Shown here one piece after another: positions 1-64,000 of a DNA stretch of 64,000 bases (positions are counted from its first letter, which is position 1; every line of letters begins with the position of its first letter). Origin of the DNA: Sphingobacteriales bacterium 50-39 (lineage in GTDB: Bacteria > Bacteroidota > Bacteroidia > Chitinophagales > Chitinophagaceae). A program made the position numbers and the translations under genes. The stretch spans positions 372,001-436,000 of the forward strand of contig MKTZ01000015.1 of NCBI GenBank assembly GCA_001898505.1, written 5' to 3'. The notes below the pieces were generated by a model. That model ran no database searches, was not told where the DNA came from, and saw only the letters and a list, made by a program, of their open reading frames with translations.

Positions 1-2
1 AG

Positions 3-2636
3 AAGAATACACCCTTTACCTTTTATTACGATCCCAAAGAAGTAGACAGCATCTTCATCAATATACAGGTCACCAATGCCAGCCTCCGTCAATTGCTGGA
101 CCTGGTATTCCAGGGTACAGCGCTGCATTATGCCATCGACAGTTCCGGGAGGGTCTTTGTCTCCAATAGAGTGACTATCCGCACCGCGCTGCCGCCGGGC
201 TTTTTCAGTCGCGACAAAGACACTATAGCGCTCATAAAGGAGCCGGCAGAAGAGGACAACCCTGCCCAAAAAACAAAATTCAAAGCATCGGAAGAATTCC
301 AGCTCATCGCAGTGGGAGATAAGAACGCGCGGTCCGCCACAGGAAAAGCTACACTCGCAGGATACATCCGCGACATAGCCACAGGAGAAGCCATCGTTGG
401 CGCCTTTCTCACGGTAGATACACCAGCCGTCAGCGTCGTCACGGACCAATTCGGCTATTATACCCTCTCCCTTCCAAAAGGCCGGCATCATATACGAATA
501 ACCAGCCAGGGTATGACACCCACACGGAGACAGATACAATTATACAGCGATGGCAAATTAGACATCAATTTAAAGGAGTACGTCGCCAACCTTAAGGCCG
601 TTGTGGTCACCGCCGAAAAGACATCCAATACCCGCAGTCTGCAGATGGGTGTCAATCGTCTGTCCATCAGTACGATCAAACAAGTGCCCGCCGCCTTTGG
701 CGAAGCCGACGTCCTGAAGGTCATTCTCACACTACCGGGTGTCACCTCGGCGGGCGAGGCCAGCAACGGGTTCAATGTACGGGGAGGCTCGGTCGACCAG
801 AACCTCATCCTGCTGGATGATGCTACCATCTACAACCCTTCCCACCTGTTCGGGTTCTTCTCCGCATTCAACCCGGACATCGTCAAAGGCATCGAACTGT
901 ATAAAAGCGCCATCCCCGAGAAGTACGGAGGACGTCTGTCCTCGGTGCTGGACGTATCCATGCTGGATGGCAATAATAAAAAATGGACCGGCAATGTCGG
1001 CATAGGCCCGCTTACAAGCAAGATCTTCCTACAAGGGCCCATAAAAAAAGAAAAGACGACGCTGGTGCTCGGGCTTCGGTCTACCTATTCGGACTGGCTC
1101 CTCAAGAATATCCCCAACTCCGCCTATAGCAACAGCAGCGCCAACTTCTATGACGCCAACCTGCGTCTGACGCATATCATCAACAGCAGGAACACGATCT
1201 ATCTGATGGGATATGCCAGCAAGGACAAATTCAATTTCAACAACGACACCACCTACAGATACAGCAATGCAAACGCCAATATAAAATGGAAACATTTCTT
1301 TTCACCCAGGTCTTACGGCTTGTTCACCGCAGGCATCGACAGGTATGAATACAGCATATCCGATACAAGGGATTCCACGAGTGCATTCAAGCTGGGCTTC
1401 GATATCCGCCAGACCTATGTCCGCGCCGACCTTAATTACAATCCAGGCAACAAACACTCCTTTAATTACGGGATCAGCAGCATCTACTATCAATTGCACC
1501 CAGGTTATTATGATCCCGTAGGTCCTCACTCCATCGTGGTCCCCGACAAAGTGGGGTCCGAACAGGCATTGGAGAGCGCCCTGCACATCGGCGATCAATA
1601 CGCAGTCAATACAAGGCTCTCCTTTTCCGCCGGATTGCGCTTCTCTCTCTTCAATTATCTGGGTCCCCATGATGTCTATGGGTATGCGCCGGGTCAACCC
1701 AGACAGATCAATACCATTGTCGATACTACCACCTACGGGAATAACAAGGTCATCAAGACTTACTCGGCTCCGGAAATACGTCTGTCCGCCCGTTATAATC
1801 TCCCCGGCGAGGCGTCGATAAAATTCAGCTACAACACCCTTCAGCAATATATACACATGCTCTCCAATACGGTCACGGTCTCGCCCACCGATATTTGGAA
1901 ATTGAGCGATCCATCCATAAAACCCCAGTCGGGCGATCAGTTCTCCCTGGGGTATTACCGTAATCTCCAATCGAATACCATCGAGCTGTCCATCGAAGTA
2001 TATTACAAACGACTTAAGAACTTCCTCGACTACAAGAGTGGCGCGGAGCTGGTGCTGAACCACCACATCGAGACGGAGGTATTTACCACCCGTGGCAAAG
2101 CCTATGGCGCAGAGCTGCTGATCAAAAAGACTACCGGCAGGCTCAACGGCTGGCTGAGCTATACCTGGTCAAGGACCTTTTTGCGACAGGATGATCCTCT
2201 CGCGGGGGAGCTTGTCAATAAAGGCAAATTCTATCCCGCCAGCTTCGACAAACCCCATGCCGCCAACCTCATCGGCAACTATGCACTATCCCATCGCTAC
2301 AGCTTCTCCTTGAACGTCGTCTATAGCACGGGTCGTCCTATAACGCTGCCGCTGGCCATCTTCAACCTGGGCGGCTCCCCGGGACTCTATTATTCAGCGC
2401 GCAATGCTTACCGTATCCCCGACTATTTCCGGACGGACCTCTCGGTCAACATAGACGGGAATCATAAAGTAAAACAACGCTTCCATAACTCCTGGTCCGC
2501 GGGGATATACAATCTGACAGGAAGACAAAATGCCTACTCCGTCTATTTCGTACAGGAAAATGGACTGGTCAAAGGCTATAAGATGTCCATTTTGGGCACC
2601 CCAATCCCCTTTGTCACCTATAACCTTAAATTCTAA
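3..2636 (+). CDS. TonB-dependent outer membrane receptor, 5' end outside the window
   Basis: Outer membrane TonB-dependent transporter. The reading frame is open from base 3, upstream of any good start codon, so the gene begins before the window. The first roughly 50 residues (FTFYYD...INIQVTNASLRQLLDLV...YAIDSSGRVFVS) look like an STN (secretin/TonB short N-terminal) domain. A carboxypeptidase-regulatory-like beta sandwich follows at bases 340-590 (GYIRDIATGEAIVGAFLTV...GYYTLSLPKG), then a plug domain (LPGVTSAGEASNGFNVRGG...ILLDDATIYNP) and a long beta-barrel ending in aromatic F (YNLKF). The substrate cannot be read from the sequence. A DUF4249 lipoprotein and a macroglobulin-like protein follow at 4 and 11 bases, so the three are probably one operon. 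An STN domain can imply signalling to an anti-sigma factor, but no such partner is visible here. Confidence 0.88.
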   Translation, partial: KNTPFTFYYDPKEVDSIFINIQVTNASLRQLLDLVFQGTALHYAIDSSGRVFVSNRVTIRTALPPGFFSRDKDTIALIKEPAEEDNPAQKTKFKASEEFQLIAVGDKNARSATGKATLAGYIRDIATGEAIVGAFLTVDTPAVSVVTDQFGYYTLSLPKGRHHIRITSQGMTPTRRQIQLYSDGKLDINLKEYVANLKAVVVTAEKTSNTRSLQMGVNRLSISTIKQVPAAFGEADVLKVILTLPGVTSAGEASNGFNVRGGSVDQNLILLDDATIYNPSHLFGFFSAFNPDIVKGIELYKSAIPEKYGGRLSSVLDVSMLDGNNKKWTGNVGIGPLTSKIFLQGPIKKEKTTLVLGLRSTYSDWLLKNIPNSAYSNSSANFYDANLRLTHIINSRNTIYLMGYASKDKFNFNNDTTYRYSNANANIKWKHFFSPRSYGLFTAGIDRYEYSISDTRDSTSAFKLGFDIRQTYVRADLNYNPGNKHSFNYGISSIYYQLHPGYYDPVGPHSIVVPDKVGSEQALESALHIGDQYAVNTRLSFSAGLRFSLFNYLGPHDVYGYAPGQPRQINTIVDTTTYGNNKVIKTYSAPEIRLSARYNLPGEASIKFSYNTLQQYIHMLSNTVTVSPTDIWKLSDPSIKPQSGDQFSLGYYRNLQSNTIELSIEVYYKRLKNFLDYKSGAELVLNHHIETEVFTTRGKAYGAELLIKKTTGRLNGWLSYTWSRTFLRQDDPLAGELVNKGKFYPASFDKPHAANLIGNYALSHRYSFSLNVVYSTGRPITLPLAIFNLGGSPGLYYSARNAYRIPDYFRTDLSVNIDGNHKVKQRFHNSWSAGIYNLTGRQNAYSVYFVQENGLVKGYKMSILGTPIPFVTYNLKF

Positions 2637-2640
2637 CCTT

Positions 2641-3801
2641 ATGCTGATTGCCTTCCGAAAATATAGTATGATCCTGTGGCTGGCGCTCCTCGTCTCGGAT
2701 TGTAAAAAACCTTATGACCCGCCCGCCATCGTCGGTCCCAACAATTACCTGGTAGTGGACGGCGTGATCAATACAGGGCCCAATTCCGTCACGATCATCA
2801 ATCTCAATAGGACCCGCAACCTCAACGACACCATCGTCACGGGCATTCCCGAGCTAGGCGCACAGATATCCATAGTCGATCGCAATGGAGCCACCTATTC
2901 TCTGATCGACTCGGCTGGCAAAGGCTTATATAGCAGCAGCCCGCTCACCCTCGACCCCGCCGGGCAATACAAAATTGAAATAACCACCTCCGATAGTAGA
3001 CAATACCGCTCGGACTTCGTCACTCCCAATGCCACCCCGCCCATAGACAGCGTCTTTTACGAACAGCCGCGCGATTTTACCTTATACCTCACCACCCACG
3101 ACCCCGCCAACAGTACCCATTACTACCGGTGGGACTACCTGCAAACATGGGAGCACGACTCCCGTTATCAAAGCCCCTGGGAGCTACGCAGGGGACAGGT
3201 TTGGGCAAAAGATCCCGACTCCGGCTCACAGCAGACGGACAGATGCTGGACCACCACTATGTCCAATACCATCCTGTTGGGCAATACCACCGCCCTTAGC
3301 CGGGACCTCGTCGACAAAATGCCCATCATTACGATGATCAACAACGATCTCCGCCTCGACATCGCCTATTATATCCTCGTCCGTCAATACGCACTGACAA
3401 AAGACGCCTACAATTACTGGCAGCTGATCCAAAAGACCTCCCAGCAGGTAGGAACGCTCTTCGACCTCCAGCCTACCCAGCTCACGGGGAACATATACTG
3501 TACCACCAATCCCAATGAGCCTGTCATCGGGTATATGAGCGCCTCCTCTATCCAACAAGCTCACTTTTATATCGAAAACTACCAGCTAAAGGCCTGGCCT
3601 CACTATATCTATATGGAGGGCTGCCCTACCCATGAAGCCAGAAGACTGAGCCCGGATGATTTCCATAGCTGGCTTTATCCGGACACGGCCTATGGACCCT
3701 ATTATTTTGTCAGCAACGGTCCCCTCATCGTCGCCCCCAAAAGATGTCTGGACTGTAGATCCCAGGGCGGCACCAATGTAAAACCCTCATTTATGCCTTA
3801 A
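2641..3801 (+). CDS. DUF4249-family outer membrane lipoprotein
   Basis: A 386-residue lipoprotein of the DUF4249 family, found in Bacteroidota next to TonB receptors and thought to act as a surface partner of the receptor. That role is inferred from genomic context in general and is unproven. The start was set at 2641, four bases after the receptor stop, because it gives a short signal peptide (hydrophobic MILWLALLVS followed by lipobox Cys in SDCKK); an in-frame upstream ATG at 2530 would overlap the receptor and destroy the signal peptide. The opening of the mature part (NYLVVDGVINTGPNSVTI) and later tyrosine-rich segments fit the family. Unlike SusD there are no TPR helices. Confidence 0.8.
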   Translation: MLIAFRKYSMILWLALLVSDCKKPYDPPAIVGPNNYLVVDGVINTGPNSVTIINLNRTRNLNDTIVTGIPELGAQISIVDRNGATYSLIDSAGKGLYSSSPLTLDPAGQYKIEITTSDSRQYRSDFVTPNATPPIDSVFYEQPRDFTLYLTTHDPANSTHYYRWDYLQTWEHDSRYQSPWELRRGQVWAKDPDSGSQQTDRCWTTTMSNTILLGNTTALSRDLVDKMPIITMINNDLRLDIAYYILVRQYALTKDAYNYWQLIQKTSQQVGTLFDLQPTQLTGNIYCTTNPNEPVIGYMSASSIQQAHFYIENYQLKAWPHYIYMEGCPTHEARRLSPDDFHSWLYPDTAYGPYYFVSNGPLIVAPKRCLDCRSQGGTNVKPSFMP

Positions 3802-3812
3802 AAATCGACCTC

Positions 3813-6233
3813 ATGACCAAGATCCATTATATATTTTTCTTTCTCCTGGTAGCTGCCCACGCGGACATATATGCGCAGGACCCTGTCATTGCCCATATGG
3901 AAGACAGCTGGCGGCAATACCAAACCACGGACTACCAGGAAAAAATATTCCTCCACACCGACAAAACATTTTTTTTGTCAGGGGAAACCCTTTGGTTCAA
4001 AGTTTATAATGTAGATGCGGCTACCAATCAACCCGGCATCTCGGTCGTGGCCTATGTAGAATTGCTCAACAAGGAACAGTCACCTGTCCTGCAGGCAAGG
4101 GTTCAGCTCAAGCAAGGTCAGGGAGCCGGTTCATTCACTCTGCCTTCCACGATCCCTTCCGGCAATTACCACCTGCGTTGTTACACTTCCTGGATGAAGA
4201 ACTTTACGCCTTTCGGATTTTTTCATCAGGGGGTCACCATCGTAAATACATTTACCAGCGGGGCTCCAGATCCCGCTACGCCTCCGTCTGTCTCTGTAAA
4301 TTTCTTTCCCGAAGGTGGCAACCTGGTATATGGCCTCGCCTCCCGCGTCGCATTCAAGGCGGTGGATATACATCAGCATGGAGTGGATTGCAGGGGTGTG
4401 GTGGTCGATGAGGATAAGGATACGGTCGCGAAGTTCAGATCTACTCACCTGGGCATGGGCAGCTTTACCTTCACCCCCTTAAAAGGGAAAAAATACAAAG
4501 CCTTTGTAACCCTGACTGATACCTCCTTTACGCAGGGGATGCCCGCCATCTTTGACGATGGCTATGTCATGCATCTTATAAAAGAGAATGATAAGATCAA
4601 GGTCCTGGTCAACGCCGGGGTCCCACCTTCTCCCGCATCGTCCATCTACCTTTTTATACAGGCGCACCATCGGCTCACCACCATCCGGCAAGCCTCCTTT
4701 ACAGGCAGCCAGGCTGTATTTTATGTCGATATAAAGGACCTCGATGAAGGCATATCTCATTTTACCATCTTCAACCAGGGCCATGTCCCCGTTTGCGAAA
4801 GGCTGTACTGCCCCCGGCTGACACAGCTCAATACCATGACGATCAGCCCCCAGCTTTCACAATCGTCCTATGGTCTTCGTAAAAGGGCGGACCTCACCCT
4901 TGCTGCTACGGACAGATCCGGCCTCCCTGTCAACGCCAACCTTTCCCTGTCAGTGTTCCTGATCGACTCCTTACAACCTGTTCCGGAAAACAATATCCTC
5001 ACCTATCTGCTGCTTAGCTCCGAACTGAATGGGGTCATCGAAGAGCCGCAGTATTATATGCAAGCTTCCGCCGATGCTACTGACGCCCTCCACGCCACGG
5101 ATACCGCAAATGCCGCCGATGCACTGGACAATCTTCTCCTGACACAGGGGTGGTCGCGGTACAAGTGGGAAGACATCTTTCAGTACAAGAAGCCGTATTT
5201 TGAATTCTTGCCGGAGACCAACGGATCACTCATCACCGGCAGGATCATCAACAGGACTACGGGACGCGCGGCGCCACCTACTATCGGCTATCTCTCCGTA
5301 CCTGGAAAAGCATTTACTTTCAGCGCATCCAAAAGCCGCCCGGACGGCTCCATCATTTTTAACACAAAACATTTTACGGGTACGGGCGACATCATTGTAC
5401 AAACGAACAGTACGACCGCAGACAGCAACTACCGCATAGACCTTGCCAACCCTTTTTACGACAGGGCGGATGGCTGGACCCCGACGCCGTTCAATATTTC
5501 CCCCTCTTTACAAAACCAGCTCACCGGACGCAGCATCGCCATGCAGGTGGAGAACGCTTACCTGCGCGACCTGAAAAGACAATGGCGTCCCGCCGATGAG
5601 AAGGATACACTCCCCTTCTACGGCCGGGGAGACCATAGATATAGATTGGATGATTACACCCGATTTCAAACCACGGAAGAAGTAATGCATGAATACATTG
5701 AAGAAGTACACCTTCCCAGGTCCTCGGGGAAAGTACATTTCAGGGTGAGGAATAATCTCTTTAACGCCTATTTCGACGACGACCCGTTAATGCTCATCGA
5801 CGGCATACCTGTATACGATGCTGACAAGATCCTGGCCATCAATCCGCTAAAGTTCAGACAGATCGACATTGTCGCAAGAAAGTTCTATACCGGGGCGCTG
5901 CCCAACGATGGCATTGTATCTTACAAGACCTATGAAGGTGATCTGGGCGGCTATCAACTGGATCCCGGCGCAGTAGCCATTCACTATGAAGGTATTCAAT
6001 TGCAACAGGAGTTTTATACGCCCGTCTATGACAAGGGCACGCTGCCATCACCCCGCATACCCGACTTCCGTAATCTTTTGCAATGGTCGCCGGATATCAA
6101 TACAGGTGGGGAAGGGAAAGCCAGTTTGAACTTCTATACATCGGATATTCCCGGTACTTATCTTCTTTTTGTCCAGGGCATCACGGACCGGGGACAGCCG
6201 GGGAGCAAGATGGTGACGTTCACGGTGCATTGA
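3813..6233 (+). CDS. Secreted macroglobulin-like (MG2) protein with plug-like C-terminal segment
   Basis: An 806-residue exported protein with a clear signal peptide (cleavage near ADIYAQ). Residues about 45-140 (KIFLHTDKTFFLSGETLWFKVY..., then SGNYHLRCYTSWMKNF) match the MG2 domain of bacterial alpha-2-macroglobulin-like proteins, and further beta-sandwich domains follow. Around residues 650-720 there is a segment resembling the plug of TonB receptors (DPLMLIDGIPVYDADK...INPLKFRQIDIV, then GIVSYKTYEGD). No thioester motif (CxEQ) was seen, so it is unlikely to trap proteases covalently. Its place after a TonB receptor and a DUF4249 lipoprotein is a recurring trio in Bacteroidota; the function is unknown. 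The start has a signal peptide immediately after it and lies 11 bases after the DUF4249 stop. Confidence 0.75.
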   Translation: MTKIHYIFFFLLVAAHADIYAQDPVIAHMEDSWRQYQTTDYQEKIFLHTDKTFFLSGETLWFKVYNVDAATNQPGISVVAYVELLNKEQSPVLQARVQLKQGQGAGSFTLPSTIPSGNYHLRCYTSWMKNFTPFGFFHQGVTIVNTFTSGAPDPATPPSVSVNFFPEGGNLVYGLASRVAFKAVDIHQHGVDCRGVVVDEDKDTVAKFRSTHLGMGSFTFTPLKGKKYKAFVTLTDTSFTQGMPAIFDDGYVMHLIKENDKIKVLVNAGVPPSPASSIYLFIQAHHRLTTIRQASFTGSQAVFYVDIKDLDEGISHFTIFNQGHVPVCERLYCPRLTQLNTMTISPQLSQSSYGLRKRADLTLAATDRSGLPVNANLSLSVFLIDSLQPVPENNILTYLLLSSELNGVIEEPQYYMQASADATDALHATDTANAADALDNLLLTQGWSRYKWEDIFQYKKPYFEFLPETNGSLITGRIINRTTGRAAPPTIGYLSVPGKAFTFSASKSRPDGSIIFNTKHFTGTGDIIVQTNSTTADSNYRIDLANPFYDRADGWTPTPFNISPSLQNQLTGRSIAMQVENAYLRDLKRQWRPADEKDTLPFYGRGDHRYRLDDYTRFQTTEEVMHEYIEEVHLPRSSGKVHFRVRNNLFNAYFDDDPLMLIDGIPVYDADKILAINPLKFRQIDIVARKFYTGALPNDGIVSYKTYEGDLGGYQLDPGAVAIHYEGIQLQQEFYTPVYDKGTLPSPRIPDFRNLLQWSPDINTGGEGKASLNFYTSDIPGTYLLFVQGITDRGQPGSKMVTFTVH

Positions 6234-6299
6234 GCGAAACAAAAAACACTAATAAGAAAGCAAAACGCTGACCTATCCTTATTGTCGGACCTCCCCGCC

Positions 6300-6980
6300 T
6301 TACACCTCGATACTCTCCCCAATCCCCGGCAGCAGCAGCGTCAACCCCTTACTGGTAAACTCCTTCACCGCCGCGGCTTTATCGATATGGATCAGTCCCC
6401 AGGTATCATAGTGCACTCCCACCACCTTGGTGGTCTTGACAAATTGAGCCGCTGCAACAGCATCTTCCACCCCCATGGTCAGCCTATCCCCTATCGGTAA
6501 TACGGCAAAGTCGATGTCCGCCCATCTCGGTATCAAGGTCATGTCCAGGTTCAATCCCGTATCGCCGCTGTAATAAAAATTGCCATCGGCTGTTTTAAAG
6601 ACAAACCCGGATGCCACACCCGCATAGCTGCCGTCCTGGAAGCTGCTGGAATGTATCGCGGCGACCGCTTTCACCGTCCCAAAATCAAAGCTGGCCTTGC
6701 CTCCGGGATTCAGCGGCTGGACGTTCTTCAGTCCCTGGTTCCCAAAATAAGTATATAGCTCCCACGAGCCAATGACCAGCGCGCCGGTGCGGCCCGCGAT
6801 AGCTGCCACATCCAGCATATGATCGGAATGACCGTGTGATACGAAGATATAGTCGGCCTTGACATCCTCCAGACGGATGTTCTTTGCCAGGTCATTTCCA
6901 GTAATAAAAGGATCGAAAAGAAGATGCTTCCCACCTGCCACCACGGAGAAGCAGGCATGCCCGTAATATGTAAGATCCAT
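6300..6980 (-). CDS. Metal-dependent hydrolase, MBL fold, UPF0173 type
   Basis: A 226-residue cytoplasmic metallo-beta-lactamase-fold hydrolase. The N-terminus MDLTYYGHACF, the zinc motif HGHSDH at about residues 49-54, the central GDTGLNLDM and a C-terminal H-containing segment (GVHYDTWGLI) match the UPF0173/YtkL group, which has no assigned substrate. No signal peptide. It lies 51 bases downstream of the PHP-type gene on the same strand and may be the last gene of the polysaccharide operon, although members of this family are widespread housekeeping proteins and the link may be accidental. Confidence 0.85.
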   Translation of the reverse strand: MDLTYYGHACFSVVAGGKHLLFDPFITGNDLAKNIRLEDVKADYIFVSHGHSDHMLDVAAIAGRTGALVIGSWELYTYFGNQGLKNVQPLNPGGKASFDFGTVKAVAAIHSSSFQDGSYAGVASGFVFKTADGNFYYSGDTGLNLDMTLIPRWADIDFAVLPIGDRLTMGVEDAVAAAQFVKTTKVVGVHYDTWGLIHIDKAAAVKEFTSKGLTLLLPGIGESIEV

Positions 6981-7031
6981 CTTTTTTATTGCAAGTTAGG
7001 GGAATCCCGACTAAGCCCGGCAGGCGCCGTT

Positions 7032-9035
7032 TTATCTCAATCTCATCGTCTGCGTGAAAGCTCCATCCGCAGCAACATCCCACACTTCCAGCCGCACCCA
7101 TTTGCGCCCGGTGAGATCAGCCGGCACATGAAAAGTCCTTGTGCCAAAGGATCCGTATGAAGAAAGATCGATCCGCTGCCGGTACACTTTCTCTCCATCA
7201 CCCGACACCAGTTCGGCAAAGTTCAAAGGGAAGGTCCACTCAAGCGTAAAGGCAACCTTGGCCTGGCCGCTCGGCCCATTCACGCGGAAGGACGGGATCA
7301 GCACTTCCCCCGTTGTAGAAAAAAAGCTCCCCCGTCTCAGCGTATCCAATACAGCCCCCCACCCTTTGTCAAAAGCGGGCAGGGCTCCCATCTTCAGATA
7401 GTTTACATTCATATGCCCATACATCTCGTTGGCCCTGTCGATAGTGAAAAGGTCCGCCTCCGCCAGCACCCGCTTGTCCAGCCCCCAATTATTCATATCA
7501 TCCATCAGGTCCAGCACCCGCCGGCCAAGCCTGGGCTGCGACAGGTCCGCGGGCAAAGCCTTCCAGGCCCCACCCAGCCAATGTTCAGAAAGAAAAAAAG
7601 AGTCCTTCTTATATGCATCCGGGTATCCGGTAGATCCCTTCGTTCTGGGATGCGCGGTCCAGGCCAGCCCCTGCTCCCGTTGCAGCAGATCCAGCATCTC
7701 AGCAGCGTTGCCTACCCGATATACCTTCCCACATACAGGATCATCCGTAACAAAAGCATCGCCGGGCTTGTGCGACATGACCCAATATACGGGCCGGGGA
7801 AAAAAGGCCAGCCAATGACCTCCAAAAAACTCATTGGGCTCCTCGCCAGGTAACAAAAGGAACTTGCTATCCGACAGACGACGACATTGCTGGAACAAAG
7901 CATCCAGCTCTTTCAGCCGCTGTTCATCTGGCCCTCTGGGATGCCCCACTCCATGGAACTCGGCCAAATGGACAATATTGATCCCGGCGTCTTTAAAATA
8001 CCGGACAAACTCAGGTGTGTCTGGCACAGGTTTACCGGCCAATACCACTTTCGTGATAAATTCATTGTGGAAGTGACTGGAGAAGGTCTTGTACCCGGCG
8101 AGCGGCTTATAACGATCGCTACGAGTGTAGGTTTTCACGGCGTCTATAGCGCCTGCCAGGTCCTTATCCCCGGGCAGGCAAAAGAAATTAAGCCGCTGCT
8201 CCGTCCCCGGCGGGGCATTGAACCAGGGTACAAATCGATGGTCTCCTTCCGGGTCCTGCCGGATGCCGATGCCATGACTGCTCCACCAGACAAAGCGCAG
8301 ATTGAAGGCCTCGTCCAACGGATAAAAATATTGATGTGGTGCAGGAAAAACAGCCAGCGAGCCCGTTGTCGCTCCTTCGGCAGTATTGGCAGACCCGCTC
8401 CGGACAGCGTTGGCAGACCCGCTCCGAACGGCGATGGCCCTGTATTTTACAGCTTCGGGATGGGCGCTGTCCGCCTGGACCGTCTGCACATGCAGCCCGC
8501 CGCCCACCTCACACCACCCTACAGTATCCCACTTCGCGCCTCTGCTCACCAGCCCGGCATCATACAGGATAGCAGTAGAATCCTCCTGCGTCGTCACCAC
8601 CGCGGCTATATTCATCAGCAACGACCCGTGATATAACGTTATCTCAATACGCCCCGTAAAACCCGGCGCGCTGACGCCGTCCACAGCGACCACTGTCCGG
8701 GCAGCCGAATGTGTAACAAAAATCCTCTTCTTCTCCAGCCGCACCTCATAAGATCGATAGCCTTTCGAAGGCACCTTGTCAAAAAATATATTCCATCCAT
8801 TTTGTGATAGGAGATCGCGACGGCCCACGCGGAGTAAAAAGACAGGATCCAGCTCGCTTGCTATTTTCCGGACGACACCGTGCTCCGTCACCGACAATTG
8901 TTTTATCAGGCTGCTGTCCTTCTTCATGGACAAAACTAACTTGCCCGTTCGATGCTCACCAGCAGGCCACTCGACCGTCTGCCCGATCACGGGTTGCAGC
9001 CAACAAAAAAACAATAAAACAACAAGGGATCTCAT
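7032..9035 (-). CDS. Secreted PHP-type metallohydrolase-like protein
   Basis: A 667-residue exported protein; signal peptide MRSLVVLLFFCWLQPVIGQ. The start at 9035 is chosen because its ATG overlaps the LacI stop as ATGA and is preceded by a purine-rich AGGGGGAT; an in-frame ATG at 9077 would lie well inside the regulator gene. The N-terminal half is beta-rich and unlike anything I recognise. The C-terminal half carries PHP-like metal motifs: HFHNEF, HLAEFHGVGHP, GEEPNEFFGGHW, and TAHPRTKG. PHP proteins hydrolyse phosphoesters, but exported forms are of unknown specificity. A tandem 24-base duplication (8386-8433) encodes two copies of an eight-residue unit (VRSGSANA/T). Coupling to the LacI gene places it in the polysaccharide operon. 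Confidence 0.65.
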   Translation of the reverse strand: MRSLVVLLFFCWLQPVIGQTVEWPAGEHRTGKLVLSMKKDSSLIKQLSVTEHGVVRKIASELDPVFLLRVGRRDLLSQNGWNIFFDKVPSKGYRSYEVRLEKKRIFVTHSAARTVVAVDGVSAPGFTGRIEITLYHGSLLMNIAAVVTTQEDSTAILYDAGLVSRGAKWDTVGWCEVGGGLHVQTVQADSAHPEAVKYRAIAVRSGSANAVRSGSANTAEGATTGSLAVFPAPHQYFYPLDEAFNLRFVWWSSHGIGIRQDPEGDHRFVPWFNAPPGTEQRLNFFCLPGDKDLAGAIDAVKTYTRSDRYKPLAGYKTFSSHFHNEFITKVVLAGKPVPDTPEFVRYFKDAGINIVHLAEFHGVGHPRGPDEQRLKELDALFQQCRRLSDSKFLLLPGEEPNEFFGGHWLAFFPRPVYWVMSHKPGDAFVTDDPVCGKVYRVGNAAEMLDLLQREQGLAWTAHPRTKGSTGYPDAYKKDSFFLSEHWLGGAWKALPADLSQPRLGRRVLDLMDDMNNWGLDKRVLAEADLFTIDRANEMYGHMNVNYLKMGALPAFDKGWGAVLDTLRRGSFFSTTGEVLIPSFRVNGPSGQAKVAFTLEWTFPLNFAELVSGDGEKVYRQRIDLSSYGSFGTRTFHVPADLTGRKWVRLEVWDVAADGAFTQTMRLR

Positions 9036-10081
9036 CGCCCATCCCCCTTGGGATATTTTACGCTGGACCCGCGGCAAATGACCTGGGGTTTCAACACCAG
9101 TTTCCGCGGATGCGCATGAAAAGGTTCCCCGCTACGCAGCCCCTCGAATAACAGCCGTGCTGCCTCTTCTCCCATGGTCACGGTCTGCTGATTCACGGTA
9201 GACAATGAAGGGGTAAGGTATTCTCCAAATGCCTCGTTGGCAAATCCGATAATGGCTATATCCTCCGGTATCCTCAGCCCGGCAGCCTTTATGGCCTGTA
9301 TCGCTCCCAGGGCAGTAAAATCCTCCACGGCAAACACCGCATCCGGTATCACAGGCCGGGCCAGCAGCTGTTTCATACATTCCCTGCCACTGTCGATGCT
9401 CACCTTCCCATATACGATAAGGTCCTCGTTGAGAGGGATATTATGGACGTTCAGGGCTTCTATATATCCTTTTAGCCGGAGATTGAAAATATTCACATGC
9501 TGCTGTCCCGCGATATGCGCCACCCGGCGACACCCTTCTTCGATGAGATGACTGGTAGCCTGAAAGGCGCCGGCATAATCGTCCACCACCACGGAAGATA
9601 CTCCCAGCTTATCATCCGTACGATCGAACAGCACCAGGGGGATGCCCCTGTTACGTATCTCGCTGTAATGATCCAGGTTGATCGTCTCCTTTGAAATGGA
9701 AGCCAATACGCCATCCACCCGGGATTGCAGGAATGTCTGTACCCCCTTCTTTTCATACTCGTACAGTTCGTTGGACTGGTAGATCAGCACCGTGTAATTA
9801 TTTTCGGCTGCCACCTTCTCGATACCATGGACGACGGAGCCGAAGAAATTGATCTCCGCCGAGGGAATGATGACCCCCACGATATTGGACTTGCCGAGTC
9901 GCAGGGAAGAAGCAATCTTATTATGCTTGTAATTCAGACGGGTGGCAGTCTCCCGCACCGCCTTTTTTGTAGACTCACGGATGCCCGGATGATCGTTCAG
10001 CGCACGCGACACCGTTGCTGCGGTAATATTCAATTCCCGGGCAATATCAAGAATGGTCACTTTGGAGATCCGGTTGCTCAT
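9032..10081 (-). CDS. LacI-family transcriptional regulator
   Basis: A 349-residue repressor. Residues 6-30 form the LacI helix-turn-helix (TILDIARELNITAATVSRALN), with hinge helix (NKIASSLRLGKSN) around 54-66 and a periplasmic-binding-protein-like effector domain from about 65 to the end (VGVIIPSAEINFFGSVVHGIE; IIGFANEAFGEYLTPSLSTV). It sits three bases after the GH5-like gene and overlaps the following gene by ATGA, so it is transcribed at the end of the same operon, giving feedback control. LacI proteins with this hinge usually bind palindromes with a central CG. Two AAACGTTT palindromes occur in the window, at 23645-23658 upstream of susC and at 30655-30668 at the start of the GH43-haloperoxidase gene, and are its likely targets. 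The effector is probably a sugar released by the pathway. Confidence 0.9.
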   Translation of the reverse strand: MSNRISKVTILDIARELNITAATVSRALNDHPGIRESTKKAVRETATRLNYKHNKIASSLRLGKSNIVGVIIPSAEINFFGSVVHGIEKVAAENNYTVLIYQSNELYEYEKKGVQTFLQSRVDGVLASISKETINLDHYSEIRNRGIPLVLFDRTDDKLGVSSVVVDDYAGAFQATSHLIEEGCRRVAHIAGQQHVNIFNLRLKGYIEALNVHNIPLNEDLIVYGKVSIDSGRECMKQLLARPVIPDAVFAVEDFTALGAIQAIKAAGLRIPEDIAIIGFANEAFGEYLTPSLSTVNQQTVTMGEEAARLLFEGLRSGEPFHAHPRKLVLKPQVICRGSSVKYPKGDGR

Positions 10082-10084
10082 GGG

Positions 10085-11149
10085 TTAGTTTACCCCATTT
10101 AACTTTTTTATCAGGTTGACCTCATCCTGCCGGTAGGGCGTCCCATCCTTATGGAAAATATCATGAAACCATTCGATAGGCTGGCTTCCATCCGGCAGGG
10201 GCGTATCCCATGCATAGATAGTATTTGTTTTTCCATCTACAAAGCCCCAGTTGATCGCCGCCACATTTTCTTTTTTCAACATAGGCAGTATCGTCGAAAA
10301 ACGGCTGTTCCGGGTGCGGGCCATATATTCCGTGCAGATCAACGGCTTGCCATAGGCCTTCAACACCTCCACTACCCGGTGGTGCATCGGCAGCTCTTCA
10401 TAGTCATGATATGTGATCACATCCGAATTGGCTACCTGGAATGCATTCAGCTTCTCAAAGCTCCAATCCCAAAGACCCGCGCTGATGGGCTGGTCAGGGT
10501 TTACCGCCCGGGCCCATTCAAATACTTTGGTCAGCAGGGGCAGGGTCGAATCCTTCTTGCCGCTGTTGCCGGGCTCATTGTACAGATCCCAAAGAAGTAT
10601 ACGCCTGTCATGGGCAAAGGTCGTGAGCACATCTTTTACATACTTCTCCAGACCGGGAAAATTCGCCGCATCGGAAGAAGCTGCCTGTCCCGGGTCCTGC
10701 ATCCAGCCGGAATTGTGTATACCGGGCTTGGGCGTTGGCTGTACCCCGGCCTTGGGAACCTTATTCCAGCAATCGTCGAAAAATACGAACAGCGGTTGGA
10801 TATGATGCTTGTCTGCTATGGTCAGGAACTGATCCATCCTTTTCTTAAAGCCGGCCGGGTCCACCTTCCAGGCCACGGAATGCAGGAACACCCGCATGGT
10901 ATTGAACCCAATGCTCTCGGCCCAGCCCAGCTCCTTATCGATGGTGGCCGGATCGAATGTCTCCGCCTGCCACATTTCCAGCTGGTTGATCGCATTTGCG
11001 GGAATATAATTGGCGCCCGTCAGCCACTTATGCTGGCTGTACCAGGCATTGGCTTTTTCTGCAGACCAAACCTTACCTTGACCAAGGGCCCTTCCTCCGG
11101 TCAGTGTCAGCAATAATACGCCAACACCAAAAAACATGCTTTTCTTCAT
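10085..11149 (-). CDS. Secreted GH5-like (cellulase-family) glycoside hydrolase
   Basis: A 354-residue exported TIM-barrel hydrolase, signal peptide ending near ALGQ. The clan GH-A pattern is visible: acid/base Glu192 in DLYNEPGN at the end of strand 4 and nucleophile Glu274 in ICTEYMAR at the end of strand 7, with DDCWNK and THDYEE-like loops between (YHDYEELPMHH). Proteins of this kind are annotated as cellulase-family or 1,4-beta-xylanase-like; the real substrate cannot be told from sequence. It lies between a small secreted protein (12 bases upstream) and the LacI gene (3 bases downstream) in the polysaccharide operon. The absence of a lipobox suggests a periplasmic enzyme. Confidence 0.8.
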   Translation of the reverse strand: MKKSMFFGVGVLLLTLTGGRALGQGKVWSAEKANAWYSQHKWLTGANYIPANAINQLEMWQAETFDPATIDKELGWAESIGFNTMRVFLHSVAWKVDPAGFKKRMDQFLTIADKHHIQPLFVFFDDCWNKVPKAGVQPTPKPGIHNSGWMQDPGQAASSDAANFPGLEKYVKDVLTTFAHDRRILLWDLYNEPGNSGKKDSTLPLLTKVFEWARAVNPDQPISAGLWDWSFEKLNAFQVANSDVITYHDYEELPMHHRVVEVLKAYGKPLICTEYMARTRNSRFSTILPMLKKENVAAINWGFVDGKTNTIYAWDTPLPDGSQPIEWFHDIFHKDGTPYRQDEVNLIKKLNGVN

Positions 11150-11161
11150 AATTATTTATCG

Positions 11162-11809
11162 TTAATTTTTATCGATAGCCTGTATCAATGCTATCATATC
11201 GTCATTGCTTGAAAAATCAGTGTGATGGTCCTTAACCCAGTGGCTGATAAATTCTTTTTTAGCCGGGTATATATTGCTCAGCTGACGGACATTGCCCGCC
11301 GGACGGTACTGCCCGCCGGAAAGTATCCAGTGTTCGCGTTTGGCTACGATCTGAAATCCATCGGGCAATTTAAGGTTATACGCGCCCCCACTCTGGATCA
11401 ACGACCGTAATGTCGTGGCGGCGGCCGTATTGGAGGTCATCCCATATCCCAGATTGCTACCCTCCTCCTTTATCGAAGAACTATATTCTGCGAGCAGCGG
11501 AAAAGCACAACGGCACAACAGCTCATAAAATTTCTTGTCCCCCGGGATAAATACCCGGCCCGCGATCACCACCGAATCCACCTTTTCCGGCTCCCCCATC
11601 GCAAGGTACTTCCCTCCGTCCTCATATACCATCTCGGCCGTCAGCGTATTATAGTTCAATGACACCTCCTGCGTGGAGCCCGACTTGAAAAAGATCTTCC
11701 CTTTCTGAAATTGGTCAAACACATAATGTGTCAAATAAACACCGTCTTGTGCGACCCCTCGCATACCCAGGATAAAGACGACACCGATGAGGCAGATGAT
11801 ATGTCGCAT
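11162..11809 (-). CDS. Small secreted protein, unknown function
   Basis: A 215-residue protein with an N-terminal signal peptide (MRHIICLIGVVFILGMRGVAQ). The mature part is a predicted beta-rich domain: repeated short strands with the feel of a membrane- or envelope-associated sensor of a surface component (FFKSGSTQEVSLNYNTLTAEMVYEDGG; VDSVVIAGRVFIP). I have seen similar unnamed proteins in Bacteroidota but recall no family name. It lies 3 bases after the DUF4965 gene and 12 before the GH5-like gene, so it is translated with the operon. Nothing suggests catalysis. Confidence 0.7.
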   Translation of the reverse strand: MRHIICLIGVVFILGMRGVAQDGVYLTHYVFDQFQKGKIFFKSGSTQEVSLNYNTLTAEMVYEDGGKYLAMGEPEKVDSVVIAGRVFIPGDKKFYELLCRCAFPLLAEYSSSIKEEGSNLGYGMTSNTAAATTLRSLIQSGGAYNLKLPDGFQIVAKREHWILSGGQYRPAGNVRQLSNIYPAKKEFISHWVKDHHTDFSSNDDMIALIQAIDKN

Positions 11810-11812
11810 ACA

Positions 11813-14263
11813 CTATTTTTTAAGCTTCCCTTCCAGCACCTTAATAAAATAGCCACCTACCACGCTCCGCGCCTGGAACCCTACCTGCTTTGCATCCTCC
11901 GTCTCATGCCAGTCGCTCAACGGCACCCGGGTGGGCGTCTCCGTGGCATACAGGTACACAGGGTCGGTAATGGCTTCAAAGTCATGCTGATTATCCGTCA
12001 ATGTCGCTGTCCACATGATCCAGTCCGACTTGGTGTATCCCTTTCGGCTGTCCAGCGGAAGGCCGTATTTGTTTTGTTTGGTCAGATAGTAAGCTACCTC
12101 CTTGTCATATACTTCTTTTGGAAAAAGCCCCAGCCCCAACAGCTTGTCCCATACCATATTGTATTTCTGGCTCCAGGTGCCTTTTCCGCCAAAAGTGAGC
12201 GAATAATGATCACCGTCATCGGCCATACCCGCCCATTTTGTAGCCATATCCTTTGCCATTGCGCTATATCTATCTGCCGTATCCTTCAGCCCCATCTGAG
12301 CCGCCAGCTGGGCATAGCCGCCCAATGCTACGATGGCCTTGACGGAAAGGTTGGCATTCCGGGCAAGATGCCCCGCGAAGTCATCCGTACATAGCTGATT
12401 GGCCGGGTCAAAACCATTCTTGGCCAGATAGTCGGCCCAGGTGCTCAGTGTCTGCCAATGCTTTTTCGCAAAATCTGCATTGCCCTCTATCTTTCCGATG
12501 GCAGCCGTGAGAATGATCATATTGCCGGACTCTTCCACCGGCATGCCCTCTCCGTATGTCTGACCATTGGCCAGGGGATAGGTACCCAGATCATGCGCCG
12601 CAAAAGGTTTTGTCCATTTGCCGCTCTCGCTGAAATAAAAGACGCCATTCAACATCCCTTTCAGCAGGTCAGGATTATATACAAGGAACAAAGGCGCGGA
12701 AGGATAAGTGACATCCACCGTATTGATGGAGCCGTTGCTGAAGTTCTCCTTGGAAAGGAAAAGGAGCTCGCCCTGCGGGCTCTTCAGCAGCTTGTGCGCC
12801 GCCACGCTTTGACGATAGGTCAGCTCACAAAGCCGGGCATATTTCTCACCACCCGCCTTCAGGGCATCCGAGTACAATTGCTGATTAAAAGATACGCATT
12901 TCTTTATTACATCTCCATAGCCAGTCGAGGCGGCCGCCAGTTCCTTCTCGATGCTGGCTCCCGGCTTATCCCTCCACCAGGCCCGGAGGTCCTGGTGAAA
13001 ATATTGTATGGCATAGATATCATCATAGCCGACAAGGAATACCTGCTCCTTTGCTGCGCCGCCCACCTGTCCAAGGTTGGCTACGGTATTCAGCCAAAGA
13101 TGCTTCCCTTGCTGGCTGGGTGCAGAGCCCGCACCCGCAAAAAAACTGGCGGGCGACACTGCCGTTGAAATAGATTGAGTGATATTTTTTCCAGCCGCGG
13201 CAACATACATATACCCCCAGTCGATACGAAGATCGTCTCCTTTCTTCTTCAACACAGGCTGCTCGATGGTGCCCGCTTTCAGGATGGCAAGACCCTCCGC
13301 CGTATACTTGTCCGCACGGACCGGCTGCGCAGGGGTATTGACGGCGATGTCCGTGGATGCTCCGAAATATACCTGTACGTTGTGTTTGGCGCCATCATTA
13401 GATTGCACGCTCACCGACACATACGATACGGGTCTGGACAATTGATCCAGATCGTTGGGCAGCAGAGGGGATGTAAAGGTCAGCGAAAGGTCTATCTTGC
13501 CACAGTTGAAAGCATATTTTGTCTGTGTCGCCTGGATGGTGACACTTTTCTGTTCAGCCTCTTTCACGGCCACGGCAGTAGGGTCTACTATCTTTTCTAC
13601 AATACCCGCATCGAGCCATGCCCCACCCGCCGTATTGGCGACATGTATGGCCAGCACATTGCTGCCTGTCTTCAAAGCTTCTTTCTTCTCGCCTTCCAGG
13701 GGGATATAGATGAATTTGCCGGTCCATCCCTCGCGCTGATAGATCAACGTTCCATTGAGATATACTTCCACATTGTCGTCATGCTGCAATTTCAGGAACA
13801 ATGGCTGGGAACGGCGTCCTGCAATATTGAAGGTCCTGCGCACCCAGAGGTCTTTCGACTTCCACAGCGTACCTGCCGCACTCTCATTATCGCTAAAAGG
13901 CGCTTTGCCTCTCTTCCAACTGCCGTCGCTAAAGTCCGCGGTTTTCCAGTCCCCGGCAGGGGCCGACTCCGTATACGCCATTTCATATGCCTTCTCATCC
14001 GCCGCGGGGAGTACGGTCTTATACCCCATATCTTCCGCCCCCAGGAATCTATAGGTGAGCCCATCCACTTTCACGATACCCAGCAACGGCTGTTCTGTGC
14101 CGGTCCAGTGTTTGGTGGGTGAGGCGGTAAGACGGTCCGAAGTGGACCAGATACTGAAATAAGGATCATGTGTGATGAGAGGATAAGCCGGGGCGCGGAA
14201 ATCCTGGGCCCTTACCAAAGTGACCATAAAGAACAAGACCGTCAGAATACAAGTTTTTTTCAT
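11813..14263 (-). CDS. Secreted DUF4965/DUF1793 (GtaA-like) hydrolase
   Basis: An 816-residue exported protein. The order is signal peptide, DUF4964 (RAPAYPLITHDPYFSIWSTSDRLT...KHWTGTEQPLLGIVKVDGLTYRFLG), an inserted galactose-binding-like jelly roll at about 95-235 (DFSDGSWKRGKAPF...WVRRTFNI...LQHDDNVEVYLNG), DUF5127, then DUF4965 and DUF1793, an alpha/alpha toroid at about 460-800. Databases often name the family glutaminase A after a fungal enzyme, but in Bacteroidota the members sit in polysaccharide loci and are probably glycosidases; that is inference. The domain set is complete at the usual length. It follows the GH127/GH43 gene by 96 bases on the same strand. Confidence 0.8.
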   Translation of the reverse strand: MKKTCILTVLFFMVTLVRAQDFRAPAYPLITHDPYFSIWSTSDRLTASPTKHWTGTEQPLLGIVKVDGLTYRFLGAEDMGYKTVLPAADEKAYEMAYTESAPAGDWKTADFSDGSWKRGKAPFSDNESAAGTLWKSKDLWVRRTFNIAGRRSQPLFLKLQHDDNVEVYLNGTLIYQREGWTGKFIYIPLEGEKKEALKTGSNVLAIHVANTAGGAWLDAGIVEKIVDPTAVAVKEAEQKSVTIQATQTKYAFNCGKIDLSLTFTSPLLPNDLDQLSRPVSYVSVSVQSNDGAKHNVQVYFGASTDIAVNTPAQPVRADKYTAEGLAILKAGTIEQPVLKKKGDDLRIDWGYMYVAAAGKNITQSISTAVSPASFFAGAGSAPSQQGKHLWLNTVANLGQVGGAAKEQVFLVGYDDIYAIQYFHQDLRAWWRDKPGASIEKELAAASTGYGDVIKKCVSFNQQLYSDALKAGGEKYARLCELTYRQSVAAHKLLKSPQGELLFLSKENFSNGSINTVDVTYPSAPLFLVYNPDLLKGMLNGVFYFSESGKWTKPFAAHDLGTYPLANGQTYGEGMPVEESGNMIILTAAIGKIEGNADFAKKHWQTLSTWADYLAKNGFDPANQLCTDDFAGHLARNANLSVKAIVALGGYAQLAAQMGLKDTADRYSAMAKDMATKWAGMADDGDHYSLTFGGKGTWSQKYNMVWDKLLGLGLFPKEVYDKEVAYYLTKQNKYGLPLDSRKGYTKSDWIMWTATLTDNQHDFEAITDPVYLYATETPTRVPLSDWHETEDAKQVGFQARSVVGGYFIKVLEGKLKK

Positions 14264-14359
14264 CCGAATTGCATTTGTTTTTAGTTATCTCATGCCCTCA
14301 CGGGCCAGTTTCTTCTGCTCCGACCCGGGCCGTGTCCACGGCCCCGGGCCGGCAAATTT

Positions 14360-17300
14360 TTATCTCGAAGGCACAGGCAATGCCTCGCCATCCTTTACCG
14401 GCTCGCCAAAGACGGGCTCGCCCTGCGCATTCCAGGTAAACTTCTGCGCCCTGGGAGCCCGTGTATTTCCACAGCCCTGACCAGGCTGCGCATTTGCATG
14501 ATACAGTATCCAATTCTCCTTCCCATCCGGCGAAAGAAAAAAGGAGTTGTGCCCGGTGGCATATACCTTGTTGGCCGGGGATTGTCTGAAAACGGGACTC
14601 TCCGACTTCTTCCATGATCCAGGGTCCAGGATATCTCCCTTCCCCGTATAACGCAGCATACCCAGCGCATAATCATCCGTCCAGCAGGCGCTGGCAGAAT
14701 AAATGACAAAGAGATCATCGCCATGTACCAGCCCCTGTGGCCCCTCGTTGACATTGATATGTGGCGGATCGTCCTTGGGGTTTTTTATATCCCCTATCTT
14801 CTCCCAGCCATAGTCCGGGCCGCCGATCTTCACCCGCGGACTCTCGATAGTCAAAGGATCCTTCATCCGGGCAATATATATATCCTGCTCGCCATTCTGA
14901 TCCCCTTCCCATCCCGACCATACCATATATAGCCGTCCCTTATATTTGAAAACGTCCCCATCTATCGCCCATTTGTCAGTGGCGTCGGTGATCTTGCCTT
15001 TAAAGACCCACTCGCCCGTCATGGGGTCGGGCGAGTCGCATTCCAGCACATACAGCCGGTGCGTCTTATTATGCCCGTCATCCGCCGCGTAGTACGCGTA
15101 CCACTTCCCATCCAGGAACATCACCTCCGGCGCCCACAGGTCCCGGGAATATTCCTTGCCGGCGGGAGGAGTATAAATGACCTTGTGCTCGGCATGCCGG
15201 AGGTCGGTGATATCTTTTGTCTTCCAGAGCTCCAGACGATCGCCCATCGTATGAGTGTAATAATAATATCCATCCTTATAACAGCTGTAGGGATCGGGCC
15301 CCGAAGGCAGTAACGGATTCGTATAAGTACCTGCCCCATGTCCGTCGCCGGCTGGCCCGGCAGAAGCCTCCACCACCGGAAAGGCCGATATCCGCAGACG
15401 AGCCCCACCCATCGGCACCAGCGTCAATTCTTTCAACGGCTCGCCGGTCTCGACAGGACTCTGTGGCAATACGCCGCAAAGCCCGTATTGATCGACGGTC
15501 CAGGAAGGTATCTGCCGGCCCTTCGCCTCCAGGATGATAGGAGCGGCCGCATTGGTAAAGGGATTATTGTCGGCAGGCCATGGTCTCCTGACTACCGTAA
15601 AGGATCTGGCAAGATCGCCCGATGGGTCGAGCGCCAATCCATAGTTCCAGTCGGAGGCGGGCAGTATCTCGAAAGAAGGCCATGCACTTTCATCCGCATT
15701 TTGTTGCCAGCCCGCATCACCCTGGGCAGTTGCCCGGCTGTCCTTCCGGTTATATTTTTCATCTATCTTTAAAGAGAATCCCAGCGGTCCATAGCTGATG
15801 CTGACACTATTTTTATTCCTGTCCCAGGTCCGCAGCTTCAACGCCATCGGCAAGGTCAGCTTTATCTTATCGCCGTTCTTCCATACGTTGGACAGCCAGA
15901 TATAAGCTCCGTCACCGCTGAACTGGGCGGCCTTGCCATTAACTTCCACCTGCGCTCCCGTACACCATCCGGGTACACGCAGATACAAGGGGAAGTTGGA
16001 CGCGGTCTTTGTCATCACCGTAAACTCGACGGTCTCGTCAAAAGGATAATGTGTCTTTTCCGCTATCGACACCGTCTGTCCGGCGGCCCCTACTTTTCCA
16101 GTTATCTTTCCTTCTACATACAGTTGTGCAACCAGGCCATTGTCGGCCGTGGCCATCCAGGCATTCTCCGCATAATAGACCCATCCGGCCGCATGATTGT
16201 GCTGACAGCAACGGCTGCTGAAAGGGTTCATCATCAGAAAAGGCCCCTCGTTGGCAATACCCGGCGCGTGGTTCCGGCTGTCGCTGACAACCATATTTGG
16301 CGCGGTGAGATAACGCAGACTGCGGTAGTCGGGCATAAATGCGGCAGGGAAAGTATTGAACGCGACATCCTCGCAGTTCTCGGCCCATTTGGTGTCTCCC
16401 GTCATCTGCAGCAGGAACTGATCCGAGGTCATCTGTTCTACCATGCCACAGGTCTCCACCGCCTGACGCGGGTCGTCATATCCCTTCCGGGCGTTCTCGT
16501 CGGCCCCGAACATACCGCCGGGCGCCTGTCCATAAATATTTCTTATAAGAGCAAAATCATTATAGGTAGCATCCAGGTCCTCTTGTTTATGGCTCTGTAA
16601 ATAATAGGTGGCAGGCTCCCGGAAACACTGGGCGATATTTACATTATGCCAGTTGGGTAAATTATTTTTCTGACGCCAGTTGGCTGTATTACGATCTATC
16701 TTCGTTGCGAGGTCCAGCAGCCAGGGCTCCCCGGTATGGTTGTACAGCCAGTACACGGTCAGCATATTATCTCCTCCCCTGCTGTTTTCCCAATAATCTT
16801 CCAGGAAATGCAGATCATCAATGGACAATTCCCACCGAAAATACTTACTCATAAATTTCAGTACACGAGGGTCATGGGAATACTCATAATAAGATTGCAG
16901 GCACCACAACATAGGCATGTTCGTCCATAGGTCCCTGTTGCCATTTCGCAGCACGGCAGGGCCGAAATCTCCGTCGGGGCGTTGATTGCTCAGCACGGTA
17001 TTGATCCAGAACAAAGACTCTTTGATCATGGCGGAGTCGCGGAGCATATACCCGATATTCGCATATCCCTTCAGCCAGTAAGGCAATTCCTCCCATCCAT
17101 ACTTTCCCTTCCCATCCTTTGTCAGCCAGGCATTATCTTTCTTCGTGAGCCAGATGCTGATCTCACCCAGGTGACCGGTAAGACCCTCCCGCTGTAGCTC
17201 CAGCTGTCTCCTCAACCAGCCTCCCGGCTGAAAGGCGGTCACCGGCAGCTTGCTGAACGGCGCCCGAAGTAAGGGAGCGCGATTGCCCGTATACCACTTG

Positions 17301-17431
17301 TTATCTGTTGTAGCCGCGACGTGCTGGATCAGCTCCGCCCGAACCTGGGCCGTCGCCTTCATCTGGGCATAAGAAGACACCGATACCCAGCTGGAAATAA
17401 TAAGGACCCCGATTTTTTTCACCATAAACAT
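14360..17431 (-). CDS. Two-domain glycosidase: GH127-like (DUF1680) fused to GH43
   Basis: A 1,023-residue exported protein. Start 17431 is chosen because GGAG lies six bases upstream and it is followed by a signal peptide (MVKKIGVLIIS...SSYAQ); an in-frame upstream start only adds a non-signal tail. Numbered from that longer in-frame start (17 residues earlier), residues about 65-700 are a DUF1680/GH127-like alpha/alpha barrel. The zinc-thiolate residues known from beta-L-arabinofuranosidase HypBA1 appear as ETCGMVEQ (E343, C345) and SRCCQHN (C425, C426). After a Gly/Ala-rich linker (705-718), residues 720-1040 are a five-bladed GH43 domain with D730 (SGPDPY), WAPE, D841 (AIDGD) and E913 (NEGPQ). 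Both active sites look intact. Removal of arabinofuranose is the likeliest role. Confidence 0.85.
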   Translation of the reverse strand: MFMVKKIGVLIISSWVSVSSYAQMKATAQVRAELIQHVAATTDNKWYTGNRAPLLRAPFSKLPVTAFQPGGWLRRQLELQREGLTGHLGEISIWLTKKDNAWLTKDGKGKYGWEELPYWLKGYANIGYMLRDSAMIKESLFWINTVLSNQRPDGDFGPAVLRNGNRDLWTNMPMLWCLQSYYEYSHDPRVLKFMSKYFRWELSIDDLHFLEDYWENSRGGDNMLTVYWLYNHTGEPWLLDLATKIDRNTANWRQKNNLPNWHNVNIAQCFREPATYYLQSHKQEDLDATYNDFALIRNIYGQAPGGMFGADENARKGYDDPRQAVETCGMVEQMTSDQFLLQMTGDTKWAENCEDVAFNTFPAAFMPDYRSLRYLTAPNMVVSDSRNHAPGIANEGPFLMMNPFSSRCCQHNHAAGWVYYAENAWMATADNGLVAQLYVEGKITGKVGAAGQTVSIAEKTHYPFDETVEFTVMTKTASNFPLYLRVPGWCTGAQVEVNGKAAQFSGDGAYIWLSNVWKNGDKIKLTLPMALKLRTWDRNKNSVSISYGPLGFSLKIDEKYNRKDSRATAQGDAGWQQNADESAWPSFEILPASDWNYGLALDPSGDLARSFTVVRRPWPADNNPFTNAAAPIILEAKGRQIPSWTVDQYGLCGVLPQSPVETGEPLKELTLVPMGGARLRISAFPVVEASAGPAGDGHGAGTYTNPLLPSGPDPYSCYKDGYYYYTHTMGDRLELWKTKDITDLRHAEHKVIYTPPAGKEYSRDLWAPEVMFLDGKWYAYYAADDGHNKTHRLYVLECDSPDPMTGEWVFKGKITDATDKWAIDGDVFKYKGRLYMVWSGWEGDQNGEQDIYIARMKDPLTIESPRVKIGGPDYGWEKIGDIKNPKDDPPHINVNEGPQGLVHGDDLFVIYSASACWTDDYALGMLRYTGKGDILDPGSWKKSESPVFRQSPANKVYATGHNSFFLSPDGKENWILYHANAQPGQGCGNTRAPRAQKFTWNAQGEPVFGEPVKDGEALPVPSR

Positions 17432-17454
17432 TTTGACTCCATCGACAATAAAAG

Positions 17455-17474
17455 GGGGCGGGCATCCCCGCCCC
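17455..17474 (-). terminator. GC-rich hairpin in the leader of the GH127/GH43 gene
   Basis: Eight-base-pair perfect stem (GGGGCGGG/CCCGCCCC) with a four-base loop, 24 bases upstream of the start codon. On the minus strand it is followed by a short T-rich run (CTTTTATT), so it could be a weak terminator or an RNA-processing barrier separating the SusCD-DUF3823 genes from the enzyme genes. No termination data can be inferred from sequence alone. Confidence 0.5.
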
Positions 17475-17526
17475 ACTGGCAATTATACGAATTGAACTAC
17501 CTGCCTTACTAAAGTTACTCTAAATT

Positions 17527-17672
17527 GTGCGGGAATTGGTCTTCGGCAAAAAATAGCCCAATTCCCGCAAGCCGCTAATGTCTGAGGCCTTCGTCGGAGC
17601 TGCTTCGCCACGCTCCTCCTCGGTCGGGATCTCCGGTCCTGGACGAACCGCTGAAATCGGTTCCTGGTGTCC
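17527..17672 (+). repeat. Dispersed three-hairpin repeat, copy 1 (fullest)
   Basis: Intergenic element between the DUF3823 gene and the GH127/GH43 gene. Hairpin 1 is an 11-base-pair perfect stem (17529-17539 with 17558-17568). Hairpin 2 has stem GGAGC/GCTCC (17596-17616). Hairpin 3 has stem GAACCG/CGGTTC (17645-17663), enclosed by GGAC/GTCC. Blocks of 19, 20, 11, 11 and 11 identical bases recur in reverse orientation at 62234-62325, and a 50-base block (17576-17625) recurs with five differences at 55159-55208. It has no open reading frame of its own that I would trust. Confidence 0.85.
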
Positions 17673-17696
17673 CTCGGACAAAACCTACAGTTCCCG

Positions 17697-18398
17697 TCAA
17701 AAAGATATCTTCTGCAACGGCGAAAAGATCATGTCCTCCAATCCGGCGATCTTCAATCCTACCCGCGCATAAATATAATTTTGCGTCGGTGTCATCGAAG
17801 GAACAGCCACGCTCAGCGAAATATTATTTATATCCGTGATATTCGCGGCTGCCAGGTCCACCTTGGCGATATTGTCCCCGCCGGAAGCAAACTGGCTCTT
17901 ATTGATGTAAAGACTCACTCTCTCCACATTCTTCGCATTGGCATCCGTAATGATCTTTTCCAGTTTGCAGGTGGCCGATGCCGTACCGCCACTAACGGTG
18001 ATACTGGCACTACGGATCATGTAATAAGGCGTCACCTGCAGATTCACCGTCTGGTTCCCCTTCAGGTCGACAGTGACCGTATCCGGATTGCCGGCGGCTG
18101 TCTGCTTCCACAAAAAAGGTCCCTGCCCATTGGGGATGATGATCTTATACGTTCCATTGAAAAGCACTTGAGAATAGCTTCCATCCTGTGCGAATGTCGA
18201 GCCGATGGGCGCCACCTTTCCAAACCCATACTGGTAGATCTGAAAGGGTACCTGGTTCCTTTCTACCTGTATCGTATCGCTGTTATAAATCAGGTGGCCG
18301 GTTAATAGGGAGCTCGGAGCAGAATAGTTGTCCTTCTTGCAGGCTACTGCCGACGCAAGGGCCAGGACACCTAAAAAATATTTATAAGACATTTTCAT
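17697..18398 (-). CDS. DUF3823 lipoprotein
   Basis: A 233-residue lipoprotein with lipobox AVACKK at residues 17-22. The mature part (LTGHLIYNSDTIQVERNQVPFQIYQYG..., DGSYSQVLFNGTYKIIIP..., then NQTVNLQVTPYYMI) is the DUF3823 pattern of two immunoglobulin-like beta sandwiches. Members follow SusD in many polysaccharide loci and are thought to sit on the cell surface and help bind glycan; that role is inferred from position. It lies 18 bases after the SusD gene. Translation could begin at either of the two adjacent ATGs (18398 or 18392) without affecting the signal peptide. Confidence 0.85.
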   Translation of the reverse strand: MKMSYKYFLGVLALASAVACKKDNYSAPSSLLTGHLIYNSDTIQVERNQVPFQIYQYGFGKVAPIGSTFAQDGSYSQVLFNGTYKIIIPNGQGPFLWKQTAAGNPDTVTVDLKGNQTVNLQVTPYYMIRSASITVSGGTASATCKLEKIITDANAKNVERVSLYINKSQFASGGDNIAKVDLAAANITDINNISLSVAVPSMTPTQNYIYARVGLKIAGLEDMIFSPLQKISF

Positions 18399-18416
18399 GT
18401 TTCAATTTTTAAGACA

Positions 18417-20348
18417 TTATTGGTTCGGTTGCCGTACCAGCTTGGGATTGGCAGCAATAACATTATCACTGATCTGAGAATAATAGTTCCCGAACAGGAA
18501 TTTATTATAACCGGTGGCCAGTGCAGGCAGCGTCTCCTTGAAGATCCATTTGCCATTGGTGGTGGGATCGGCCGGGTTATACACCTTGTATGGCCACAGT
18601 CCCCAGGGCTGTGTGCTATGCGCATCGGCTACCCCAAGATTGGACTTCACATCTGCCAGGGTCGTAGGAGCGCCGTCCCAAACCTGGTGCGCCAGCCTCC
18701 AGCGTTTCATGTCGAATAGGATATGTCCTTCGAAAGCCAGTTCGATCCTCCGCTCATGTACGATACGGTCGAACGTAATATCCCCCGCCGCCAGCGGTGT
18801 CGTCAATCCGGCACGCGCACGTACCTGGTTCATATATGTGGCGGCATCATCCGGATGTCCCAGCTCGAACGAAGCCTCGGCCGCATTCAGGAGCACCTCG
18901 GCATAGCGGTACCGTATAAAGGCCACCGTGCTACCCTGACCACGTCTGCCGGAACCAGTCGTAGGGTCTAAATATTTACGGATATAGAATCCCGTTTGCG
19001 TCCTCAGCTCCAGGCCATTTACAGGACCATCGATACCTACTACCTGTACGGGTGTGGTCGTTCCAGGCAATGCCTTGGTATGACCGGCCTCATCACTGCT
19101 GAAAAGTGTACCGTCGGCAAGCACATAGCCAGCCCATATATCTACCTTCTTGCCTTTGAACAGACCGTCGGGCAATAATACAGTACCCGCCAGACGTGCA
19201 TCCCTGCCGGCGAATATATCCTGCAGGTTGGTGTAATAGACAGGTTTGTTGCTTCCATCCACTGTCGCCAGCGGAGCAAAGCTATTGTCCAGTTTTTCAT
19301 ATTGTTCTACCAGGTTCAAAGAAGGATCGAGACGCCCGGCATCACCACCCTCATCCGACAGCGAATACGGCTGATCATTTGTCGTAAAGCCATGCGTCTT
19401 ACCACCCGTCTTGAAATCCTCAAAATAGATGGTCTCGATACTGGCCTTGTCCAGGAACAGGTTGGCATAGTTGTCGGAGAGATTGCCGCCATTATTATAC
19501 AGGCCGTAGTTCCCATCCGTACCTGCAATGATCTCCTTGGCCGCATTCAACGCCTTGGTGTAATAACCATTGGCCTTGGATGCATCGATACCTACTTCCC
19601 CTCCGGGCAACGATACGGCCGGAGTGGTGGCGCCATACTTGGCGATAGACGCTGCATACAAGGCAGCCCGGCATTCCATCGCTACGGCAGCAGCTCTGCT
19701 GGCCCTGGACTTGGTAGCCGGATCGGCCGGCAGATCACTCTTGATGGCTTCGGCCTCGCTGATCACAAAATCATAGATATCGGACTCCTTTGCACGGGGG
19801 AACTGGATAGAGCCGATGTCCTTCGTATTCCCAGGCAGGGTCAGCGAATGCGTGATCAGGGGCACACCGCCATATCGCTTCGCCAGCTCGAAATAATACA
19901 TGGCCCTCAGAAAACGACCTTCTGCATAAAATCGCTTCTTGTCTGCATCGGCCAGCTGCGTACTGGCGCTGTCCCGCTCGAGGAAAAGATTCACCTCACG
20001 GATATAGGTGAAGGCAGTACCCCAGTCGATGCCCCACTGGCCATAACCCCAGCCGGTGCGTTGTACGAGAAAGGAGCTTCCGTTCTCGGAGGGGAAGCTT
20101 TCGCTGAAATCCGCAAATGTCCTCCATCCCGCTCCGTCGAGACTGTTACCGTCCAGGCTGGCAAAATCTTCTTGTCTGTTATACAGGTCCGCCAGCACGG
20201 TCAGGACCAGGTTTGGATCGGAAAATACCTGGTCGGTGGTCAAAAAGGTAGTTGGCTTCACATCCAGGAATTCACTATCCTTCTTACAACCTGCCAAACC
20301 AAGGACCAGGGCGGTGGTGATAGTTGTTATCGATAATATCTTTTTCAT
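18417..20348 (-). CDS. SusD/RagB-family glycan-binding lipoprotein (locus 1)
   Basis: A 643-residue surface lipoprotein that caps the SusC channel and binds oligosaccharide. Lipobox GLAGCKK follows a short hydrophobic helix. The hallmark N-terminal SusD segment (FLDVKPTTFLTTDQVFSDPNLVLTVLADLYN), the RFLRAMYYFELAKRYGGVPLI motif with its TPR-like helices, and the C-terminal RYRYAEVLLNAAEASFELG...LAFEGHILFDMKRW pattern are all present. The length is in the longer range for the family. It follows susC by 11 bases and precedes the DUF3823 gene, the standard order of a polysaccharide-utilisation locus. Confidence 0.95.
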   Translation of the reverse strand: MKKILSITTITTALVLGLAGCKKDSEFLDVKPTTFLTTDQVFSDPNLVLTVLADLYNRQEDFASLDGNSLDGAGWRTFADFSESFPSENGSSFLVQRTGWGYGQWGIDWGTAFTYIREVNLFLERDSASTQLADADKKRFYAEGRFLRAMYYFELAKRYGGVPLITHSLTLPGNTKDIGSIQFPRAKESDIYDFVISEAEAIKSDLPADPATKSRASRAAAVAMECRAALYAASIAKYGATTPAVSLPGGEVGIDASKANGYYTKALNAAKEIIAGTDGNYGLYNNGGNLSDNYANLFLDKASIETIYFEDFKTGGKTHGFTTNDQPYSLSDEGGDAGRLDPSLNLVEQYEKLDNSFAPLATVDGSNKPVYYTNLQDIFAGRDARLAGTVLLPDGLFKGKKVDIWAGYVLADGTLFSSDEAGHTKALPGTTTPVQVVGIDGPVNGLELRTQTGFYIRKYLDPTTGSGRRGQGSTVAFIRYRYAEVLLNAAEASFELGHPDDAATYMNQVRARAGLTTPLAAGDITFDRIVHERRIELAFEGHILFDMKRWRLAHQVWDGAPTTLADVKSNLGVADAHSTQPWGLWPYKVYNPADPTTNGKWIFKETLPALATGYNKFLFGNYYSQISDNVIAANPKLVRQPNQ

Positions 20349-20359
20349 TCTGACTTTTT

Positions 20360-23300
20360 TTATAAGGAAAGATTGATACCGACATTGATCACCCTGTTCT
20401 GCGGGAACTGGAGACCATTGTCGTCGATGGTTTCAGGGTCAACATTGTACTTCGCCAGGTTGTCTATCGAGAAGGCATTGTACACATTCGCATAGAGCCT
20501 GCACCGCTGCATCCTGGCCTTTCTTATAATGGACGGAGGAAGCGAATATCCTACTTCTATCGTCCTGGCTCTGAAGGCCGTTACATTGTGCAGCCAGAAA
20601 GTAGACTGTGTCCCATAGTTGCTGTGCGAGGTGCCCACATTGTATCTGTTCGCGGGATATTTACCAGGCACCCAGGGGCTGTTCGGATCAAAGATATCCT
20701 GATGATGCCACCTGTCCTTGAAAATAGCGTTCATGTTGCCATTGTTCTGAAATGCCCAGCGCTGTTCCCAGTTCTGGTACCATGTATAGCCTGATGCACC
20801 GGAGAAGTCGGCATGGAAGTCGACACCCTTGTAGTTGAGGGCAATGCTAAAGCCGAAGTTGACCTGGGGTTGCGAGCCATAATTGTATCCGATGGGACGC
20901 ATATCCAGGCCATCGATCTTCCCGTCCCCATTCACATCCTGATAGATCAGGTCGCCGGGCAGCAGGGTCTTGTTACCAAACCCATCGATGTCCACCTTGT
21001 AGCTGTTGATCTGGGCCTGAGAAGTGAACTGACCGATGCAGATATATCCCCAGCTTTTATTGGTGAACCGGTTTTCCCTTGAGTTATAGTATTGATCCAT
21101 CGAATTATTGAACACAGGGTTATAATCATGCAGCCATTTGTTACGGGTGAAGCTCATGTTGCCGGTGATAGTAAAGCCTACCTGGCGTATCCTTCCGTTA
21201 TAGGTCAATGATCCTTCCGTGCCATATTGCGCATCCGATCTGACATTATACGCCGGTAGGTTATAACCAAGCTCTATTGGTACGACTACATCGTTCTTGC
21301 CTCCGGGAATGCCTGTACGTTTGCGGTAGAACCAGTCGAACGTGCCGGTCAGACGGCCATTCAGGAAGCTAAAGTCCATACCTACGTCCGTAACCTTATC
21401 CTTCATCCAGGATATGGTAGTATAGGGCGCTCCCCTATCGCGGCTGGCAGTAACGGTAGCGCCATTCAGGATCGCCGGGGTCAACAAGCCGCCACCATTG
21501 TCAGTACCGTAGTTATACCCTTGTAAATAGGTGAAATCGGGGAGGATGGGATCGGTGCTGTTCAGCGCCCTGTCATCTCCCAGGATACCATAAGAACCTC
21601 TCAGCTTCAGGTCCGACAATATATGGTAATCGTTATTCAGCAGGTCCTTGAACCAGGATTCCTCGGTAATTTTCCAGCCTGCGGAGAAGCCAGGGAAATA
21701 ACCCACGCGGTAGCCGGGCGCGAACAGATAGGAAGCATCCCTTCTGGCAGAAGCTTCGAAGAAATACTTGTTGGCGTAGCTATAAGTGAAGCGTCCTATA
21801 TAGCCAGTCCTGGTCTGTGTCTGGTCGGCATCTTCGTACCTGTCCATGATTGAAAAGGTCACCAGTGGCAAATAATTGGACTGCGGCGAAGCATGCAGCC
21901 AGTTGCGCAGGTGGTGGTTATTGATCCTCTCCGCCACAACCGTAGCGCCAATGGTGTGTTTGCCGAATGTATTCGAATAGTTGGCTTGCAGCTGAATGTC
22001 CGTATTGATATTCTTGATCTGCTCTCTTTCACGCCAGGGATTCGTACTGCCGCCCGTGACCTTGTACGTATTGTTGCTGTCCACATAGGTATAGGCTTTA
22101 TACGTATACTCCTGGTTGTTCAGCAGGTAGTCGGCAAAATAATAGGAACCCAACGCCCTTACCGATAACCCTTTTATACCCGGAATATCGTAGTCGATGT
22201 GGAAATTCGTCTGGATCACACGCCAGTCGCCGCGCAAATGCCCGGACAGCTTATTGTTCAGGAAGGCGTAGTTGGACTCCAGGTGGGGGCCAAGGTCATT
22301 CAGATACAATGGATTGTCATTGGCATACGGCCTTTCCATCGGCGTATTGCGCAATACAGCCAGGCGAGCCAACCAGTAGTCGTCCCCACCGGGAACACCG
22401 GGGTTCTGCCTGGTCTCCACGCGGCCATTGATATCAAAGCCTACCTTGAGTCCGGTAGACAGTTTCGCTGTCACGTTGGACTGGATATTCGTACGGTTGA
22501 AATTATATTCCTTTCCTAATACAGAGTTCTGATACAGGTTCGTACCCGATACATAATAGTTTACCTTGTCGTTACCACCATTGATATTGACGTTGACGGA
22601 GTTCAGCGGGGCGCCGTTATTGCCCATCACATATTTCCTCCAGTCGAAGCTCCTGTATTGCCCCTGCCCTTTCTTGGCTTCGTCCAGCACTGCCTGTGTC
22701 GTGCTCGTGCTGCCAAACCTGTTCATTTCCGCATCCGCCTTGTAATAGAGATATTCATATGTATTGTTCAATACCTTGGGGAACCTGAAAAAGCTCTGCC
22801 ACCCATTGTAAGCATCCACATTGATAGTGTTCCTGCCGGTGGAGCCTTTTTTTGTCGTTACGACCACGACACCATTACCGGCACGTACCCCGTAAATGGC
22901 TGCGGAACCGTCCTTCAGTACGGTGATGCTCTCCACATCATTAGGCGCCAGGTTGTTGAACTGGCCCTCATCTTGTTGTACACCATCGATCACATACAGC
23001 GCAGGTCCGAAATTACGGATCTGGATACTCGCGCTGGCGCCCGGACGGCCTTCCGCCTGGCGGAATGTGACACCCGGCAGCTTACCGGCCAACGTAGTAC
23101 TTACCGTACTGCCGCCATGCACCCGGTCGATGTCCTTGGATGTCACCGTGGCGATAGCCGCTGTAATGGACTCCTTCCTCTTCGTACCATAACCTACGAC
23201 CACCACGTCCGAGAGGTCGCTGGCATTCCTGGTCATCGATATGGAGATGTCCGTAGAAGTTCCTACCGCCTGCTGAACAGGAGTGTAGCCTACAGAACTA

Positions 23301-23581
23301 AATGCCAATACAGAACCCGTACTGTTCACCTTTATGGTGAACTTACCATTGGCATCTGTAAAAGTTGCATTGTTGGTGCCGTTCTCTGTGACCGTCACCT
23401 GGGCGATGCCCTTTCCGGTGCTGTCTTTTACGGTTCCAGTAACAGTAATCTTGGCCTTACCTTGAGAAAAGACGGGACTCGTAAAAATTACAAGAAGGAG
23501 GCAACTGAGTAGCAACCTTCCTTTTTTGAGGGTCCCGGGGGGGAAGAATTCGCGCAGAAAATACCTACGAGGGAATTTCAT
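20360..23581 (-). CDS. SusC/RagA TonB-linked outer membrane transporter (locus 1)
   Basis: A 1,073-residue TonB-dependent importer for oligosaccharides. A signal peptide with a long basic n-region (MKFPRRYFLREFF...) precedes cleavage near VFSQ. A carboxypeptidase-regulatory-like domain spans about residues 45-125 (TVTGTVKDSTGKGIAQVTV), followed by the SusC signature VVVVGYGTKRKESITAAI, a plug (ALYVIDGVQQDE...ESITVLKDGSAAIYGVRAGNGVVVVTTKKG) and a 22-strand-type barrel ending INLSL. First gene of the minus-strand operon. The 174-base gap to the divergent sensor kinase contains a LacI-type palindrome, so both the kinase pair and the LacI protein may control it. Confidence 0.95.
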   Translation of the reverse strand: MKFPRRYFLREFFPPGTLKKGRLLLSCLLLVIFTSPVFSQGKAKITVTGTVKDSTGKGIAQVTVTENGTNNATFTDANGKFTIKVNSTGSVLAFSSVGYTPVQQAVGTSTDISISMTRNASDLSDVVVVGYGTKRKESITAAIATVTSKDIDRVHGGSTVSTTLAGKLPGVTFRQAEGRPGASASIQIRNFGPALYVIDGVQQDEGQFNNLAPNDVESITVLKDGSAAIYGVRAGNGVVVVTTKKGSTGRNTINVDAYNGWQSFFRFPKVLNNTYEYLYYKADAEMNRFGSTSTTQAVLDEAKKGQGQYRSFDWRKYVMGNNGAPLNSVNVNINGGNDKVNYYVSGTNLYQNSVLGKEYNFNRTNIQSNVTAKLSTGLKVGFDINGRVETRQNPGVPGGDDYWLARLAVLRNTPMERPYANDNPLYLNDLGPHLESNYAFLNNKLSGHLRGDWRVIQTNFHIDYDIPGIKGLSVRALGSYYFADYLLNNQEYTYKAYTYVDSNNTYKVTGGSTNPWREREQIKNINTDIQLQANYSNTFGKHTIGATVVAERINNHHLRNWLHASPQSNYLPLVTFSIMDRYEDADQTQTRTGYIGRFTYSYANKYFFEASARRDASYLFAPGYRVGYFPGFSAGWKITEESWFKDLLNNDYHILSDLKLRGSYGILGDDRALNSTDPILPDFTYLQGYNYGTDNGGGLLTPAILNGATVTASRDRGAPYTTISWMKDKVTDVGMDFSFLNGRLTGTFDWFYRKRTGIPGGKNDVVVPIELGYNLPAYNVRSDAQYGTEGSLTYNGRIRQVGFTITGNMSFTRNKWLHDYNPVFNNSMDQYYNSRENRFTNKSWGYICIGQFTSQAQINSYKVDIDGFGNKTLLPGDLIYQDVNGDGKIDGLDMRPIGYNYGSQPQVNFGFSIALNYKGVDFHADFSGASGYTWYQNWEQRWAFQNNGNMNAIFKDRWHHQDIFDPNSPWVPGKYPANRYNVGTSHSNYGTQSTFWLHNVTAFRARTIEVGYSLPPSIIRKARMQRCRLYANVYNAFSIDNLAKYNVDPETIDDNGLQFPQNRVINVGINLSL

Positions 23582-23644
23582 ACAGCAATTAATTGTTGGT
23601 TTTTTAAATAAATAGCCGCTCCGACACCAATGTGTGTGTGAGGC

Positions 23645-23658
23645 TGCAAACGTTTACA
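23645..23658. promoter_or_regulatory. LacI-type operator upstream of susC
   Basis: TGCAAACGTTTACA, a near-perfect palindrome with AAACGTTT core and central CG, 64 bases upstream of the susC start and 98 bases before the divergent sensor kinase. The form fits the general consensus TGnAAACGTTTnCA of LacI-family repressors. The LacI gene at 9032-10081 in the same operon is the natural candidate protein. The second such core in intergenic sequence of this window is at 30655-30668. Confidence 0.65.
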
Positions 23659-23755
23659 AGGATTTTTTCAGTCCAAATGACTATTTTTATCCTTTGCCGA
23701 AAGTAGAAGTTATATATGAGGCTGCTGATTCACTCCGTATCATAATTTTTGCAAA

Positions 23756-26700
23756 ATGTTACATTCGAAATACATCCCCATATCAACCCTTCTGGTCATT
23801 ATCTGCCTCTGCAGGGCAACGGCACAACCCTACTACTTCAGGCATTTCCAGGTAGAGAACGGTCTCTCCAACAGCACGGTCTTCTGCACTACACAGGATA
23901 AAAATGGCTTTCTCTGGTTCGGCACAAAAGCAGGGCTCAACAGATTTGACGGGTACCATTTCAAGCTGTTCACGCATACGGGCAGCGAGGGCTCCATGGG
24001 CAGCGACATGGTCTACTGCCTCTTCAGCGATCACAATGGCACGCTCTGGTCGGGCGGGCAGAACGGCCTCTTCAGATTCGACCAGGAAAAGGAGAAACTG
24101 GTCCGGGTCATCGACTCGCTGGTAGAGATCAACTGGATACAGACGGACGATAAGGGCAATCTCTGGTTCCTCTGTCTCAACAATGTCTACCGGTATAATC
24201 TTACCACCCGACAGCTCAAACACTTCCCCGAAACAAAATATTTTTATGCCACCTGCATCTGCAAGACGGAGAAAGGCGGGATTTGGTTCTGCGACAACAA
24301 CGGTCGTATATGGAGATACAATGAAGATACGGAAGACTTCACCTCTTTCGACATGTTCTCCCACTCTCGTACGCCAACGTCCCGCTGGATGCAGCGTATA
24401 CACTATGCAGGTAATAACCTCTTCCTCATCGCCACCAACGACCAGGGATTGAAGAGCTTTGACGCCACCACGGGACAGTACAAGGATATACTCACCTACA
24501 ATCCCGACGGGTCTACCATTTATGTCCGGGATATATTGCAGTACTCTGCCGACGAATTCTGGGTGGCGACCGAGTCGGGCATATACATTATCAATACCAA
24601 TACGGGCAAGGTCACCAACATCCGAAAGAAATTCCTCGATCCCTACTCCCTTTCCGACAATGCCGTCTATTCCCTTTGTAAGGATTCCGAGGGGGGTGTA
24701 TGGGCTGGCACCTACTTTGGAGGCGTCAACTATTACTCGAAGACCATCTTCGAAAAGTGCTATCCGGACAACAGTTCCAGTTCCATCAGCGGCAGCGCCG
24801 TCCGCGAGATATGCCAGGACCCCTATAATAATATATGGATAGGCACCGAGGACGCCGGGCTGAATAAGCTCGATAGCAAGACTGGCTTCATCAGGCATTT
24901 TATGCCATCCGGCTCCCCAAAAGATATCGCCTATACCAATATACATGGGCTCCTCTCCACCGGCAATGAATTGTGGGTCGGCACTTTCGAACACGGACTG
25001 GACGTCATGGATGTAAGAACGGGTAAGGTCATACGTCATTATAATGCGGGGCCACGCCCGGGCGATCTGAAAAGCAATTTCGTCCTCACCCTCACAAGGA
25101 CCTCCACGGGCAAAATAGTGCTGGGCTCTTCGGTGGGCGCGTACTGGTACAACGAAAAGACCAATGACTTCACTCCCCTGGCCGGCATCCCGCTCAATAT
25201 TTTTGTCGCCATTATAATGGAGGACCATGATGGCGTGCTCTGGCTGGGCACCCACAACGCCGGCGTTTTTTATCTGGATCCCAGGACAGGACGCACAGGC
25301 CATCTCGAAGGGAATGCCACCGACGGCAAAGGGCTCTCCTCCCCCATCATCAATGCCATCGCAGAGGACAACGACCATAATATATGGTTCTCCACCGAAG
25401 GGGGAGGGCTCTGTAGGCTGGGCCCCGACAGAAAGACATTCTTCTCTTTCACTACGGCCAACGGAATGCCCACCAACTTCATTTTTAGACTCATACAGGA
25501 CAATAACAACAACTATTGGGTGACCACCTCCAAGGGACTGGTCAATATCCATAAAGACAGCTCTACTATCAATATATATACCAGGGCCAACGGCCTGCTC
25601 AACGATCAGTTCAATTATAACTCGGGATTCAAGGACAAGGACGGACGGCTCTATTTCGGCAGTGTGAGGGGCATGATCACCTTTCATCCCAATGACCTGA
25701 TCACCCCTGACTTCGAGCCTGCCATTTATATCACGGGCTTCCAGGTCGACAATGTCGAGCTGAAGATCAACCCTGACAGCTCACCACTGAAAAAGTCGAT
25801 CCTCTATACGGACAAGATCACCCTCCCCTATGACCAGTCCTCCTTCAGCATCGACTTCGCCGCGCTGAGCTATGCCTCGCCTGAAAGGACGGAATACAGC
25901 TATTTCATGCAGGGCCTCGACAAAACATGGACCCGTATCCCGACCAATCGGAAAGCTTATTTTACCAAGCTCGCCCCCGGTCGCTATACCTTTATGCTAA
26001 AAGCAGCGGTAGGCGGCCACTGGGGTCACCAGGTCAAGGAACTGGCCGTAGAAGTCCTTCCCCCCTTCTGGGCCACCACCTGGGCCTATCTGTTATATGC
26101 CCTGCTGCTCATTTTCCTCGTCTGGTACATCGTCCGCAGCTACCACCGGCGTACGGAAATCAAAAAGGAAAAAGAAATATACGAGGCTAAGATCGACTTC
26201 TTCACCAACATCGCTCATGAAATTCGCACTCCGCTGACCTTGATAAAAGGTCCCGCGGAGAATTTAAAAGAAAAAATAGAAGAGCTGCCGGAGATAAAAG
26301 AGGACGTCATCACCATGGAGCGCAATACCAATCGGCTGATCGCCCTCGTCACACAGATCCTGGATTTCCGGCAGACGGAGACCAAGGGGTTCAGCCTCGA
26401 CTTCTCCCGGGTCAATATTACAGCCGTGCTACAGGAGACCTGGCTCAGCTTCCAGGCCCTGGCTAAAAAGAAGAACCTTCACTATCATTTCGAACATCCT
26501 GTGTCGGACGTCTATGCCATGGCCGATGAAGAAGCGCTCAACAAGATATTCAGCAACCTATTCAGCAATGCAGTAAAATATGGGCACGAACAGATCCATG
26601 TCAGGCTGCTCCCCCCGCGGTCGGAAGAGGCGGATATTGTCATCGAGATTGCCAACGACGGCCCCATCATACCCGCGGAAATGAAAGAACGTATATTCGA

Positions 26701-26857
26701 GCCTTTTTACAGACTCAAGGAAACCATGCGGCAAAAAGGCACCGGCATCGGACTTGCCCTGGCCCGCTCGCTGGTGGAGCTGCATAAAGGACAGCTTTTC
26801 CTGGACGATAATTGGCCGGGCATGAATAAATTTGTGCTTGTTTTGCCCAACCCATAA
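23756..26857 (+). CDS. Propeller-type sensor histidine kinase (sensor half of a split HTCS)
   Basis: A 1,033-residue inner-membrane kinase. After a signal peptide (IISTLLVI-type core, cleavage near ATAQ) there are Reg_prop beta-propeller repeats to about residue 680 (NGLSNSTVFCTTQDKNGFLWFGTKAGLNRFDGY and repeats), a Y_Y_Y domain at about 690-765, one membrane helix at about 772-795, then HisKA with His821 (FFTNIAHEIRTPL), the N-box NKIFSNLFSNAVKYG and the G-box GTGIGLALARSLVE. It ends there: the receiver and AraC domains usual in hybrid two-component systems are encoded by the next gene, in the same frame after TAA and TGA stops. Divergent from susC, so it probably senses the oligosaccharide in the periplasm and controls the operon. 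Confidence 0.92.
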   Translation: MLHSKYIPISTLLVIICLCRATAQPYYFRHFQVENGLSNSTVFCTTQDKNGFLWFGTKAGLNRFDGYHFKLFTHTGSEGSMGSDMVYCLFSDHNGTLWSGGQNGLFRFDQEKEKLVRVIDSLVEINWIQTDDKGNLWFLCLNNVYRYNLTTRQLKHFPETKYFYATCICKTEKGGIWFCDNNGRIWRYNEDTEDFTSFDMFSHSRTPTSRWMQRIHYAGNNLFLIATNDQGLKSFDATTGQYKDILTYNPDGSTIYVRDILQYSADEFWVATESGIYIINTNTGKVTNIRKKFLDPYSLSDNAVYSLCKDSEGGVWAGTYFGGVNYYSKTIFEKCYPDNSSSSISGSAVREICQDPYNNIWIGTEDAGLNKLDSKTGFIRHFMPSGSPKDIAYTNIHGLLSTGNELWVGTFEHGLDVMDVRTGKVIRHYNAGPRPGDLKSNFVLTLTRTSTGKIVLGSSVGAYWYNEKTNDFTPLAGIPLNIFVAIIMEDHDGVLWLGTHNAGVFYLDPRTGRTGHLEGNATDGKGLSSPIINAIAEDNDHNIWFSTEGGGLCRLGPDRKTFFSFTTANGMPTNFIFRLIQDNNNNYWVTTSKGLVNIHKDSSTINIYTRANGLLNDQFNYNSGFKDKDGRLYFGSVRGMITFHPNDLITPDFEPAIYITGFQVDNVELKINPDSSPLKKSILYTDKITLPYDQSSFSIDFAALSYASPERTEYSYFMQGLDKTWTRIPTNRKAYFTKLAPGRYTFMLKAAVGGHWGHQVKELAVEVLPPFWATTWAYLLYALLLIFLVWYIVRSYHRRTEIKKEKEIYEAKIDFFTNIAHEIRTPLTLIKGPAENLKEKIEELPEIKEDVITMERNTNRLIALVTQILDFRQTETKGFSLDFSRVNITAVLQETWLSFQALAKKKNLHYHFEHPVSDVYAMADEEALNKIFSNLFSNAVKYGHEQIHVRLLPPRSEEADIVIEIANDGPIIPAEMKERIFEPFYRLKETMRQKGTGIGLALARSLVELHKGQLFLDDNWPGMNKFVLVLPNP

Positions 26858-26869
26858 AATTGAACCCTT

Positions 26870-27637
26870 ATGTTGCCATTGATCTTATTAGTCGACGATG
26901 AAGAGGAGATACTGGAGTTCCTGGAGCGAATACTCAACAGCCGTTACTCCATCCTGAAAGCAGCCAACGGAAAAGAGGCCCTGCAGGTGCTGGAAGCCGA
27001 AGCCGTGCAGCTGGTGGTGAGTGATGTCATGATGCCCGGGATGGATGGATTCGAGTTGTGCAGGGTCATCAAGTCTACCGTGGACCATTCCCATATCCCG
27101 GTCATCCTTCTCACTGCCAAAAATACCATCCAGTCCAAAGTGGAAGGGCTCGAGCTGGGAGCCGACGCCTATATTGAAAAGCCATTCTCAAAAGAGCATC
27201 TTTTGGCCCAGATCTCCAGCCTCCTGAAAAATCGCAATATGGTGCGGGAATTCTTTGCCTCCTCACCCCTGGTACATATCAAAAGTATGGCCCACACACG
27301 CAGTGACGAGAAATTCCTGGAAACGCTTCATGATACCATCATGAAAAATATGGATGACGTAGACCTGGATGTGGAGAAACTGGCAAAGATCATGATGATG
27401 AGCCGTATCACCCTGTACCGAAAAATAAAGGCCCTCTCCGACCTATCCCCCATCGAGATCATCAATATCTCCCGCCTCAAAAGGGCGGCCGAGCTGCTGG
27501 CCAGCGGCGAACACCGCATCTATGAGATATCCGACATGGTAGGGTTCAGCTCCCAAAGCAACTTTGCCCGCAATTTTCAAAAACAGTTCAACATGACGCC
27601 TACGGAGTATATGCACTCCAAACAGCAAACGCCATAG
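26870..27637 (+). CDS. Response regulator, receiver plus AraC-type DNA-binding domain
   Basis: A 255-residue regulator, the output half of the split system. Receiver residues: acidic pair in VDDEEE (9-13), phospho-acceptor Asp52 (VVSDVMMPGMDG), Thr83 (LLTAKN), Lys104 (EKPF). The AraC helix-turn-helix pair spans about 150-250 (DLDVEKLAKIMMMSRITLYRKIKALSDLSPIEII...ISDMVGFSSQSNFARNFQKQFNMTPTEY). It starts 12 bases after the kinase stop and in the same frame. All phosphorelay residues are intact, so the pair should work as a normal two-component system. Likely target: the divergent susC promoter. Confidence 0.92.
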   Translation: MLPLILLVDDEEEILEFLERILNSRYSILKAANGKEALQVLEAEAVQLVVSDVMMPGMDGFELCRVIKSTVDHSHIPVILLTAKNTIQSKVEGLELGADAYIEKPFSKEHLLAQISSLLKNRNMVREFFASSPLVHIKSMAHTRSDEKFLETLHDTIMKNMDDVDLDVEKLAKIMMMSRITLYRKIKALSDLSPIEIINISRLKRAAELLASGEHRIYEISDMVGFSSQSNFARNFQKQFNMTPTEYMHSKQQTP

Positions 27638-27664
27638 CAATCTGAAAACCCTAAAATCCTGAAC

Positions 27665-28381
27665 ATGCGCTCGAGAACCCTTATCGCAAATGCCTTCCGT
27701 TGGATAGCCTTATTCTGTCCTTTTATCCTCCACGCCCAGCAAAACAAGACGGCAAGTGAGATCCCGCAAACCAGGACGGCAAGTGAAATATTAACCAGAA
27801 GCCAGGCGCTGTCCATCGTCAACGACTCGGTAAAAAAAGCGTTTAAGATCGACTACCCCATTTACCGTGTGTATAAATACACGGACGTGTCCGGGCAATA
27901 TTTTTGCGTGCTGACGGAAAGCACCGACTCGATCGCTACGAATGCCGAAGGCGAGCCCGACACCGCTCATCATACCATCAGGGCCATCGACCTGAAGCTG
28001 GACAATGGGAAATTCACCAAAGTATGGGAGATAAATGATTTCATCCTGAAAAACGGTTCAGAGATATCCATCTGGTTCTGGACAAAGTTTTGCGAATTCC
28101 AGGATCTCGATAATGATGGCCTGATCGACCCCATTATTGTTTATGGGTCACATTCCATGGACGAGATCAATGGCAATCGGGTCAAGTTCATCATTTATTA
28201 CAAAGGTCAGAAGATAGCCATCCGGCACCAGGACAGCGACCTGGATGAAGCCAGATCCACAGAGGTAGACAAAACCTTTCATCCCCTGCCTCAAAAATTA
28301 AAGGATGCAGTCAAGGCGGAAATGTTATTGATCAACAAGGCGGGCCTGGCAATTTTCGAGCGGGCTGCCTTGAATCAGTAG
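27665..28381 (+). CDS. Secreted protein with Asp-rich loop, unknown function
   Basis: A 238-residue protein with a signal peptide (RWIALFCPFILHAQQ). It lies 27 bases after the response regulator. The mature part has a short duplication near its N-terminus (TASEI...TASEIL) and a calcium-site-like segment FQDLDNDGLIDPIIVYGS. It resembles the family named after M949_RS01915, which is annotated with surface polysaccharide biosynthesis in Riemerella, but I hold this loosely. No catalytic motif is seen. It may be a periplasmic accessory of the sensor or simply a neighbour. Confidence 0.65.
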   Translation: MRSRTLIANAFRWIALFCPFILHAQQNKTASEIPQTRTASEILTRSQALSIVNDSVKKAFKIDYPIYRVYKYTDVSGQYFCVLTESTDSIATNAEGEPDTAHHTIRAIDLKLDNGKFTKVWEINDFILKNGSEISIWFWTKFCEFQDLDNDGLIDPIIVYGSHSMDEINGNRVKFIIYYKGQKIAIRHQDSDLDEARSTEVDKTFHPLPQKLKDAVKAEMLLINKAGLAIFERAALNQ

Positions 28382-28398
28382 CGGAAGTAGTCATTCCA

Positions 28399-30657
28399 TC
28401 AAGGATGCATCCTGGCGGCCACGAACTCCCCTATCTTCCGCCCCTCCTCCAATCCATACGCAATGGCCGGTTTGAAATGTATCCCGCCGTAGAATCGGCT
28501 GATAGCTGCCTCTTCCGCAGCATGTTGAAAGGACGTAAACGACCTCGGCGGCAGCCCAAACTCCACCTCCGTCGAGTCCGCAAAGGCAAAATGCTCCCCG
28601 AACAGCCGGGTCAGCACCACGGCCGCACAGGCGGACACAACGCTATGTCCGCTGGTATACTCCGGGAACGGCGGTGTTTGTAACAACGGCATCCAATCCT
28701 GGCTGATATACTGGTTGATATAGGTCTCCGGCCGGATGGCGTTGCTCCGGTACTTCTCATCCCAGCAGCTGATAAAAGCGTCCGCGATGACGACAGAGAC
28801 CCAGGCATACGCCTGCAGGCTCCGCACCACATCCGAGCCAGCCTTCTGACAGGCCACGGACGTAATATTGATCCAATGCCCGCCGGGCGAGATCTTCTTC
28901 GTAGCAAACATCAAATGGCCATTCACATTCATCTTAAAAGGATTGCAATCCCAGAAATTCGCGATCCATCGCTGTTCTTCCGTCAGCTGAAGACCCGCCT
29001 CATACACCTCCATCGCATCCTTGTAAAAAGGGCTCCCCTTCTCTTGCGAAAAAGGAGTGGGAGGATGAGGTATGAACTGCCGCGCGGAGTCGATGACAAA
29101 GGTCCGCATCTTGCTCCAGTGGGGTTCCACCGCCTTCATATACGCGGGAGGAGTAGGTTTCCAGGTTGCCGCGTCGTTCCCCGGATCATATTTTGCCAGC
29201 GCCCTTGTCTCTTTGTAATGGTCCTTCCCGGCCCAGGCCAGGACATGCGCCGCCACCTTGTCCCCATATTCCACGGAGTTGGTATATACATCTGCCGGCA
29301 GGATGGCCTTCCTATCCGCCAGCAGCCGCACCCGGAAATCTTCTATCTGATCTTCCGAGATCACCAGGGTCTTGCCTACTTTAAGCACGGCCTCCACGGC
29401 AGACAGGGAAAAATCATATTTCTTTCCCGCCTCAGGCGCCGGCACGGCGTCCAACGCGTGCAACGTGCCCGCAAAAGAAGCAAAGGCGGTATTACCCTGA
29501 CGGGCTGCTTCATAGCCGGCCACCGTCATATATGCATAAATGCGGCTGGCTACAGGGGGAGAAAAAATATCGTGTACCATCACATCCGTCACTTCCTTGA
29601 TGCTCCGGTGGATCAGTTGCGGATCATCTGCCCGCAGCGACTGGCCCTCGAGGTCAGGCAGCCAAAAATCAAACGGTTCATCTCTTACGGCCACCAGTGT
29701 CCCGTCTTTGTACACGAGCTCGGCCACCTGTATCGAGCTTCGCTTCTCAGAATAAGGGTAGTCGCCGTCCTTATCCAGGGTGGCTTCACCATGCGTCTTT
29801 CTGCCCGGATGTGTAAAATAAAAAATATAGCTCTTATCTCCCACTACCACGACATCCGCATGCGCCCCCGTGGGTGAATCGTCAGGTCGCACGCCATTCT
29901 TATCCAGCACCAGTCCCTGTTTCTCCCAGGTGATGGCGTCCTTACTGCGATACACCCGCTGACCATGCCATTCATCCGTGATCATCCAATACCAGCCGGA
30001 GAACTGGAATATCTTTGGTCCCTCATGCGGCGCTCCGCCAATAGCGGGTTTTTCAGCCGACCGCCAATGTACAAGATCACCGCTCTCCGCTGTCATAGTG
30101 ATGCTGTGATAGTCGTCTTTATACCATACATGCCATTTCCCATCCGGCAGCTTTAGGAAGGTCGGGTCGATGACATTGTCCGATATAAGTTTTAATGAGT
30201 CCTTAAAGGTCCAGTTCCAAAGGTCTTTGCTGGTAAAATGAACGATGTGCGCCTTGCCGCCCCAATTGTTGCGCACACCTCTTATATAGGCGACAAACAT
30301 ATGGTAAATTCCCTCATCGAAAAAAATGTCGGGAGCCCAGAAGGTATTCACCCCTTCTTCGAACTCCAGCTTCGGGGCGCCATGATATGACCAGGACTGC
30401 CCGTGATCATCCGTCACCGCCACTCCAATATTGGTCCCATAGCAAAAGGCGACACCCGCAGACTGGACATTGGCCCGGCGCTGTGTATAGAACATCCACC
30501 ATTGTTTTTTTTCTCTGTTGTAGACCACTACCGGATCGGCAGCACCATCGTAGATGGGATCGCGAAAAAGGGGGGCGGGGGCTTTGTGTATTTGCTGGGC
30601 GTGCCCTCCTGTTTGCAGCAGGGTCAAAAGGAGGAGAGCGATGACAAGCTTCTTCAT
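28399..30657 (-). CDS. GH43-like hydrolase fused to vanadium haloperoxidase/PAP2 domain
   Basis: A 752-residue exported protein (signal peptide ending GGHAQ). Residues about 28-335 form a five-bladed propeller with GH43/GH-F-like catalytic positions: D41 (GAADPVVV), WAPD (107-110), D164 (VIDPTF), E212 (HEGPKIF). Residues about 350-750 are a vanadium-dependent haloperoxidase-like domain of the PAP2 superfamily. It starts at the typical ISPPVASRIYAY-like segment (FSPPVASRIYAY) and holds all vanadate ligands in correct spacing: K635 and R642, S669-G670-H671, R721 and H727. The frame is unbroken across the joint, so this is a real fusion. The PAP2 domain could be a haloperoxidase or a phosphatase. 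A LacI-type palindrome abuts the start codon. The divergent gene encodes an FG-GAP/UnbV protein, a common neighbour of these peroxidases. Confidence 0.85.
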   Translation of the reverse strand: MKKLVIALLLLTLLQTGGHAQQIHKAPAPLFRDPIYDGAADPVVVYNREKKQWWMFYTQRRANVQSAGVAFCYGTNIGVAVTDDHGQSWSYHGAPKLEFEEGVNTFWAPDIFFDEGIYHMFVAYIRGVRNNWGGKAHIVHFTSKDLWNWTFKDSLKLISDNVIDPTFLKLPDGKWHVWYKDDYHSITMTAESGDLVHWRSAEKPAIGGAPHEGPKIFQFSGWYWMITDEWHGQRVYRSKDAITWEKQGLVLDKNGVRPDDSPTGAHADVVVVGDKSYIFYFTHPGRKTHGEATLDKDGDYPYSEKRSSIQVAELVYKDGTLVAVRDEPFDFWLPDLEGQSLRADDPQLIHRSIKEVTDVMVHDIFSPPVASRIYAYMTVAGYEAARQGNTAFASFAGTLHALDAVPAPEAGKKYDFSLSAVEAVLKVGKTLVISEDQIEDFRVRLLADRKAILPADVYTNSVEYGDKVAAHVLAWAGKDHYKETRALAKYDPGNDAATWKPTPPAYMKAVEPHWSKMRTFVIDSARQFIPHPPTPFSQEKGSPFYKDAMEVYEAGLQLTEEQRWIANFWDCNPFKMNVNGHLMFATKKISPGGHWINITSVACQKAGSDVVRSLQAYAWVSVVIADAFISCWDEKYRSNAIRPETYINQYISQDWMPLLQTPPFPEYTSGHSVVSACAAVVLTRLFGEHFAFADSTEVEFGLPPRSFTSFQHAAEEAAISRFYGGIHFKPAIAYGLEEGRKIGEFVAARMHP

Positions 30658-30668
30658 AAACGTTTACA
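30655..30668. promoter_or_regulatory. LacI-type operator at the start of the GH43-haloperoxidase gene
   Basis: The perfect palindrome TAAACGTTTA (30657-30666) touches the ATG of the minus-strand gene. Read on that strand the site is TGTAAACGTTTATG, very close to the susC-proximal site at 23645-23658. A repressor bound here would block initiation of transcription or translation of the fusion gene and could also affect the divergent FG-GAP gene, 159 bases away. Confidence 0.55.
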
Positions 30669-30761
30669 TTCTTTCCAGCGGCAACTTACCGCAGGAAACC
30701 CTGGCTACCTATCCAAATCCGATCATTTTATAGTCGATTTGTTTCAATTTTTATGCAAAAA

Positions 30762-30791
30762 ATTGCACGGTTGACGGTTTTCCTATCTTGC
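30762..30791 (+). promoter_or_regulatory. Possible Bacteroidota promoter for the FG-GAP gene
   Basis: ATTG (-33 type, 30762-30765), 18-base spacer, TATCTTGC (-7 type, near TAnnTTTG) at 30784-30791, 25 bases before the ATG at 30817. The spacer is slightly short and the -7 box is one base off, so this is tentative. Confidence 0.35.
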
Positions 30792-30816
30792 ATGACCAAA
30801 ACGAAGCAAAAACCAT

Positions 30817-33800
30817 ATGAAATCCCGCCTCCTTTTACGGCCGTTTGCATTAATTTTTGCATTGCTTGCCTTTACGGCCTCGGCCTGGTCCCAACCCAAA
30901 GCGGCGGCGCAGAACAAGACCCTCTTCCAATTGCTTCCTCCTGCCCGCACAGGGATCAACTTTACCAACAAGATCTTCGAGAGCGACTCTTTAAATATTC
31001 TCAACCAGGCCAATATCTACAATGGCGGCGGTGTCGGGATCGGGGACTTCAACCACGATGGACTACAGGACATCTTTTTATCGGGAAATATGGTTTCCAG
31101 CAAGCTGTACCTGAACAAAGGCCATATGAAGTTCGAGGACATCACCGACCGGGCCGGCGTGACGGGAGACGGCAGATGGTGCACCGGTGTCTCCGTCGTC
31201 GATGTCAATGGAGATGGCTGGCTGGATATCTATGTATCCGCCAGCTTCCGAAAAGATGCCCGTCTGCGGACCAATCTGCTTTATATCAACCAGGGTGTAG
31301 ACAAAAACGGCATCCCCACATTCAAGGAGTCCGCGGTGGCCTATGGCATTGCGGACACGGGCTTTAGCACACAAGGCATATTCTTCGACTACGACCACGA
31401 TGGCGACCTGGATCTGTATATTGTGACAAACCAGATCAACGACCCCAGGACCCCTATCCGGTTCCGACCCAAACTGACGGATGGCAGCGCATTGAACAAC
31501 GACAGGCTCTATCGCAACAACGGCAACGGCACTTTTACCAATGTCACCAAAGAGGCGGGTATACTGATAGAAGGATGGGGCCATGCAGGGTGTATCTCCG
31601 ACTTCAACGGGGATGGCTGGCTCGATATATATATCGCCGACGATTTCGTGTCCAATGACCTGCTCTATATCAACAATCGTGATGGAACATTTACCGACAG
31701 ACTCGGAGAGTATTTTCATCACACGGGCTGGAACGCCATGGGTACGGATGTAGTGGACATCAACAACGATGGACTGCCCGATATCGTCTCGATGGAAATG
31801 CTTCCCGAGAACAACCTTCGTAAAAAGAGAATGCTGGCCGGCAACGAATATTACAACTATTTCAACAGCCAGCGCTTCGGCTATACGCACCAGTATATTC
31901 GAAATGTGCTGCAGCTCAACAGGGGTATGTCGCCGGATGGCCATCCCGTCTTTAGCGAAGTGGGGTTCATGGCAGGCATCTACGAGACAGATTGGAGCTG
32001 GTGCCCGCTCGTTGCGGACTTCGACAATGACGGCTTTCGCGATCTGGTGGTTACCAACGGTCTCCCCCGTGACGTCACCGATCTCGACTATGTTGCTTAC
32101 AATAGTGGACAGGGAGGTTTTGGACATTATGATCTCAAGATGGTAGACTCCCTCCCGATCGTGCGGTTGCCGGGTTATTCGTTCAAGAACAACGGCGGCT
32201 TTACATTCACCAATACCAGTACCGATTGGGGTTTTACGCATCCCAGTTTCTCCAATGGGGGCGCTTATGCGGACCTGGATAATGACGGCGACCTGGACCT
32301 GGTGATCAACAATATCAACGAGCCCGCCTTTGTTTATGAGAATACGCTGAACACGCCGGGACGTCCTGCAAAAAGTCATTGGCTGAGCGCGAGCTTCACC
32401 GGCGTAGGACAGAACCTCGACGGCATCGGATCCTCCATGCGTGTATATTACGATCACGGGAAGCAACAGTTTTATGAACACCAGCCCTGCCGTGGCTATA
32501 TGTCTACCGATGATTACCGCGCGCATTTTGGGCTGGGTGGCGTAACACATATCGACAGCATACGGGTACGCTGGCCGGATGGCAGGACACAGCTGCTAAA
32601 GGATGTCTCCGTGGACCAGAACATTACCGTGTCTTATCGTGATGCCGCGGGTTATATTGCACCCTACGATTATCATGCATCCTCGCCGCTGTTCAGGAAC
32701 GTAGCAGACAATTATGGTATTCACTTCAAGCCCCAGGAGAAGGACGTCATCGACTACAATATCCAGCCTGCGCTCCCTCACAAGCTGAGCCAGTATGGGC
32801 CTGGTATTGCCGTGGGTGATGTAGACAAGAATGGATATGAGGATTTTTATATCGGGGGTGCTGCGGGTCATAAAGGCATGTTCTTTATGCAGGATGAGAA
32901 AGGGAATTTCACCATCGACAGCACCCGCCTGCCGCTGGATGAAGGCCATCCCGGCGAGGATATGGGCGTACTGTTCTTCGATGCGGATGGTGACGGGGAC
33001 CTCGACCTTTATGTGGTCAGCGGCAGCTACGAGCTGGCGCCCGGTAGCCCCGCCAGTCAGGATATACTGTATTTCAATGACGGACAGGGCAGGTTTACGC
33101 CTCACTACGATGCGCTGCCAAAAATGTTCTCCAATGGCAGCTGTGTCCGGGCCGCCGACTTCGACGGGGACGGGGACCTCGACCTTTTTGTGGCGGGGCG
33201 CGTGACCTCTGGCGCCTATCCTACCCCGCCGCAGTCCTATCTGTTGGAGAACCACTCCGGCAGTTTTTTCGACGTGACAAAAAGATGGTGTCCCGAGCTG
33301 CAGAACATCGGCATGGTCACCGATGCTCTTTGGTCCGACTTTGACGGGGATGGCAAACCCGACCTCGTGCTCACAGGTGAGTGGATGGCTCCTACCTTTC
33401 TGAAGAACACCGGTAAGGGTCTCGTCAATATCAGCGACTCCACGGGCATTGCCAGTCACAAAGGCTGGTGGAACAGCCTGGTGGCGGGAGATTTTGACAA
33501 TGATGGCGACATCGATTATATAGCCGGCAATCTGGGACTTAACTCCAATTATAAGGGCACGCCTGCCGAGCCGATGGTGGTTTATGCAAAGGACCTGGAT
33601 GATAATGGGCTGTTGGACGCCATGGTATTCTGCTATATGCGGGCGGAAGACGGCGCCCGCAAGCTCTTCCCCATGACGGCACGTGATGATATGGCCAGCC
33701 AGATGATCTCTATGCGTAAACGCTACCCTAGTTATAAGTCTTATGGACTGGCCACCATCGATGATCTTTGGAAACCAAAAGATCGGGAAAATGCCCTTAT

Positions 33801-34389
33801 GTTCCAGGCTACGGATATGACTAGCAGTTATATCGAGAATCTGGGTAATGGGAAGTTTGCTATACACGCGCTGCCTGCCGAGGCGCAGATAGCGCCAGTC
33901 TACGGAATGGATGCCGTCGACATCGACGGTGATGGCGATCTCGACCTGCTGATGGTGGGTAATGATTATGGTATGGAACCCTATAGCGGGCGGCATGACG
34001 CCTTTATGGGTCTTTATATGAAGGGCGATGGCCGGGGCGGCTTTACGCCGTGGCCCCTGCCCGCCAGCGGCTTCTATGCAAAAGGGGACGCCAAAGGCCT
34101 GGCCCGGCTGCACACCGCGCGTAATGAGGACATCTGGGTCGCTACGCAGAACCAGGACAGCCTTGTTACGATGCATCTGGCGGCCCCGCCGGTACGCAAG
34201 TGGATCGATCTACAGCCCGGGGATTTTTCCATCGATGTCTTTTATGTCGATGGGCAGAAGAGACATATGGAGGCATACTATGGCTCTACATATCTCTCGC
34301 AGTCTTCGAGAAAAATCCCGGTGAATGGAAATGTAAAAAACGTAGTGATCACGGATTTCAGGGGGAATAAAAGGGAAGTTATGCCTTGA
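30817..34389 (+). CDS. Large FG-GAP/VCBS-repeat protein with UnbV/ASPIC domain
   Basis: A 1,190-residue exported protein (signal peptide ending ASAWSQ). It carries at least a dozen calcium-binding FG-GAP loops of the form DxDxDGxxD (DFNHDGLQDI, DVNGDGWLDIYV, DYDHDGDLDLYI, DFDNDGFRDLV, DADGDGDLDLYV, DIDGDGDLDLLM and others), forming two integrin-like beta propellers. Between them, at about residues 520-610, is an ASPIC/UnbV segment (NLDGIGSSMRVYYDHGKQQFYEHQPCRGY...SIRVRWPDGRTQLL). Such CRTAC1-like proteins are surface or periplasmic in Bacteroidota and often lie beside SusCD and vanadium haloperoxidase genes; the function is unknown. Divergent from the GH43-haloperoxidase gene. Confidence 0.88.
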   Translation: MKSRLLLRPFALIFALLAFTASAWSQPKAAAQNKTLFQLLPPARTGINFTNKIFESDSLNILNQANIYNGGGVGIGDFNHDGLQDIFLSGNMVSSKLYLNKGHMKFEDITDRAGVTGDGRWCTGVSVVDVNGDGWLDIYVSASFRKDARLRTNLLYINQGVDKNGIPTFKESAVAYGIADTGFSTQGIFFDYDHDGDLDLYIVTNQINDPRTPIRFRPKLTDGSALNNDRLYRNNGNGTFTNVTKEAGILIEGWGHAGCISDFNGDGWLDIYIADDFVSNDLLYINNRDGTFTDRLGEYFHHTGWNAMGTDVVDINNDGLPDIVSMEMLPENNLRKKRMLAGNEYYNYFNSQRFGYTHQYIRNVLQLNRGMSPDGHPVFSEVGFMAGIYETDWSWCPLVADFDNDGFRDLVVTNGLPRDVTDLDYVAYNSGQGGFGHYDLKMVDSLPIVRLPGYSFKNNGGFTFTNTSTDWGFTHPSFSNGGAYADLDNDGDLDLVINNINEPAFVYENTLNTPGRPAKSHWLSASFTGVGQNLDGIGSSMRVYYDHGKQQFYEHQPCRGYMSTDDYRAHFGLGGVTHIDSIRVRWPDGRTQLLKDVSVDQNITVSYRDAAGYIAPYDYHASSPLFRNVADNYGIHFKPQEKDVIDYNIQPALPHKLSQYGPGIAVGDVDKNGYEDFYIGGAAGHKGMFFMQDEKGNFTIDSTRLPLDEGHPGEDMGVLFFDADGDGDLDLYVVSGSYELAPGSPASQDILYFNDGQGRFTPHYDALPKMFSNGSCVRAADFDGDGDLDLFVAGRVTSGAYPTPPQSYLLENHSGSFFDVTKRWCPELQNIGMVTDALWSDFDGDGKPDLVLTGEWMAPTFLKNTGKGLVNISDSTGIASHKGWWNSLVAGDFDNDGDIDYIAGNLGLNSNYKGTPAEPMVVYAKDLDDNGLLDAMVFCYMRAEDGARKLFPMTARDDMASQMISMRKRYPSYKSYGLATIDDLWKPKDRENALMFQATDMTSSYIENLGNGKFAIHALPAEAQIAPVYGMDAVDIDGDGDLDLLMVGNDYGMEPYSGRHDAFMGLYMKGDGRGGFTPWPLPASGFYAKGDAKGLARLHTARNEDIWVATQNQDSLVTMHLAAPPVRKWIDLQPGDFSIDVFYVDGQKRHMEAYYGSTYLSQSSRKIPVNGNVKNVVITDFRGNKREVMP

Positions 34390-34420
34390 TCTCGGCTCGT
34401 GGGCTTTATTCGTGAAGGTA

Positions 34421-34519
34421 TTAGTTGCCAAAACCAGTATTTTTAGACCACTTTTGGCTAATAATAAATTTATTATCCGCCAAAACCATCTCTTTTTTCA
34501 TACTTTTGGCGAATAATAA
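34421..34519. repeat. Tandem pair of inverted repeats upstream of an ATPase gene
   Basis: Four TTTTGGC arms in alternating orientation with a 52-base period: GCCAAAA at 34427-34433, TTTTGGC at 34452-34458, GCCAAAA at 34479-34485, TTTTGGC at 34504-34510. In the second unit TTATTATCCGCCAAAA (34470-34485) pairs with TTTTGGCGAATAATAA (34504-34519) with one mismatch in 16. The middle two arms also form a palindrome centred on AAATTT. It ends eight bases before the ATG at 34527, so it probably spans the promoter and leader. Confidence 0.8.
34501..34508 (+). promoter_or_regulatory. -7 promoter element of the ATPase gene
   Basis: TACTTTTG is an exact match to the Bacteroidota -7 consensus TAnnTTTG, 18 bases before the ATG, and overlaps the last inverted-repeat arm. 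No good -33 TTTG is seen 19-21 bases upstream. Confidence 0.35.
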
Positions 34520-34526
34520 CCTGACT

Positions 34527-35969
34527 ATGAACACCACTATCATCGGTCGCGAAAATGAGATCAAAATTCTCGAAAGGCTGTTGCACTCGCAGGATCCGGA
34601 GTTATTGGCTATTTATGGCCGGCGAAGGATAGGCAAGACCTTTCTTATAAAATCATATTATCAGAAACATATCGCATTCTCATGTAGCGGGCAGTACAAT
34701 GGAAAGACCCGGGAACAGCTGATCAATTTTACTGAGCAACTGAACCTGTATTTCCCTGAGAAAAAGATGCTTCTTGCTCCAACTACCTGGCAGGAGGCAT
34801 TTAGCATTTTGCGCGAACGTCTCGATGGCTTGAAGGGAGCCAGTAAGAAGGTGATCTTTTTTGATGAGCTTCCCTGGCTGGACACTCATAAATCCGGCTT
34901 TCTGTCTGCATTCAGCTATTTTTGGAATATACATGCCTCCCAGCGTGGTGATATCCTGGTGGTGATCTGTGGCTCAGCTGCATCCTGGATCATCGATAAG
35001 GTAGTGAATAATAAGGGAGGGCTGCACAACCGCATAACGCAGCGTATACGGCTTCTCCCGTTCAATTTGAAAGAGACGGAAACATATCTGCGTTACAGAA
35101 ATATTAAACTGGATCATTATCAGATCCTTCAATTATATATGGTAATGGGTGGAGTGCCCGCTTACCTGAAGGCTGTAGAGGGAGGCTTGAGTGCAGGACA
35201 GATCATCGAAAAATGTTGTTTTTCAAAGGACGGCATATTAGCCAATGAATTCGGCAACCTTTATGCTGCCTTGTTCAACAACCCCAATAAACACATCGAA
35301 GTTATACAAGCCCTTTCCAGGAAAAGCAAAGGGCTTACCAGATCGGAGATCTTAAAGACAAGCAAATTATCCACCGGCGGCAGTATAACAACCATCCTGA
35401 ACGAGCTGACAGAAAGTGGTTTTATCCAAAAGACCTATCCATTTGAAAAGAAAGAAAAGGACAGTCTGTACCGCCTAGCAGACGAATTTTCCTTGTTTTA
35501 TTTCAGGTTCATGCAACGGAGAGATGGCCACAGTTATGAAAAAGATACCTGGCTTGGATTACAGGCTACACAGACATATATAAGCTGGTGCGGCTATGCC
35601 TTCGAAAATATATGTATGAAACATATAGCTCAAATTAAGAAAGCACTGCAAATAGGTGGCGTGCAGTCTGTAGAGTCATCCTGGTATACACCGGGAAGAG
35701 GTAAGAACAGCGGTGCTCAGATAGACCTGCTGATCGACAGGGCTGACCACTGTATTAATATTTGCGAAATGAAATTCAACAAAAAGCCGTTTGTAATTGA
35801 TAGAAAGTATGCAGCCGACCTTCAAAAAAGAGCAATGGTCTTCCGGGAAACAACAGATACAAAGAAGACCCTGTTTCTAACATTTATTACAACCTACGGT
35901 CTTTTTGACAATGACCATACACGTCAATTAAGCGATGCTGAAATTACAATGCAAGCTTTTTTTCAGTGA
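34527..35969 (+). CDS. AAA ATPase of the archaeal-type/DUF234 family
   Basis: A 480-residue cytoplasmic ATPase. The start was placed at 34527 because the family opens with a short strand (TTIIGRENEIKILERLL) before the Walker A, and the in-frame upstream start lies in the repeat. Walker A is GRRRIGKTFLI; Walker B is KVIFFDELPWLD; sensor-like VVICGSAASWI follows. A winged-helix region (GLTRSEILKTSKLSTGGSITTILNELTESGFI) precedes the C-terminal DUF234 domain, a nuclease-like fold (AQIDLLIDRADHCINICEMKFN) with E and K as possible catalytic residues. These proteins occur in many copies in Bacteroidota and are suspected mobile or defence-related; no function is proven. It converges with the next gene, overlapping it by 7 bases. 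Confidence 0.85.
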   Translation: MNTTIIGRENEIKILERLLHSQDPELLAIYGRRRIGKTFLIKSYYQKHIAFSCSGQYNGKTREQLINFTEQLNLYFPEKKMLLAPTTWQEAFSILRERLDGLKGASKKVIFFDELPWLDTHKSGFLSAFSYFWNIHASQRGDILVVICGSAASWIIDKVVNNKGGLHNRITQRIRLLPFNLKETETYLRYRNIKLDHYQILQLYMVMGGVPAYLKAVEGGLSAGQIIEKCCFSKDGILANEFGNLYAALFNNPNKHIEVIQALSRKSKGLTRSEILKTSKLSTGGSITTILNELTESGFIQKTYPFEKKEKDSLYRLADEFSLFYFRFMQRRDGHSYEKDTWLGLQATQTYISWCGYAFENICMKHIAQIKKALQIGGVQSVESSWYTPGRGKNSGAQIDLLIDRADHCINICEMKFNKKPFVIDRKYAADLQKRAMVFRETTDTKKTLFLTFITTYGLFDNDHTRQLSDAEITMQAFFQ

Positions 35970-36412
35970 CTTGATTCGCCCTCCCGCACATAACGCTCGA
36001 TAATCTCCCGGTTGACACCTGTCCCTTCCACTTTCTCCTGTCCACGCTGGACCAGCGTATCCCCATGCAGGCTCACCGTAAAGGCGAAGGTTTGTCCTTC
36101 CCAGTTCCTGTCGTTGTAAAAGTCGAGGTGCTCGGTATATTGATCGCCTTTGAGGGTATAGCTGCCACCACCCGCATCGAAGTGGTTGGCCGAGTCCTTG
36201 GGAAGATTTGTATCGTGTTTTAAAAAGGCGAAATGTGATCCATTGATGATCTTGATCATTCGTGTCTTTCCCGTATAGTCGGTCACGGTAGACACGCCGC
36301 TGGTGATATTGGTTGCCGATACCAGCCGCCAGGTCCCTTCGATGGAAATATTGGACGAATGCTGGCAGGCCAGAAAAAGAAGACAGATCAGAGAGGTGAT
36401 AATTCTTTTCAT
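35963..36412 (-). CDS. Small lipocalin-like lipoprotein
   Basis: A 149-residue lipoprotein. Start 36412 gives MKRIITSLICLLFLACQ with the lipobox Cys at residue 16; an in-frame ATG further upstream (36460) would bury the signal peptide. The mature part opens with IEGTWRLVSATNI, typical of lipocalin-like domains, and is beta-rich throughout (MIKIINGSHFAFLKHD; GGGSYTLKGDQYTEHLDFY). Ligand unknown. Its stop overlaps the 3' end of the ATPase gene on the other strand, leaving no room for a separate terminator. Confidence 0.7.
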   Translation of the reverse strand: MKRIITSLICLLFLACQHSSNISIEGTWRLVSATNITSGVSTVTDYTGKTRMIKIINGSHFAFLKHDTNLPKDSANHFDAGGGSYTLKGDQYTEHLDFYNDRNWEGQTFAFTVSLHGDTLVQRGQEKVEGTGVNREIIERYVREGESSH

Positions 36413-36629
36413 AAGGGAAATATACAGAAAAGGCGGCCCCCGTGACAGTTTTCGTCTCATTTCCGTACACTGTTCATATCAGGATCGTACACCATCTTTC
36501 CCGTCAAAAATTCCAATTAACTGATTCTCAAGCAAGAAAAAAAGTTGGCACTCGGCTGGAAACTGTATTGGCATACCAGGGACGCCTGGTAAGAACAAAA
36601 AAACGATAACACTTAAAAAAGATAATTTT

Positions 36630-37109
36630 ATGAGACAGATAACTAACCTCCGCCGCACGGCCATCACGATGGCGCTCTTTCTAACCCTTGGCATCAGCTA
36701 TAGTTTCGCCAGGCCTTCCTTGCCTTCTTTCAAGCCTTTCGGATCCAATGACGAGATCAGCGTCGCTTTTTCAAAGAGCTTCCGCCATGCACAGATCATA
36801 AGCAAAGAGTCGCACAAGACCTACACCAAGCTTACGTTCAGGATGAATGACATGATCATGTTCGCCTACTATTCAGAGAATGGGGAGTTGCTGGCCGTCA
36901 CTCGCAATATCCTCTCCACGCAGCTACCCATGAACCTGCTGGTCGATCTCAGGACTGACTATAACAATTATTGGATCTCCGACCTTTTCGAGCTTTCCGG
37001 AGAAGGGCAGGATTGCTACTATGTCACGATCGAGAATGCGGATGTCAAGGTCACCCTGCACTCCGTCGGTGATAAATGGGAGGAATTCTCCAAGACCCAG
37101 AAACAATAA
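36630..37109 (+). CDS. Small secreted PepSY-like protein, paralogue A
   Basis: A 159-residue exported protein (signal peptide ending SYSFA). The mature domain (FSKSFRHAQIIS...TFRMNDMIMFAYYSENGELLAVTRNILSTQLPMNL..., then YYVTIENADVKVTLHSVG) has the fold signature of the PepSY-like/DUF2874 family of small periplasmic proteins, with the diagnostic YYSENGELLAVTR core. It is a close paralogue of the protein at 39199-39684; even the leader bases just before the ATG are alike (CTTAAAAAA...TTTTATGA). A strong terminator follows. Function unknown; PepSY-like proteins often inhibit proteases or bind envelope components. Confidence 0.75.
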   Translation: MRQITNLRRTAITMALFLTLGISYSFARPSLPSFKPFGSNDEISVAFSKSFRHAQIISKESHKTYTKLTFRMNDMIMFAYYSENGELLAVTRNILSTQLPMNLLVDLRTDYNNYWISDLFELSGEGQDCYYVTIENADVKVTLHSVGDKWEEFSKTQKQ

Positions 37110-37134
37110 TAACTCCATATATATAAGGGCAACC

Positions 37135-37160
37135 GCCTCCCGGAAGGGGGGCTTTTTTTT
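37135..37160 (+). terminator. Intrinsic terminator of the PepSY-like gene A
   Basis: Stem GCCTCCC (37135-37141) with GGGGGGC (37146-37152), loop GGAA, then eight T. Twenty-five bases after the stop codon. Confidence 0.85.
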
Positions 37161-37214
37161 AAGGGTACAGGCCATTGGCATGTATGCATGAACGCAGCCG
37201 GCCCAGAGGCATCT

Positions 37215-37240
37215 AAAAATAGCCGGAAATGGCTATTTTA
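37215..37240. terminator. A+T-flanked hairpin, possible bidirectional terminator
   Basis: Stem AAAATAGCC/GGCTATTTT around a six-base loop (GGAAAT), with A-run and T-run as part of the stem. It lies between the terminator of the PepSY-like gene and the next gene, about 110 bases before the latter's start. Confidence 0.5.
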
Positions 37241-37348
37241 TGCAATTCTTTTAATCCTTTTATTTGTCAAGTAAATCTAACTCAAGTTTGTTTGGTTTTG
37301 ACCTGTTGAAGCGATTCTCCAATCAACTCCTAGAATAAACTAATTCAT

Positions 37349-37960
37349 ATGCCCCCAAACCATCTTCTATCGAAGTGTTTGCTATTCGTATTACTTTTTA
37401 GCTTTTCTCTTCAAATGGCCGCTCAAACAAAAAGGAATGCGGCAATTTCAAGAACCTCTTCCGTTGAAGCGCAGAAAAAGAAACTATTCGACTACTTAAG
37501 TAGCAAACTGCTTGCTTTCGGACTGGAAGTTAAATCTGTTGAATGTGATCCGCAATTCGGGGTGATAAATATTGCCTACGAATATGCGCCATTCTCCTTT
37601 GTTATTAACTTAACACAATGCGATACGAATGGCATCTCATGGGACAATACTGACAAAGGAATATTTATTCAAATAGCGGCGGGTGGTGACAAATATGCTC
37701 AAGCTGTTATCTTATCCGTTGACTCTGTAGAAGCATTCGCCGCCAGGGGCCAACATTCGGTTGACCAGGTGCTCCAGTGGATTAAACTGGAGATGAATCT
37801 TTCCCCCGCATATGAGTTAGGCAAATTGAGAGACAAATATATGTTTGTCAGGAAATATGCTCGCTTTATATTCGCCTTATCTAAGGTCGGGTCCGAACCC
37901 AATTTCCAGGACAATATCACCAAAACCGTAAAAAAACTAATTGTGCTATGTTCTCACTAG
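37349..37960 (+). CDS. Secreted protein, unknown function (A+T-richer pair, first)
   Basis: A 203-residue exported protein (signal peptide ending LQMAAQ). I do not recognise the family. It is a mixed alpha/beta domain: a helix (SVEAQKKKLFDYLSSKLLAFG), strands with a single conserved-looking Cys pair (VKSVECDPQFGVINIAYEYAPFSFVINLTQCD), and a helical C-terminus. The base composition is visibly richer in A+T than the genes on either side. Its stop overlaps the start of the next gene by 13 bases, so the two are co-translated. No catalytic motif. Confidence 0.7.
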   Translation: MPPNHLLSKCLLFVLLFSFSLQMAAQTKRNAAISRTSSVEAQKKKLFDYLSSKLLAFGLEVKSVECDPQFGVINIAYEYAPFSFVINLTQCDTNGISWDNTDKGIFIQIAAGGDKYAQAVILSVDSVEAFAARGQHSVDQVLQWIKLEMNLSPAYELGKLRDKYMFVRKYARFIFALSKVGSEPNFQDNITKTVKKLIVLCSH

Positions 37961-38910
37961 CATGCTGGAATCCAGGGATTAGATGCCTCCTCGTGTTCGT
38001 CTTTTTTCCGATCCTATCTTTCTCTCAATCACCCACAGTAGTTTCCAAGGTCGTTGGATCGGGACGATATATAGCCTTTTACAAGGATGAAACGCTGAAA
38101 CGCAACGAGAAAGGTGAAGTGGTATCCGGAACATGCGTCGGCTCAAACGTGTTCACTCCCCAAGGAACTCAGTTGAATATTGCGTTCAAAAATGGAGCAT
38201 TCATCGAATTTAACAGACTAGGACAAGTTGTTAAAGGGACGATCGCTGCGGATTACAATTTCAAAGGAAAGGATGGAATTTTCAAAACTTTTTTTAGCGG
38301 CGATGAAGTAGCCTTCGACGCCAAAGGTCAAGTAGTCCAAAAATCTGATCTAAAAGCGATAGAACCCTTGGGTAAGGTTTGCGAATACAACAATATTCCG
38401 TTTTATTGCAATTCAGTCCAAACTTTTCCAAAACAGGGCGGAGGCTATATAGTGACGAGTGGAGTAATTGCGAAGAGCAATATTACTTTTTTCCCTTGCG
38501 GAAATGGAGGCGTAAAGGCGAAAAAGAACACCCGGGTAGAATTTTTTGCCGGATGCTCCTGGAATGCTGCGGTGGGTGCGGATCGCGAGCAGGCTGAGGA
38601 AGAGGCAAAGCTTTGCAAATGCCTGACAGGCAGCATCACTCGCGTCACAATTGATGGAACACACAGGTTTTTTATGTACGGTTCAGCTCATGAAATCGAA
38701 TTCCCGGATGGAACGGAAATTGAATTCTATGGTGTCGTCATGAAACCAGCCGTTTTCTGGACTTTTTACAACTATGTTTACAGTGCCAAATTGGGAAGAG
38801 ACTGTTATATCCCTAATCTAGGCCTTGTAAAGAAGGGAAAAACAATTACGAGTGTACACTCGTTCAAAGAAGGTTTACAGACTTCGCAGGGATACCTGAA
38901 GGTGGAGTAG
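37948..38910 (+). CDS. Secreted protein with repeated beta segments, unknown function (second of the pair)
   Basis: A 320-residue exported protein; signal peptide core CLLVFVFFPILSFSQ. It shares no domain I recognise. The body has repeated short beta hairpins of MORN- or toxin-immunity-like flavour (GSGRYIAFYKDETLKRNEKGEVVSGTCV; GAFIEFNRLGQVVKGTIAADYNF; GDEVAFDAKGQVVQKSDLKAIEPLG; IEFPDGTEIEFYGVV), and at least five Cys, including KLCKCL. The start was taken at 37948 because it gives a proper signal peptide and overlaps the preceding gene by only 13 bases. Like that gene it is A+T-richer than its surroundings. Confidence 0.7.
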   Translation: MFSLACWNPGIRCLLVFVFFPILSFSQSPTVVSKVVGSGRYIAFYKDETLKRNEKGEVVSGTCVGSNVFTPQGTQLNIAFKNGAFIEFNRLGQVVKGTIAADYNFKGKDGIFKTFFSGDEVAFDAKGQVVQKSDLKAIEPLGKVCEYNNIPFYCNSVQTFPKQGGGYIVTSGVIAKSNITFFPCGNGGVKAKKNTRVEFFAGCSWNAAVGADREQAEEEAKLCKCLTGSITRVTIDGTHRFFMYGSAHEIEFPDGTEIEFYGVVMKPAVFWTFYNYVYSAKLGRDCYIPNLGLVKKGKTITSVHSFKEGLQTSQGYLKVE

Positions 38911-39121
38911 CTAGCTGTAGACTATATAAAATCACCCCCCATGGGCCTTTTTGGTCATTTGGATGCCACCATCCACCCCGTTTTCCCCATCCGATCCTGA
39001 CCAGTCGCCCCAGACCTACCCGCCATTCCCCCCTTTTTCCGACCAGCCAGCCGGCGATCCCGCAACTCATCCTGCCTTTTCTACCGCTTAAACAGGTATT
39101 ATGCCATTCCCTGTACTATGT

Positions 39122-39154
39122 ATTGTAAAGTACCTGCCTTGTTCATTATCTTTG
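39122..39154 (+). promoter_or_regulatory. Promoter of PepSY-like gene B
   Basis: -33 element ATTG (39122-39125), 21-base spacer, exact -7 element TATCTTTG (39147-39154), predicting a 5' leader of about 38 bases. The rest of the gap 38911-39121 is strikingly C-rich on the plus strand and shows no gene. Confidence 0.6.
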
Positions 39155-39198
39155 TTATGTCAACAATCACCAAAATCAACATCTTAAAAAATAGTTTT

Positions 39199-39684
39199 AT
39201 GAACACGACAACCAACCTCCGCCAGAAACTTCTTAATGGAAGCAAAAAAGTAGCCATCACGATGGCAATGTTATTGACCTTAGGCGCCAGCTATAGCTTC
39301 GCCGCCAGCCCCGACTCCATCAACAGCGATGTAAGGACCTCTTTCAGGAAAGATTTCCACAACGCCCGGATCATCAGCACCGAAGTCCGCAAGAACTTCA
39401 CCAAGCTAACCTTTAAGATGAACGACGTGGTCATGTTTGCTTACTACTCCGAGAATGGAGAATTGTTAGCCGTCACCCGCAACATCGTATCCTCTCAGCT
39501 GCCCATAAACCTGCAGATGAACCTGAAGAACAACTATACTGGTTACTGGATCACTGAACTGTTCGAACTCAGCGGCGACAACGACAGCTGCTATTATGTC
39601 TCCCTGGAAAGCGCCGACAGCAAGGTTACCCTGCGCAGCAACGGCGACACCTGGGAAGTCTACTCCAGCTCCATGAAACAATAG
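39199..39684 (+). CDS. Small secreted PepSY-like protein, paralogue B
   Basis: A 161-residue exported protein (signal peptide ending SYSFA), clearly a duplicate of the protein at 36630-37109. The shared parts include KVAITMA/TAITMA, the signal peptide, FRKDFHNARIIS, FKMNDVVMFAYYSENGELLAVTRNI, and YYVSLESADSKVTL. The start at 39199 matches that of the paralogue, with the same upstream bases; an in-frame ATG at 39118 lies upstream of the predicted promoter. It ends just before a bidirectional terminator. The two copies flank the A+T-richer secreted pair. Confidence 0.78.
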   Translation: MNTTTNLRQKLLNGSKKVAITMAMLLTLGASYSFAASPDSINSDVRTSFRKDFHNARIISTEVRKNFTKLTFKMNDVVMFAYYSENGELLAVTRNIVSSQLPINLQMNLKNNYTGYWITELFELSGDNDSCYYVSLESADSKVTLRSNGDTWEVYSSSMKQ

Positions 39685-39705
39685 TCCCCCCAATATAGGC
39701 CATAC

Positions 39706-39735
39706 AAAACTCACCCCGAGGGGTGAGTTTTTTTT
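39706..39735. terminator. Bidirectional terminator inside the 3' end of the reductase gene
   Basis: Inverted repeat AAAACTCACCCC/GGGGTGAGTTTT followed by T on the plus strand and (reversed) by T on the minus strand. It serves PepSY-like gene B and also the reductase gene on the other strand, whose last residues (KKTHPSG) and stop codon at 39711 are encoded within the hairpin. Confidence 0.85.
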
Positions 39736-40259
39736 GCGTACCGCAACTCCAAAATGTTGTTGTAATAGGCCTGACTTCCCTTCAGGACAAACTGCTTTTC
39801 CACCGCACGAGGTCCATCGAACAACGGAATACCTTCCCCCAGCACCACCGGTATCATATGCAGATACAGTTCATCGATCAGGTCATGCTCCATCAGCAAC
39901 CCATTGATCTGCCCTCCTCCAATACACCAGATATCCCCTCCGGCGCCCTGTTTCAGATCGTGTACAAACCCGGCCGGGTCTCCCGAAACAAATTGTACAA
40001 ACTCCGTATCCGCATAGTCTTTTGACCGCGTGAAGACAAAGTTCTTCTTATCCGCGTAAGGGAAGGGAATGTCAAAGGAAATTACCTGCTGATAGGTCTT
40101 ATTGCCCATTAAGGTCGTATCCACCGTCCTGATAAATTCTGCATATCCAAAATCCAGGTTTTCCGGGTTGGGAAAGGAAGTAAGCCAGTCGATATTCCCA
40201 TCCACCCTGGCCACATAGCCATCCAGGCTCAGGGCAGAAAACAAAGTGATCTTCCGCAT
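39711..40259 (-). CDS. Dihydrofolate reductase-like (RibD C-terminal domain) protein
   Basis: A 182-residue cytoplasmic protein with the RibD C-terminal/DHFR fold. Diagnostic segments: MRKITLFSALSLDGYVARVDGNIDWL (nucleotide/substrate strand), TTLMGNKTYQQV, and the GGGQINGLLMEHDLIDELYLHMIPVVLGEGIPLF stretch typical of this family, which is commonly annotated dihydrofolate reductase family protein. Most members do not replace FolA; the substrate is unknown. It is transcribed after the AraC-type regulator gene (29-base gap), a common pairing. The stop lies inside the downstream terminator stem. Confidence 0.88.
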   Translation of the reverse strand: MRKITLFSALSLDGYVARVDGNIDWLTSFPNPENLDFGYAEFIRTVDTTLMGNKTYQQVISFDIPFPYADKKNFVFTRSKDYADTEFVQFVSGDPAGFVHDLKQGAGGDIWCIGGGQINGLLMEHDLIDELYLHMIPVVLGEGIPLFDGPRAVEKQFVLKGSQAYYNNILELRYAKKTHPSG

Positions 40260-40288
40260 GTTTTTTCACAAATAACGGTCATACGATC

Positions 40289-41134
40289 TCAATAAAATTG
40301 TACAGGATTTCCCTCGTAGAAGATAGTATTGGGAAATGCAGTATGCGCTTGCCCGGACAGCAAGGATCGCCTGTATTGCAATGGTGTGATACCCGAAAAC
40401 TTCCGGAACACGCGGATAAAATGCGCCTGGTCATAAAACCCCTGCTCATAGGCCACTTCCGTCAGGCTCAGCCCGGGACAGTTTGCTATCATAACAACGG
40501 ACTTATTCACCTGCACCAACTGCAGATAAGTCTGTGGTGTATGGCCGACGGCATTCTTAAAAGCCTGTATGAATTGCTTCGGTGTACGGCCAGTGTCACG
40601 TACATACGCTTTGATCCGGCCCTTCCGGAGAGGTTCTGTATGGACGGCCTCCAAAAAGTCCCCTACGACAGAAGGCATCCGGGGGAACTGTGCCAACCTT
40701 AGCAAAAACTTCTCCAGCCGCCGGATCTTTTCCGCCGGCGCCGTGTCTTCCAAAAGCTCTTCCTCCAAACACCGCATAGTGTCCACCCCTATGATCTCCG
40801 GCATTCCCACAGGCATCCCAAACCGCCAGGCAGGCAACCCGAACAGACGACAAAGCCCCTCCGGCTTGAAGATAACGCCCATGGCATGGTGCCTTCCCCT
40901 GACGCTGGTTGTCACAGGCGTCATATAGATCCCCGACAACGCCCCCGCCGTGGTATAGTCGAAGGATCGACCACCTGTCTCCACCCGAAAGCCGTCTCCC
41001 AGGTTAAAAAGCATCTCAGGGTGCAAAAATGGAATGCTCATGCATCGGCAGCTGAGCTCGTCCTCGGCATGATACCATATATAGTCGACGCTGTCCCGCA
41101 GCTCATTTTCAGGTATATAAATATGGGCACTCAT
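40289..41134 (-). CDS. AraC-family transcriptional regulator
   Basis: A 281-residue regulator. The N-terminal half (residues 1-150) is the DUF6597-like sensor domain (YIPENELRDSVDYIWYHA...FLHPEMLFNLGDGFRV; GVIFKPEGLCRLFGLPAWRF). The C-terminal half has two helix-turn-helix motifs (VRDTGRTPKQFIQAFKNAVGHTPQTYLQLVQVNKS; SLTEVAYEQGFYDQAHFIRVFRKFSGITPLQYR). It probably regulates the reductase gene that follows it. It is divergent from the YCF48-like lipoprotein, with 92 bases between the two starts. Confidence 0.88.
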   Translation of the reverse strand: MSAHIYIPENELRDSVDYIWYHAEDELSCRCMSIPFLHPEMLFNLGDGFRVETGGRSFDYTTAGALSGIYMTPVTTSVRGRHHAMGVIFKPEGLCRLFGLPAWRFGMPVGMPEIIGVDTMRCLEEELLEDTAPAEKIRRLEKFLLRLAQFPRMPSVVGDFLEAVHTEPLRKGRIKAYVRDTGRTPKQFIQAFKNAVGHTPQTYLQLVQVNKSVVMIANCPGLSLTEVAYEQGFYDQAHFIRVFRKFSGITPLQYRRSLLSGQAHTAFPNTIFYEGNPVQFY

Positions 41135-41177
41135 CCATTCAAAATTACGCCAGTTTCCTCTGACCGGAGAGTCTTCT

Positions 41178-41209
41178 ATTGCTTTTCCAGCCGCCCCACC
41201 CTATCTTTA
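41178..41209 (+). promoter_or_regulatory. Promoter of the YCF48-like gene
   Basis: ATTG (41178-41181), 20-base spacer, TATCTTTA (41202-41209, one base from TAnnTTTG), 17 bases before the ATG at 41227. Confidence 0.5.
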
Positions 41210-41226
41210 TCCAAAACTGACCTTCC

Positions 41227-42216
41227 ATGAAACCAATCCAGCTATTGCTCCTATCCTTTATCTTATTCTCCTGTAGCAAATCCGGCAACGGGCCAACCCC
41301 CGCCCCGCCCAACAGCACGCCAACGGATACCCTTGGCAGCTGGAAAGTGGTCGGCCGCATTCCGATTCCCGGTGGCATCAACGATATTTGGTTCACCTCC
41401 CCTTCTCAGGGATTCACTGCCGTACAAGACGGCTACCTGTATAAATCCCAGGACAGTGGGAAGACCTGGACGAAGATCCCCAATACTTATATTAACTCCC
41501 AGGACGAGGCGATCAACCTGTTCTTCGTCGGGGATACGTATGGCTTCGCGCAAGGTCTCAGCCATTTGCTGGTCTCGCAAGATGGTGGCAATACCTGGGC
41601 GATACGCACCTTGCCCACATATAACGCCAGCAGCGAATTCTTTGCGAGCCCTTCCACAGGCTATTATGGAGACATCAATACAGGACTATATAAAACAACG
41701 GACACCGGCAAGACCTGGACACAAGGCTTTCACTCCTCCCGGAGCCCGGTGGCTTATACAACCTATTTTTTAGACCCGGGTAAAGGCTTCTTGTTCTGCG
41801 AAGATGCCACCTTCTCAAAAACAGTGGACAGCGCCGTCAGCTGGCAACAGGTACAGCAAAATATCTTTGTCACCAGCAACGCCCCTCCCGCATACAACTC
41901 GCTGCAATTCATCGACGGCCAGACCGGATATTATGGATGGGAGAATGGCGTGTTAAAGACCACCGATGGCGGCGTCTCCTGGAACAGCGTGTATCCGAAG
42001 GGGGGAAAAATAAATGTTGTCAAATTCTTTAACGCCACCACCGGGTATTACAAGTCGGATAAGATCATTTACAAGACCACCGACGGAGGTCAGACATGGA
42101 CCACCAGCGCCAGGTTCATCTCCGACGATTATTTCATTGGCATTAGCTTCGTGGGTGGCGCCACCGGTTGGGCCTGCACCTTCAAGGGCCTGGTGCTACG
42201 GATAGATCACCCGTGA
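41227..42216 (+). CDS. YCF48/BNR-like beta-propeller lipoprotein
   Basis: A 329-residue lipoprotein with lipobox FSCSK at residues 15-19 and a Pro-rich tether. The body consists of repeated BNR/Asp-box blades (DSGKTWTKIPN, DGGNTWAIRTL, DTGKTWTQGFH, DGGVSWNSVYP, DGGQTWTTSAR) with intervening TGYYG/TGYYK motifs, the pattern of YCF48-type photosynthesis-assembly-related and sialidase-like propellers. There is no catalytic set, so it is most likely a binding or structural surface protein. It ends directly against the convergent deaminase gene (no gap). Confidence 0.82.
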   Translation: MKPIQLLLLSFILFSCSKSGNGPTPAPPNSTPTDTLGSWKVVGRIPIPGGINDIWFTSPSQGFTAVQDGYLYKSQDSGKTWTKIPNTYINSQDEAINLFFVGDTYGFAQGLSHLLVSQDGGNTWAIRTLPTYNASSEFFASPSTGYYGDINTGLYKTTDTGKTWTQGFHSSRSPVAYTTYFLDPGKGFLFCEDATFSKTVDSAVSWQQVQQNIFVTSNAPPAYNSLQFIDGQTGYYGWENGVLKTTDGGVSWNSVYPKGGKINVVKFFNATTGYYKSDKIIYKTTDGGQTWTTSARFISDDYFIGISFVGGATGWACTFKGLVLRIDHP

Positions 42217-42696
42217 TCAATACAGTGTTTTATCCCCCTTCTCCTTCCACAGCCCGAACAAGGCAGCTGCCTCCACCAGGGACTGATGGTCAAAAGGTAT
42301 CTTTCTTTCACTGGCGGCAACATTGATCTCCAGATAAATAAAGGCGTCGTCAAATCCAGCCGCTGCTGCTTCATCCCGCGTACTGGCGTATATCACCCGT
42401 CTTGGCCTGGCCCAGTACAGCGCTCCCAAACACATCGGGCAGGGCTCACAGGAAGCATAGACATCACAATCCGTCAGCTGATAATCTCCCAGATGCCGGC
42501 AGGCATCCCGTATAGCTACCACCTCCGCATGCGCAGTAGGGTCATTAGTAGACGTCACCAAATTGGCTCCCTTCCCCACCACCTCACCGTCCTTGACTAT
42601 AATACACCCAAAGGGACCGCCTGCGCCCTCCTCTATCCCCTGTTTTGCCAGCTCTATCGCTTGCTGTAAGAATTTTTTATCGATGTCAGCCGTCAT
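42217..42696 (-). CDS. guaD: Guanine deaminase (nucleoside deaminase family)
   Basis: A 159-residue cytidine-deaminase-fold zinc enzyme that converts guanine to xanthine in purine salvage. Zinc motifs: HAE (PTAHAEVVAIRDAC) and PCPMC (ASCEPCPMCLGALYWAR). The whole sequence follows Bacillus GuaD closely (GGPFGCIIVKDGEVVGKG; AGFDDAFIYLEI; ending in LY with the family's C-terminal aromatic). Full length. The name rests on remembered similarity; a closely related deaminase acting on another base cannot be excluded. Confidence 0.85.
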   Translation of the reverse strand: MTADIDKKFLQQAIELAKQGIEEGAGGPFGCIIVKDGEVVGKGANLVTSTNDPTAHAEVVAIRDACRHLGDYQLTDCDVYASCEPCPMCLGALYWARPRRVIYASTRDEAAAAGFDDAFIYLEINVAASERKIPFDHQSLVEAAALFGLWKEKGDKTLY

Positions 42697-42879
42697 ACAT
42701 AATATTTAAGATCCTCGCAAATTTACCAATTCCATCACGTTCTCCGATCCGCCGGTGTCACACCATCCCGTTCCGTATCCTGTACAACAGATCCAGTCCA
42801 AATCCGGCTATCAGCAACCATCGGCGATCTCCCACTCGCGGCCGGCCCCTCCTCCCAAGATACTCTACCAGCCGGTGTA

Positions 42880-43322
42880 TCAGCGGCTTTCCCCCTCATA
42901 TCCCTCCCGCTTCAGCAGCTTGAACCGCACCCGCTGTACGCCAAAAACTTCCCTGAACAGGGACGACAAAGCCACCATCTGCTCCTTCAAAGCCTGACAC
43001 TCCCAAAGATGACTACCGAACAGCTCCCCCACTGGGCCACAGGCGACAGCTCCACAGGCTGAAAATTACAACCCCTCAAATGCCGCAAAGCCCCAAGCCC
43101 CCACTCCAGCATCCCGATCATATCCGGGTCCGCCGGATGTACGAATCGGTTGGCTCTGTATTGCTGCAACAATAAGGTGGGACGAATCCCTTCCACCTTT
43201 TTCTTATACACCGCCAGCAGCAGGGAATTCAATTCTGAGCCGGTGAGCCCCTCCGCCAACAGCTCTACTAAATTGGGTATACCCAGCTTGCCGCCAATAT
43301 GCCTGGCTATTTTATCTTCCAT
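42880..43322 (-). pseudogene. Frameshifted or truncated unknown gene
   Basis: An N-terminal frame (43322 down to 42987) encodes 111 residues beginning MEDKIARHIGGKLGIPNLVELLAEGLTG, a recognisable start of an unnamed Bacteroidota family. After GSCSVV the frame gives only a short tail and stops. In another frame the same strand continues as coding-like sequence (CQALKEQMVALSSLFREVFGV, then RVRFKLLKREGY) to a stop at 42880-42882. The simplest reading is one frameshift or a small deletion near 43005 in a formerly longer gene. The remaining gap 42697-42879 shows nothing. Confidence 0.5.
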
Positions 43323-43560
43323 GATACGCGATTATGGCATAATATAGGTAAAATGAAGAAATTCATCCACTTCTGAGGAAAATCTTCCCCATTTTTCACT
43401 CCCCTTCCACATGATCTTGACCCCCAAAAGAATTTCAAAGCGGGAAAAATCTTCTGGACCATCTTTTGCGTATACTATATCGGCTTTTAATAGGATATTG
43501 GATTTTAGCAACGGCCTGGATATCTATCTGGGCTTTTTTTTATTTTCACCCCTTCGGACA

Positions 43561-43583
43561 ACCGACCTGTGGTCGGTTTTTTT
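43561..43583 (+). terminator. Terminator-like hairpin upstream of the DUF6377 gene
   Basis: Stem ACCGACC/GGTCGGT with loop TGT, then six further T. No plus-strand gene ends nearby, so it may insulate the next gene from upstream transcription. A sister hairpin with compensating changes is at 50049-50067. The remainder of 43323-43638 shows no gene. Confidence 0.65.
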
Positions 43584-43602
43584 CACCCCCTCCCACCCGC
43601 CT

Positions 43603-43634
43603 GTTGGCCGGAGACGCGCCAGTTCCTACATTTG
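43603..43634 (+). promoter_or_regulatory. Promoter of the DUF6377 gene, predicted leaderless
   Basis: GTTG (43603-43606), 20-base spacer, exact -7 element TACATTTG (43627-43634). The ATG at 43639 follows after four bases, so transcription would begin at or near the start codon. Confidence 0.5.
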
Positions 43635-43638
43635 TAGC

Positions 43639-45261
43639 ATGCCCAAATCCAAGCTGCTTGTAATACTACTGACCTTATCCCTGGCAGCCCGCTGCCAAAA
43701 TACATCCCCCACGCTTGCCGACCTGAACCAGGCCATCGGGCAGTCTAAACAATATGATGCCGAAAAGGAAAGGACGATCGCATTGCTACGGTCAGACCTT
43801 TTAGCATCCCGCCCGGACGATCTGGAATTACTCTTTCACCGCTACCAGCCTCTCTACGAGCAGTACAAGGTCTATAATTATGACTCCGCCTTTCATTATG
43901 CACGTGAATTATTACGGACAGCTCTTCGTCTGAACAACCCCTCCCGCATCGTATACGCCCGGCTCAAAACAGGCTTTTGTCTCCTCTCCTCCGGTATGTT
44001 CAAGGAAACCCTGGACTCGCTAAAAGAGATCAACATTGCGGGCACTCCCGACAGTCTGAAAGCTGAATACTATGCCCTGATGGGTCGCTACTATTATGAC
44101 CTGGGAGATTTTGACAACGACGCCTACAACACCCCTGCCTATACGACCCTTGGCAATAAATACATCGATTCCGCCTTGCAGCTCTATACCCCCGGCACCT
44201 TCCCTGCTATCTATTACACAGGGTTGAAGGCAATCAAGACGGGCGACAGACCGGCCGCTATGACTCATCTCCGGAAGCTGCTCGCCCGTTCCGACCTCTC
44301 CGACCATGAGCTGGCGGTCGCTGCCTCCACCCTCAGCGATATCTATATTTATAACAGTCAGCCGGACACAGCCATGCAGCTGCTCATCCGGGCCGCCATC
44401 GCCGATATCCGCTCCTCTACCAAAGAGACAGCCGCCATTTTCAATCTGGCCCAGCTCCTCTATAAAAAAGGTGATGTAAAAAATGCATCTTCCTACATCG
44501 AAGCCGCCATCAGCGACGCCAGCTTTTATGGCGCCCGTCAAAGAAAGGTACAGGTCAGCGCTATCCTGCCCCTCATCGAAGGTGAGAAGATCAGCCGGGT
44601 AGAAGCTCAGAAAAGGACACTCGTCACTTACTCTGTCATCACGACCCTCCTGCTGCTCATCGTCATCGTCCTGGCCATCGTCATATTCCGGCAGGTGAAT
44701 AAATTGAAGATCGCCCAACGCAAGATCACCGAAGCCCACGAGAAATTACAGGCAGCGAACGGGCGGCTGGTGGACACCAATTACAAACTATCCGAGGCTA
44801 ATAAGATCAAGGAAGAGTATATAGGCTACTTCTTCAACGCCGACTCCGAATTTTTCGCCAAGATCGAAAAGTTTAAAAAATCCCTGGAGCAGAAGATCGC
44901 CTATCGCAAATGGGAGGACCTCATCACCCTGGTGAACAATACCAACCTGAAAAAAGAAAAAGAAGAACTTTTGCAGAACTTCGATAAAATATTCCTAAAG
45001 CTCTTTCCGGATTTTATACAAGGCTTCAACACTCTTTTCAAAGAAGAGGACAGAGTCCAGCTGAAAGACCATGAATTCCTCAATACGGACCTCCGCATAT
45101 TCGCCCTGATAAGAATGGGTATCCATGACAATGAAAAGATCGCCCGTATCCTCGAATACTCCGTCAATACCATCAATACCTACAAGACGAAGATCAAGAA
45201 TAAATCCATCGTGCCCAATGAGGAATTCGAACAACGTATCATGGAGATAAAGACGCTGTAG
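43639..45261 (+). CDS. DUF6377 membrane regulator with TPR helices
   Basis: A 540-residue protein. The start is at 43639, where a signal peptide begins (MPKSKLLVILLTLSLAARCQ); an in-frame ATG at 43411 lies upstream of a terminator and promoter. Residues about 20-320 are TPR-like helical repeats in the periplasm, followed by one membrane helix at about 333-353 (VITTLLLLIVIVLAIVIF) and a coiled coil (KLKIAQRKITEAHEKLQAANGRL). The C-terminal cytoplasmic DUF6377 region ends in a LuxR-like helix-turn-helix (LIRMGIHDNEKIARILEYSVNTINTYKTKIKNKS). Membrane-tethered transcriptional regulators of this kind often lie beside SusCD loci; which genes it controls here is unclear. Confidence 0.82.
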   Translation: MPKSKLLVILLTLSLAARCQNTSPTLADLNQAIGQSKQYDAEKERTIALLRSDLLASRPDDLELLFHRYQPLYEQYKVYNYDSAFHYARELLRTALRLNNPSRIVYARLKTGFCLLSSGMFKETLDSLKEINIAGTPDSLKAEYYALMGRYYYDLGDFDNDAYNTPAYTTLGNKYIDSALQLYTPGTFPAIYYTGLKAIKTGDRPAAMTHLRKLLARSDLSDHELAVAASTLSDIYIYNSQPDTAMQLLIRAAIADIRSSTKETAAIFNLAQLLYKKGDVKNASSYIEAAISDASFYGARQRKVQVSAILPLIEGEKISRVEAQKRTLVTYSVITTLLLLIVIVLAIVIFRQVNKLKIAQRKITEAHEKLQAANGRLVDTNYKLSEANKIKEEYIGYFFNADSEFFAKIEKFKKSLEQKIAYRKWEDLITLVNNTNLKKEKEELLQNFDKIFLKLFPDFIQGFNTLFKEEDRVQLKDHEFLNTDLRIFALIRMGIHDNEKIARILEYSVNTINTYKTKIKNKSIVPNEEFEQRIMEIKTL

Positions 45262-45354
45262 CGCCTGTCCAACCAGCGTGGCATGCCTGGGTCGGGTCAC
45301 TTTAGCTTCCATTTAACATACGGTGGCTTATCTTACCAGGGCAAATAACTGCCG

Positions 45355-47730
45355 ATGCTAAAAAGCTACTTCCTCATCGCCTGGCGCAATATTGCCCGCA
45401 ATAAGATCTACGCCTGCATTAACATACTTGGACTCACGCTCGGGATATGCGCCTGCCTCGCCATTTTCCTTCTCATTCATCACGAGCTCAGCTTTGATAA
45501 TTTTCATCCCGATGGAAAGCATTTGTACAGGGTAGTGGCAACTACACAGAGTGGAAATGACAAATTCACCAGCGCCATTGCGCCCCCTCCTCTTACCCAG
45601 GCCGCCCGGTCAGCAACATCCGGATGGGAGGCGATCGCCCCCTACTACCTGCTCAACGATTCCACCATCTTTACGGAACCATCCTGGTTCTCCATTTTCA
45701 AATACGACTGGCTGGCTGGCAATCCTGCCACCGCCCTTAACCGGCCCTTTAGCGTGGTATTGTCGGAATATAGTGCCCGCCGGCATTTCGGCAATGTGCC
45801 GTCTGCGGGGCTCATAGGAAAGGAGCTTGTCTACAGGGACTCGCTGAGAGTCACCGTCACCGGCATTGTAAAGGATTGGGAGGGCAATACGGATTTCCCT
45901 TACACCAACTTCATTTCTCTGAACACCGTACCCGTCAGCTTTATGAAGAACGAGATCCCACTGGATCAGTGGGGCGATGGGAATGTTTTCGGAGGAGGCA
46001 GGGTTCTTATAAAGCTTGGAAAAGACGCCTCACCCGCACGCATGGCAACCCAGCTCTCCACCATCGCCAGCGGCAAGGTTCGCCTGGAGCCCCATCAAAA
46101 ACTGTCCCTCAGATTGCAGCCCCTGTCAGACATTCATTTTGATACCGGGGTTCTGGATGGCTATTCCAGGGCAAGCAGAGCCACCCAATATATCCTGGCC
46201 GGCATTGCGGCGTTTGTCCTTCTGCTGGCAGTGATCAATTTTATCAATCTTTCTACCGCACAGTCTATCCGGCGAGCCAAAGAAGTGGGGATACGAAAAG
46301 TATTGGGCAGCAGTCGAAGAGCCCTCACCATCCAATTCCTCGTCGAAACAGGTATTCTCACACTCTTTTCCGTGGTCCTGGCGGTACTGCTGGTGAACCC
46401 GGCCCTGCATCTATTCCATACAATGGTTCCTGTCCACCTGCATTTTAACCCTTTCACACCGGATGTACTGATTTTCCTCCTCTGCGTTGCGCTGCTAACT
46501 ACCCTGCTGTCTGGCCTCTATCCCGCGCGGATCCTGTCTTCCTGGCTGCCGGTGTTATGCCTCAAAGGCAACGGCGCCCCCATAGGAGGTGAAAAATGGT
46601 GGCTTCGAAAAGGGTTGATCGTATTCCAGTTTACCATCTCTCTCATTTTCATCATCAGCACGCTGGTCATCCACCGGCAGATAGAATATATGAGTAGCGA
46701 GGGCCTGGGATTCTCCACCGACGCCATTCTGAACATCGAAACTGCAAGGGGGGATACTACCGGGCGTGCCAGGGTCCTTGCCGAAAAGCTGGCCCAACTC
46801 TCCGGTGTGAGCATGGTAGCCCGGCAATCGTTTGCTCCTATCTCCGGGTTTATGACCCAGGTGCCTTTACAATACAAAGGAGCACAGACAGTAAATATCC
46901 CCGCCGCCCTTCAGATAGCCGATGAACATTTTATTCCCTTATATCGGATAAAGCTATTGGCAGGCATTGGTCTCCGGCCCGCGGACAAATTAAAAGAGGT
47001 CGTCATCAATGAGACCATGGTCAGGGACATGGGTCTCAAAGACCCGCAGGATGCCATCGGCCGGCGCTTGCTCCTCGGCGATAGCGAGATCCCCATCATT
47101 GGAGTGGTAGCCGACTTCCACGAACACAGTTACCGGTACTCCATCACCCCCATCGTTATGGCCGACCTACCTGTCGCGGAGAACAGCATCGCCGTCGAGC
47201 TCGCGACCAATGGTAAAAGCATAAGCCATCTTCAAAATACGCTCGCCTCGATCGAGAAACAATGGAAAGCTATCTATCCCGAAACTCCGTTCAGCTACAC
47301 CTTCCTCGATGAAAGCATCCAGCGCATATATGAAAAGGAAAGAGAGACGGCATTTTTGCTGAGCACCGCCATGTGCATTACCATTTTTATCTCCTGTATG
47401 GGGCTGTTCGGCCTGTCTATGTTCACGGCACGACAAAGAGCAAAAGAGGTCGGTATCCGTAAAATACTGGGAGCCAGCGCGACGAATATCACTATGCTGT
47501 TGAGCAGGAATGTCATTGCCCTGGTGGTGCTGGCCAATATCATCGCCGCTCCGATAGCCTGGTATGGCACACAGCTATGGCTGCGGGACTTTGCATACCG
47601 CGCCAGTATCAGTCCTTGGATATTTGTCATAGCTGGCCTTGCCGCGCTGTGCATAGCGTTGGTCACCATCAGTTTTCAAACCATTAAAACAGCGCTGATC
47701 AATCCGGCCTGGGTACTGAGGTCGGAATAA
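45355..47730 (+). CDS. MacB/FtsX-type ABC transporter permease (first)
   Basis: A 791-residue inner-membrane protein of the type with two FtsX/MacB_PCD units. Helix 1 is at about residues 20-42 (INILGLTLGICACLAIFLLI), followed by a periplasmic domain (VVATTQSGNDKF...), three helices at about 285-400 (the QSIRRAKEVGIRKVLGSSRRALTIQFLVETGI motif between), then a second periplasmic domain and the last three helices with the matching RQRAKEVGIRKILGASATNITMLLS motif. It ends LINPAWVLRSE, the family's typical C-terminus. No ATP-binding subunit is encoded beside it, as is usual for these Bacteroidota permeases. Probably exports or mobilises an envelope substrate. A paralogue is at 55691-58090. Confidence 0.88.
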   Translation: MLKSYFLIAWRNIARNKIYACINILGLTLGICACLAIFLLIHHELSFDNFHPDGKHLYRVVATTQSGNDKFTSAIAPPPLTQAARSATSGWEAIAPYYLLNDSTIFTEPSWFSIFKYDWLAGNPATALNRPFSVVLSEYSARRHFGNVPSAGLIGKELVYRDSLRVTVTGIVKDWEGNTDFPYTNFISLNTVPVSFMKNEIPLDQWGDGNVFGGGRVLIKLGKDASPARMATQLSTIASGKVRLEPHQKLSLRLQPLSDIHFDTGVLDGYSRASRATQYILAGIAAFVLLLAVINFINLSTAQSIRRAKEVGIRKVLGSSRRALTIQFLVETGILTLFSVVLAVLLVNPALHLFHTMVPVHLHFNPFTPDVLIFLLCVALLTTLLSGLYPARILSSWLPVLCLKGNGAPIGGEKWWLRKGLIVFQFTISLIFIISTLVIHRQIEYMSSEGLGFSTDAILNIETARGDTTGRARVLAEKLAQLSGVSMVARQSFAPISGFMTQVPLQYKGAQTVNIPAALQIADEHFIPLYRIKLLAGIGLRPADKLKEVVINETMVRDMGLKDPQDAIGRRLLLGDSEIPIIGVVADFHEHSYRYSITPIVMADLPVAENSIAVELATNGKSISHLQNTLASIEKQWKAIYPETPFSYTFLDESIQRIYEKERETAFLLSTAMCITIFISCMGLFGLSMFTARQRAKEVGIRKILGASATNITMLLSRNVIALVVLANIIAAPIAWYGTQLWLRDFAYRASISPWIFVIAGLAALCIALVTISFQTIKTALINPAWVLRSE

Positions 47731-47760
47731 GGCTGCCGACCTGGCCAAGCCCCAGGGCGA

Positions 47761-49899
47761 TCACTCCCCCTTTATACTCACCGCCACACCCCCACCGGCC
47801 GCCAGTTTCACGGTCAGCCTGGTCTTACTCGTCACCGTCATCTTCTCGATGGTATATGATTCGGGCTTGCTGCTCCAATCTGCATCCGTCCCATCTTTAT
47901 AGATCGTAGCCTGGTATTTCTTACCCGCCTCGAGGAAGTCCAGCGAAAGGGTCGCCGTGCGGCTATTCTCATCCGTTATGGCCCCTATGTACCAGTCTGG
48001 TCTCCCCTTCTCCTTGCGAGCGATAGAAACATAATCCCCCGGCTCCGCCTCCAGCACCTTCGTATCATCCCAATCCACCGGCACATCCCGGATGAACTGG
48101 AACGCATCCATATGCGCCTCGTAATTCTCCGGCAGATCAGCCGCCATCTGCAGCGGGCTGTACAACGTCACATACAATGCCAGCTGCTTTGCCAGCGTCG
48201 TATGCACCTGCCGGCCGGGTACGGTAGAGTATCCCTTGATCCGGAAGATCCCCGGCGTATAATCCATCGGTCCACCCATCAGCCGCGTAAAAGGAAGTAT
48301 CGTCTCATGCTCGGGGTTGTTCCCGATGCTAAAAGCATTGTATTCATTACCCCTGCCCGCCTCACAGGCCAGCCAATTGGGCCAGGTACGCTGCAGTCCG
48401 GTGGGACGCTCGGGCTCATGTGCATCCACCATCACGTGGTAATGCGCGGCTTTCTCGGCCACGCGATTGTAGTGATTCACCATCCACTGACCGTCATGAT
48501 GCTCTCCCCTCGGTATGATCCTTCCTACATAACCGGTCTTGACGGAAGTATATCCGTACTTATTCATAAATCGAAAAGCTGTATCCATCCGCCGCTCGTA
48601 GTTGGTGGCCGAGCCCGACGTCTCATTGTGCATGATGATCTTTACCCCTTTGGAAGCCGCATACGACATCAGCTCCGCGACGTCAAAGTCAGGATATGGC
48701 GTGACGAAGTCGAATACATCCTCCTTCCAGTTGCCAAACCAGTCTTCCCATCCCGTATTCCAACCCTCGACCAACACGCCCTGTATATTATTCTTTGCCG
48801 CGAAATCTATATACTTCTTTACATTGGCCGTATTGGCGCCATGACGGCCATTTGGGATCAATTGCCCCTGCGCGTTCAGGCTGTCCGCAAAATCCGAATA
48901 GCTCCAGGTGGCCTTGCCGGTCTGCATCTCCCACCATACCCCCACAAACTTCATAGGATGTATCCAGCTGGGATCGGCCACTTTCGAAGGTTCATTCAGA
49001 TTCAAAATAAGCTTGCTGGAAAGTATGTCCGCCGCCCGGTCACTGACGATCACCGTCCGCCAGGGAGTGGCAAAGGGCGCATGCAGATACGCCATATTCC
49101 CCACGGCATCCGGCACCAGCGCAGACGTCAGCACACGGCTCGCTCTGTCCACATGCAGCTGCATCGCGGGGTAATTGATCAGCCCCGCCTCATGTATATT
49201 GATATAAAGCCCATCCTCGCTCTTCATCATCAGCGGCGTCTGTACGGCATACCTGTCGGGAGCCACCCGTACGGCAATGTCAGTGGACTTCTCCACCAGC
49301 TCTTTATTGTCTATTTCGCTGATCCGTGAAGTCGTATACGGATATTCATTGGTATCGTAGTCCCCGGGTATCCAGAAGGTCTTGTGATCTCCCGCCAGGG
49401 CAAACTGCGTCATTTCGCCCGTCACGACAAAATAACCAAGTCCCGACGTTTTTGGGAATACATACCGAAAACCTATTCCGTCCTCAAATACGCGGAAGAT
49501 AATATCCAGCCGGCTGGCGGCGACGGGGCCCTTCTTCTGCAAATGAACGATCAGCTGCTCGTGATGATCGCGGATGCGACCTACTTCACCCCACACCGGC
49601 TGCCAGCTCTCATCTGCCGAGGTCCTCTCCACACCCAGCAATTGGAAATTCCTGAAAAAAAGACTGTCCTTGTCGAGCTTGAAACCTAAATGCGAGGGCT
49701 TGATGACAGGCCTGCCCGAGAAGGATACTTCGTACATCGGCGAGCCATCGCTGTCCAGCATAAAGGACAGCTTTACCTTGTTCATCACTACTGTCTGTGG
49801 GCCTTCCCCGGACGGCGAAACATTGGTCTGCTGAGCACGGACGTCGTGTAAAAACAACACAAATAGTGTTGCGGCAAATACGCTGGATATCATATGCAT
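47761..49899 (-). CDS. GH97 glycosidase, inverting type
   Basis: A 712-residue exported enzyme (signal peptide ending DVRAQ). The N-terminal beta-super-sandwich spans about 30-290, then a TIM barrel to about 610 and a C-terminal beta domain. Candidate catalytic and calcium residues E426 (HNETSG), E495 (DAHEPERP) and E519 (GRGNEY) have exactly the spacing (69 and 24) of Glu439, Glu508 and Glu532 in Bacteroides SusB, so I place it in the inverting branch, which acts on alpha-glucosides; the retaining branch uses an Asp nucleophile elsewhere. It is the enzyme of the second polysaccharide locus, 242 bases downstream of SusD. Confidence 0.9.
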   Translation of the reverse strand: MHMISSVFAATLFVLFLHDVRAQQTNVSPSGEGPQTVVMNKVKLSFMLDSDGSPMYEVSFSGRPVIKPSHLGFKLDKDSLFFRNFQLLGVERTSADESWQPVWGEVGRIRDHHEQLIVHLQKKGPVAASRLDIIFRVFEDGIGFRYVFPKTSGLGYFVVTGEMTQFALAGDHKTFWIPGDYDTNEYPYTTSRISEIDNKELVEKSTDIAVRVAPDRYAVQTPLMMKSEDGLYINIHEAGLINYPAMQLHVDRASRVLTSALVPDAVGNMAYLHAPFATPWRTVIVSDRAADILSSKLILNLNEPSKVADPSWIHPMKFVGVWWEMQTGKATWSYSDFADSLNAQGQLIPNGRHGANTANVKKYIDFAAKNNIQGVLVEGWNTGWEDWFGNWKEDVFDFVTPYPDFDVAELMSYAASKGVKIIMHNETSGSATNYERRMDTAFRFMNKYGYTSVKTGYVGRIIPRGEHHDGQWMVNHYNRVAEKAAHYHVMVDAHEPERPTGLQRTWPNWLACEAGRGNEYNAFSIGNNPEHETILPFTRLMGGPMDYTPGIFRIKGYSTVPGRQVHTTLAKQLALYVTLYSPLQMAADLPENYEAHMDAFQFIRDVPVDWDDTKVLEAEPGDYVSIARKEKGRPDWYIGAITDENSRTATLSLDFLEAGKKYQATIYKDGTDADWSSKPESYTIEKMTVTSKTRLTVKLAAGGGVAVSIKGE

Positions 49900-49920
49900 A
49901 AGTCAAAATATACAATTTCA

Positions 49921-50117
49921 AAAAGTGACGGGGTCTCCCCCGCCACTTTTATTGGGCCCCGGCCTAAAATAGCCGGTTGTTTTCGCCCCCATCGGTCATC
50001 GGGAAAGTACCTCGGGGTCGAAAACGTCTAACGATGGTCCTGTCGGACAACCGGCCAGTGGCCGGTTTTTGAATGGTCCAGGCTTACGCCCGGCAGTCGG
50101 ACGCGAGTAGGCTCGCG
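49921..50117. repeat. Cluster of five hairpins between SusD and the GH97 gene
   Basis: Hairpin A (49921-49950) is an imperfect 12-pair stem ending in A/T runs, terminator-like on both strands, just upstream of the GH97 start. B is GGC/GCC around TAAAATA (near 49970). C pairs GTTTTCGCCCC (from 49978) with GGGGTCGAAAAC (to 50032 region) with one bulge. D is AACCGGCC/GGCCGGTT (50049-50067), followed by T. E is CGCGAG/CTCGCG (50102-50117). No gene in 49900-50141. Hairpin A sits in the same relative place as the GC hairpin before the GH127/GH43 gene. Confidence 0.65.
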
Positions 50118-50141
50118 CATGATGTGCATGTCGCCGAAAAC

Positions 50142-51986
50142 TCAATTGTACCCTGGGTTCTGATCCGCAATCGTAATTTTATTATTCGAATTGATCTCAT
50201 TCAAGGGAATGGGCCACGCATAGCTCTTGTCCGGGAAGTTCAGTGCACCGCTGTGCACATTCAACGCCGAACCAAAAAAACTGGCTTCTGATGCACCCAG
50301 TTTCCACCGGCACAGATCGAACCACCAATGACCTTCATTGAACAGCTCTGCCCACCGCTCATAATACAAAGGGTTATTCCCCAGCACGGGATCTCCCGCC
50401 GCATGCGCGCTGGTCTGATCCGTCAGACTGGCATAATCCACCGGCGACACGGCATCTACCGGATAGCTATACGCTCTGCGTTTCACTTTGTTGATATATT
50501 CCAGCGCGTTTGCATTATCCCCGCTGTTCGCACAAGCCTCGGCATACAGGAGATATACATCCGCCAGACGCAGCAGATAAATATTGGCGCCATCGGCCTG
50601 ACCACCCTTCACATTATTCACGCTATTGAAAATGGGAGAATACTTACGGATGCTGAAACCATACTTATCGGACTGGTTCGCATAAAAGTTGGGACGCGAC
50701 ACCCGCTGCCACACAGGAGCCTGAAATTGCACGGAATCGATCCAGGGCTGAAGGCCATTTACAAACAGGCGTGGATCTGCCGTCTGGTTCGTGCGAACCT
50801 GCATCGCCTGTGTCTTATAGGCAGGGTCCATGATCTTCTCAGGCCATTTGTCGGAGATATACCCATCCTTGTCGGGCTTGTAGCTGGCATCATAGTTGGG
50901 ATTGTCCACCAGCCCATAGCTGCCGATGGAATACCCAAATCGCAGCACATTCTTATCATGCATGATCTCGTTGCCATATCCCAATGGAATAGCGCTCGCC
51001 TCGGTACCATCATAACCCAGCGCCCAGGGACACCAGATAAGACCATTGATGGACGTAGAGTTCGGTGCGTCGCCATATACCCCATAATCCCCGTTTGAAT
51101 TCAGGTCGATGTTCAGCTCGAAGATGGACTCCTCGTTGAATTCATTGTCCGTAATACCTATAAAGGCATCGTGGTATTTGGCATAGGGCATAAGGGATTT
51201 GCCGCTGTGCTGGATGACATCCAGCAAGGTGGTCTTGGCATTAGCCCAGTCTTGTGTGAATACATATGCCTTACCCAGCAAGCCCTTGGCAGCCCATTCG
51301 CTGGCGCGCCCCCTGTCATTGCCCGTCCATACAGTGCCTTTCAACAAAGTGGCAGCCTGTTGCAAATCGCTCTCGATAAAGGCCCACACATCCTTTACGC
51401 TGCTACGCGGTTTCTGTGTGCTGTCGAGCCCCGTGGGTACGCTGGCAAAGATGGGTATGCCCTTCTTATCCCCGCCGCTGCTCTGGCTCATATAGCGCTC
51501 CCCGAAATAGCATTCCAGTTGGAAATAATAGAACGCCCGTAGAAAATACGCCTGCCCCCGGGCCTGGTCGATGGCCTGTTGCTCACCGGGCTTTGCGAAG
51601 TTCTTTGCATAAAAATCAGCGGCGCTCATCAATGTATTGCAGTTTTTTATCCCGGTATAGAACGACTGCCAGGTTCCCAGCACATAGGAGTTCGCGGTCG
51701 TCATATTGGTTGCCGCCATCTCGTTCCAGAATCCGTCCCCATCCCAGATGGAGTTGGCCGTATGCGTACAGTTGGCCAGCGCCTTTGGGAGAAGATTGAA
51801 TCCATACAAATTGGGATCGCGGAGATTGGAGTAACAGGTGGCCAGCACGCTGTTCAGATCATCCAGGCTAGCCGGATAGTTGCTCGTGGAATATTGATTG
51901 GTAGGCGCCACCAGCGACGGGTCCTTGGTACAGCCCGTGATCAGCATCAGCGCCAGTATCGTCGGTATAATAAGTTTCTTCGTCAT
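50142..51986 (-). CDS. SusD/RagB-family glycan-binding lipoprotein (locus 2)
   Basis: A 614-residue surface lipoprotein with lipobox LITGCTK. SusD features: DPSLVAPTNQYSTSNYPASLDDLNSVLATCYSN at the N-terminus, then GQAYFLRAFYYFQLECYFGERYMSQ, then the C-terminal LLRLADVYLLYAEACANSGDNANALEYINKVKRRAY and WAELFNEGHWWFDLCRWKL. Partner of the SusC encoded 11 bases upstream. The substrate is inferred as an alpha-glucan only from the following GH97 enzyme. Confidence 0.95.
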   Translation of the reverse strand: MTKKLIIPTILALMLITGCTKDPSLVAPTNQYSTSNYPASLDDLNSVLATCYSNLRDPNLYGFNLLPKALANCTHTANSIWDGDGFWNEMAATNMTTANSYVLGTWQSFYTGIKNCNTLMSAADFYAKNFAKPGEQQAIDQARGQAYFLRAFYYFQLECYFGERYMSQSSGGDKKGIPIFASVPTGLDSTQKPRSSVKDVWAFIESDLQQAATLLKGTVWTGNDRGRASEWAAKGLLGKAYVFTQDWANAKTTLLDVIQHSGKSLMPYAKYHDAFIGITDNEFNEESIFELNIDLNSNGDYGVYGDAPNSTSINGLIWCPWALGYDGTEASAIPLGYGNEIMHDKNVLRFGYSIGSYGLVDNPNYDASYKPDKDGYISDKWPEKIMDPAYKTQAMQVRTNQTADPRLFVNGLQPWIDSVQFQAPVWQRVSRPNFYANQSDKYGFSIRKYSPIFNSVNNVKGGQADGANIYLLRLADVYLLYAEACANSGDNANALEYINKVKRRAYSYPVDAVSPVDYASLTDQTSAHAAGDPVLGNNPLYYERWAELFNEGHWWFDLCRWKLGASEASFFGSALNVHSGALNFPDKSYAWPIPLNEINSNNKITIADQNPGYN

Positions 51987-51997
51987 TGTAGGGAAAT

Positions 51998-54900
51998 TTA
52001 AAAATTAAAGTCAATGCCGGCCGAATAAATACGGGTCTGCGGGTATTGCGACACAGCATCCAGCCCCCGGGTGGTCACTCCCACAGAGGTGCCGACAAAC
52101 CCGTTCATCGATGCCTGCGAGAAGGCGCTGCCAACCTCAGGGTCGAGTCCGGAATAATGAGTGATCGTAAAGAGATTGTTGGCCATCACGAACAGCCGGG
52201 CATTCTTCATGGCAATCTTATTCAGTATGCCGCCCGAGAAAGTATAGCCTATTTGCAGGTTCTTCAGCTTCAGGTAGCTGCCGCTCTCCACGAAATAACT
52301 GTTCACCGACGTATAGTTCTTATTGGGGTCGAGATTGAAACTGCCGTCAGGATTTACGATCCCCAGACGTGGCTGCGAGGTCAGCCCGTTGCTGCCCAGG
52401 TAGCTGTCGCCAAAGACCTTGCTGGTAGTATTGCCGTCGGCAAAGGGATATTGCTCATACGCCCTCACCCCGTTGAACAGCTGCACACCCGCCACTCCAT
52501 TGAAGAGAAGAGAGGCGTCAAAAGCCTTATAGTTCAGCCGGATGTTGATACCATATACCAGTTTAGGGTTGGGGTTGCCGATGACCTGTCTGTCCTGCAG
52601 GTTCAACGTCGAGCCATTCTTAGGATCATGGGCAAATTGCAGGTCACCCGCACGCGCTCCGGGTTGTGCCGTGGCAGCTGCAGCCTCTCCGTCCGTCCGG
52701 AAAAGCCCCAGCGCCTTATACCCATAGAAGCTGCCAAAGGGTAACCCGGCCTTTGTAATGGTCAGCGTCTGGTTGGCCATGATGCCATATCCCGAGTTCC
52801 CATTGTTGTAATAGTTGTAGCCGTCGTACAATGCATCCGTGGTAATACCATCCAGGTCGACCACCTTGTTCTTGTTAAATCCGCCGTTGACGCTGACATC
52901 ATAACCCAGCTCGCCAATTTTGCTCCTGTATCCCAGCATGATGTCCACGCCCTTGCTGCTGACCTTGCCGATGTTGGTGAAATAGGGTACCGTAAATCCG
53001 GAGCTCAGCGACAGCGGTAAGGCGTACAGCACATCCTTTGTCGTCTTGTTATACCAGTCCACGGAGAAATACAGCTTGCCCTTCAATGCCTCTCCATCCA
53101 GTCCGATATTGGTCTCGTACACCGTCTCCCAATGCAGATTGGGGTTGGGTATGGAGTTGATCGCATTGCCGATCAGCAGCGGAGCCCCCGGTGCGAAGTT
53201 TGCTCCCGCCAGAGAACCCAGACCGGACGACCCGAGGAACTTGCTGTAAGTCGCCGCATACGTGTATGGAAGCAGATTGCTGTTACCCAAAGAGCCATAG
53301 CTGCCCCGCAGCTTCAGCACATTCACTGCATCCGTCAGCGGCTTGAAGAACGCCTCATCGCTGATATTCCAGCCGATACTGGCCGCGCCAAAGATGCCCC
53401 TTTGCTTATCGGGTCCAAATACCGTGAAATTGGCATCCTGCCGGATGGTGCCGGAGATATAATACCGATTGTCATAGTTATAGTACAGCTTGCCGAACAA
53501 GGATTTGATAAGTCCGTTGTTGTCATAATTGCCTGATGAAGAAATAGAGGACTGCGAGGTCTGTATAAACGAGTAATCCGCCAGGCCCACCGACGTCATC
53601 GTTGTATTCACCGTGTTGTAAGTGTTCCTGATCTGCTCATACCCGGCTACTGCGTTAATACTGTGCTTGCCAAAATGCTGATCATAGGTCAATACATAGT
53701 TGCTCAGCAGCTGGGTGCTCTCGATGTAGTATTTGTTGAGAGAGTTGTTCGTGTTGGTGACGCTCCCGAAGTTGAAGGAGTTCTGAAAATAATCCTGTGT
53801 CTCCAGGTAGTAGGAATACCCGAAATTCGCCCGGAAGGAGAGATGCAATGGCAGCTTCACCTCCGCATACACATTCGCCTGCAGGTTATTCCGGAAATTT
53901 TGGGCATTGGCCGAAGCCGCCGAGCCCACCGGGTTCGGACCGCCAAAAGCCAGTCCATTATACCCCGGGGGAACTACCCCCCAGTTGCCGTCATTTCTCA
54001 TGACCGGAATGATCGGCTGTGTGCGGAAAGGAGCATTGTGCAGCTGCGCCTCGGTACCCACCAGCGGAACCGTCCTTCTCTGCGACACGGCCACTTCTTC
54101 CCCTATCTTCAGGAAATCCGCCAGTTTATAATTCGTATTGATGCGTGCGCCGGCGATGTTCGAATAGTTCTTGATATAAATACCTTTCTGGGCATTGTAA
54201 AAGCCGGAGAAAAGATAATCCATCACGTTACTTGACCCCGACACCGAAAGGTTGTAGTTCTGCTCGGACGCATTCCCATATAACGCCTTTACCCAGTCGG
54301 TATTAGCCAGGGTGTCGGTATGCGTAGCCCCCGCAAAAAAGGTGGGGTGCGTGATATTGTACAGCTTGATAAAATCATTCTTGTCCAGGAGGTGTACCAG
54401 CTTGGGCGTCGTCACGCCATAGCGGGCGTTGAGATTGATCACCGGTTTCGTACCTGCGCCTTTCCTGGTAGTGATGATGATGACGCCTCCCGCGGCAGCC
54501 GAACCATAGACAGCGGCGGCGCTTGCATCCTTCAGGATGTCGATGGTGGCAATATCCTGGATATTGATATTGTCCCCCGGTACCCGCACCCCGTCCACGA
54601 TATACAAAGGCCCCGGCTGGTGCAGCGAGGAGATACCCCGGATAATGATCGTCGGTTGTGCATCCGGCTGACCTGAGTTCTTAATGATCTCCACCCCTGC
54701 GGCCCGGCCCTGCAACGCCTCCGTGACATTGGTCACCGGCTGGTTCTTTATCGCGCTGCCCTTTACGGAGGACACCGAGCCCGTTACATCCTTCCGCTTC
54801 TGAACGCCATACCCCACTACCACTACCTCATCCAGGCTGCTCTTCGTAGCCTGTAAGGTAATTTGCAGGAATGCCCCGCCGCGCAACGCGACCTCCTGTG

Positions 54901-55282
54901 TCTCAAATCCAACGTAAGATATCTCCAGCCTGGAAGTTCTGGCCGGCACTACAAGGGAAAAATTACCGGATACATCGGTGGCTACCCCGGAGCTGGCACC
55001 CTTTATTCTGACAGTGGCGCCGTTCAACGGCCCACCCTTTTCATCGCTGACCGTCCCGGTGATCGTCCGGTCCTGCGCATAGGCATAACCTAGCCCAAGT
55101 AGCATGAATGTGCCAATCAGGCAGACCAAAGGCCTGCAGGCTGTAACCGCAAGGTTACGACCGAGAAGGAGCGTGTCGAAGCAGCTCCGCCGAAGGTCTC
55201 TGACATTAAATGTGAATCGGGCGTGGCTCAATTTTCCGGGCAAGACATGCCCGATGAACCCAAGCAATCGCTTTTTGCTCAT
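51998..55282 (-). CDS. SusC/RagA TonB-linked transporter (locus 2) with repeat-derived N-terminus
   Basis: A 1,094-residue TonB-dependent oligosaccharide importer. CarboxypepD-like domain at about 72-155 (TITGTVSDEKGGPLNGATV), SusC signature EVVVVGYGVQKRKDVTGSV, plug (PLYIVDGVRVPGD...IATIDILKDASAAAVYGSAAAGGVIIITTRKG), and a barrel ending SAGIDFNF. The hydrophobic core of the signal peptide (LVCLIGTFMLLGLGYAYAQ) begins only at residue 52. Residues about 10-47 are encoded by a copy of the dispersed three-hairpin repeat. An internal start (TTG at about residue 14, 18 or 52) is possible, but a start downstream of the repeat would leave little basic n-region, so the annotated start is kept with reserve. 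Confidence 0.92.
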   Translation of the reverse strand: MSKKRLLGFIGHVLPGKLSHARFTFNVRDLRRSCFDTLLLGRNLAVTACRPLVCLIGTFMLLGLGYAYAQDRTITGTVSDEKGGPLNGATVRIKGASSGVATDVSGNFSLVVPARTSRLEISYVGFETQEVALRGGAFLQITLQATKSSLDEVVVVGYGVQKRKDVTGSVSSVKGSAIKNQPVTNVTEALQGRAAGVEIIKNSGQPDAQPTIIIRGISSLHQPGPLYIVDGVRVPGDNINIQDIATIDILKDASAAAVYGSAAAGGVIIITTRKGAGTKPVINLNARYGVTTPKLVHLLDKNDFIKLYNITHPTFFAGATHTDTLANTDWVKALYGNASEQNYNLSVSGSSNVMDYLFSGFYNAQKGIYIKNYSNIAGARINTNYKLADFLKIGEEVAVSQRRTVPLVGTEAQLHNAPFRTQPIIPVMRNDGNWGVVPPGYNGLAFGGPNPVGSAASANAQNFRNNLQANVYAEVKLPLHLSFRANFGYSYYLETQDYFQNSFNFGSVTNTNNSLNKYYIESTQLLSNYVLTYDQHFGKHSINAVAGYEQIRNTYNTVNTTMTSVGLADYSFIQTSQSSISSSGNYDNNGLIKSLFGKLYYNYDNRYYISGTIRQDANFTVFGPDKQRGIFGAASIGWNISDEAFFKPLTDAVNVLKLRGSYGSLGNSNLLPYTYAATYSKFLGSSGLGSLAGANFAPGAPLLIGNAINSIPNPNLHWETVYETNIGLDGEALKGKLYFSVDWYNKTTKDVLYALPLSLSSGFTVPYFTNIGKVSSKGVDIMLGYRSKIGELGYDVSVNGGFNKNKVVDLDGITTDALYDGYNYYNNGNSGYGIMANQTLTITKAGLPFGSFYGYKALGLFRTDGEAAAATAQPGARAGDLQFAHDPKNGSTLNLQDRQVIGNPNPKLVYGINIRLNYKAFDASLLFNGVAGVQLFNGVRAYEQYPFADGNTTSKVFGDSYLGSNGLTSQPRLGIVNPDGSFNLDPNKNYTSVNSYFVESGSYLKLKNLQIGYTFSGGILNKIAMKNARLFVMANNLFTITHYSGLDPEVGSAFSQASMNGFVGTSVGVTTRGLDAVSQYPQTRIYSAGIDFNF
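55143..55255 (-). repeat. Dispersed three-hairpin repeat, copy 3, inside the SusC gene
   Basis: On the minus strand: outer arms ATCGGGC (complement of 55249-55255) and GCCCGAT (complement of 55216-55222) form hairpin 1; GGAGC/GCTCC forms hairpin 2; GTAACC/GGTTAC (55143-55158) forms hairpin 3. Bases 55159-55208 match 17576-17625 at 45 of 50 positions. It lies wholly in the coding region for residues about 10-47 of SusC 2 and keeps the frame open. Confidence 0.8.
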
Positions 55283-55690
55283 AAATAGCTGTTTGATTAG
55301 TTTGAATGGTGTGTAACAGCCGAACCGTGTTCGACTGAGTCGTGTATCAGTCAGGCGGAATGATCACGTGGAGCCTTCGGGAGAGAAGGGCATGCAATCG
55401 TTCCAATGACCTGTCAAAGAAAGAAGCCGAGGGAGCCAAATGCAACTTATATTCGGATAGTATAGGAAATATTGACCACAACAGTAGATGCGGCAAACGC
55501 AATATATTACAGATCAATATATTAATAATATATTATCATTTTTGAAATATAACGCTCTTTGAATGAGAAAGCCTGGAATTTTTCCAAGCTCGCCACCAGT
55601 AAACCTCATTGGTCGTGTCCGGTGTAACGGAAAGTCCCTCTTTTCTGGCTAACTTTAACCCTATCCAAAAGGTTCTCATAATATAGATCG
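55283..55690. other. Divergent intergenic region between SusC 2 and permease 2
   Basis: 408 bases without a gene. It becomes very A+T-rich at 55497-55545, with three copies of the palindromic octamer AATATATT at 55501, 55516 and 55527. A -7-like TAACTTTA at 55650-55657 could serve permease 2, but no good -33 was found. No LacI-type palindrome is present, unlike locus 1. Confidence 0.6.
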
Positions 55691-58090
55691 ATGCTTAGAA
55701 GCTATTTTATAATTGCCATAAGGCATCTTTCCAGGCAAAAGCTATTCTCCGCTATAAACATTCTTTGCCTGGCTATAGGACTTAGTTTTTCCATGTTGAT
55801 CGGTATGTATGTCCTTAATGAAAAAGAGGTCAACTCGGGTATAAAGAACATCGGCAGCCAATACGTCCTAAAAAGTGAATGGAAAGAGGAAAATATAGGG
55901 GCGTCCATTACCACGCTTGGGCCTCTTGCCAGGACCATGAAAGAGGAATATCCCAACCTGGTGGAGAACTATTACAGGTTTGACCCTGTGGTGAATATAA
56001 TATCCGTAGGGGAAAAACATTTTCGTACACAGATATCCGTAGGGGACACCGGTTTTGTGTCCATGTATGGGTTCCCATTGTTATATGGCAATCCGGCCCG
56101 GGCTTTTCGCAACAATCTGTCCGCCGTCGTGACGGAAGAATTCGCTCAAAAATTCTTTGGTAGGCCCGATGTGGTAGATCAGGTCATTACCGTACAAACG
56201 CCCGCTGACGGGGGCAAACACCAGTTTGTCATTACGGCTGTGCTCAAAGGCCTGCCGGTCAACACCGTAACGAATTTTACCACCACCCCCTACCAGGTCT
56301 ATCTGCCCATGGATGCCAACCAGTATTTCCAGGGCGGCGACAGGGGAGATAACTGGTCGAATGTTTTTATGGTAGGGATGGTCGAGCTTAAAAAGGGGGT
56401 TCGTCCCGACGACCTGGCAAAACCGTTGGAGCATATCCTGGAGAAATATCAGCCACCTTTTGTCAAAGGCCGGTTGAAGGTACAATTGGCAGCCATGAGA
56501 GATTACCATATAAAGGATAATAACAACGCCATACAAAGAATGATCATTGCACTGAGTTCCACAGCGGGGCTGATCCTTTTGCTGGCCATCATCAATTTCA
56601 TAAATATCAATATTGGAACATCGATGCGCCGGCTGAAGGAAATGGGGTTACGCAAGGTATTTGGAGGATTGAAGACCCAGCTCATTTTCCAGCATATGAC
56701 GGAAGCAGTGGTATTGACGCTGATGGCCTCCGTAGTTTCCCTGGCATTATATGAACTATTGTTACCTGTTTTCAGTCAGCTGCTCGATACGCACCTCTAT
56801 CACCTTTGGCAATTCGGCTTTAATAGATTGCTTTTTGTGCTTGCCCTTGTCATAGGGGTTGGGATCTTAGCAGGTATTTATCCCGCATTCATATTAAGCT
56901 CTTTCCATGTCGTTACAGCTATAAAAGGGAAGATAAATACCCACCGGGGCGCAGAAATACTTAGAAGGGCATTGCTGGTGGTCCAGTGCACGCTGGCGAT
57001 CGTCGTTTTTATAACTGCTGTAAATGTATCAAACCAGGTATCCTACTTTTTCGAAAAAGACCTTGGATATAACAAGGACCAGATAATGATCGTCTCCTCC
57101 CTACCCCGTCAGTTTGATTCTATCGGGGTGATCAATATGGAGAATGCCAGGGCGCGGCTGTTCGACGTTCCGGGTGTGCAAGGCACATCCCTTTCCTATG
57201 ATATCCCCGATGGGAACCCTTCAGGTAATACCACCGTGTACTTTAATAATAGTACCCTGAACGTCATGCTGATGCCTGTTGATGCCGGCTTTGAAAAGGT
57301 CTATAGTCTTCAGCTAAAAGAAGGGGCTTTCCTGCCCAACAGCGCCGGAGCCCCCGGCCGGATAGTACTGAATGACGCCGCCGTAAAAGCATTGGGATGG
57401 ACCACCGCCGTAGGAAGAACGCTAAGACTCGGAGGGGCGGATGGCCCAATAATGACCGTAGCAGGCGTCGTAAAGGATTTTCATGTCGAGAGCCTGGAGA
57501 AAACTGTTCAGCCAATGATCATTGCCGGCCTGAACGAGCCTTTTACAAGATCCTATCGCTATTTCTCGGTGAAGCTCGACAATTCCAACATTGGCAGGAC
57601 CATCGGTCAGATACAGGAGAAATTCAGGGCCTCATTCCCTGAAGCAGGTTTCGACTACAGTTTTATGGACAAGAAATTTCAATCACTTTATCAATCCGAG
57701 ATCCGGCTAATGAAGGCAACCGGCATTGCCACCATCCTGAATTTTATTATCGTATTCCTGGGTATTTTTGGGATATTGACCTTTACGCTCGTCCGACGTA
57801 CAAAAGAGATGGCGGTACGCAAGGTATTGGGAGCTGAGGTAAAGAACATTATTGCAATTTTCTTAAAGGAATACAGTATCGTACTACTTATTTCAAACCT
57901 TATTGCTTGGCCAATAGCCTATTTGATCGGCAATCAATGGCTGGAAAACTACGCCTATCGCATTCATCAGAATATCTTCGCATACCTGGTTGCGCTCGCA
58001 TCTATCTTTCTCGTCGCCTATGTACTGATAGCCGTTCAATGCTTTGGCATAGCCAATGCAAATCCGGTGAACAAATTGAGAGCTGAATAG
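55691..58090 (+). CDS. MacB/FtsX-type ABC transporter permease (second)
   Basis: A 799-residue inner-membrane permease, paralogous to the one at 45355-47730 (MLRSYFIIAIRHLSRQKLFSAINILCLAIGL at the start, two FtsX units, ANPVNKLRAE at the end). The signature motifs are MRRLKEMGLRKVFGGLKTQLIFQH at about residue 315 and RTKEMAVRKVLGAEVKNIIAIFLKEY at about 705. No ATPase gene beside it. The two permeases flank the second polysaccharide locus in the same orientation; each could be an exporter or a lipoprotein- or peptide-mobilising complex partner. The start is the ATG at 55691, giving the usual N-terminal amphipathic helix. Confidence 0.88.
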   Translation: MLRSYFIIAIRHLSRQKLFSAINILCLAIGLSFSMLIGMYVLNEKEVNSGIKNIGSQYVLKSEWKEENIGASITTLGPLARTMKEEYPNLVENYYRFDPVVNIISVGEKHFRTQISVGDTGFVSMYGFPLLYGNPARAFRNNLSAVVTEEFAQKFFGRPDVVDQVITVQTPADGGKHQFVITAVLKGLPVNTVTNFTTTPYQVYLPMDANQYFQGGDRGDNWSNVFMVGMVELKKGVRPDDLAKPLEHILEKYQPPFVKGRLKVQLAAMRDYHIKDNNNAIQRMIIALSSTAGLILLLAIINFININIGTSMRRLKEMGLRKVFGGLKTQLIFQHMTEAVVLTLMASVVSLALYELLLPVFSQLLDTHLYHLWQFGFNRLLFVLALVIGVGILAGIYPAFILSSFHVVTAIKGKINTHRGAEILRRALLVVQCTLAIVVFITAVNVSNQVSYFFEKDLGYNKDQIMIVSSLPRQFDSIGVINMENARARLFDVPGVQGTSLSYDIPDGNPSGNTTVYFNNSTLNVMLMPVDAGFEKVYSLQLKEGAFLPNSAGAPGRIVLNDAAVKALGWTTAVGRTLRLGGADGPIMTVAGVVKDFHVESLEKTVQPMIIAGLNEPFTRSYRYFSVKLDNSNIGRTIGQIQEKFRASFPEAGFDYSFMDKKFQSLYQSEIRLMKATGIATILNFIIVFLGIFGILTFTLVRRTKEMAVRKVLGAEVKNIIAIFLKEYSIVLLISNLIAWPIAYLIGNQWLENYAYRIHQNIFAYLVALASIFLVAYVLIAVQCFGIANANPVNKLRAE

Positions 58091-58106
58091 CCGCCATGCG
58101 TCGGAT

Positions 58107-58907
58107 CTAAATTTTGAAGAGTTTTTCGAGAAGAATGTTGATGACCTCCGCGGCGACAAGGACAATAATGATCCATTCCAGCACGGTACTGTTCCGGTAT
58201 TGCAGAAGGTCTTTGAACAGTTCCAGATTTTCTCTGATGATCTCCAGTCCTTCCTTTATATCCCTGAACCGTTCCTGCAGGTCAAAGGTTCTTTTGAGCC
58301 CCAGATCGATCTTGTTGAGATTTTCGTCCTCCCATGTCTCGGGGGGCGAGTCGAATATGTAAAGATTCTCCGAGATGCGATTCTTCAGGTTGAGGGTCTT
58401 TCCAATGTACTTCTTCAGGTTCATGCCTGATATGGCAAGCCGGCCTCTTCTTTCCAGGCTTTGTGTATGAGAGTTCGTTTCCTCCAGCAGCCGATTGGTC
58501 TGTTCGGAGTAATAATCCAACGCCACCGACTGGCTGACATTCAGCATGATCAGACGCAGCGTATCCGTATCCGCCCCGGTGATCTCTATCTTATTATACC
58601 CGAATTTGTTTTCCTTCGCGTCCGTCTCGATCTGGAATTCTTCGCTCAGATGCTGTTCGAATGGGTTCTTACAGTATGGTGCGATCTTGTCGAGAAAGAG
58701 ATTGCAGGTATGCTCGTCCACATTTAAAAAACAGACGACTCCATATTTGAAGACATAGACATAGGACTCCGGCCCCATTTTGTAGAACAGCTCATCCGCA
58801 TCGGAGTGATAGATCCCTTCGCTAAAGGTGGTTTTAAAGGATTTGACGTCTATACTGTCGGCTATCTGGTATGATACGACTGGAAGCATAGCCGTAAGGT
58901 AGGCCAT
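58107..58907 (-). CDS. RMD1/DUF155-family protein
   Basis: About 266 residues. The RMD1/YagE (DUF155) pattern is visible: YVYVFKYGVVCFLNVDEHTC in the first third, then the helical region SQSVALDYYSEQTNRLLEETNSHTQSLERRGRL, and near the C-terminus a single membrane helix (LEWIIIVLVAAEVINILLEKLF). Relatives in eukaryotes are mitochondrial inner-membrane proteins; in bacteria the role is unknown. The start is uncertain: a TTG at 58916, ATGs at 58907 and 58889; 58907 is chosen as the longest ATG form. It converges with permease 2, 16 bases apart. Confidence 0.82.
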   Translation of the reverse strand: MAYLTAMLPVVSYQIADSIDVKSFKTTFSEGIYHSDADELFYKMGPESYVYVFKYGVVCFLNVDEHTCNLFLDKIAPYCKNPFEQHLSEEFQIETDAKENKFGYNKIEITGADTDTLRLIMLNVSQSVALDYYSEQTNRLLEETNSHTQSLERRGRLAISGMNLKKYIGKTLNLKNRISENLYIFDSPPETWEDENLNKIDLGLKRTFDLQERFRDIKEGLEIIRENLELFKDLLQYRNSTVLEWIIIVLVAAEVINILLEKLFKI

Positions 58908-58949
58908 TCCCCTCAAAATCCATATTTTTAAGTATATGGTTGTCGATAA

Positions 58950-59567
58950 TCAGCTATGACGAGCTGTGTCAACCGGCTTGGGAAATCCCTTTTCCACTTT
59001 CTTGCGCTCTGCCGAGTCAAGCGTCTCTTTTTCCATGAGGTCTATTTCTTTGTTGATCATCACCATATCGCCAGACTTTAGGGTTTCCGGCTCATTGTCT
59101 GTAGAGGAATGATAGGACTTGGTCACCTTCAGCTGTCCCTCCAGCAGGTCCGCCTGTTCGCCGGGGCTGGAGGCAAAGGCATCGACATGCAGACGCGCAA
59201 ACGGAGATTGTATGGTGATGATCAGCTGACGGGTACGGATGATGAAGGGTTTTTTATCGGCGTGCCAAACAATAAACCAGGCTTCACCGTCCAGTTCGAA
59301 GGTTCGGTCACCGGGATGATCGCTCTCGACAGCATGTAACTTCGTACTCACTGTCTGAAAAATCTTTGCCCCATCGGACAGGGTGTCGTCTATATCATGG
59401 ACCGAGTCTATTTCCGTAATATCCACCGTATCTACCTGAACGCCACGGTGCGTCCCGGTGTCGGCGCCAGCAACCTTGGGCCCGGGGCCCTTACAGGATA
59501 CTATGCCCCCTGCCAGCAGGGCGGCACATACAATACAAGTCAGTCGGGAGACAGATAAATTGATCAT
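58950..59567 (-). CDS. Lipoprotein with FecR-like domain
   Basis: A 205-residue lipoprotein. Start 59567 gives a signal peptide with lipobox GIVSCKG; an in-frame ATG further upstream would overlap the divergent gene. The domain at about 65-175 (RTFELDGEAWFIVWHADKKPFIIRTRQLIITIQSPFARLHVDAFASSP...LLEGQLKVTK) copies the FecR core pattern (ELdGEAWFdV...kPFiI...V.LLEGkV). Normal FecR proteins span the inner membrane and inhibit an ECF sigma factor; this one has a lipid anchor instead of the cytoplasmic anti-sigma part, and no sigma factor lies nearby. Function unknown. Confidence 0.7.
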   Translation of the reverse strand: MINLSVSRLTCIVCAALLAGGIVSCKGPGPKVAGADTGTHRGVQVDTVDITEIDSVHDIDDTLSDGAKIFQTVSTKLHAVESDHPGDRTFELDGEAWFIVWHADKKPFIIRTRQLIITIQSPFARLHVDAFASSPGEQADLLEGQLKVTKSYHSSTDNEPETLKSGDMVMINKEIDLMEKETLDSAERKKVEKGFPKPVDTARHS

Positions 59568-59605
59568 AGCAGGCGTGAAGCTACGAATTATCGTAGATTT
59601 GCACC

Positions 59606-60457
59606 ATGATCCACGTCGGAGAATACAACACGCTGACAGTAAAAAAGGAACTCGCATTCGGCCTCATCCTGGAGGACGGCAAGGAAGGCATACTCCTGCC
59701 CAAAAGATTCGTCCCCAAAGGCGCCCGGCCTGGAGACAAGCTAAAAGTATTCCTGTACCACGACGGCGAGGACAGGCTGATCGCTACGACACAAAGTCCA
59801 AAAGGCATCCTGGGCGACATCGTCCTGCTCCGTGTCGTCAGCGTTACGCCTCAAGGCGCCTTCCTCGACTGGGGATTGATGAAAGACCTTTTTGTCCCAA
59901 AATCCCGCCAGCTCACCGGCATGCGCAAAGGGGGCGATTACCTGGTAAAAATATATTTGGACGAACAGACAGGCCGCCTGGCCGCGTCGGAGAAAATAGA
60001 CTCCTACCTTAGCAACGAAAACCTCACCGTTAAAGAAAAGGACCTGGTCGACCTCACCGTGCTACGCCGTACCGACATCGGCTACACTGTTATCATCAAC
60101 AACCTGCACACGGGCGTACTTCACTTTAATGAAGTGTTCCGGGATATCCGGGTCGGCGACAAGTTCCAGGGCTTTATAAAGAACATCGTTCCAGCCGAGA
60201 AGTCCCCCTCCGGCGAAACACAGATCGATGTGGTGGCGGGCAAGCCCGGCTATGAAAGAACAGAGGATGCCGCTGAAAAGATCCTCCGGCTGCTAAAGGA
60301 GCACAAAGGCCGGCTTCCTTATCATGACAAGTCCGATCCGGAGGACATCTATTCCTTCTTTGGCATGAGCAAGAAAACCTTTAAGATGACCACTGGGCGG
60401 CTGTATAAGGAAAGGAAGATAAAGATCACGGAAGAGGGAATAGAGCTCGTGAAATGA
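59606..60457 (+). CDS. CvfB-like S1 RNA-binding protein
   Basis: A 283-residue cytoplasmic protein of the CvfB/YitL family. It is built of successive S1-like beta barrels (GEYNTLTVKKELAFGLILEDGKEGILLPKRFVP; LGDIVLLRVVSVTPQGAFLDWGLMKDLFVPKSRQ; DLTVLRRTDIGYTVIINNLHTGVLHFNEVF) and a C-terminal winged helix (SDPEDIYSFFGMSKKTFKMTTGRLYKERKIKI). In Staphylococcus CvfB affects virulence and RNA; in Bacteroidota the role is unstudied as far as I know. Divergent from the FecR-like lipoprotein with 38 bases between starts. Confidence 0.88.
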   Translation: MIHVGEYNTLTVKKELAFGLILEDGKEGILLPKRFVPKGARPGDKLKVFLYHDGEDRLIATTQSPKGILGDIVLLRVVSVTPQGAFLDWGLMKDLFVPKSRQLTGMRKGGDYLVKIYLDEQTGRLAASEKIDSYLSNENLTVKEKDLVDLTVLRRTDIGYTVIINNLHTGVLHFNEVFRDIRVGDKFQGFIKNIVPAEKSPSGETQIDVVAGKPGYERTEDAAEKILRLLKEHKGRLPYHDKSDPEDIYSFFGMSKKTFKMTTGRLYKERKIKITEEGIELVK

Positions 60458-60472
60458 AAAAAAGCTGTATGA

Positions 60473-60781
60473 TCATTCAATGGACAAATTCACCTTCTTC
60501 CCCAATCCAAATTCAAATATCCTGTACAAAGTAGAAAGCTGCACATCACAGTTGCCGTTCTCCAACCTGGATATATAGCTCTTCTTTGTCCCCACTTTCT
60601 CTGCCAACTGCTCCTGCGTCATATTCGCCTCTTTTCGCGCATCTTTCAATATCTCGCTGATAATAAAATGTTTCGCCTGCTTTTCAAATCTTTCCCGAGC
60701 CTTCACACCAGCCTTGCCATATTTGGTTTCCACCAGCTGATCAAAGCTCACGGTCCCTCTTATCTGTTCCTTCTTAGACAT
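60473..60781 (-). CDS. XRE-family HigA-like regulator, apparently an orphan antitoxin
   Basis: A 102-residue DNA-binding protein. The start at 60781 (MSKKEQIRGTVSFDQ) matches the usual beginning of these antitoxins; an in-frame ATG at 60847 would add 22 residues. The helix-turn-helix is NMTQEQLAEKVGTKKSYISRLENG, at about 55-78, followed by the typical ending (GKKVNLSIE). In Bacteroidota this type normally follows a RelE/HigB-like toxin gene. No intact toxin is present; only the 22-residue extension (RFTKKKTKLPTGG...KKR) resembles the toxin's C-terminal KK-rich tail. Confidence 0.78.
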   Translation of the reverse strand: MSKKEQIRGTVSFDQLVETKYGKAGVKARERFEKQAKHFIISEILKDARKEANMTQEQLAEKVGTKKSYISRLENGNCDVQLSTLYRIFEFGLGKKVNLSIE

Positions 60782-60847
60782 AATTCTTTTTTTACTGGTT
60801 GCGCCGCCCGTCGGCAATTTTGTTTTTTTCTTTGTAAATCTCCCCAC

Positions 60848-61089
60848 AAATCTCTCCTAATAACCAATGCAAAATGAAAAAACTTTCTTCCTACAGGGAA
60901 CTACTTATCAACTGTCACCATCCACCCCGTATCAAATAAAACAGGTGTTTCATCAACGGATCGAATGCGTACATGTAACCTGAACGGTTGGATCATGTAA
61001 AACCCAGCTGTGACAAACAACGACACGGCAACTCACGTGATGAGCGTTGCGTTTCTTTATCTCATTATATTATTTTAATTGTCACACTT
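60848..61089. other. Intergenic gap
   Basis: No gene seen on either strand. It would have been the place of a toxin gene upstream of the HigA-like regulator; every frame is interrupted by stops. The right half leads the TIGR03118 gene on the plus strand, but no promoter of consensus form was found. Confidence 0.5.
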
Positions 61090-62184
61090 ATGAAAAGAAG
61101 AATCTTGTTTATCCTGCTGACGCTTGGGGCAGCGGCGGCTTGTAAAAAAAGTTATAACAATGGGTATGGCGGCAACCCCACCCCTCCTCCTATGCAGGCA
61201 AACTTCCAACAGACGAATCTCGTTTCCGACATCGATGGGAATATGGCGGCAAAGGTCGACCCGACCTTACTAAACCCATGGGGCCTGGCGATCAACCCTT
61301 CTGCAGGTATTGTCTGGCTTGGCACCAATCACAACGGCACCACCAATGTTTATGATTACAATGGCAACACGGTATTGCAGCCAATCTCTATTCCCTCAGG
61401 CGGTATGCCGAATGGCGGATCTCCCACCGGGGTAGTGTTCAATGGTACGGCAGATTTTGTCATCCCATCTGTGCAAGCAGCAGCCAAGTTCATCTTTGCG
61501 AGTGAGGACGGGACTATCTCCGCCTGGGCGCCGGGCCCGTCCGCTGGCTCCGCTGTAAAAGTCGCTGATCAGTCCGGTGCCAACGCCGTATACAAGGGCT
61601 GCGCTATTGCGAGTGACGGCGGGAATAATTTCCTGTATGCGGCTAACTTCAAAGGCGGAAAGATCGACGTTTTCGACAAGGGATTTGCACCCGTCTCCGG
61701 ACGAAGCTTTACAGATCCGGCGATCCCTGCTGGTTTTGGGCCATTCAATATCGCCAATATCGATGGAATGCTGTATGTCACCTATGCCAGGTTGAAAGCA
61801 CCCGACAATCAAGACGATCAGGCAGGCGCGGGCAATGGCTATGTCGATATCTATAGTCCCGATGGCAAACTGGTCAAAAACTTTGCCTCGAAGGGAGCGC
61901 TGAACTCTCCGTGGGGTATTGCGCAGGCGCCAAATGGTTTTGGCTTGCCTTTCCATTCCATCGTCGTGGGCAACTTTGGCGACGGCTGGATAAATGTATA
62001 TGACTCGACGGGTGTTTACCTGGGGCCGATGAATAGCAATGGCAATCCTATTGTCATCAATGGGCTTTGGGCGCTGGATTTTCCTATCAATGAAGATCCT
62101 CATGGGGATCCGGCCAAGTTGTTATTTACCGCAGGACCCGGAGAGGAGGCGCATGGTTTGTATGGGTTTTTGAAGAAGCAGTAA
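61090..62184 (+). CDS. TIGR03118-family lipoprotein
   Basis: A 364-residue lipoprotein. The start at 61090 gives a signal peptide with lipobox AAACKK; an in-frame ATG at 60988 lacks one. The body is a beta propeller with the TIGR03118 opening (NLVSDIDGNMAAKVDPTLLNPWGLAINPSAGIVWLGTNHNGTTNVYDYNG) and the FASKGALNSPWGIAQAP and PHGDPAKLLFTAGPGEEAHGLYG ends. This family is of unknown function. It ends before a convergent terminator/repeat zone. Confidence 0.85.
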   Translation: MKRRILFILLTLGAAAACKKSYNNGYGGNPTPPPMQANFQQTNLVSDIDGNMAAKVDPTLLNPWGLAINPSAGIVWLGTNHNGTTNVYDYNGNTVLQPISIPSGGMPNGGSPTGVVFNGTADFVIPSVQAAAKFIFASEDGTISAWAPGPSAGSAVKVADQSGANAVYKGCAIASDGGNNFLYAANFKGGKIDVFDKGFAPVSGRSFTDPAIPAGFGPFNIANIDGMLYVTYARLKAPDNQDDQAGAGNGYVDIYSPDGKLVKNFASKGALNSPWGIAQAPNGFGLPFHSIVVGNFGDGWINVYDSTGVYLGPMNSNGNPIVINGLWALDFPINEDPHGDPAKLLFTAGPGEEAHGLYGFLKKQ

Positions 62185-62207
62185 CGACCATTCAATTGTG
62201 AGCAAGG

Positions 62208-62233
62208 AAGGACGTCCCGATGGGGGCGTCCTT
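62208..62233. terminator. Terminator-like hairpin after the TIGR03118 gene
   Basis: Imperfect stem AAGGACG...CGTCCTT with inner CCC/GGG and loop GAT. The T-run on the plus strand is poor (CTT), so it may act with the adjoining repeat hairpins. Confidence 0.5.
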
Positions 62234-62325
62234 ACCAGGAACCGCCGGCGGCGGTTCGTCCGAAGGACAGACATTAGCCCTATGCGGGAATTGGGCTATT
62301 TTCGGGCGAAGACCAATTCCCGCAC
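62234..62325 (-). repeat. Dispersed three-hairpin repeat, copy 2 (hairpin 2 deleted)
   Basis: Inverse orientation to copy 1. It keeps hairpin 1 (11-base-pair stem 62284-62294/62313-62323) and hairpin 3 but lacks the roughly 45-base hairpin 2 block. In hairpin 3 the stem is longer (GAACCGCCG/CGGCGGTTC type) than in copy 1, with changes on both arms that keep pairing. It lies between two convergent genes. Confidence 0.8.
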
Positions 62326-62332
62326 TTATTAT

Positions 62333-64000
62333 CTAACTAAACAAATACGCCACATCGTCCTGGGTCAGTTTCTTCACAAACCCACTCTCATCTCCCACCA
62401 GGTCCGCCGTCAGCTGACGCTTCTTCTCCTGCAGCTGCAATATCTTCTCCTCCACTGTATCCTTACATATCATCCGGTAGGCAAACACCTTTTTCACCTG
62501 TCCGATACGATGACTCCGGTCGATGGCCTGTTGTTCGGCCGCAGGGTTCCACCAGGGATCCACCAGGTATACATAATCCGCTGCGGTCAACGTCAAGCCC
62601 ACTCCGCCTGCTTTCAAACTGATCAAAAAGACCCTCGTATCCTCCTGGTCCTGGAATTGCTGCACCGATCTTCTCCGCTCCTCTGCTCCCACACTCCCAT
62701 CTAGGTACAGATATGGGATGCCCCGCTCAGACAATGCCTCGCGTATCAGTCCCAGCATAGATGTAAATTGTGAAAAGACGAGCGCCTTGTGGTGACCGGT
62801 ATTCTCCTCTATCTCCCTTATCAGCTCATCCAGCTTGGCGCTGGCCGATGCTCCATTAATAGCTGTTTCAGGGCCGGCGGTGGCTTTTCCCGGGCCGGCG
62901 GTGACTTTTCCCGGACCCTCAGTGGATTTTTCCGCCCCCCCGGCAGCCTCTTTCAGCAATGCCGGGCTGTCACAGATCTGACGTAGCTTGGTAAGCCCCT
63001 CCAGGATATAAATACTGCTCCGTCCTACCCCATCCTCCGCGATATGCTCGAGTATGCTCTCCCTATAATGATCCTTATAGCTGTCGTATATCTTTCGCTG
63101 CTCGGCTCCCATCTCACACCACAAGATCATCTCCGTCCGGTCGGGAAGGTCACCCGCCACCTGTTCCTTGGTCCGTCGAAGTATAAAAGGATATACTAAC
63201 TTACGGAGTCGCGCAGCCGCCTCTTTATCACCATTTTTATCGATAGGCGTGGCAAACTCCATACGAAAAAAATCCTGGCTGCCCAGCATGCTCGGATTTA
63301 AAAAGTCCATTTGCGCATAGAGATCAAAGGTGTTATTCTGTACAGGGGTCCCGCTCAATGCCAGCCGGTTTCGCGAAGACAGCTGCTGTATTGCCCTGCG
63401 CACCTGCGAGGCGGGATTCTTGATAGCCTGGCTCTCATCCAGTATGATATATCCAAACGTCCTGGAGGCAAAATGCTGTATATCGTTGCGCACCATCCCA
63501 AAGCTGGTAATGATCACATGAGCCCTGGCAAAGGTCTCGTCATCCAATACCCTGTCGGCCCCATAATGGATATGCCAGTCCAGCCCCGGCGCAAACTTTT
63601 TCAACTCCGCCTCCCAATTATATATCAGCGAGGTGGGACAGATCACCAGATGCGTCTCCTCCGGATAATGATCTACCAGGTGTTGCAGGAAAGTGATGGT
63701 CTGCAAGGTCTTCCCCAGGCCCATATCATCCGCCAGGATGCCGCCCCACCCCATTTCATCCAACAGGCACATCCATTGGAACCCCGCCTGCTGATAATCC
63801 CGGAGACGGGCCTGTATACCTGCCGGCACTGCATGATCCTTTGCTTCCCCAATGCCCAGCAGCCGCTGTTTTTTCAATTCCAGTTCCGCACGCAGCTCGC
63901 CTTTTCCAGACCCGGCGCCGCCACCCGTGGCAGGGTCTTCAGACAATCGCTCCTCCAATAGTCCCCAATGTACCTTTGGCAGCTTCAGCAGCCCATCCTT
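62333..64000 (-). CDS. SNF2-family helicase, N-terminal part outside the window
   Basis: At least 555 residues, open to the window end, so the N-terminus lies beyond 64000. Motifs in order: DDMGLGKTLQTITFL (I), VICPTSLIYNWEAELKKF (Ia), ILDESQ (II), LSGTPVQNNTFDLYAQMDFL (III), FSQFTSMLGLI (IV), then FLISLKAGGVGLTLTAADYVYLVDPWWNPAAEQQAIDRSHRIGQ (V-VI). This is the bacterial SNF2 helicase type often annotated as DEAD/DEAH-box helicase. A three-fold 21-base repeat (62870-62932) encodes GKATAGP, GKVTAGP, EKSTEGP between the two RecA-like lobes. Function in bacteria largely unknown. Confidence 0.92.
   Translation of the reverse strand, partial: KDGLLKLPKVHWGLLEERLSEDPATGGGAGSGKGELRAELELKKQRLLGIGEAKDHAVPAGIQARLRDYQQAGFQWMCLLDEMGWGGILADDMGLGKTLQTITFLQHLVDHYPEETHLVICPTSLIYNWEAELKKFAPGLDWHIHYGADRVLDDETFARAHVIITSFGMVRNDIQHFASRTFGYIILDESQAIKNPASQVRRAIQQLSSRNRLALSGTPVQNNTFDLYAQMDFLNPSMLGSQDFFRMEFATPIDKNGDKEAAARLRKLVYPFILRRTKEQVAGDLPDRTEMILWCEMGAEQRKIYDSYKDHYRESILEHIAEDGVGRSSIYILEGLTKLRQICDSPALLKEAAGGAEKSTEGPGKVTAGPGKATAGPETAINGASASAKLDELIREIEENTGHHKALVFSQFTSMLGLIREALSERGIPYLYLDGSVGAEERRRSVQQFQDQEDTRVFLISLKAGGVGLTLTAADYVYLVDPWWNPAAEQQAIDRSHRIGQVKKVFAYRMICKDTVEEKILQLQEKKRQLTADLVGDESGFVKKLTQDDVAYLFS

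Follow-up and report, generated by a model that had tools for sequence, protein, structure and literature searches.

The window, by which we mean the whole stretch of 64,000 nucleotides analysed here, contains at 28399-30657 an open frame of 752 codons, read on the minus strand (30657 to 28399), in which a GH159 domain is followed by a vanadium haloperoxidase domain (Table 1). The plus strand across the same interval is interrupted by stops. A preliminary description of this DNA had reported one unbroken 752-residue frame, which is borne out with minus as the coding strand, and every residue it singled out (D41, D164, E212, K635, R642, S669-G670-H671, R721 and H727) stands at the position it named; the fusion frame is confirmed as a real observation. 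Beside the fusion we found the elements by which a PUL is recognized, i.e., a SusC/SusD pair, a GH127-GH43 protein, a sensor kinase and a regulator.

Table 1. Features of the window around the fusion gene, in order of position.
Feature	Positions	Strand	Basis
GtaA_6_Hairpin/DUF5127/DUF4964 protein of the PUL	11813..14263	-	
GH127 + GH43 two-domain arabinofuranosidase-type PUL protein, 1040 aa	14360..17482	-	Pfam, PDB matches
SusD-type glycan-binding protein of the PUL	18417..20348	-	
SusC-type TonB-dependent receptor of the PUL	20360..23581	-	
Sensor histidine kinase with Reg_prop/Y_Y_Y sensor region	23756..26857	+	Pfam
Response regulator with AraC-type HTH	26870..27637	+	Pfam
NCBIfam NF046077 protein (M949_RS01915 family), 238 aa	27665..28381	+	NCBIfam
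Fusion gene, 752 aa: GH159 domain + vanadium haloperoxidase (Zobellia type)	28399..30657	-	open frame, Pfam, PDB sequence matches
Vanadium haloperoxidase domain, residues 346-751; K635, R642, S669-G670-H671, R721, H727	28405..29622	-	phmmer to 4cit, 6.3e-141
Junction/linker, residues 337-345 (EGQSLRADD)	29623..29649	-	comparison with separate GH159 C-termini and P0002
GH159 domain, residues 25-336; catalytic D41, D164, E212	29650..30585	-	phmmer to 7zei (Ch_Gaf159A), 2.5e-93
Probable N-terminal export signal, residues 1-21, MKKLVIALLLLTLLQTGGHAQ	30595..30657	-	translation by eye: basic start, hydrophobic stretch, AQ end
FG-GAP/ASPIC-UnbV protein, divergent neighbour	30817..34389	+	Pfam

The first half of the protein matches the Pfam GH43 model (PF04616, residues 103-284) with 39.1 bits against a cut-off of 32.2, and it had been described as GH43-like. 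The comparison with PDB nevertheless favours another name: the best solved relative found by phmmer is Ch_Gaf159A (7zei, its residues 3-310 aligned) at an E-value of 2.5e-93, whereas the best chain named GH43 reaches only 0.015. Residues D19, D142 and E190 of Ch_Gaf159A align with D41, D164 and E212 of the fusion; mutation has shown all three to be essential, according to the part of the published account available to us (PMC9278983). Because Ch_Gaf159A is matched over its full length and the essential residues are conserved, the first half is, by sequence, a GH159 domain, related to GH43 and within reach of its Pfam model. What stands of the earlier wording is a GH43-like propeller hydrolase, while GH43 as the family name was set aside. 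In the same portion of that account, Ch_Gaf159A is a five-bladed propeller whose pocket accounts for its exo-activity, it acts more strongly on pNP-beta-D-galactofuranoside than on pNP-alpha-L-arabinofuranoside, its catalytic geometry is common to GH159 and GH43, and its authors propose an intracellular role (PMC9278983). The whole domain aligns with its catalytic triad kept, and a five-bladed propeller is expected in the fusion as well. Unlike Ch_Gaf159A, a single-domain chain of 318 residues, the GH159 of the fusion is probably exported and carries a haloperoxidase behind it.

The second half matches PF01569 (PAP2) at residues 624-730 (31.6 bits, cut-off 27.2), and it aligns over 406 residues with residues 38-448 of the 458-residue chain of 4cit/4usz (E 6.3e-141); the next haloperoxidases in PDB follow at 1.5e-4 and 0.002. 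The 4cit chain is presumably the Zobellia galactanivorans iodoperoxidase of Fournier 2014, a work whose title reportedly names the Zobellia enzyme an iodoperoxidase. Seven residues, which we take to be the vanadate site (K, R, S-G-H, R and H), are identical to those of 4cit at the same spacing in a stretch that aligns gap-free, and W632 and F664 beside them are also common to both proteins. Unlike the fusion, 4cit stands alone without a GH159 module, and its NPY is NPF in the fusion. The spacings had previously been read as those of vanadium chloroperoxidase. The K-to-R (7) and R-to-H (6) distances do fit the fungal enzyme, whereas R-to-SGH (27) and SGH-to-R (50) seem too short beside the roughly 42 and 86 of fungal VCPO, which we set aside as a model; no chain named chloroperoxidase is present among the 9 PDB sequences found at E 0.1 with the fusion as query. 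The alignment does show a complete vanadium haloperoxidase half, as had been claimed, with its site intact and of the Zobellia type. From the nearest relative we infer, by analogy, a preference for iodide. To our knowledge, no role outside the sea is established for Zobellia-type haloperoxidases.

Neither half departs from its relatives at any near-invariant column, defined as one kept in at least 97% of the 120 closest rows (0 of 79 columns for GH159 and 0 of 127 for the haloperoxidase). This indicates only an absence of decay, and it is expected, since the rows are close.

The junction can be read against proteins that are still separate. Directly before their stop codons, separate GH159s end in FDFWLPDL (L020), FDFWLPDM (L019), FDFWLP (L045), FDFYLP (L124) and FDFWLPDLKE (L015), and the fusion reads across the junction FDFWLPDL-E-GQSLRADDPQLIH (FDFWLPDL-E-GQSLRADDPQL at the join itself). 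P0002, a stand-alone haloperoxidase 86% identical to that of the fusion, reads MKKTFIILLLSFFLGGVIQGQSLRADDPQLIH, where GGVIQ-GQSLRADDPQL places the beginning of the mature part at the same GQSLRADD that is seen in the fusion linker. On these comparisons, the fusion appears to be a complete GH159 minus its stop codon followed by a mature haloperoxidase minus its signal peptide, joined at the end of the former signal peptide with no part of either mature enzyme apparently lost, and we infer that a deletion would lie behind the join. At third codon positions, GC is 0.592 for the first half and 0.671 for the second, against 0.595 to 0.682 across seven neighbouring genes, which puts the first half at the low edge. 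A CTCGAG hexamer (XhoI site, Leu-Glu) is located at about 29650, exactly at the GH159 end, and we take it as chance because the gene sits in a locus layout common to relatives.

A protein search with the whole fusion returned at least 1691 matches among the 8000 candidates scored. The 120 matches listed are proteins of 420-489 aa whose alignments extend over no more than 58% of the query, corresponding to the haloperoxidase alone. Among proteins about as long as the fusion, a search with its GH159 part gave 500 matches, the best 120 of which were listed. A haloperoxidase HMM matched 0 of these 120 long GH159 proteins and a GH159 HMM matched 0 of the 120 listed haloperoxidase proteins, with both HMMs finding the fusion and 120/120 of their own kind as positive controls. 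Other multi-domain GH159s exist: P0121-P0123 have an apparent second propeller, P0148 has GtaA-type Pfam domains and P0125 an extra C-terminal part. All of them, like the fusion, join GH159 to another module, and in none of the 120 listed of 500 is the added module a haloperoxidase.

Genome searches, in which the window's own genome is always counted, gave the same picture. Haloperoxidase matches occur in 32 of 39 genomes of relatives, and a match spanning both halves occurs only in the window's own. GH159 was detected in 2/33 genomes of the window's genus, 55/394 of its family (weak matches included) and 13/395 of its phylum, and haloperoxidase in 210 of the 394 sampled family genomes, where the frames listed, that of the window excepted, have 430-513 codons. 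Among the best 80 of 107 confirmed stretches from the genome collection, 73 hold a haloperoxidase, with a longest frame of 507 codons. No haloperoxidase lies beside the long GH159 frames of G236 (772 aa) and G662 (1040 aa, the frame being cut by the stretch) in the stretches examined; the phylum genomes added two more long frames, of 526 and 605 aa, with weak partial GH159 matches. GH159 and haloperoxidase were found in one chain nowhere else among the matches listed, and the fusion is therefore known from one assembly. The assertion that the two folds are normally separate proteins holds among the matches listed in both the protein and the genome searches.

The open-licence PMC literature yielded no fusion of a haloperoxidase to a glycoside hydrolase or to a galactofuranosidase, which agrees with the earlier statement that no characterised example of the architecture is known. 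The same literature yielded no link of haloperoxidases with SusC/SusD, with polysaccharide and Chitinophaga, or with UnbV; for PULs and haloperoxidases together it gave papers on seaweed-associated bacteria. The domain architecture is a new one, built of two domains from known families and seen in one assembly only.

The two genes also occur close together without being fused. Both occur in the stretch examined at eight loci, seven of which (L015, L018, L019, L020, L028, L038 and L045) belong to the best 80 stretches, the eighth (L124) coming from a search of GH159 regions; L125, L126 and L134 represent the same genomes as L045, L018 and L038, respectively. At five loci, all from related Chitinophagaceae-type bacteria, GH159 lies directly upstream of the haloperoxidase on the same strand, and 75 (L015), 406 (L019), 405 (L020, Ferruginibacter), 50 (L045, CHIT2 MAG) and 26 bp (L124, G416) separate its stop from the first ATG in the following frame; L019 and L020 are closely related to each other. 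These pairs encode the same two proteins as the fusion in the same order on one strand, but as two genes 26-406 bp apart, each with its own apparent signal peptide. In L045 and L124 the pair adjoins a regulator, a sensor and SusC, as beside the fusion, and the window and L045 have in common the order ASPIC, GH159-haloperoxidase, regulator-sensor, SusC-SusD, unfused in L045 and without the gene at 27665-28381. The order of the pair is reversed in L038 and in L018, the latter with about 2 kb between the genes, and in L028 GtaA and ASPIC genes lie between them.

The pairing was also counted from the side of GH159. We took 20 family GH159 regions, namely the 19 best foreign places of 61 listed plus the long frame of G236. 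A haloperoxidase is present in four of them (L124, L125, L126 and L134) and absent from the stretch examined in the other 16, although one of these, G104, has a same-strand haloperoxidase 10.8 kb off, a little beyond the stretch. Rough arithmetic (20 stretches of about 17 kb, 4-10 haloperoxidase genes per 5 Mb) puts the chance expectation at 0.3-0.7. Because the two genes are adjacent in several relatives, a functional link independent of the fusion is supported, and the notion of a lone curiosity without context is ruled out. Five PUL-like loci (L051, L052, L057, L130 and L131) hold SusC/SusD and GH159 with no haloperoxidase in the stretch examined, and most of them also have GH127-43.

The halves of the fusion were placed in separate trees. 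In the GH159 tree (45 chosen rows: the fusion, 35 loci and 9 proteins), the fusion forms a group with P0241 and P0242 (100/100), nested in a 15-row clade (99/98), starred in the tree, that contains all five directly paired GH159s. The other nine rows of this clade are proteins considered without genomic context, two of which have zero distance to L124 and L019; the GH159s of L124 and of P0256, a Flavihumibacter petaseus protein, are at zero distance. Sister to the clade are seven Pedobacter and Hufsiella loci with no haloperoxidase in the stretch examined. The GH159s of L018, L028 and L038 fall outside the clade and elsewhere in the tree, which indicates either several origins of the adjacency or rearrangement. 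The haloperoxidase tree (43 chosen rows) joins the fusion to the stand-alone P0001 (100/95) and then to P0002, in a wider group that includes L016 and L017, and the five paired loci are not united in a single group there.

The haloperoxidase half accordingly groups with relatives from the window's genus and near it, and the GH159 half with paired GH159s of other genera. The two nearest loci for which DNA is at hand, L016 and L017, have the ASPIC protein, haloperoxidase, regulator, sensor, SusC and SusD, with no GH159 there; none was found in the rest of their genomes either, a weak result from a genome search without a positive control. L017 belongs to Flavitalea sp. BT771; the genome G002, from the window's genus, encodes its protein P0012. 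Given the differing groupings of the halves and the rarity of GH159 in the genus, GH159 was either gained here or lost in L016 and L017. A young fusion is the best reading of these relationships.

The neighbours of the fusion recur to different extents. A homologue of the response regulator lies near the haloperoxidase in L015, L016, L017, L018, L045 and L124. At 33 of 73 loci, mostly ones without GH159, a homologue of the ASPIC protein is located no more than 4 kb from the haloperoxidase, and seven GH159-only loci showed no such homologue. In 32 of these 33 loci the haloperoxidase is 58-80% identical to that of the window (52% in L069); the other loci with haloperoxidases at 49-53% identity showed no ASPIC homologue at 150 bits, some of the stretches being short.

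Two further proteins of the PUL deserve a mention. The protein at 14360-17482 (minus strand), with its GH127 and GH43 catalytic domains, is a second two-enzyme chain in the PUL and has matching regions in related PULs. The 354-aa protein at 10085-11149 (minus strand) recurs near GH159 in many related loci and may be an unnamed PUL enzyme; it has no Pfam or NCBIfam match, and PDB gave only a marginal match to an uncharacterised protein.

Carriers of beta-linked L-arabinofuranose include extensin, arabinogalactan proteins, arabinan and RG-II, and GH127 beta-L-arabinofuranosidase is mentioned in the same context, in the available part of one source (PMC10850190). By analogy with these carriers, an arabinofuranose- or galactofuranose-rich wall glycoconjugate is a likely target.

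We hypothesize that two neighbouring genes of one PUL were recently fused in frame. A single export signal would carry both domains to the periplasm or outside, where GH159 would remove a terminal furanose (beta-D-Galf or alpha-L-Araf) from a SusCD-handled glycan, and the vanadium domain, supplied with H2O2, would oxidise a halide, most likely iodide and possibly bromide, near the place of glycan processing. The main effect of joining would be to bring both activities to one place in equal amounts. Judging from the sequence comparisons, we consider it fairly probable that a recent fusion of a PUL gene pair gave a real exported enzyme of two activities, whose main gain is co-location. Weighing against this reading are the occurrence in one assembly, the unfused state of the pair elsewhere, the lack of GH159 at the locus in L016 and L017, the different arrangement of the two genes in L018, L028 and L038 (with GH159s from outside the clade) and the 16 of 20 family GH159 regions with no haloperoxidase in the stretch examined.

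A neutral origin is the foremost alternative, although we regard it as rather unlikely: a short in-frame deletion between adjacent PUL genes would leave both halves working as before, and the join itself would bring nothing. The single assembly among the matches listed is consistent with it, as are the five loci that keep the pair unfused and the fact that, set against these relatives, a stop codon, a spacer and a signal peptide are all that is missing at the join. However, since the genes are repeatedly adjacent in relatives, the two activities probably belong together, and decay is seen in neither half, though both points fall short of proving an advantage from the join itself.

Stronger versions of a two-activity enzyme are more doubtful still. 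One, already suggested in the preliminary description, is a true coupling of both activities on one substrate, which overlaps with the reading of co-location; the oxidised halide could then act on the same glycoconjugate. A second, which we hold just as tentatively, is that haloperoxidases are working members of some furanose-targeting Chitinophagaceae PULs and oxidise the aglycone of the GH159 and GH127/GH43 substrate, steps that the fusion would couple; this aglycone could, for instance, be a phenolic compound or a wall glycoprotein rich in tyrosine, like extensin. Within the favoured reading, the oxidation may instead clear away peroxide, together with phenolic or halogenated defence compounds introduced by plant or fungal material. 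Zobellia vIPO3, a vanadium iodoperoxidase, is upregulated on a brown alga relative to alginate, and its authors set this in the context of algal halogenated defences in the section of their paper available to us (PMC9296495). By analogy, a similar defence against peroxide and phenolics from plants or fungi and a direct action on the glycan are equally plausible.

It is quite improbable that the vanadium-site half is mainly an acid phosphatase of the PAP2 kind, with the fusion removing a sugar and a phosphate. The PAP2 Pfam match would agree with this, and apo-haloperoxidases have weak phosphatase activity, but by far the nearest solved relative, over 406 residues, is a vanadium-dependent haloperoxidase, and the informative names among the 120 listed relatives are all "vanadium-dependent haloperoxidase", one "PAP2 superfamily" excepted, with the reservation that most of the 120 are unnamed or hypothetical and that names are not tests. 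The least credible explanation is that the stretch between two separate genes was lost through an error of assembly or sequencing, a possibility that the preliminary description had tied to a fusion seen in one assembly only: the fusion is indeed in no second genome or protein record among the matches listed, but the error would have had to run in frame from just before a stop to just after the next signal peptide, the genome is in 27 contigs (completeness 100, contamination 1.67), over 33 kb separates the gene from each contig end, and inspection of the junction by eye reveals nothing odd except the CTCGAG hexamer.

Together, the fusion and the recurring gene pair tie one branch of haloperoxidases to a specific glycan-degradation locus, which points to substrates. 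As its sequence is read here, the fusion would be a ready-made two-site enzyme, combining an exo-furanosidase with halide oxidation.

Our searches also returned vanadium-type proteins of other build. Five VCPO_2nd/PAP2-type proteins of 669-1298 aa (L186-L190) come from other families of the order, and a glycosidase domain is present in none of the five. L186, L189 and L190 have T9SS tails (with MopE-like repeats in L186 and fn3 in L190), and L187 and L188 are without a tail. In at least three genomes of the window's genus, two haloperoxidase-like frames are located about 3 kb apart (G000 C12:125705-130542, G002 C17:326093-330995 and G007 C32:294948-299790), a more distant one of 519-582 codons and another of 445-457 codons. 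The window's own genome contains six haloperoxidase matches.
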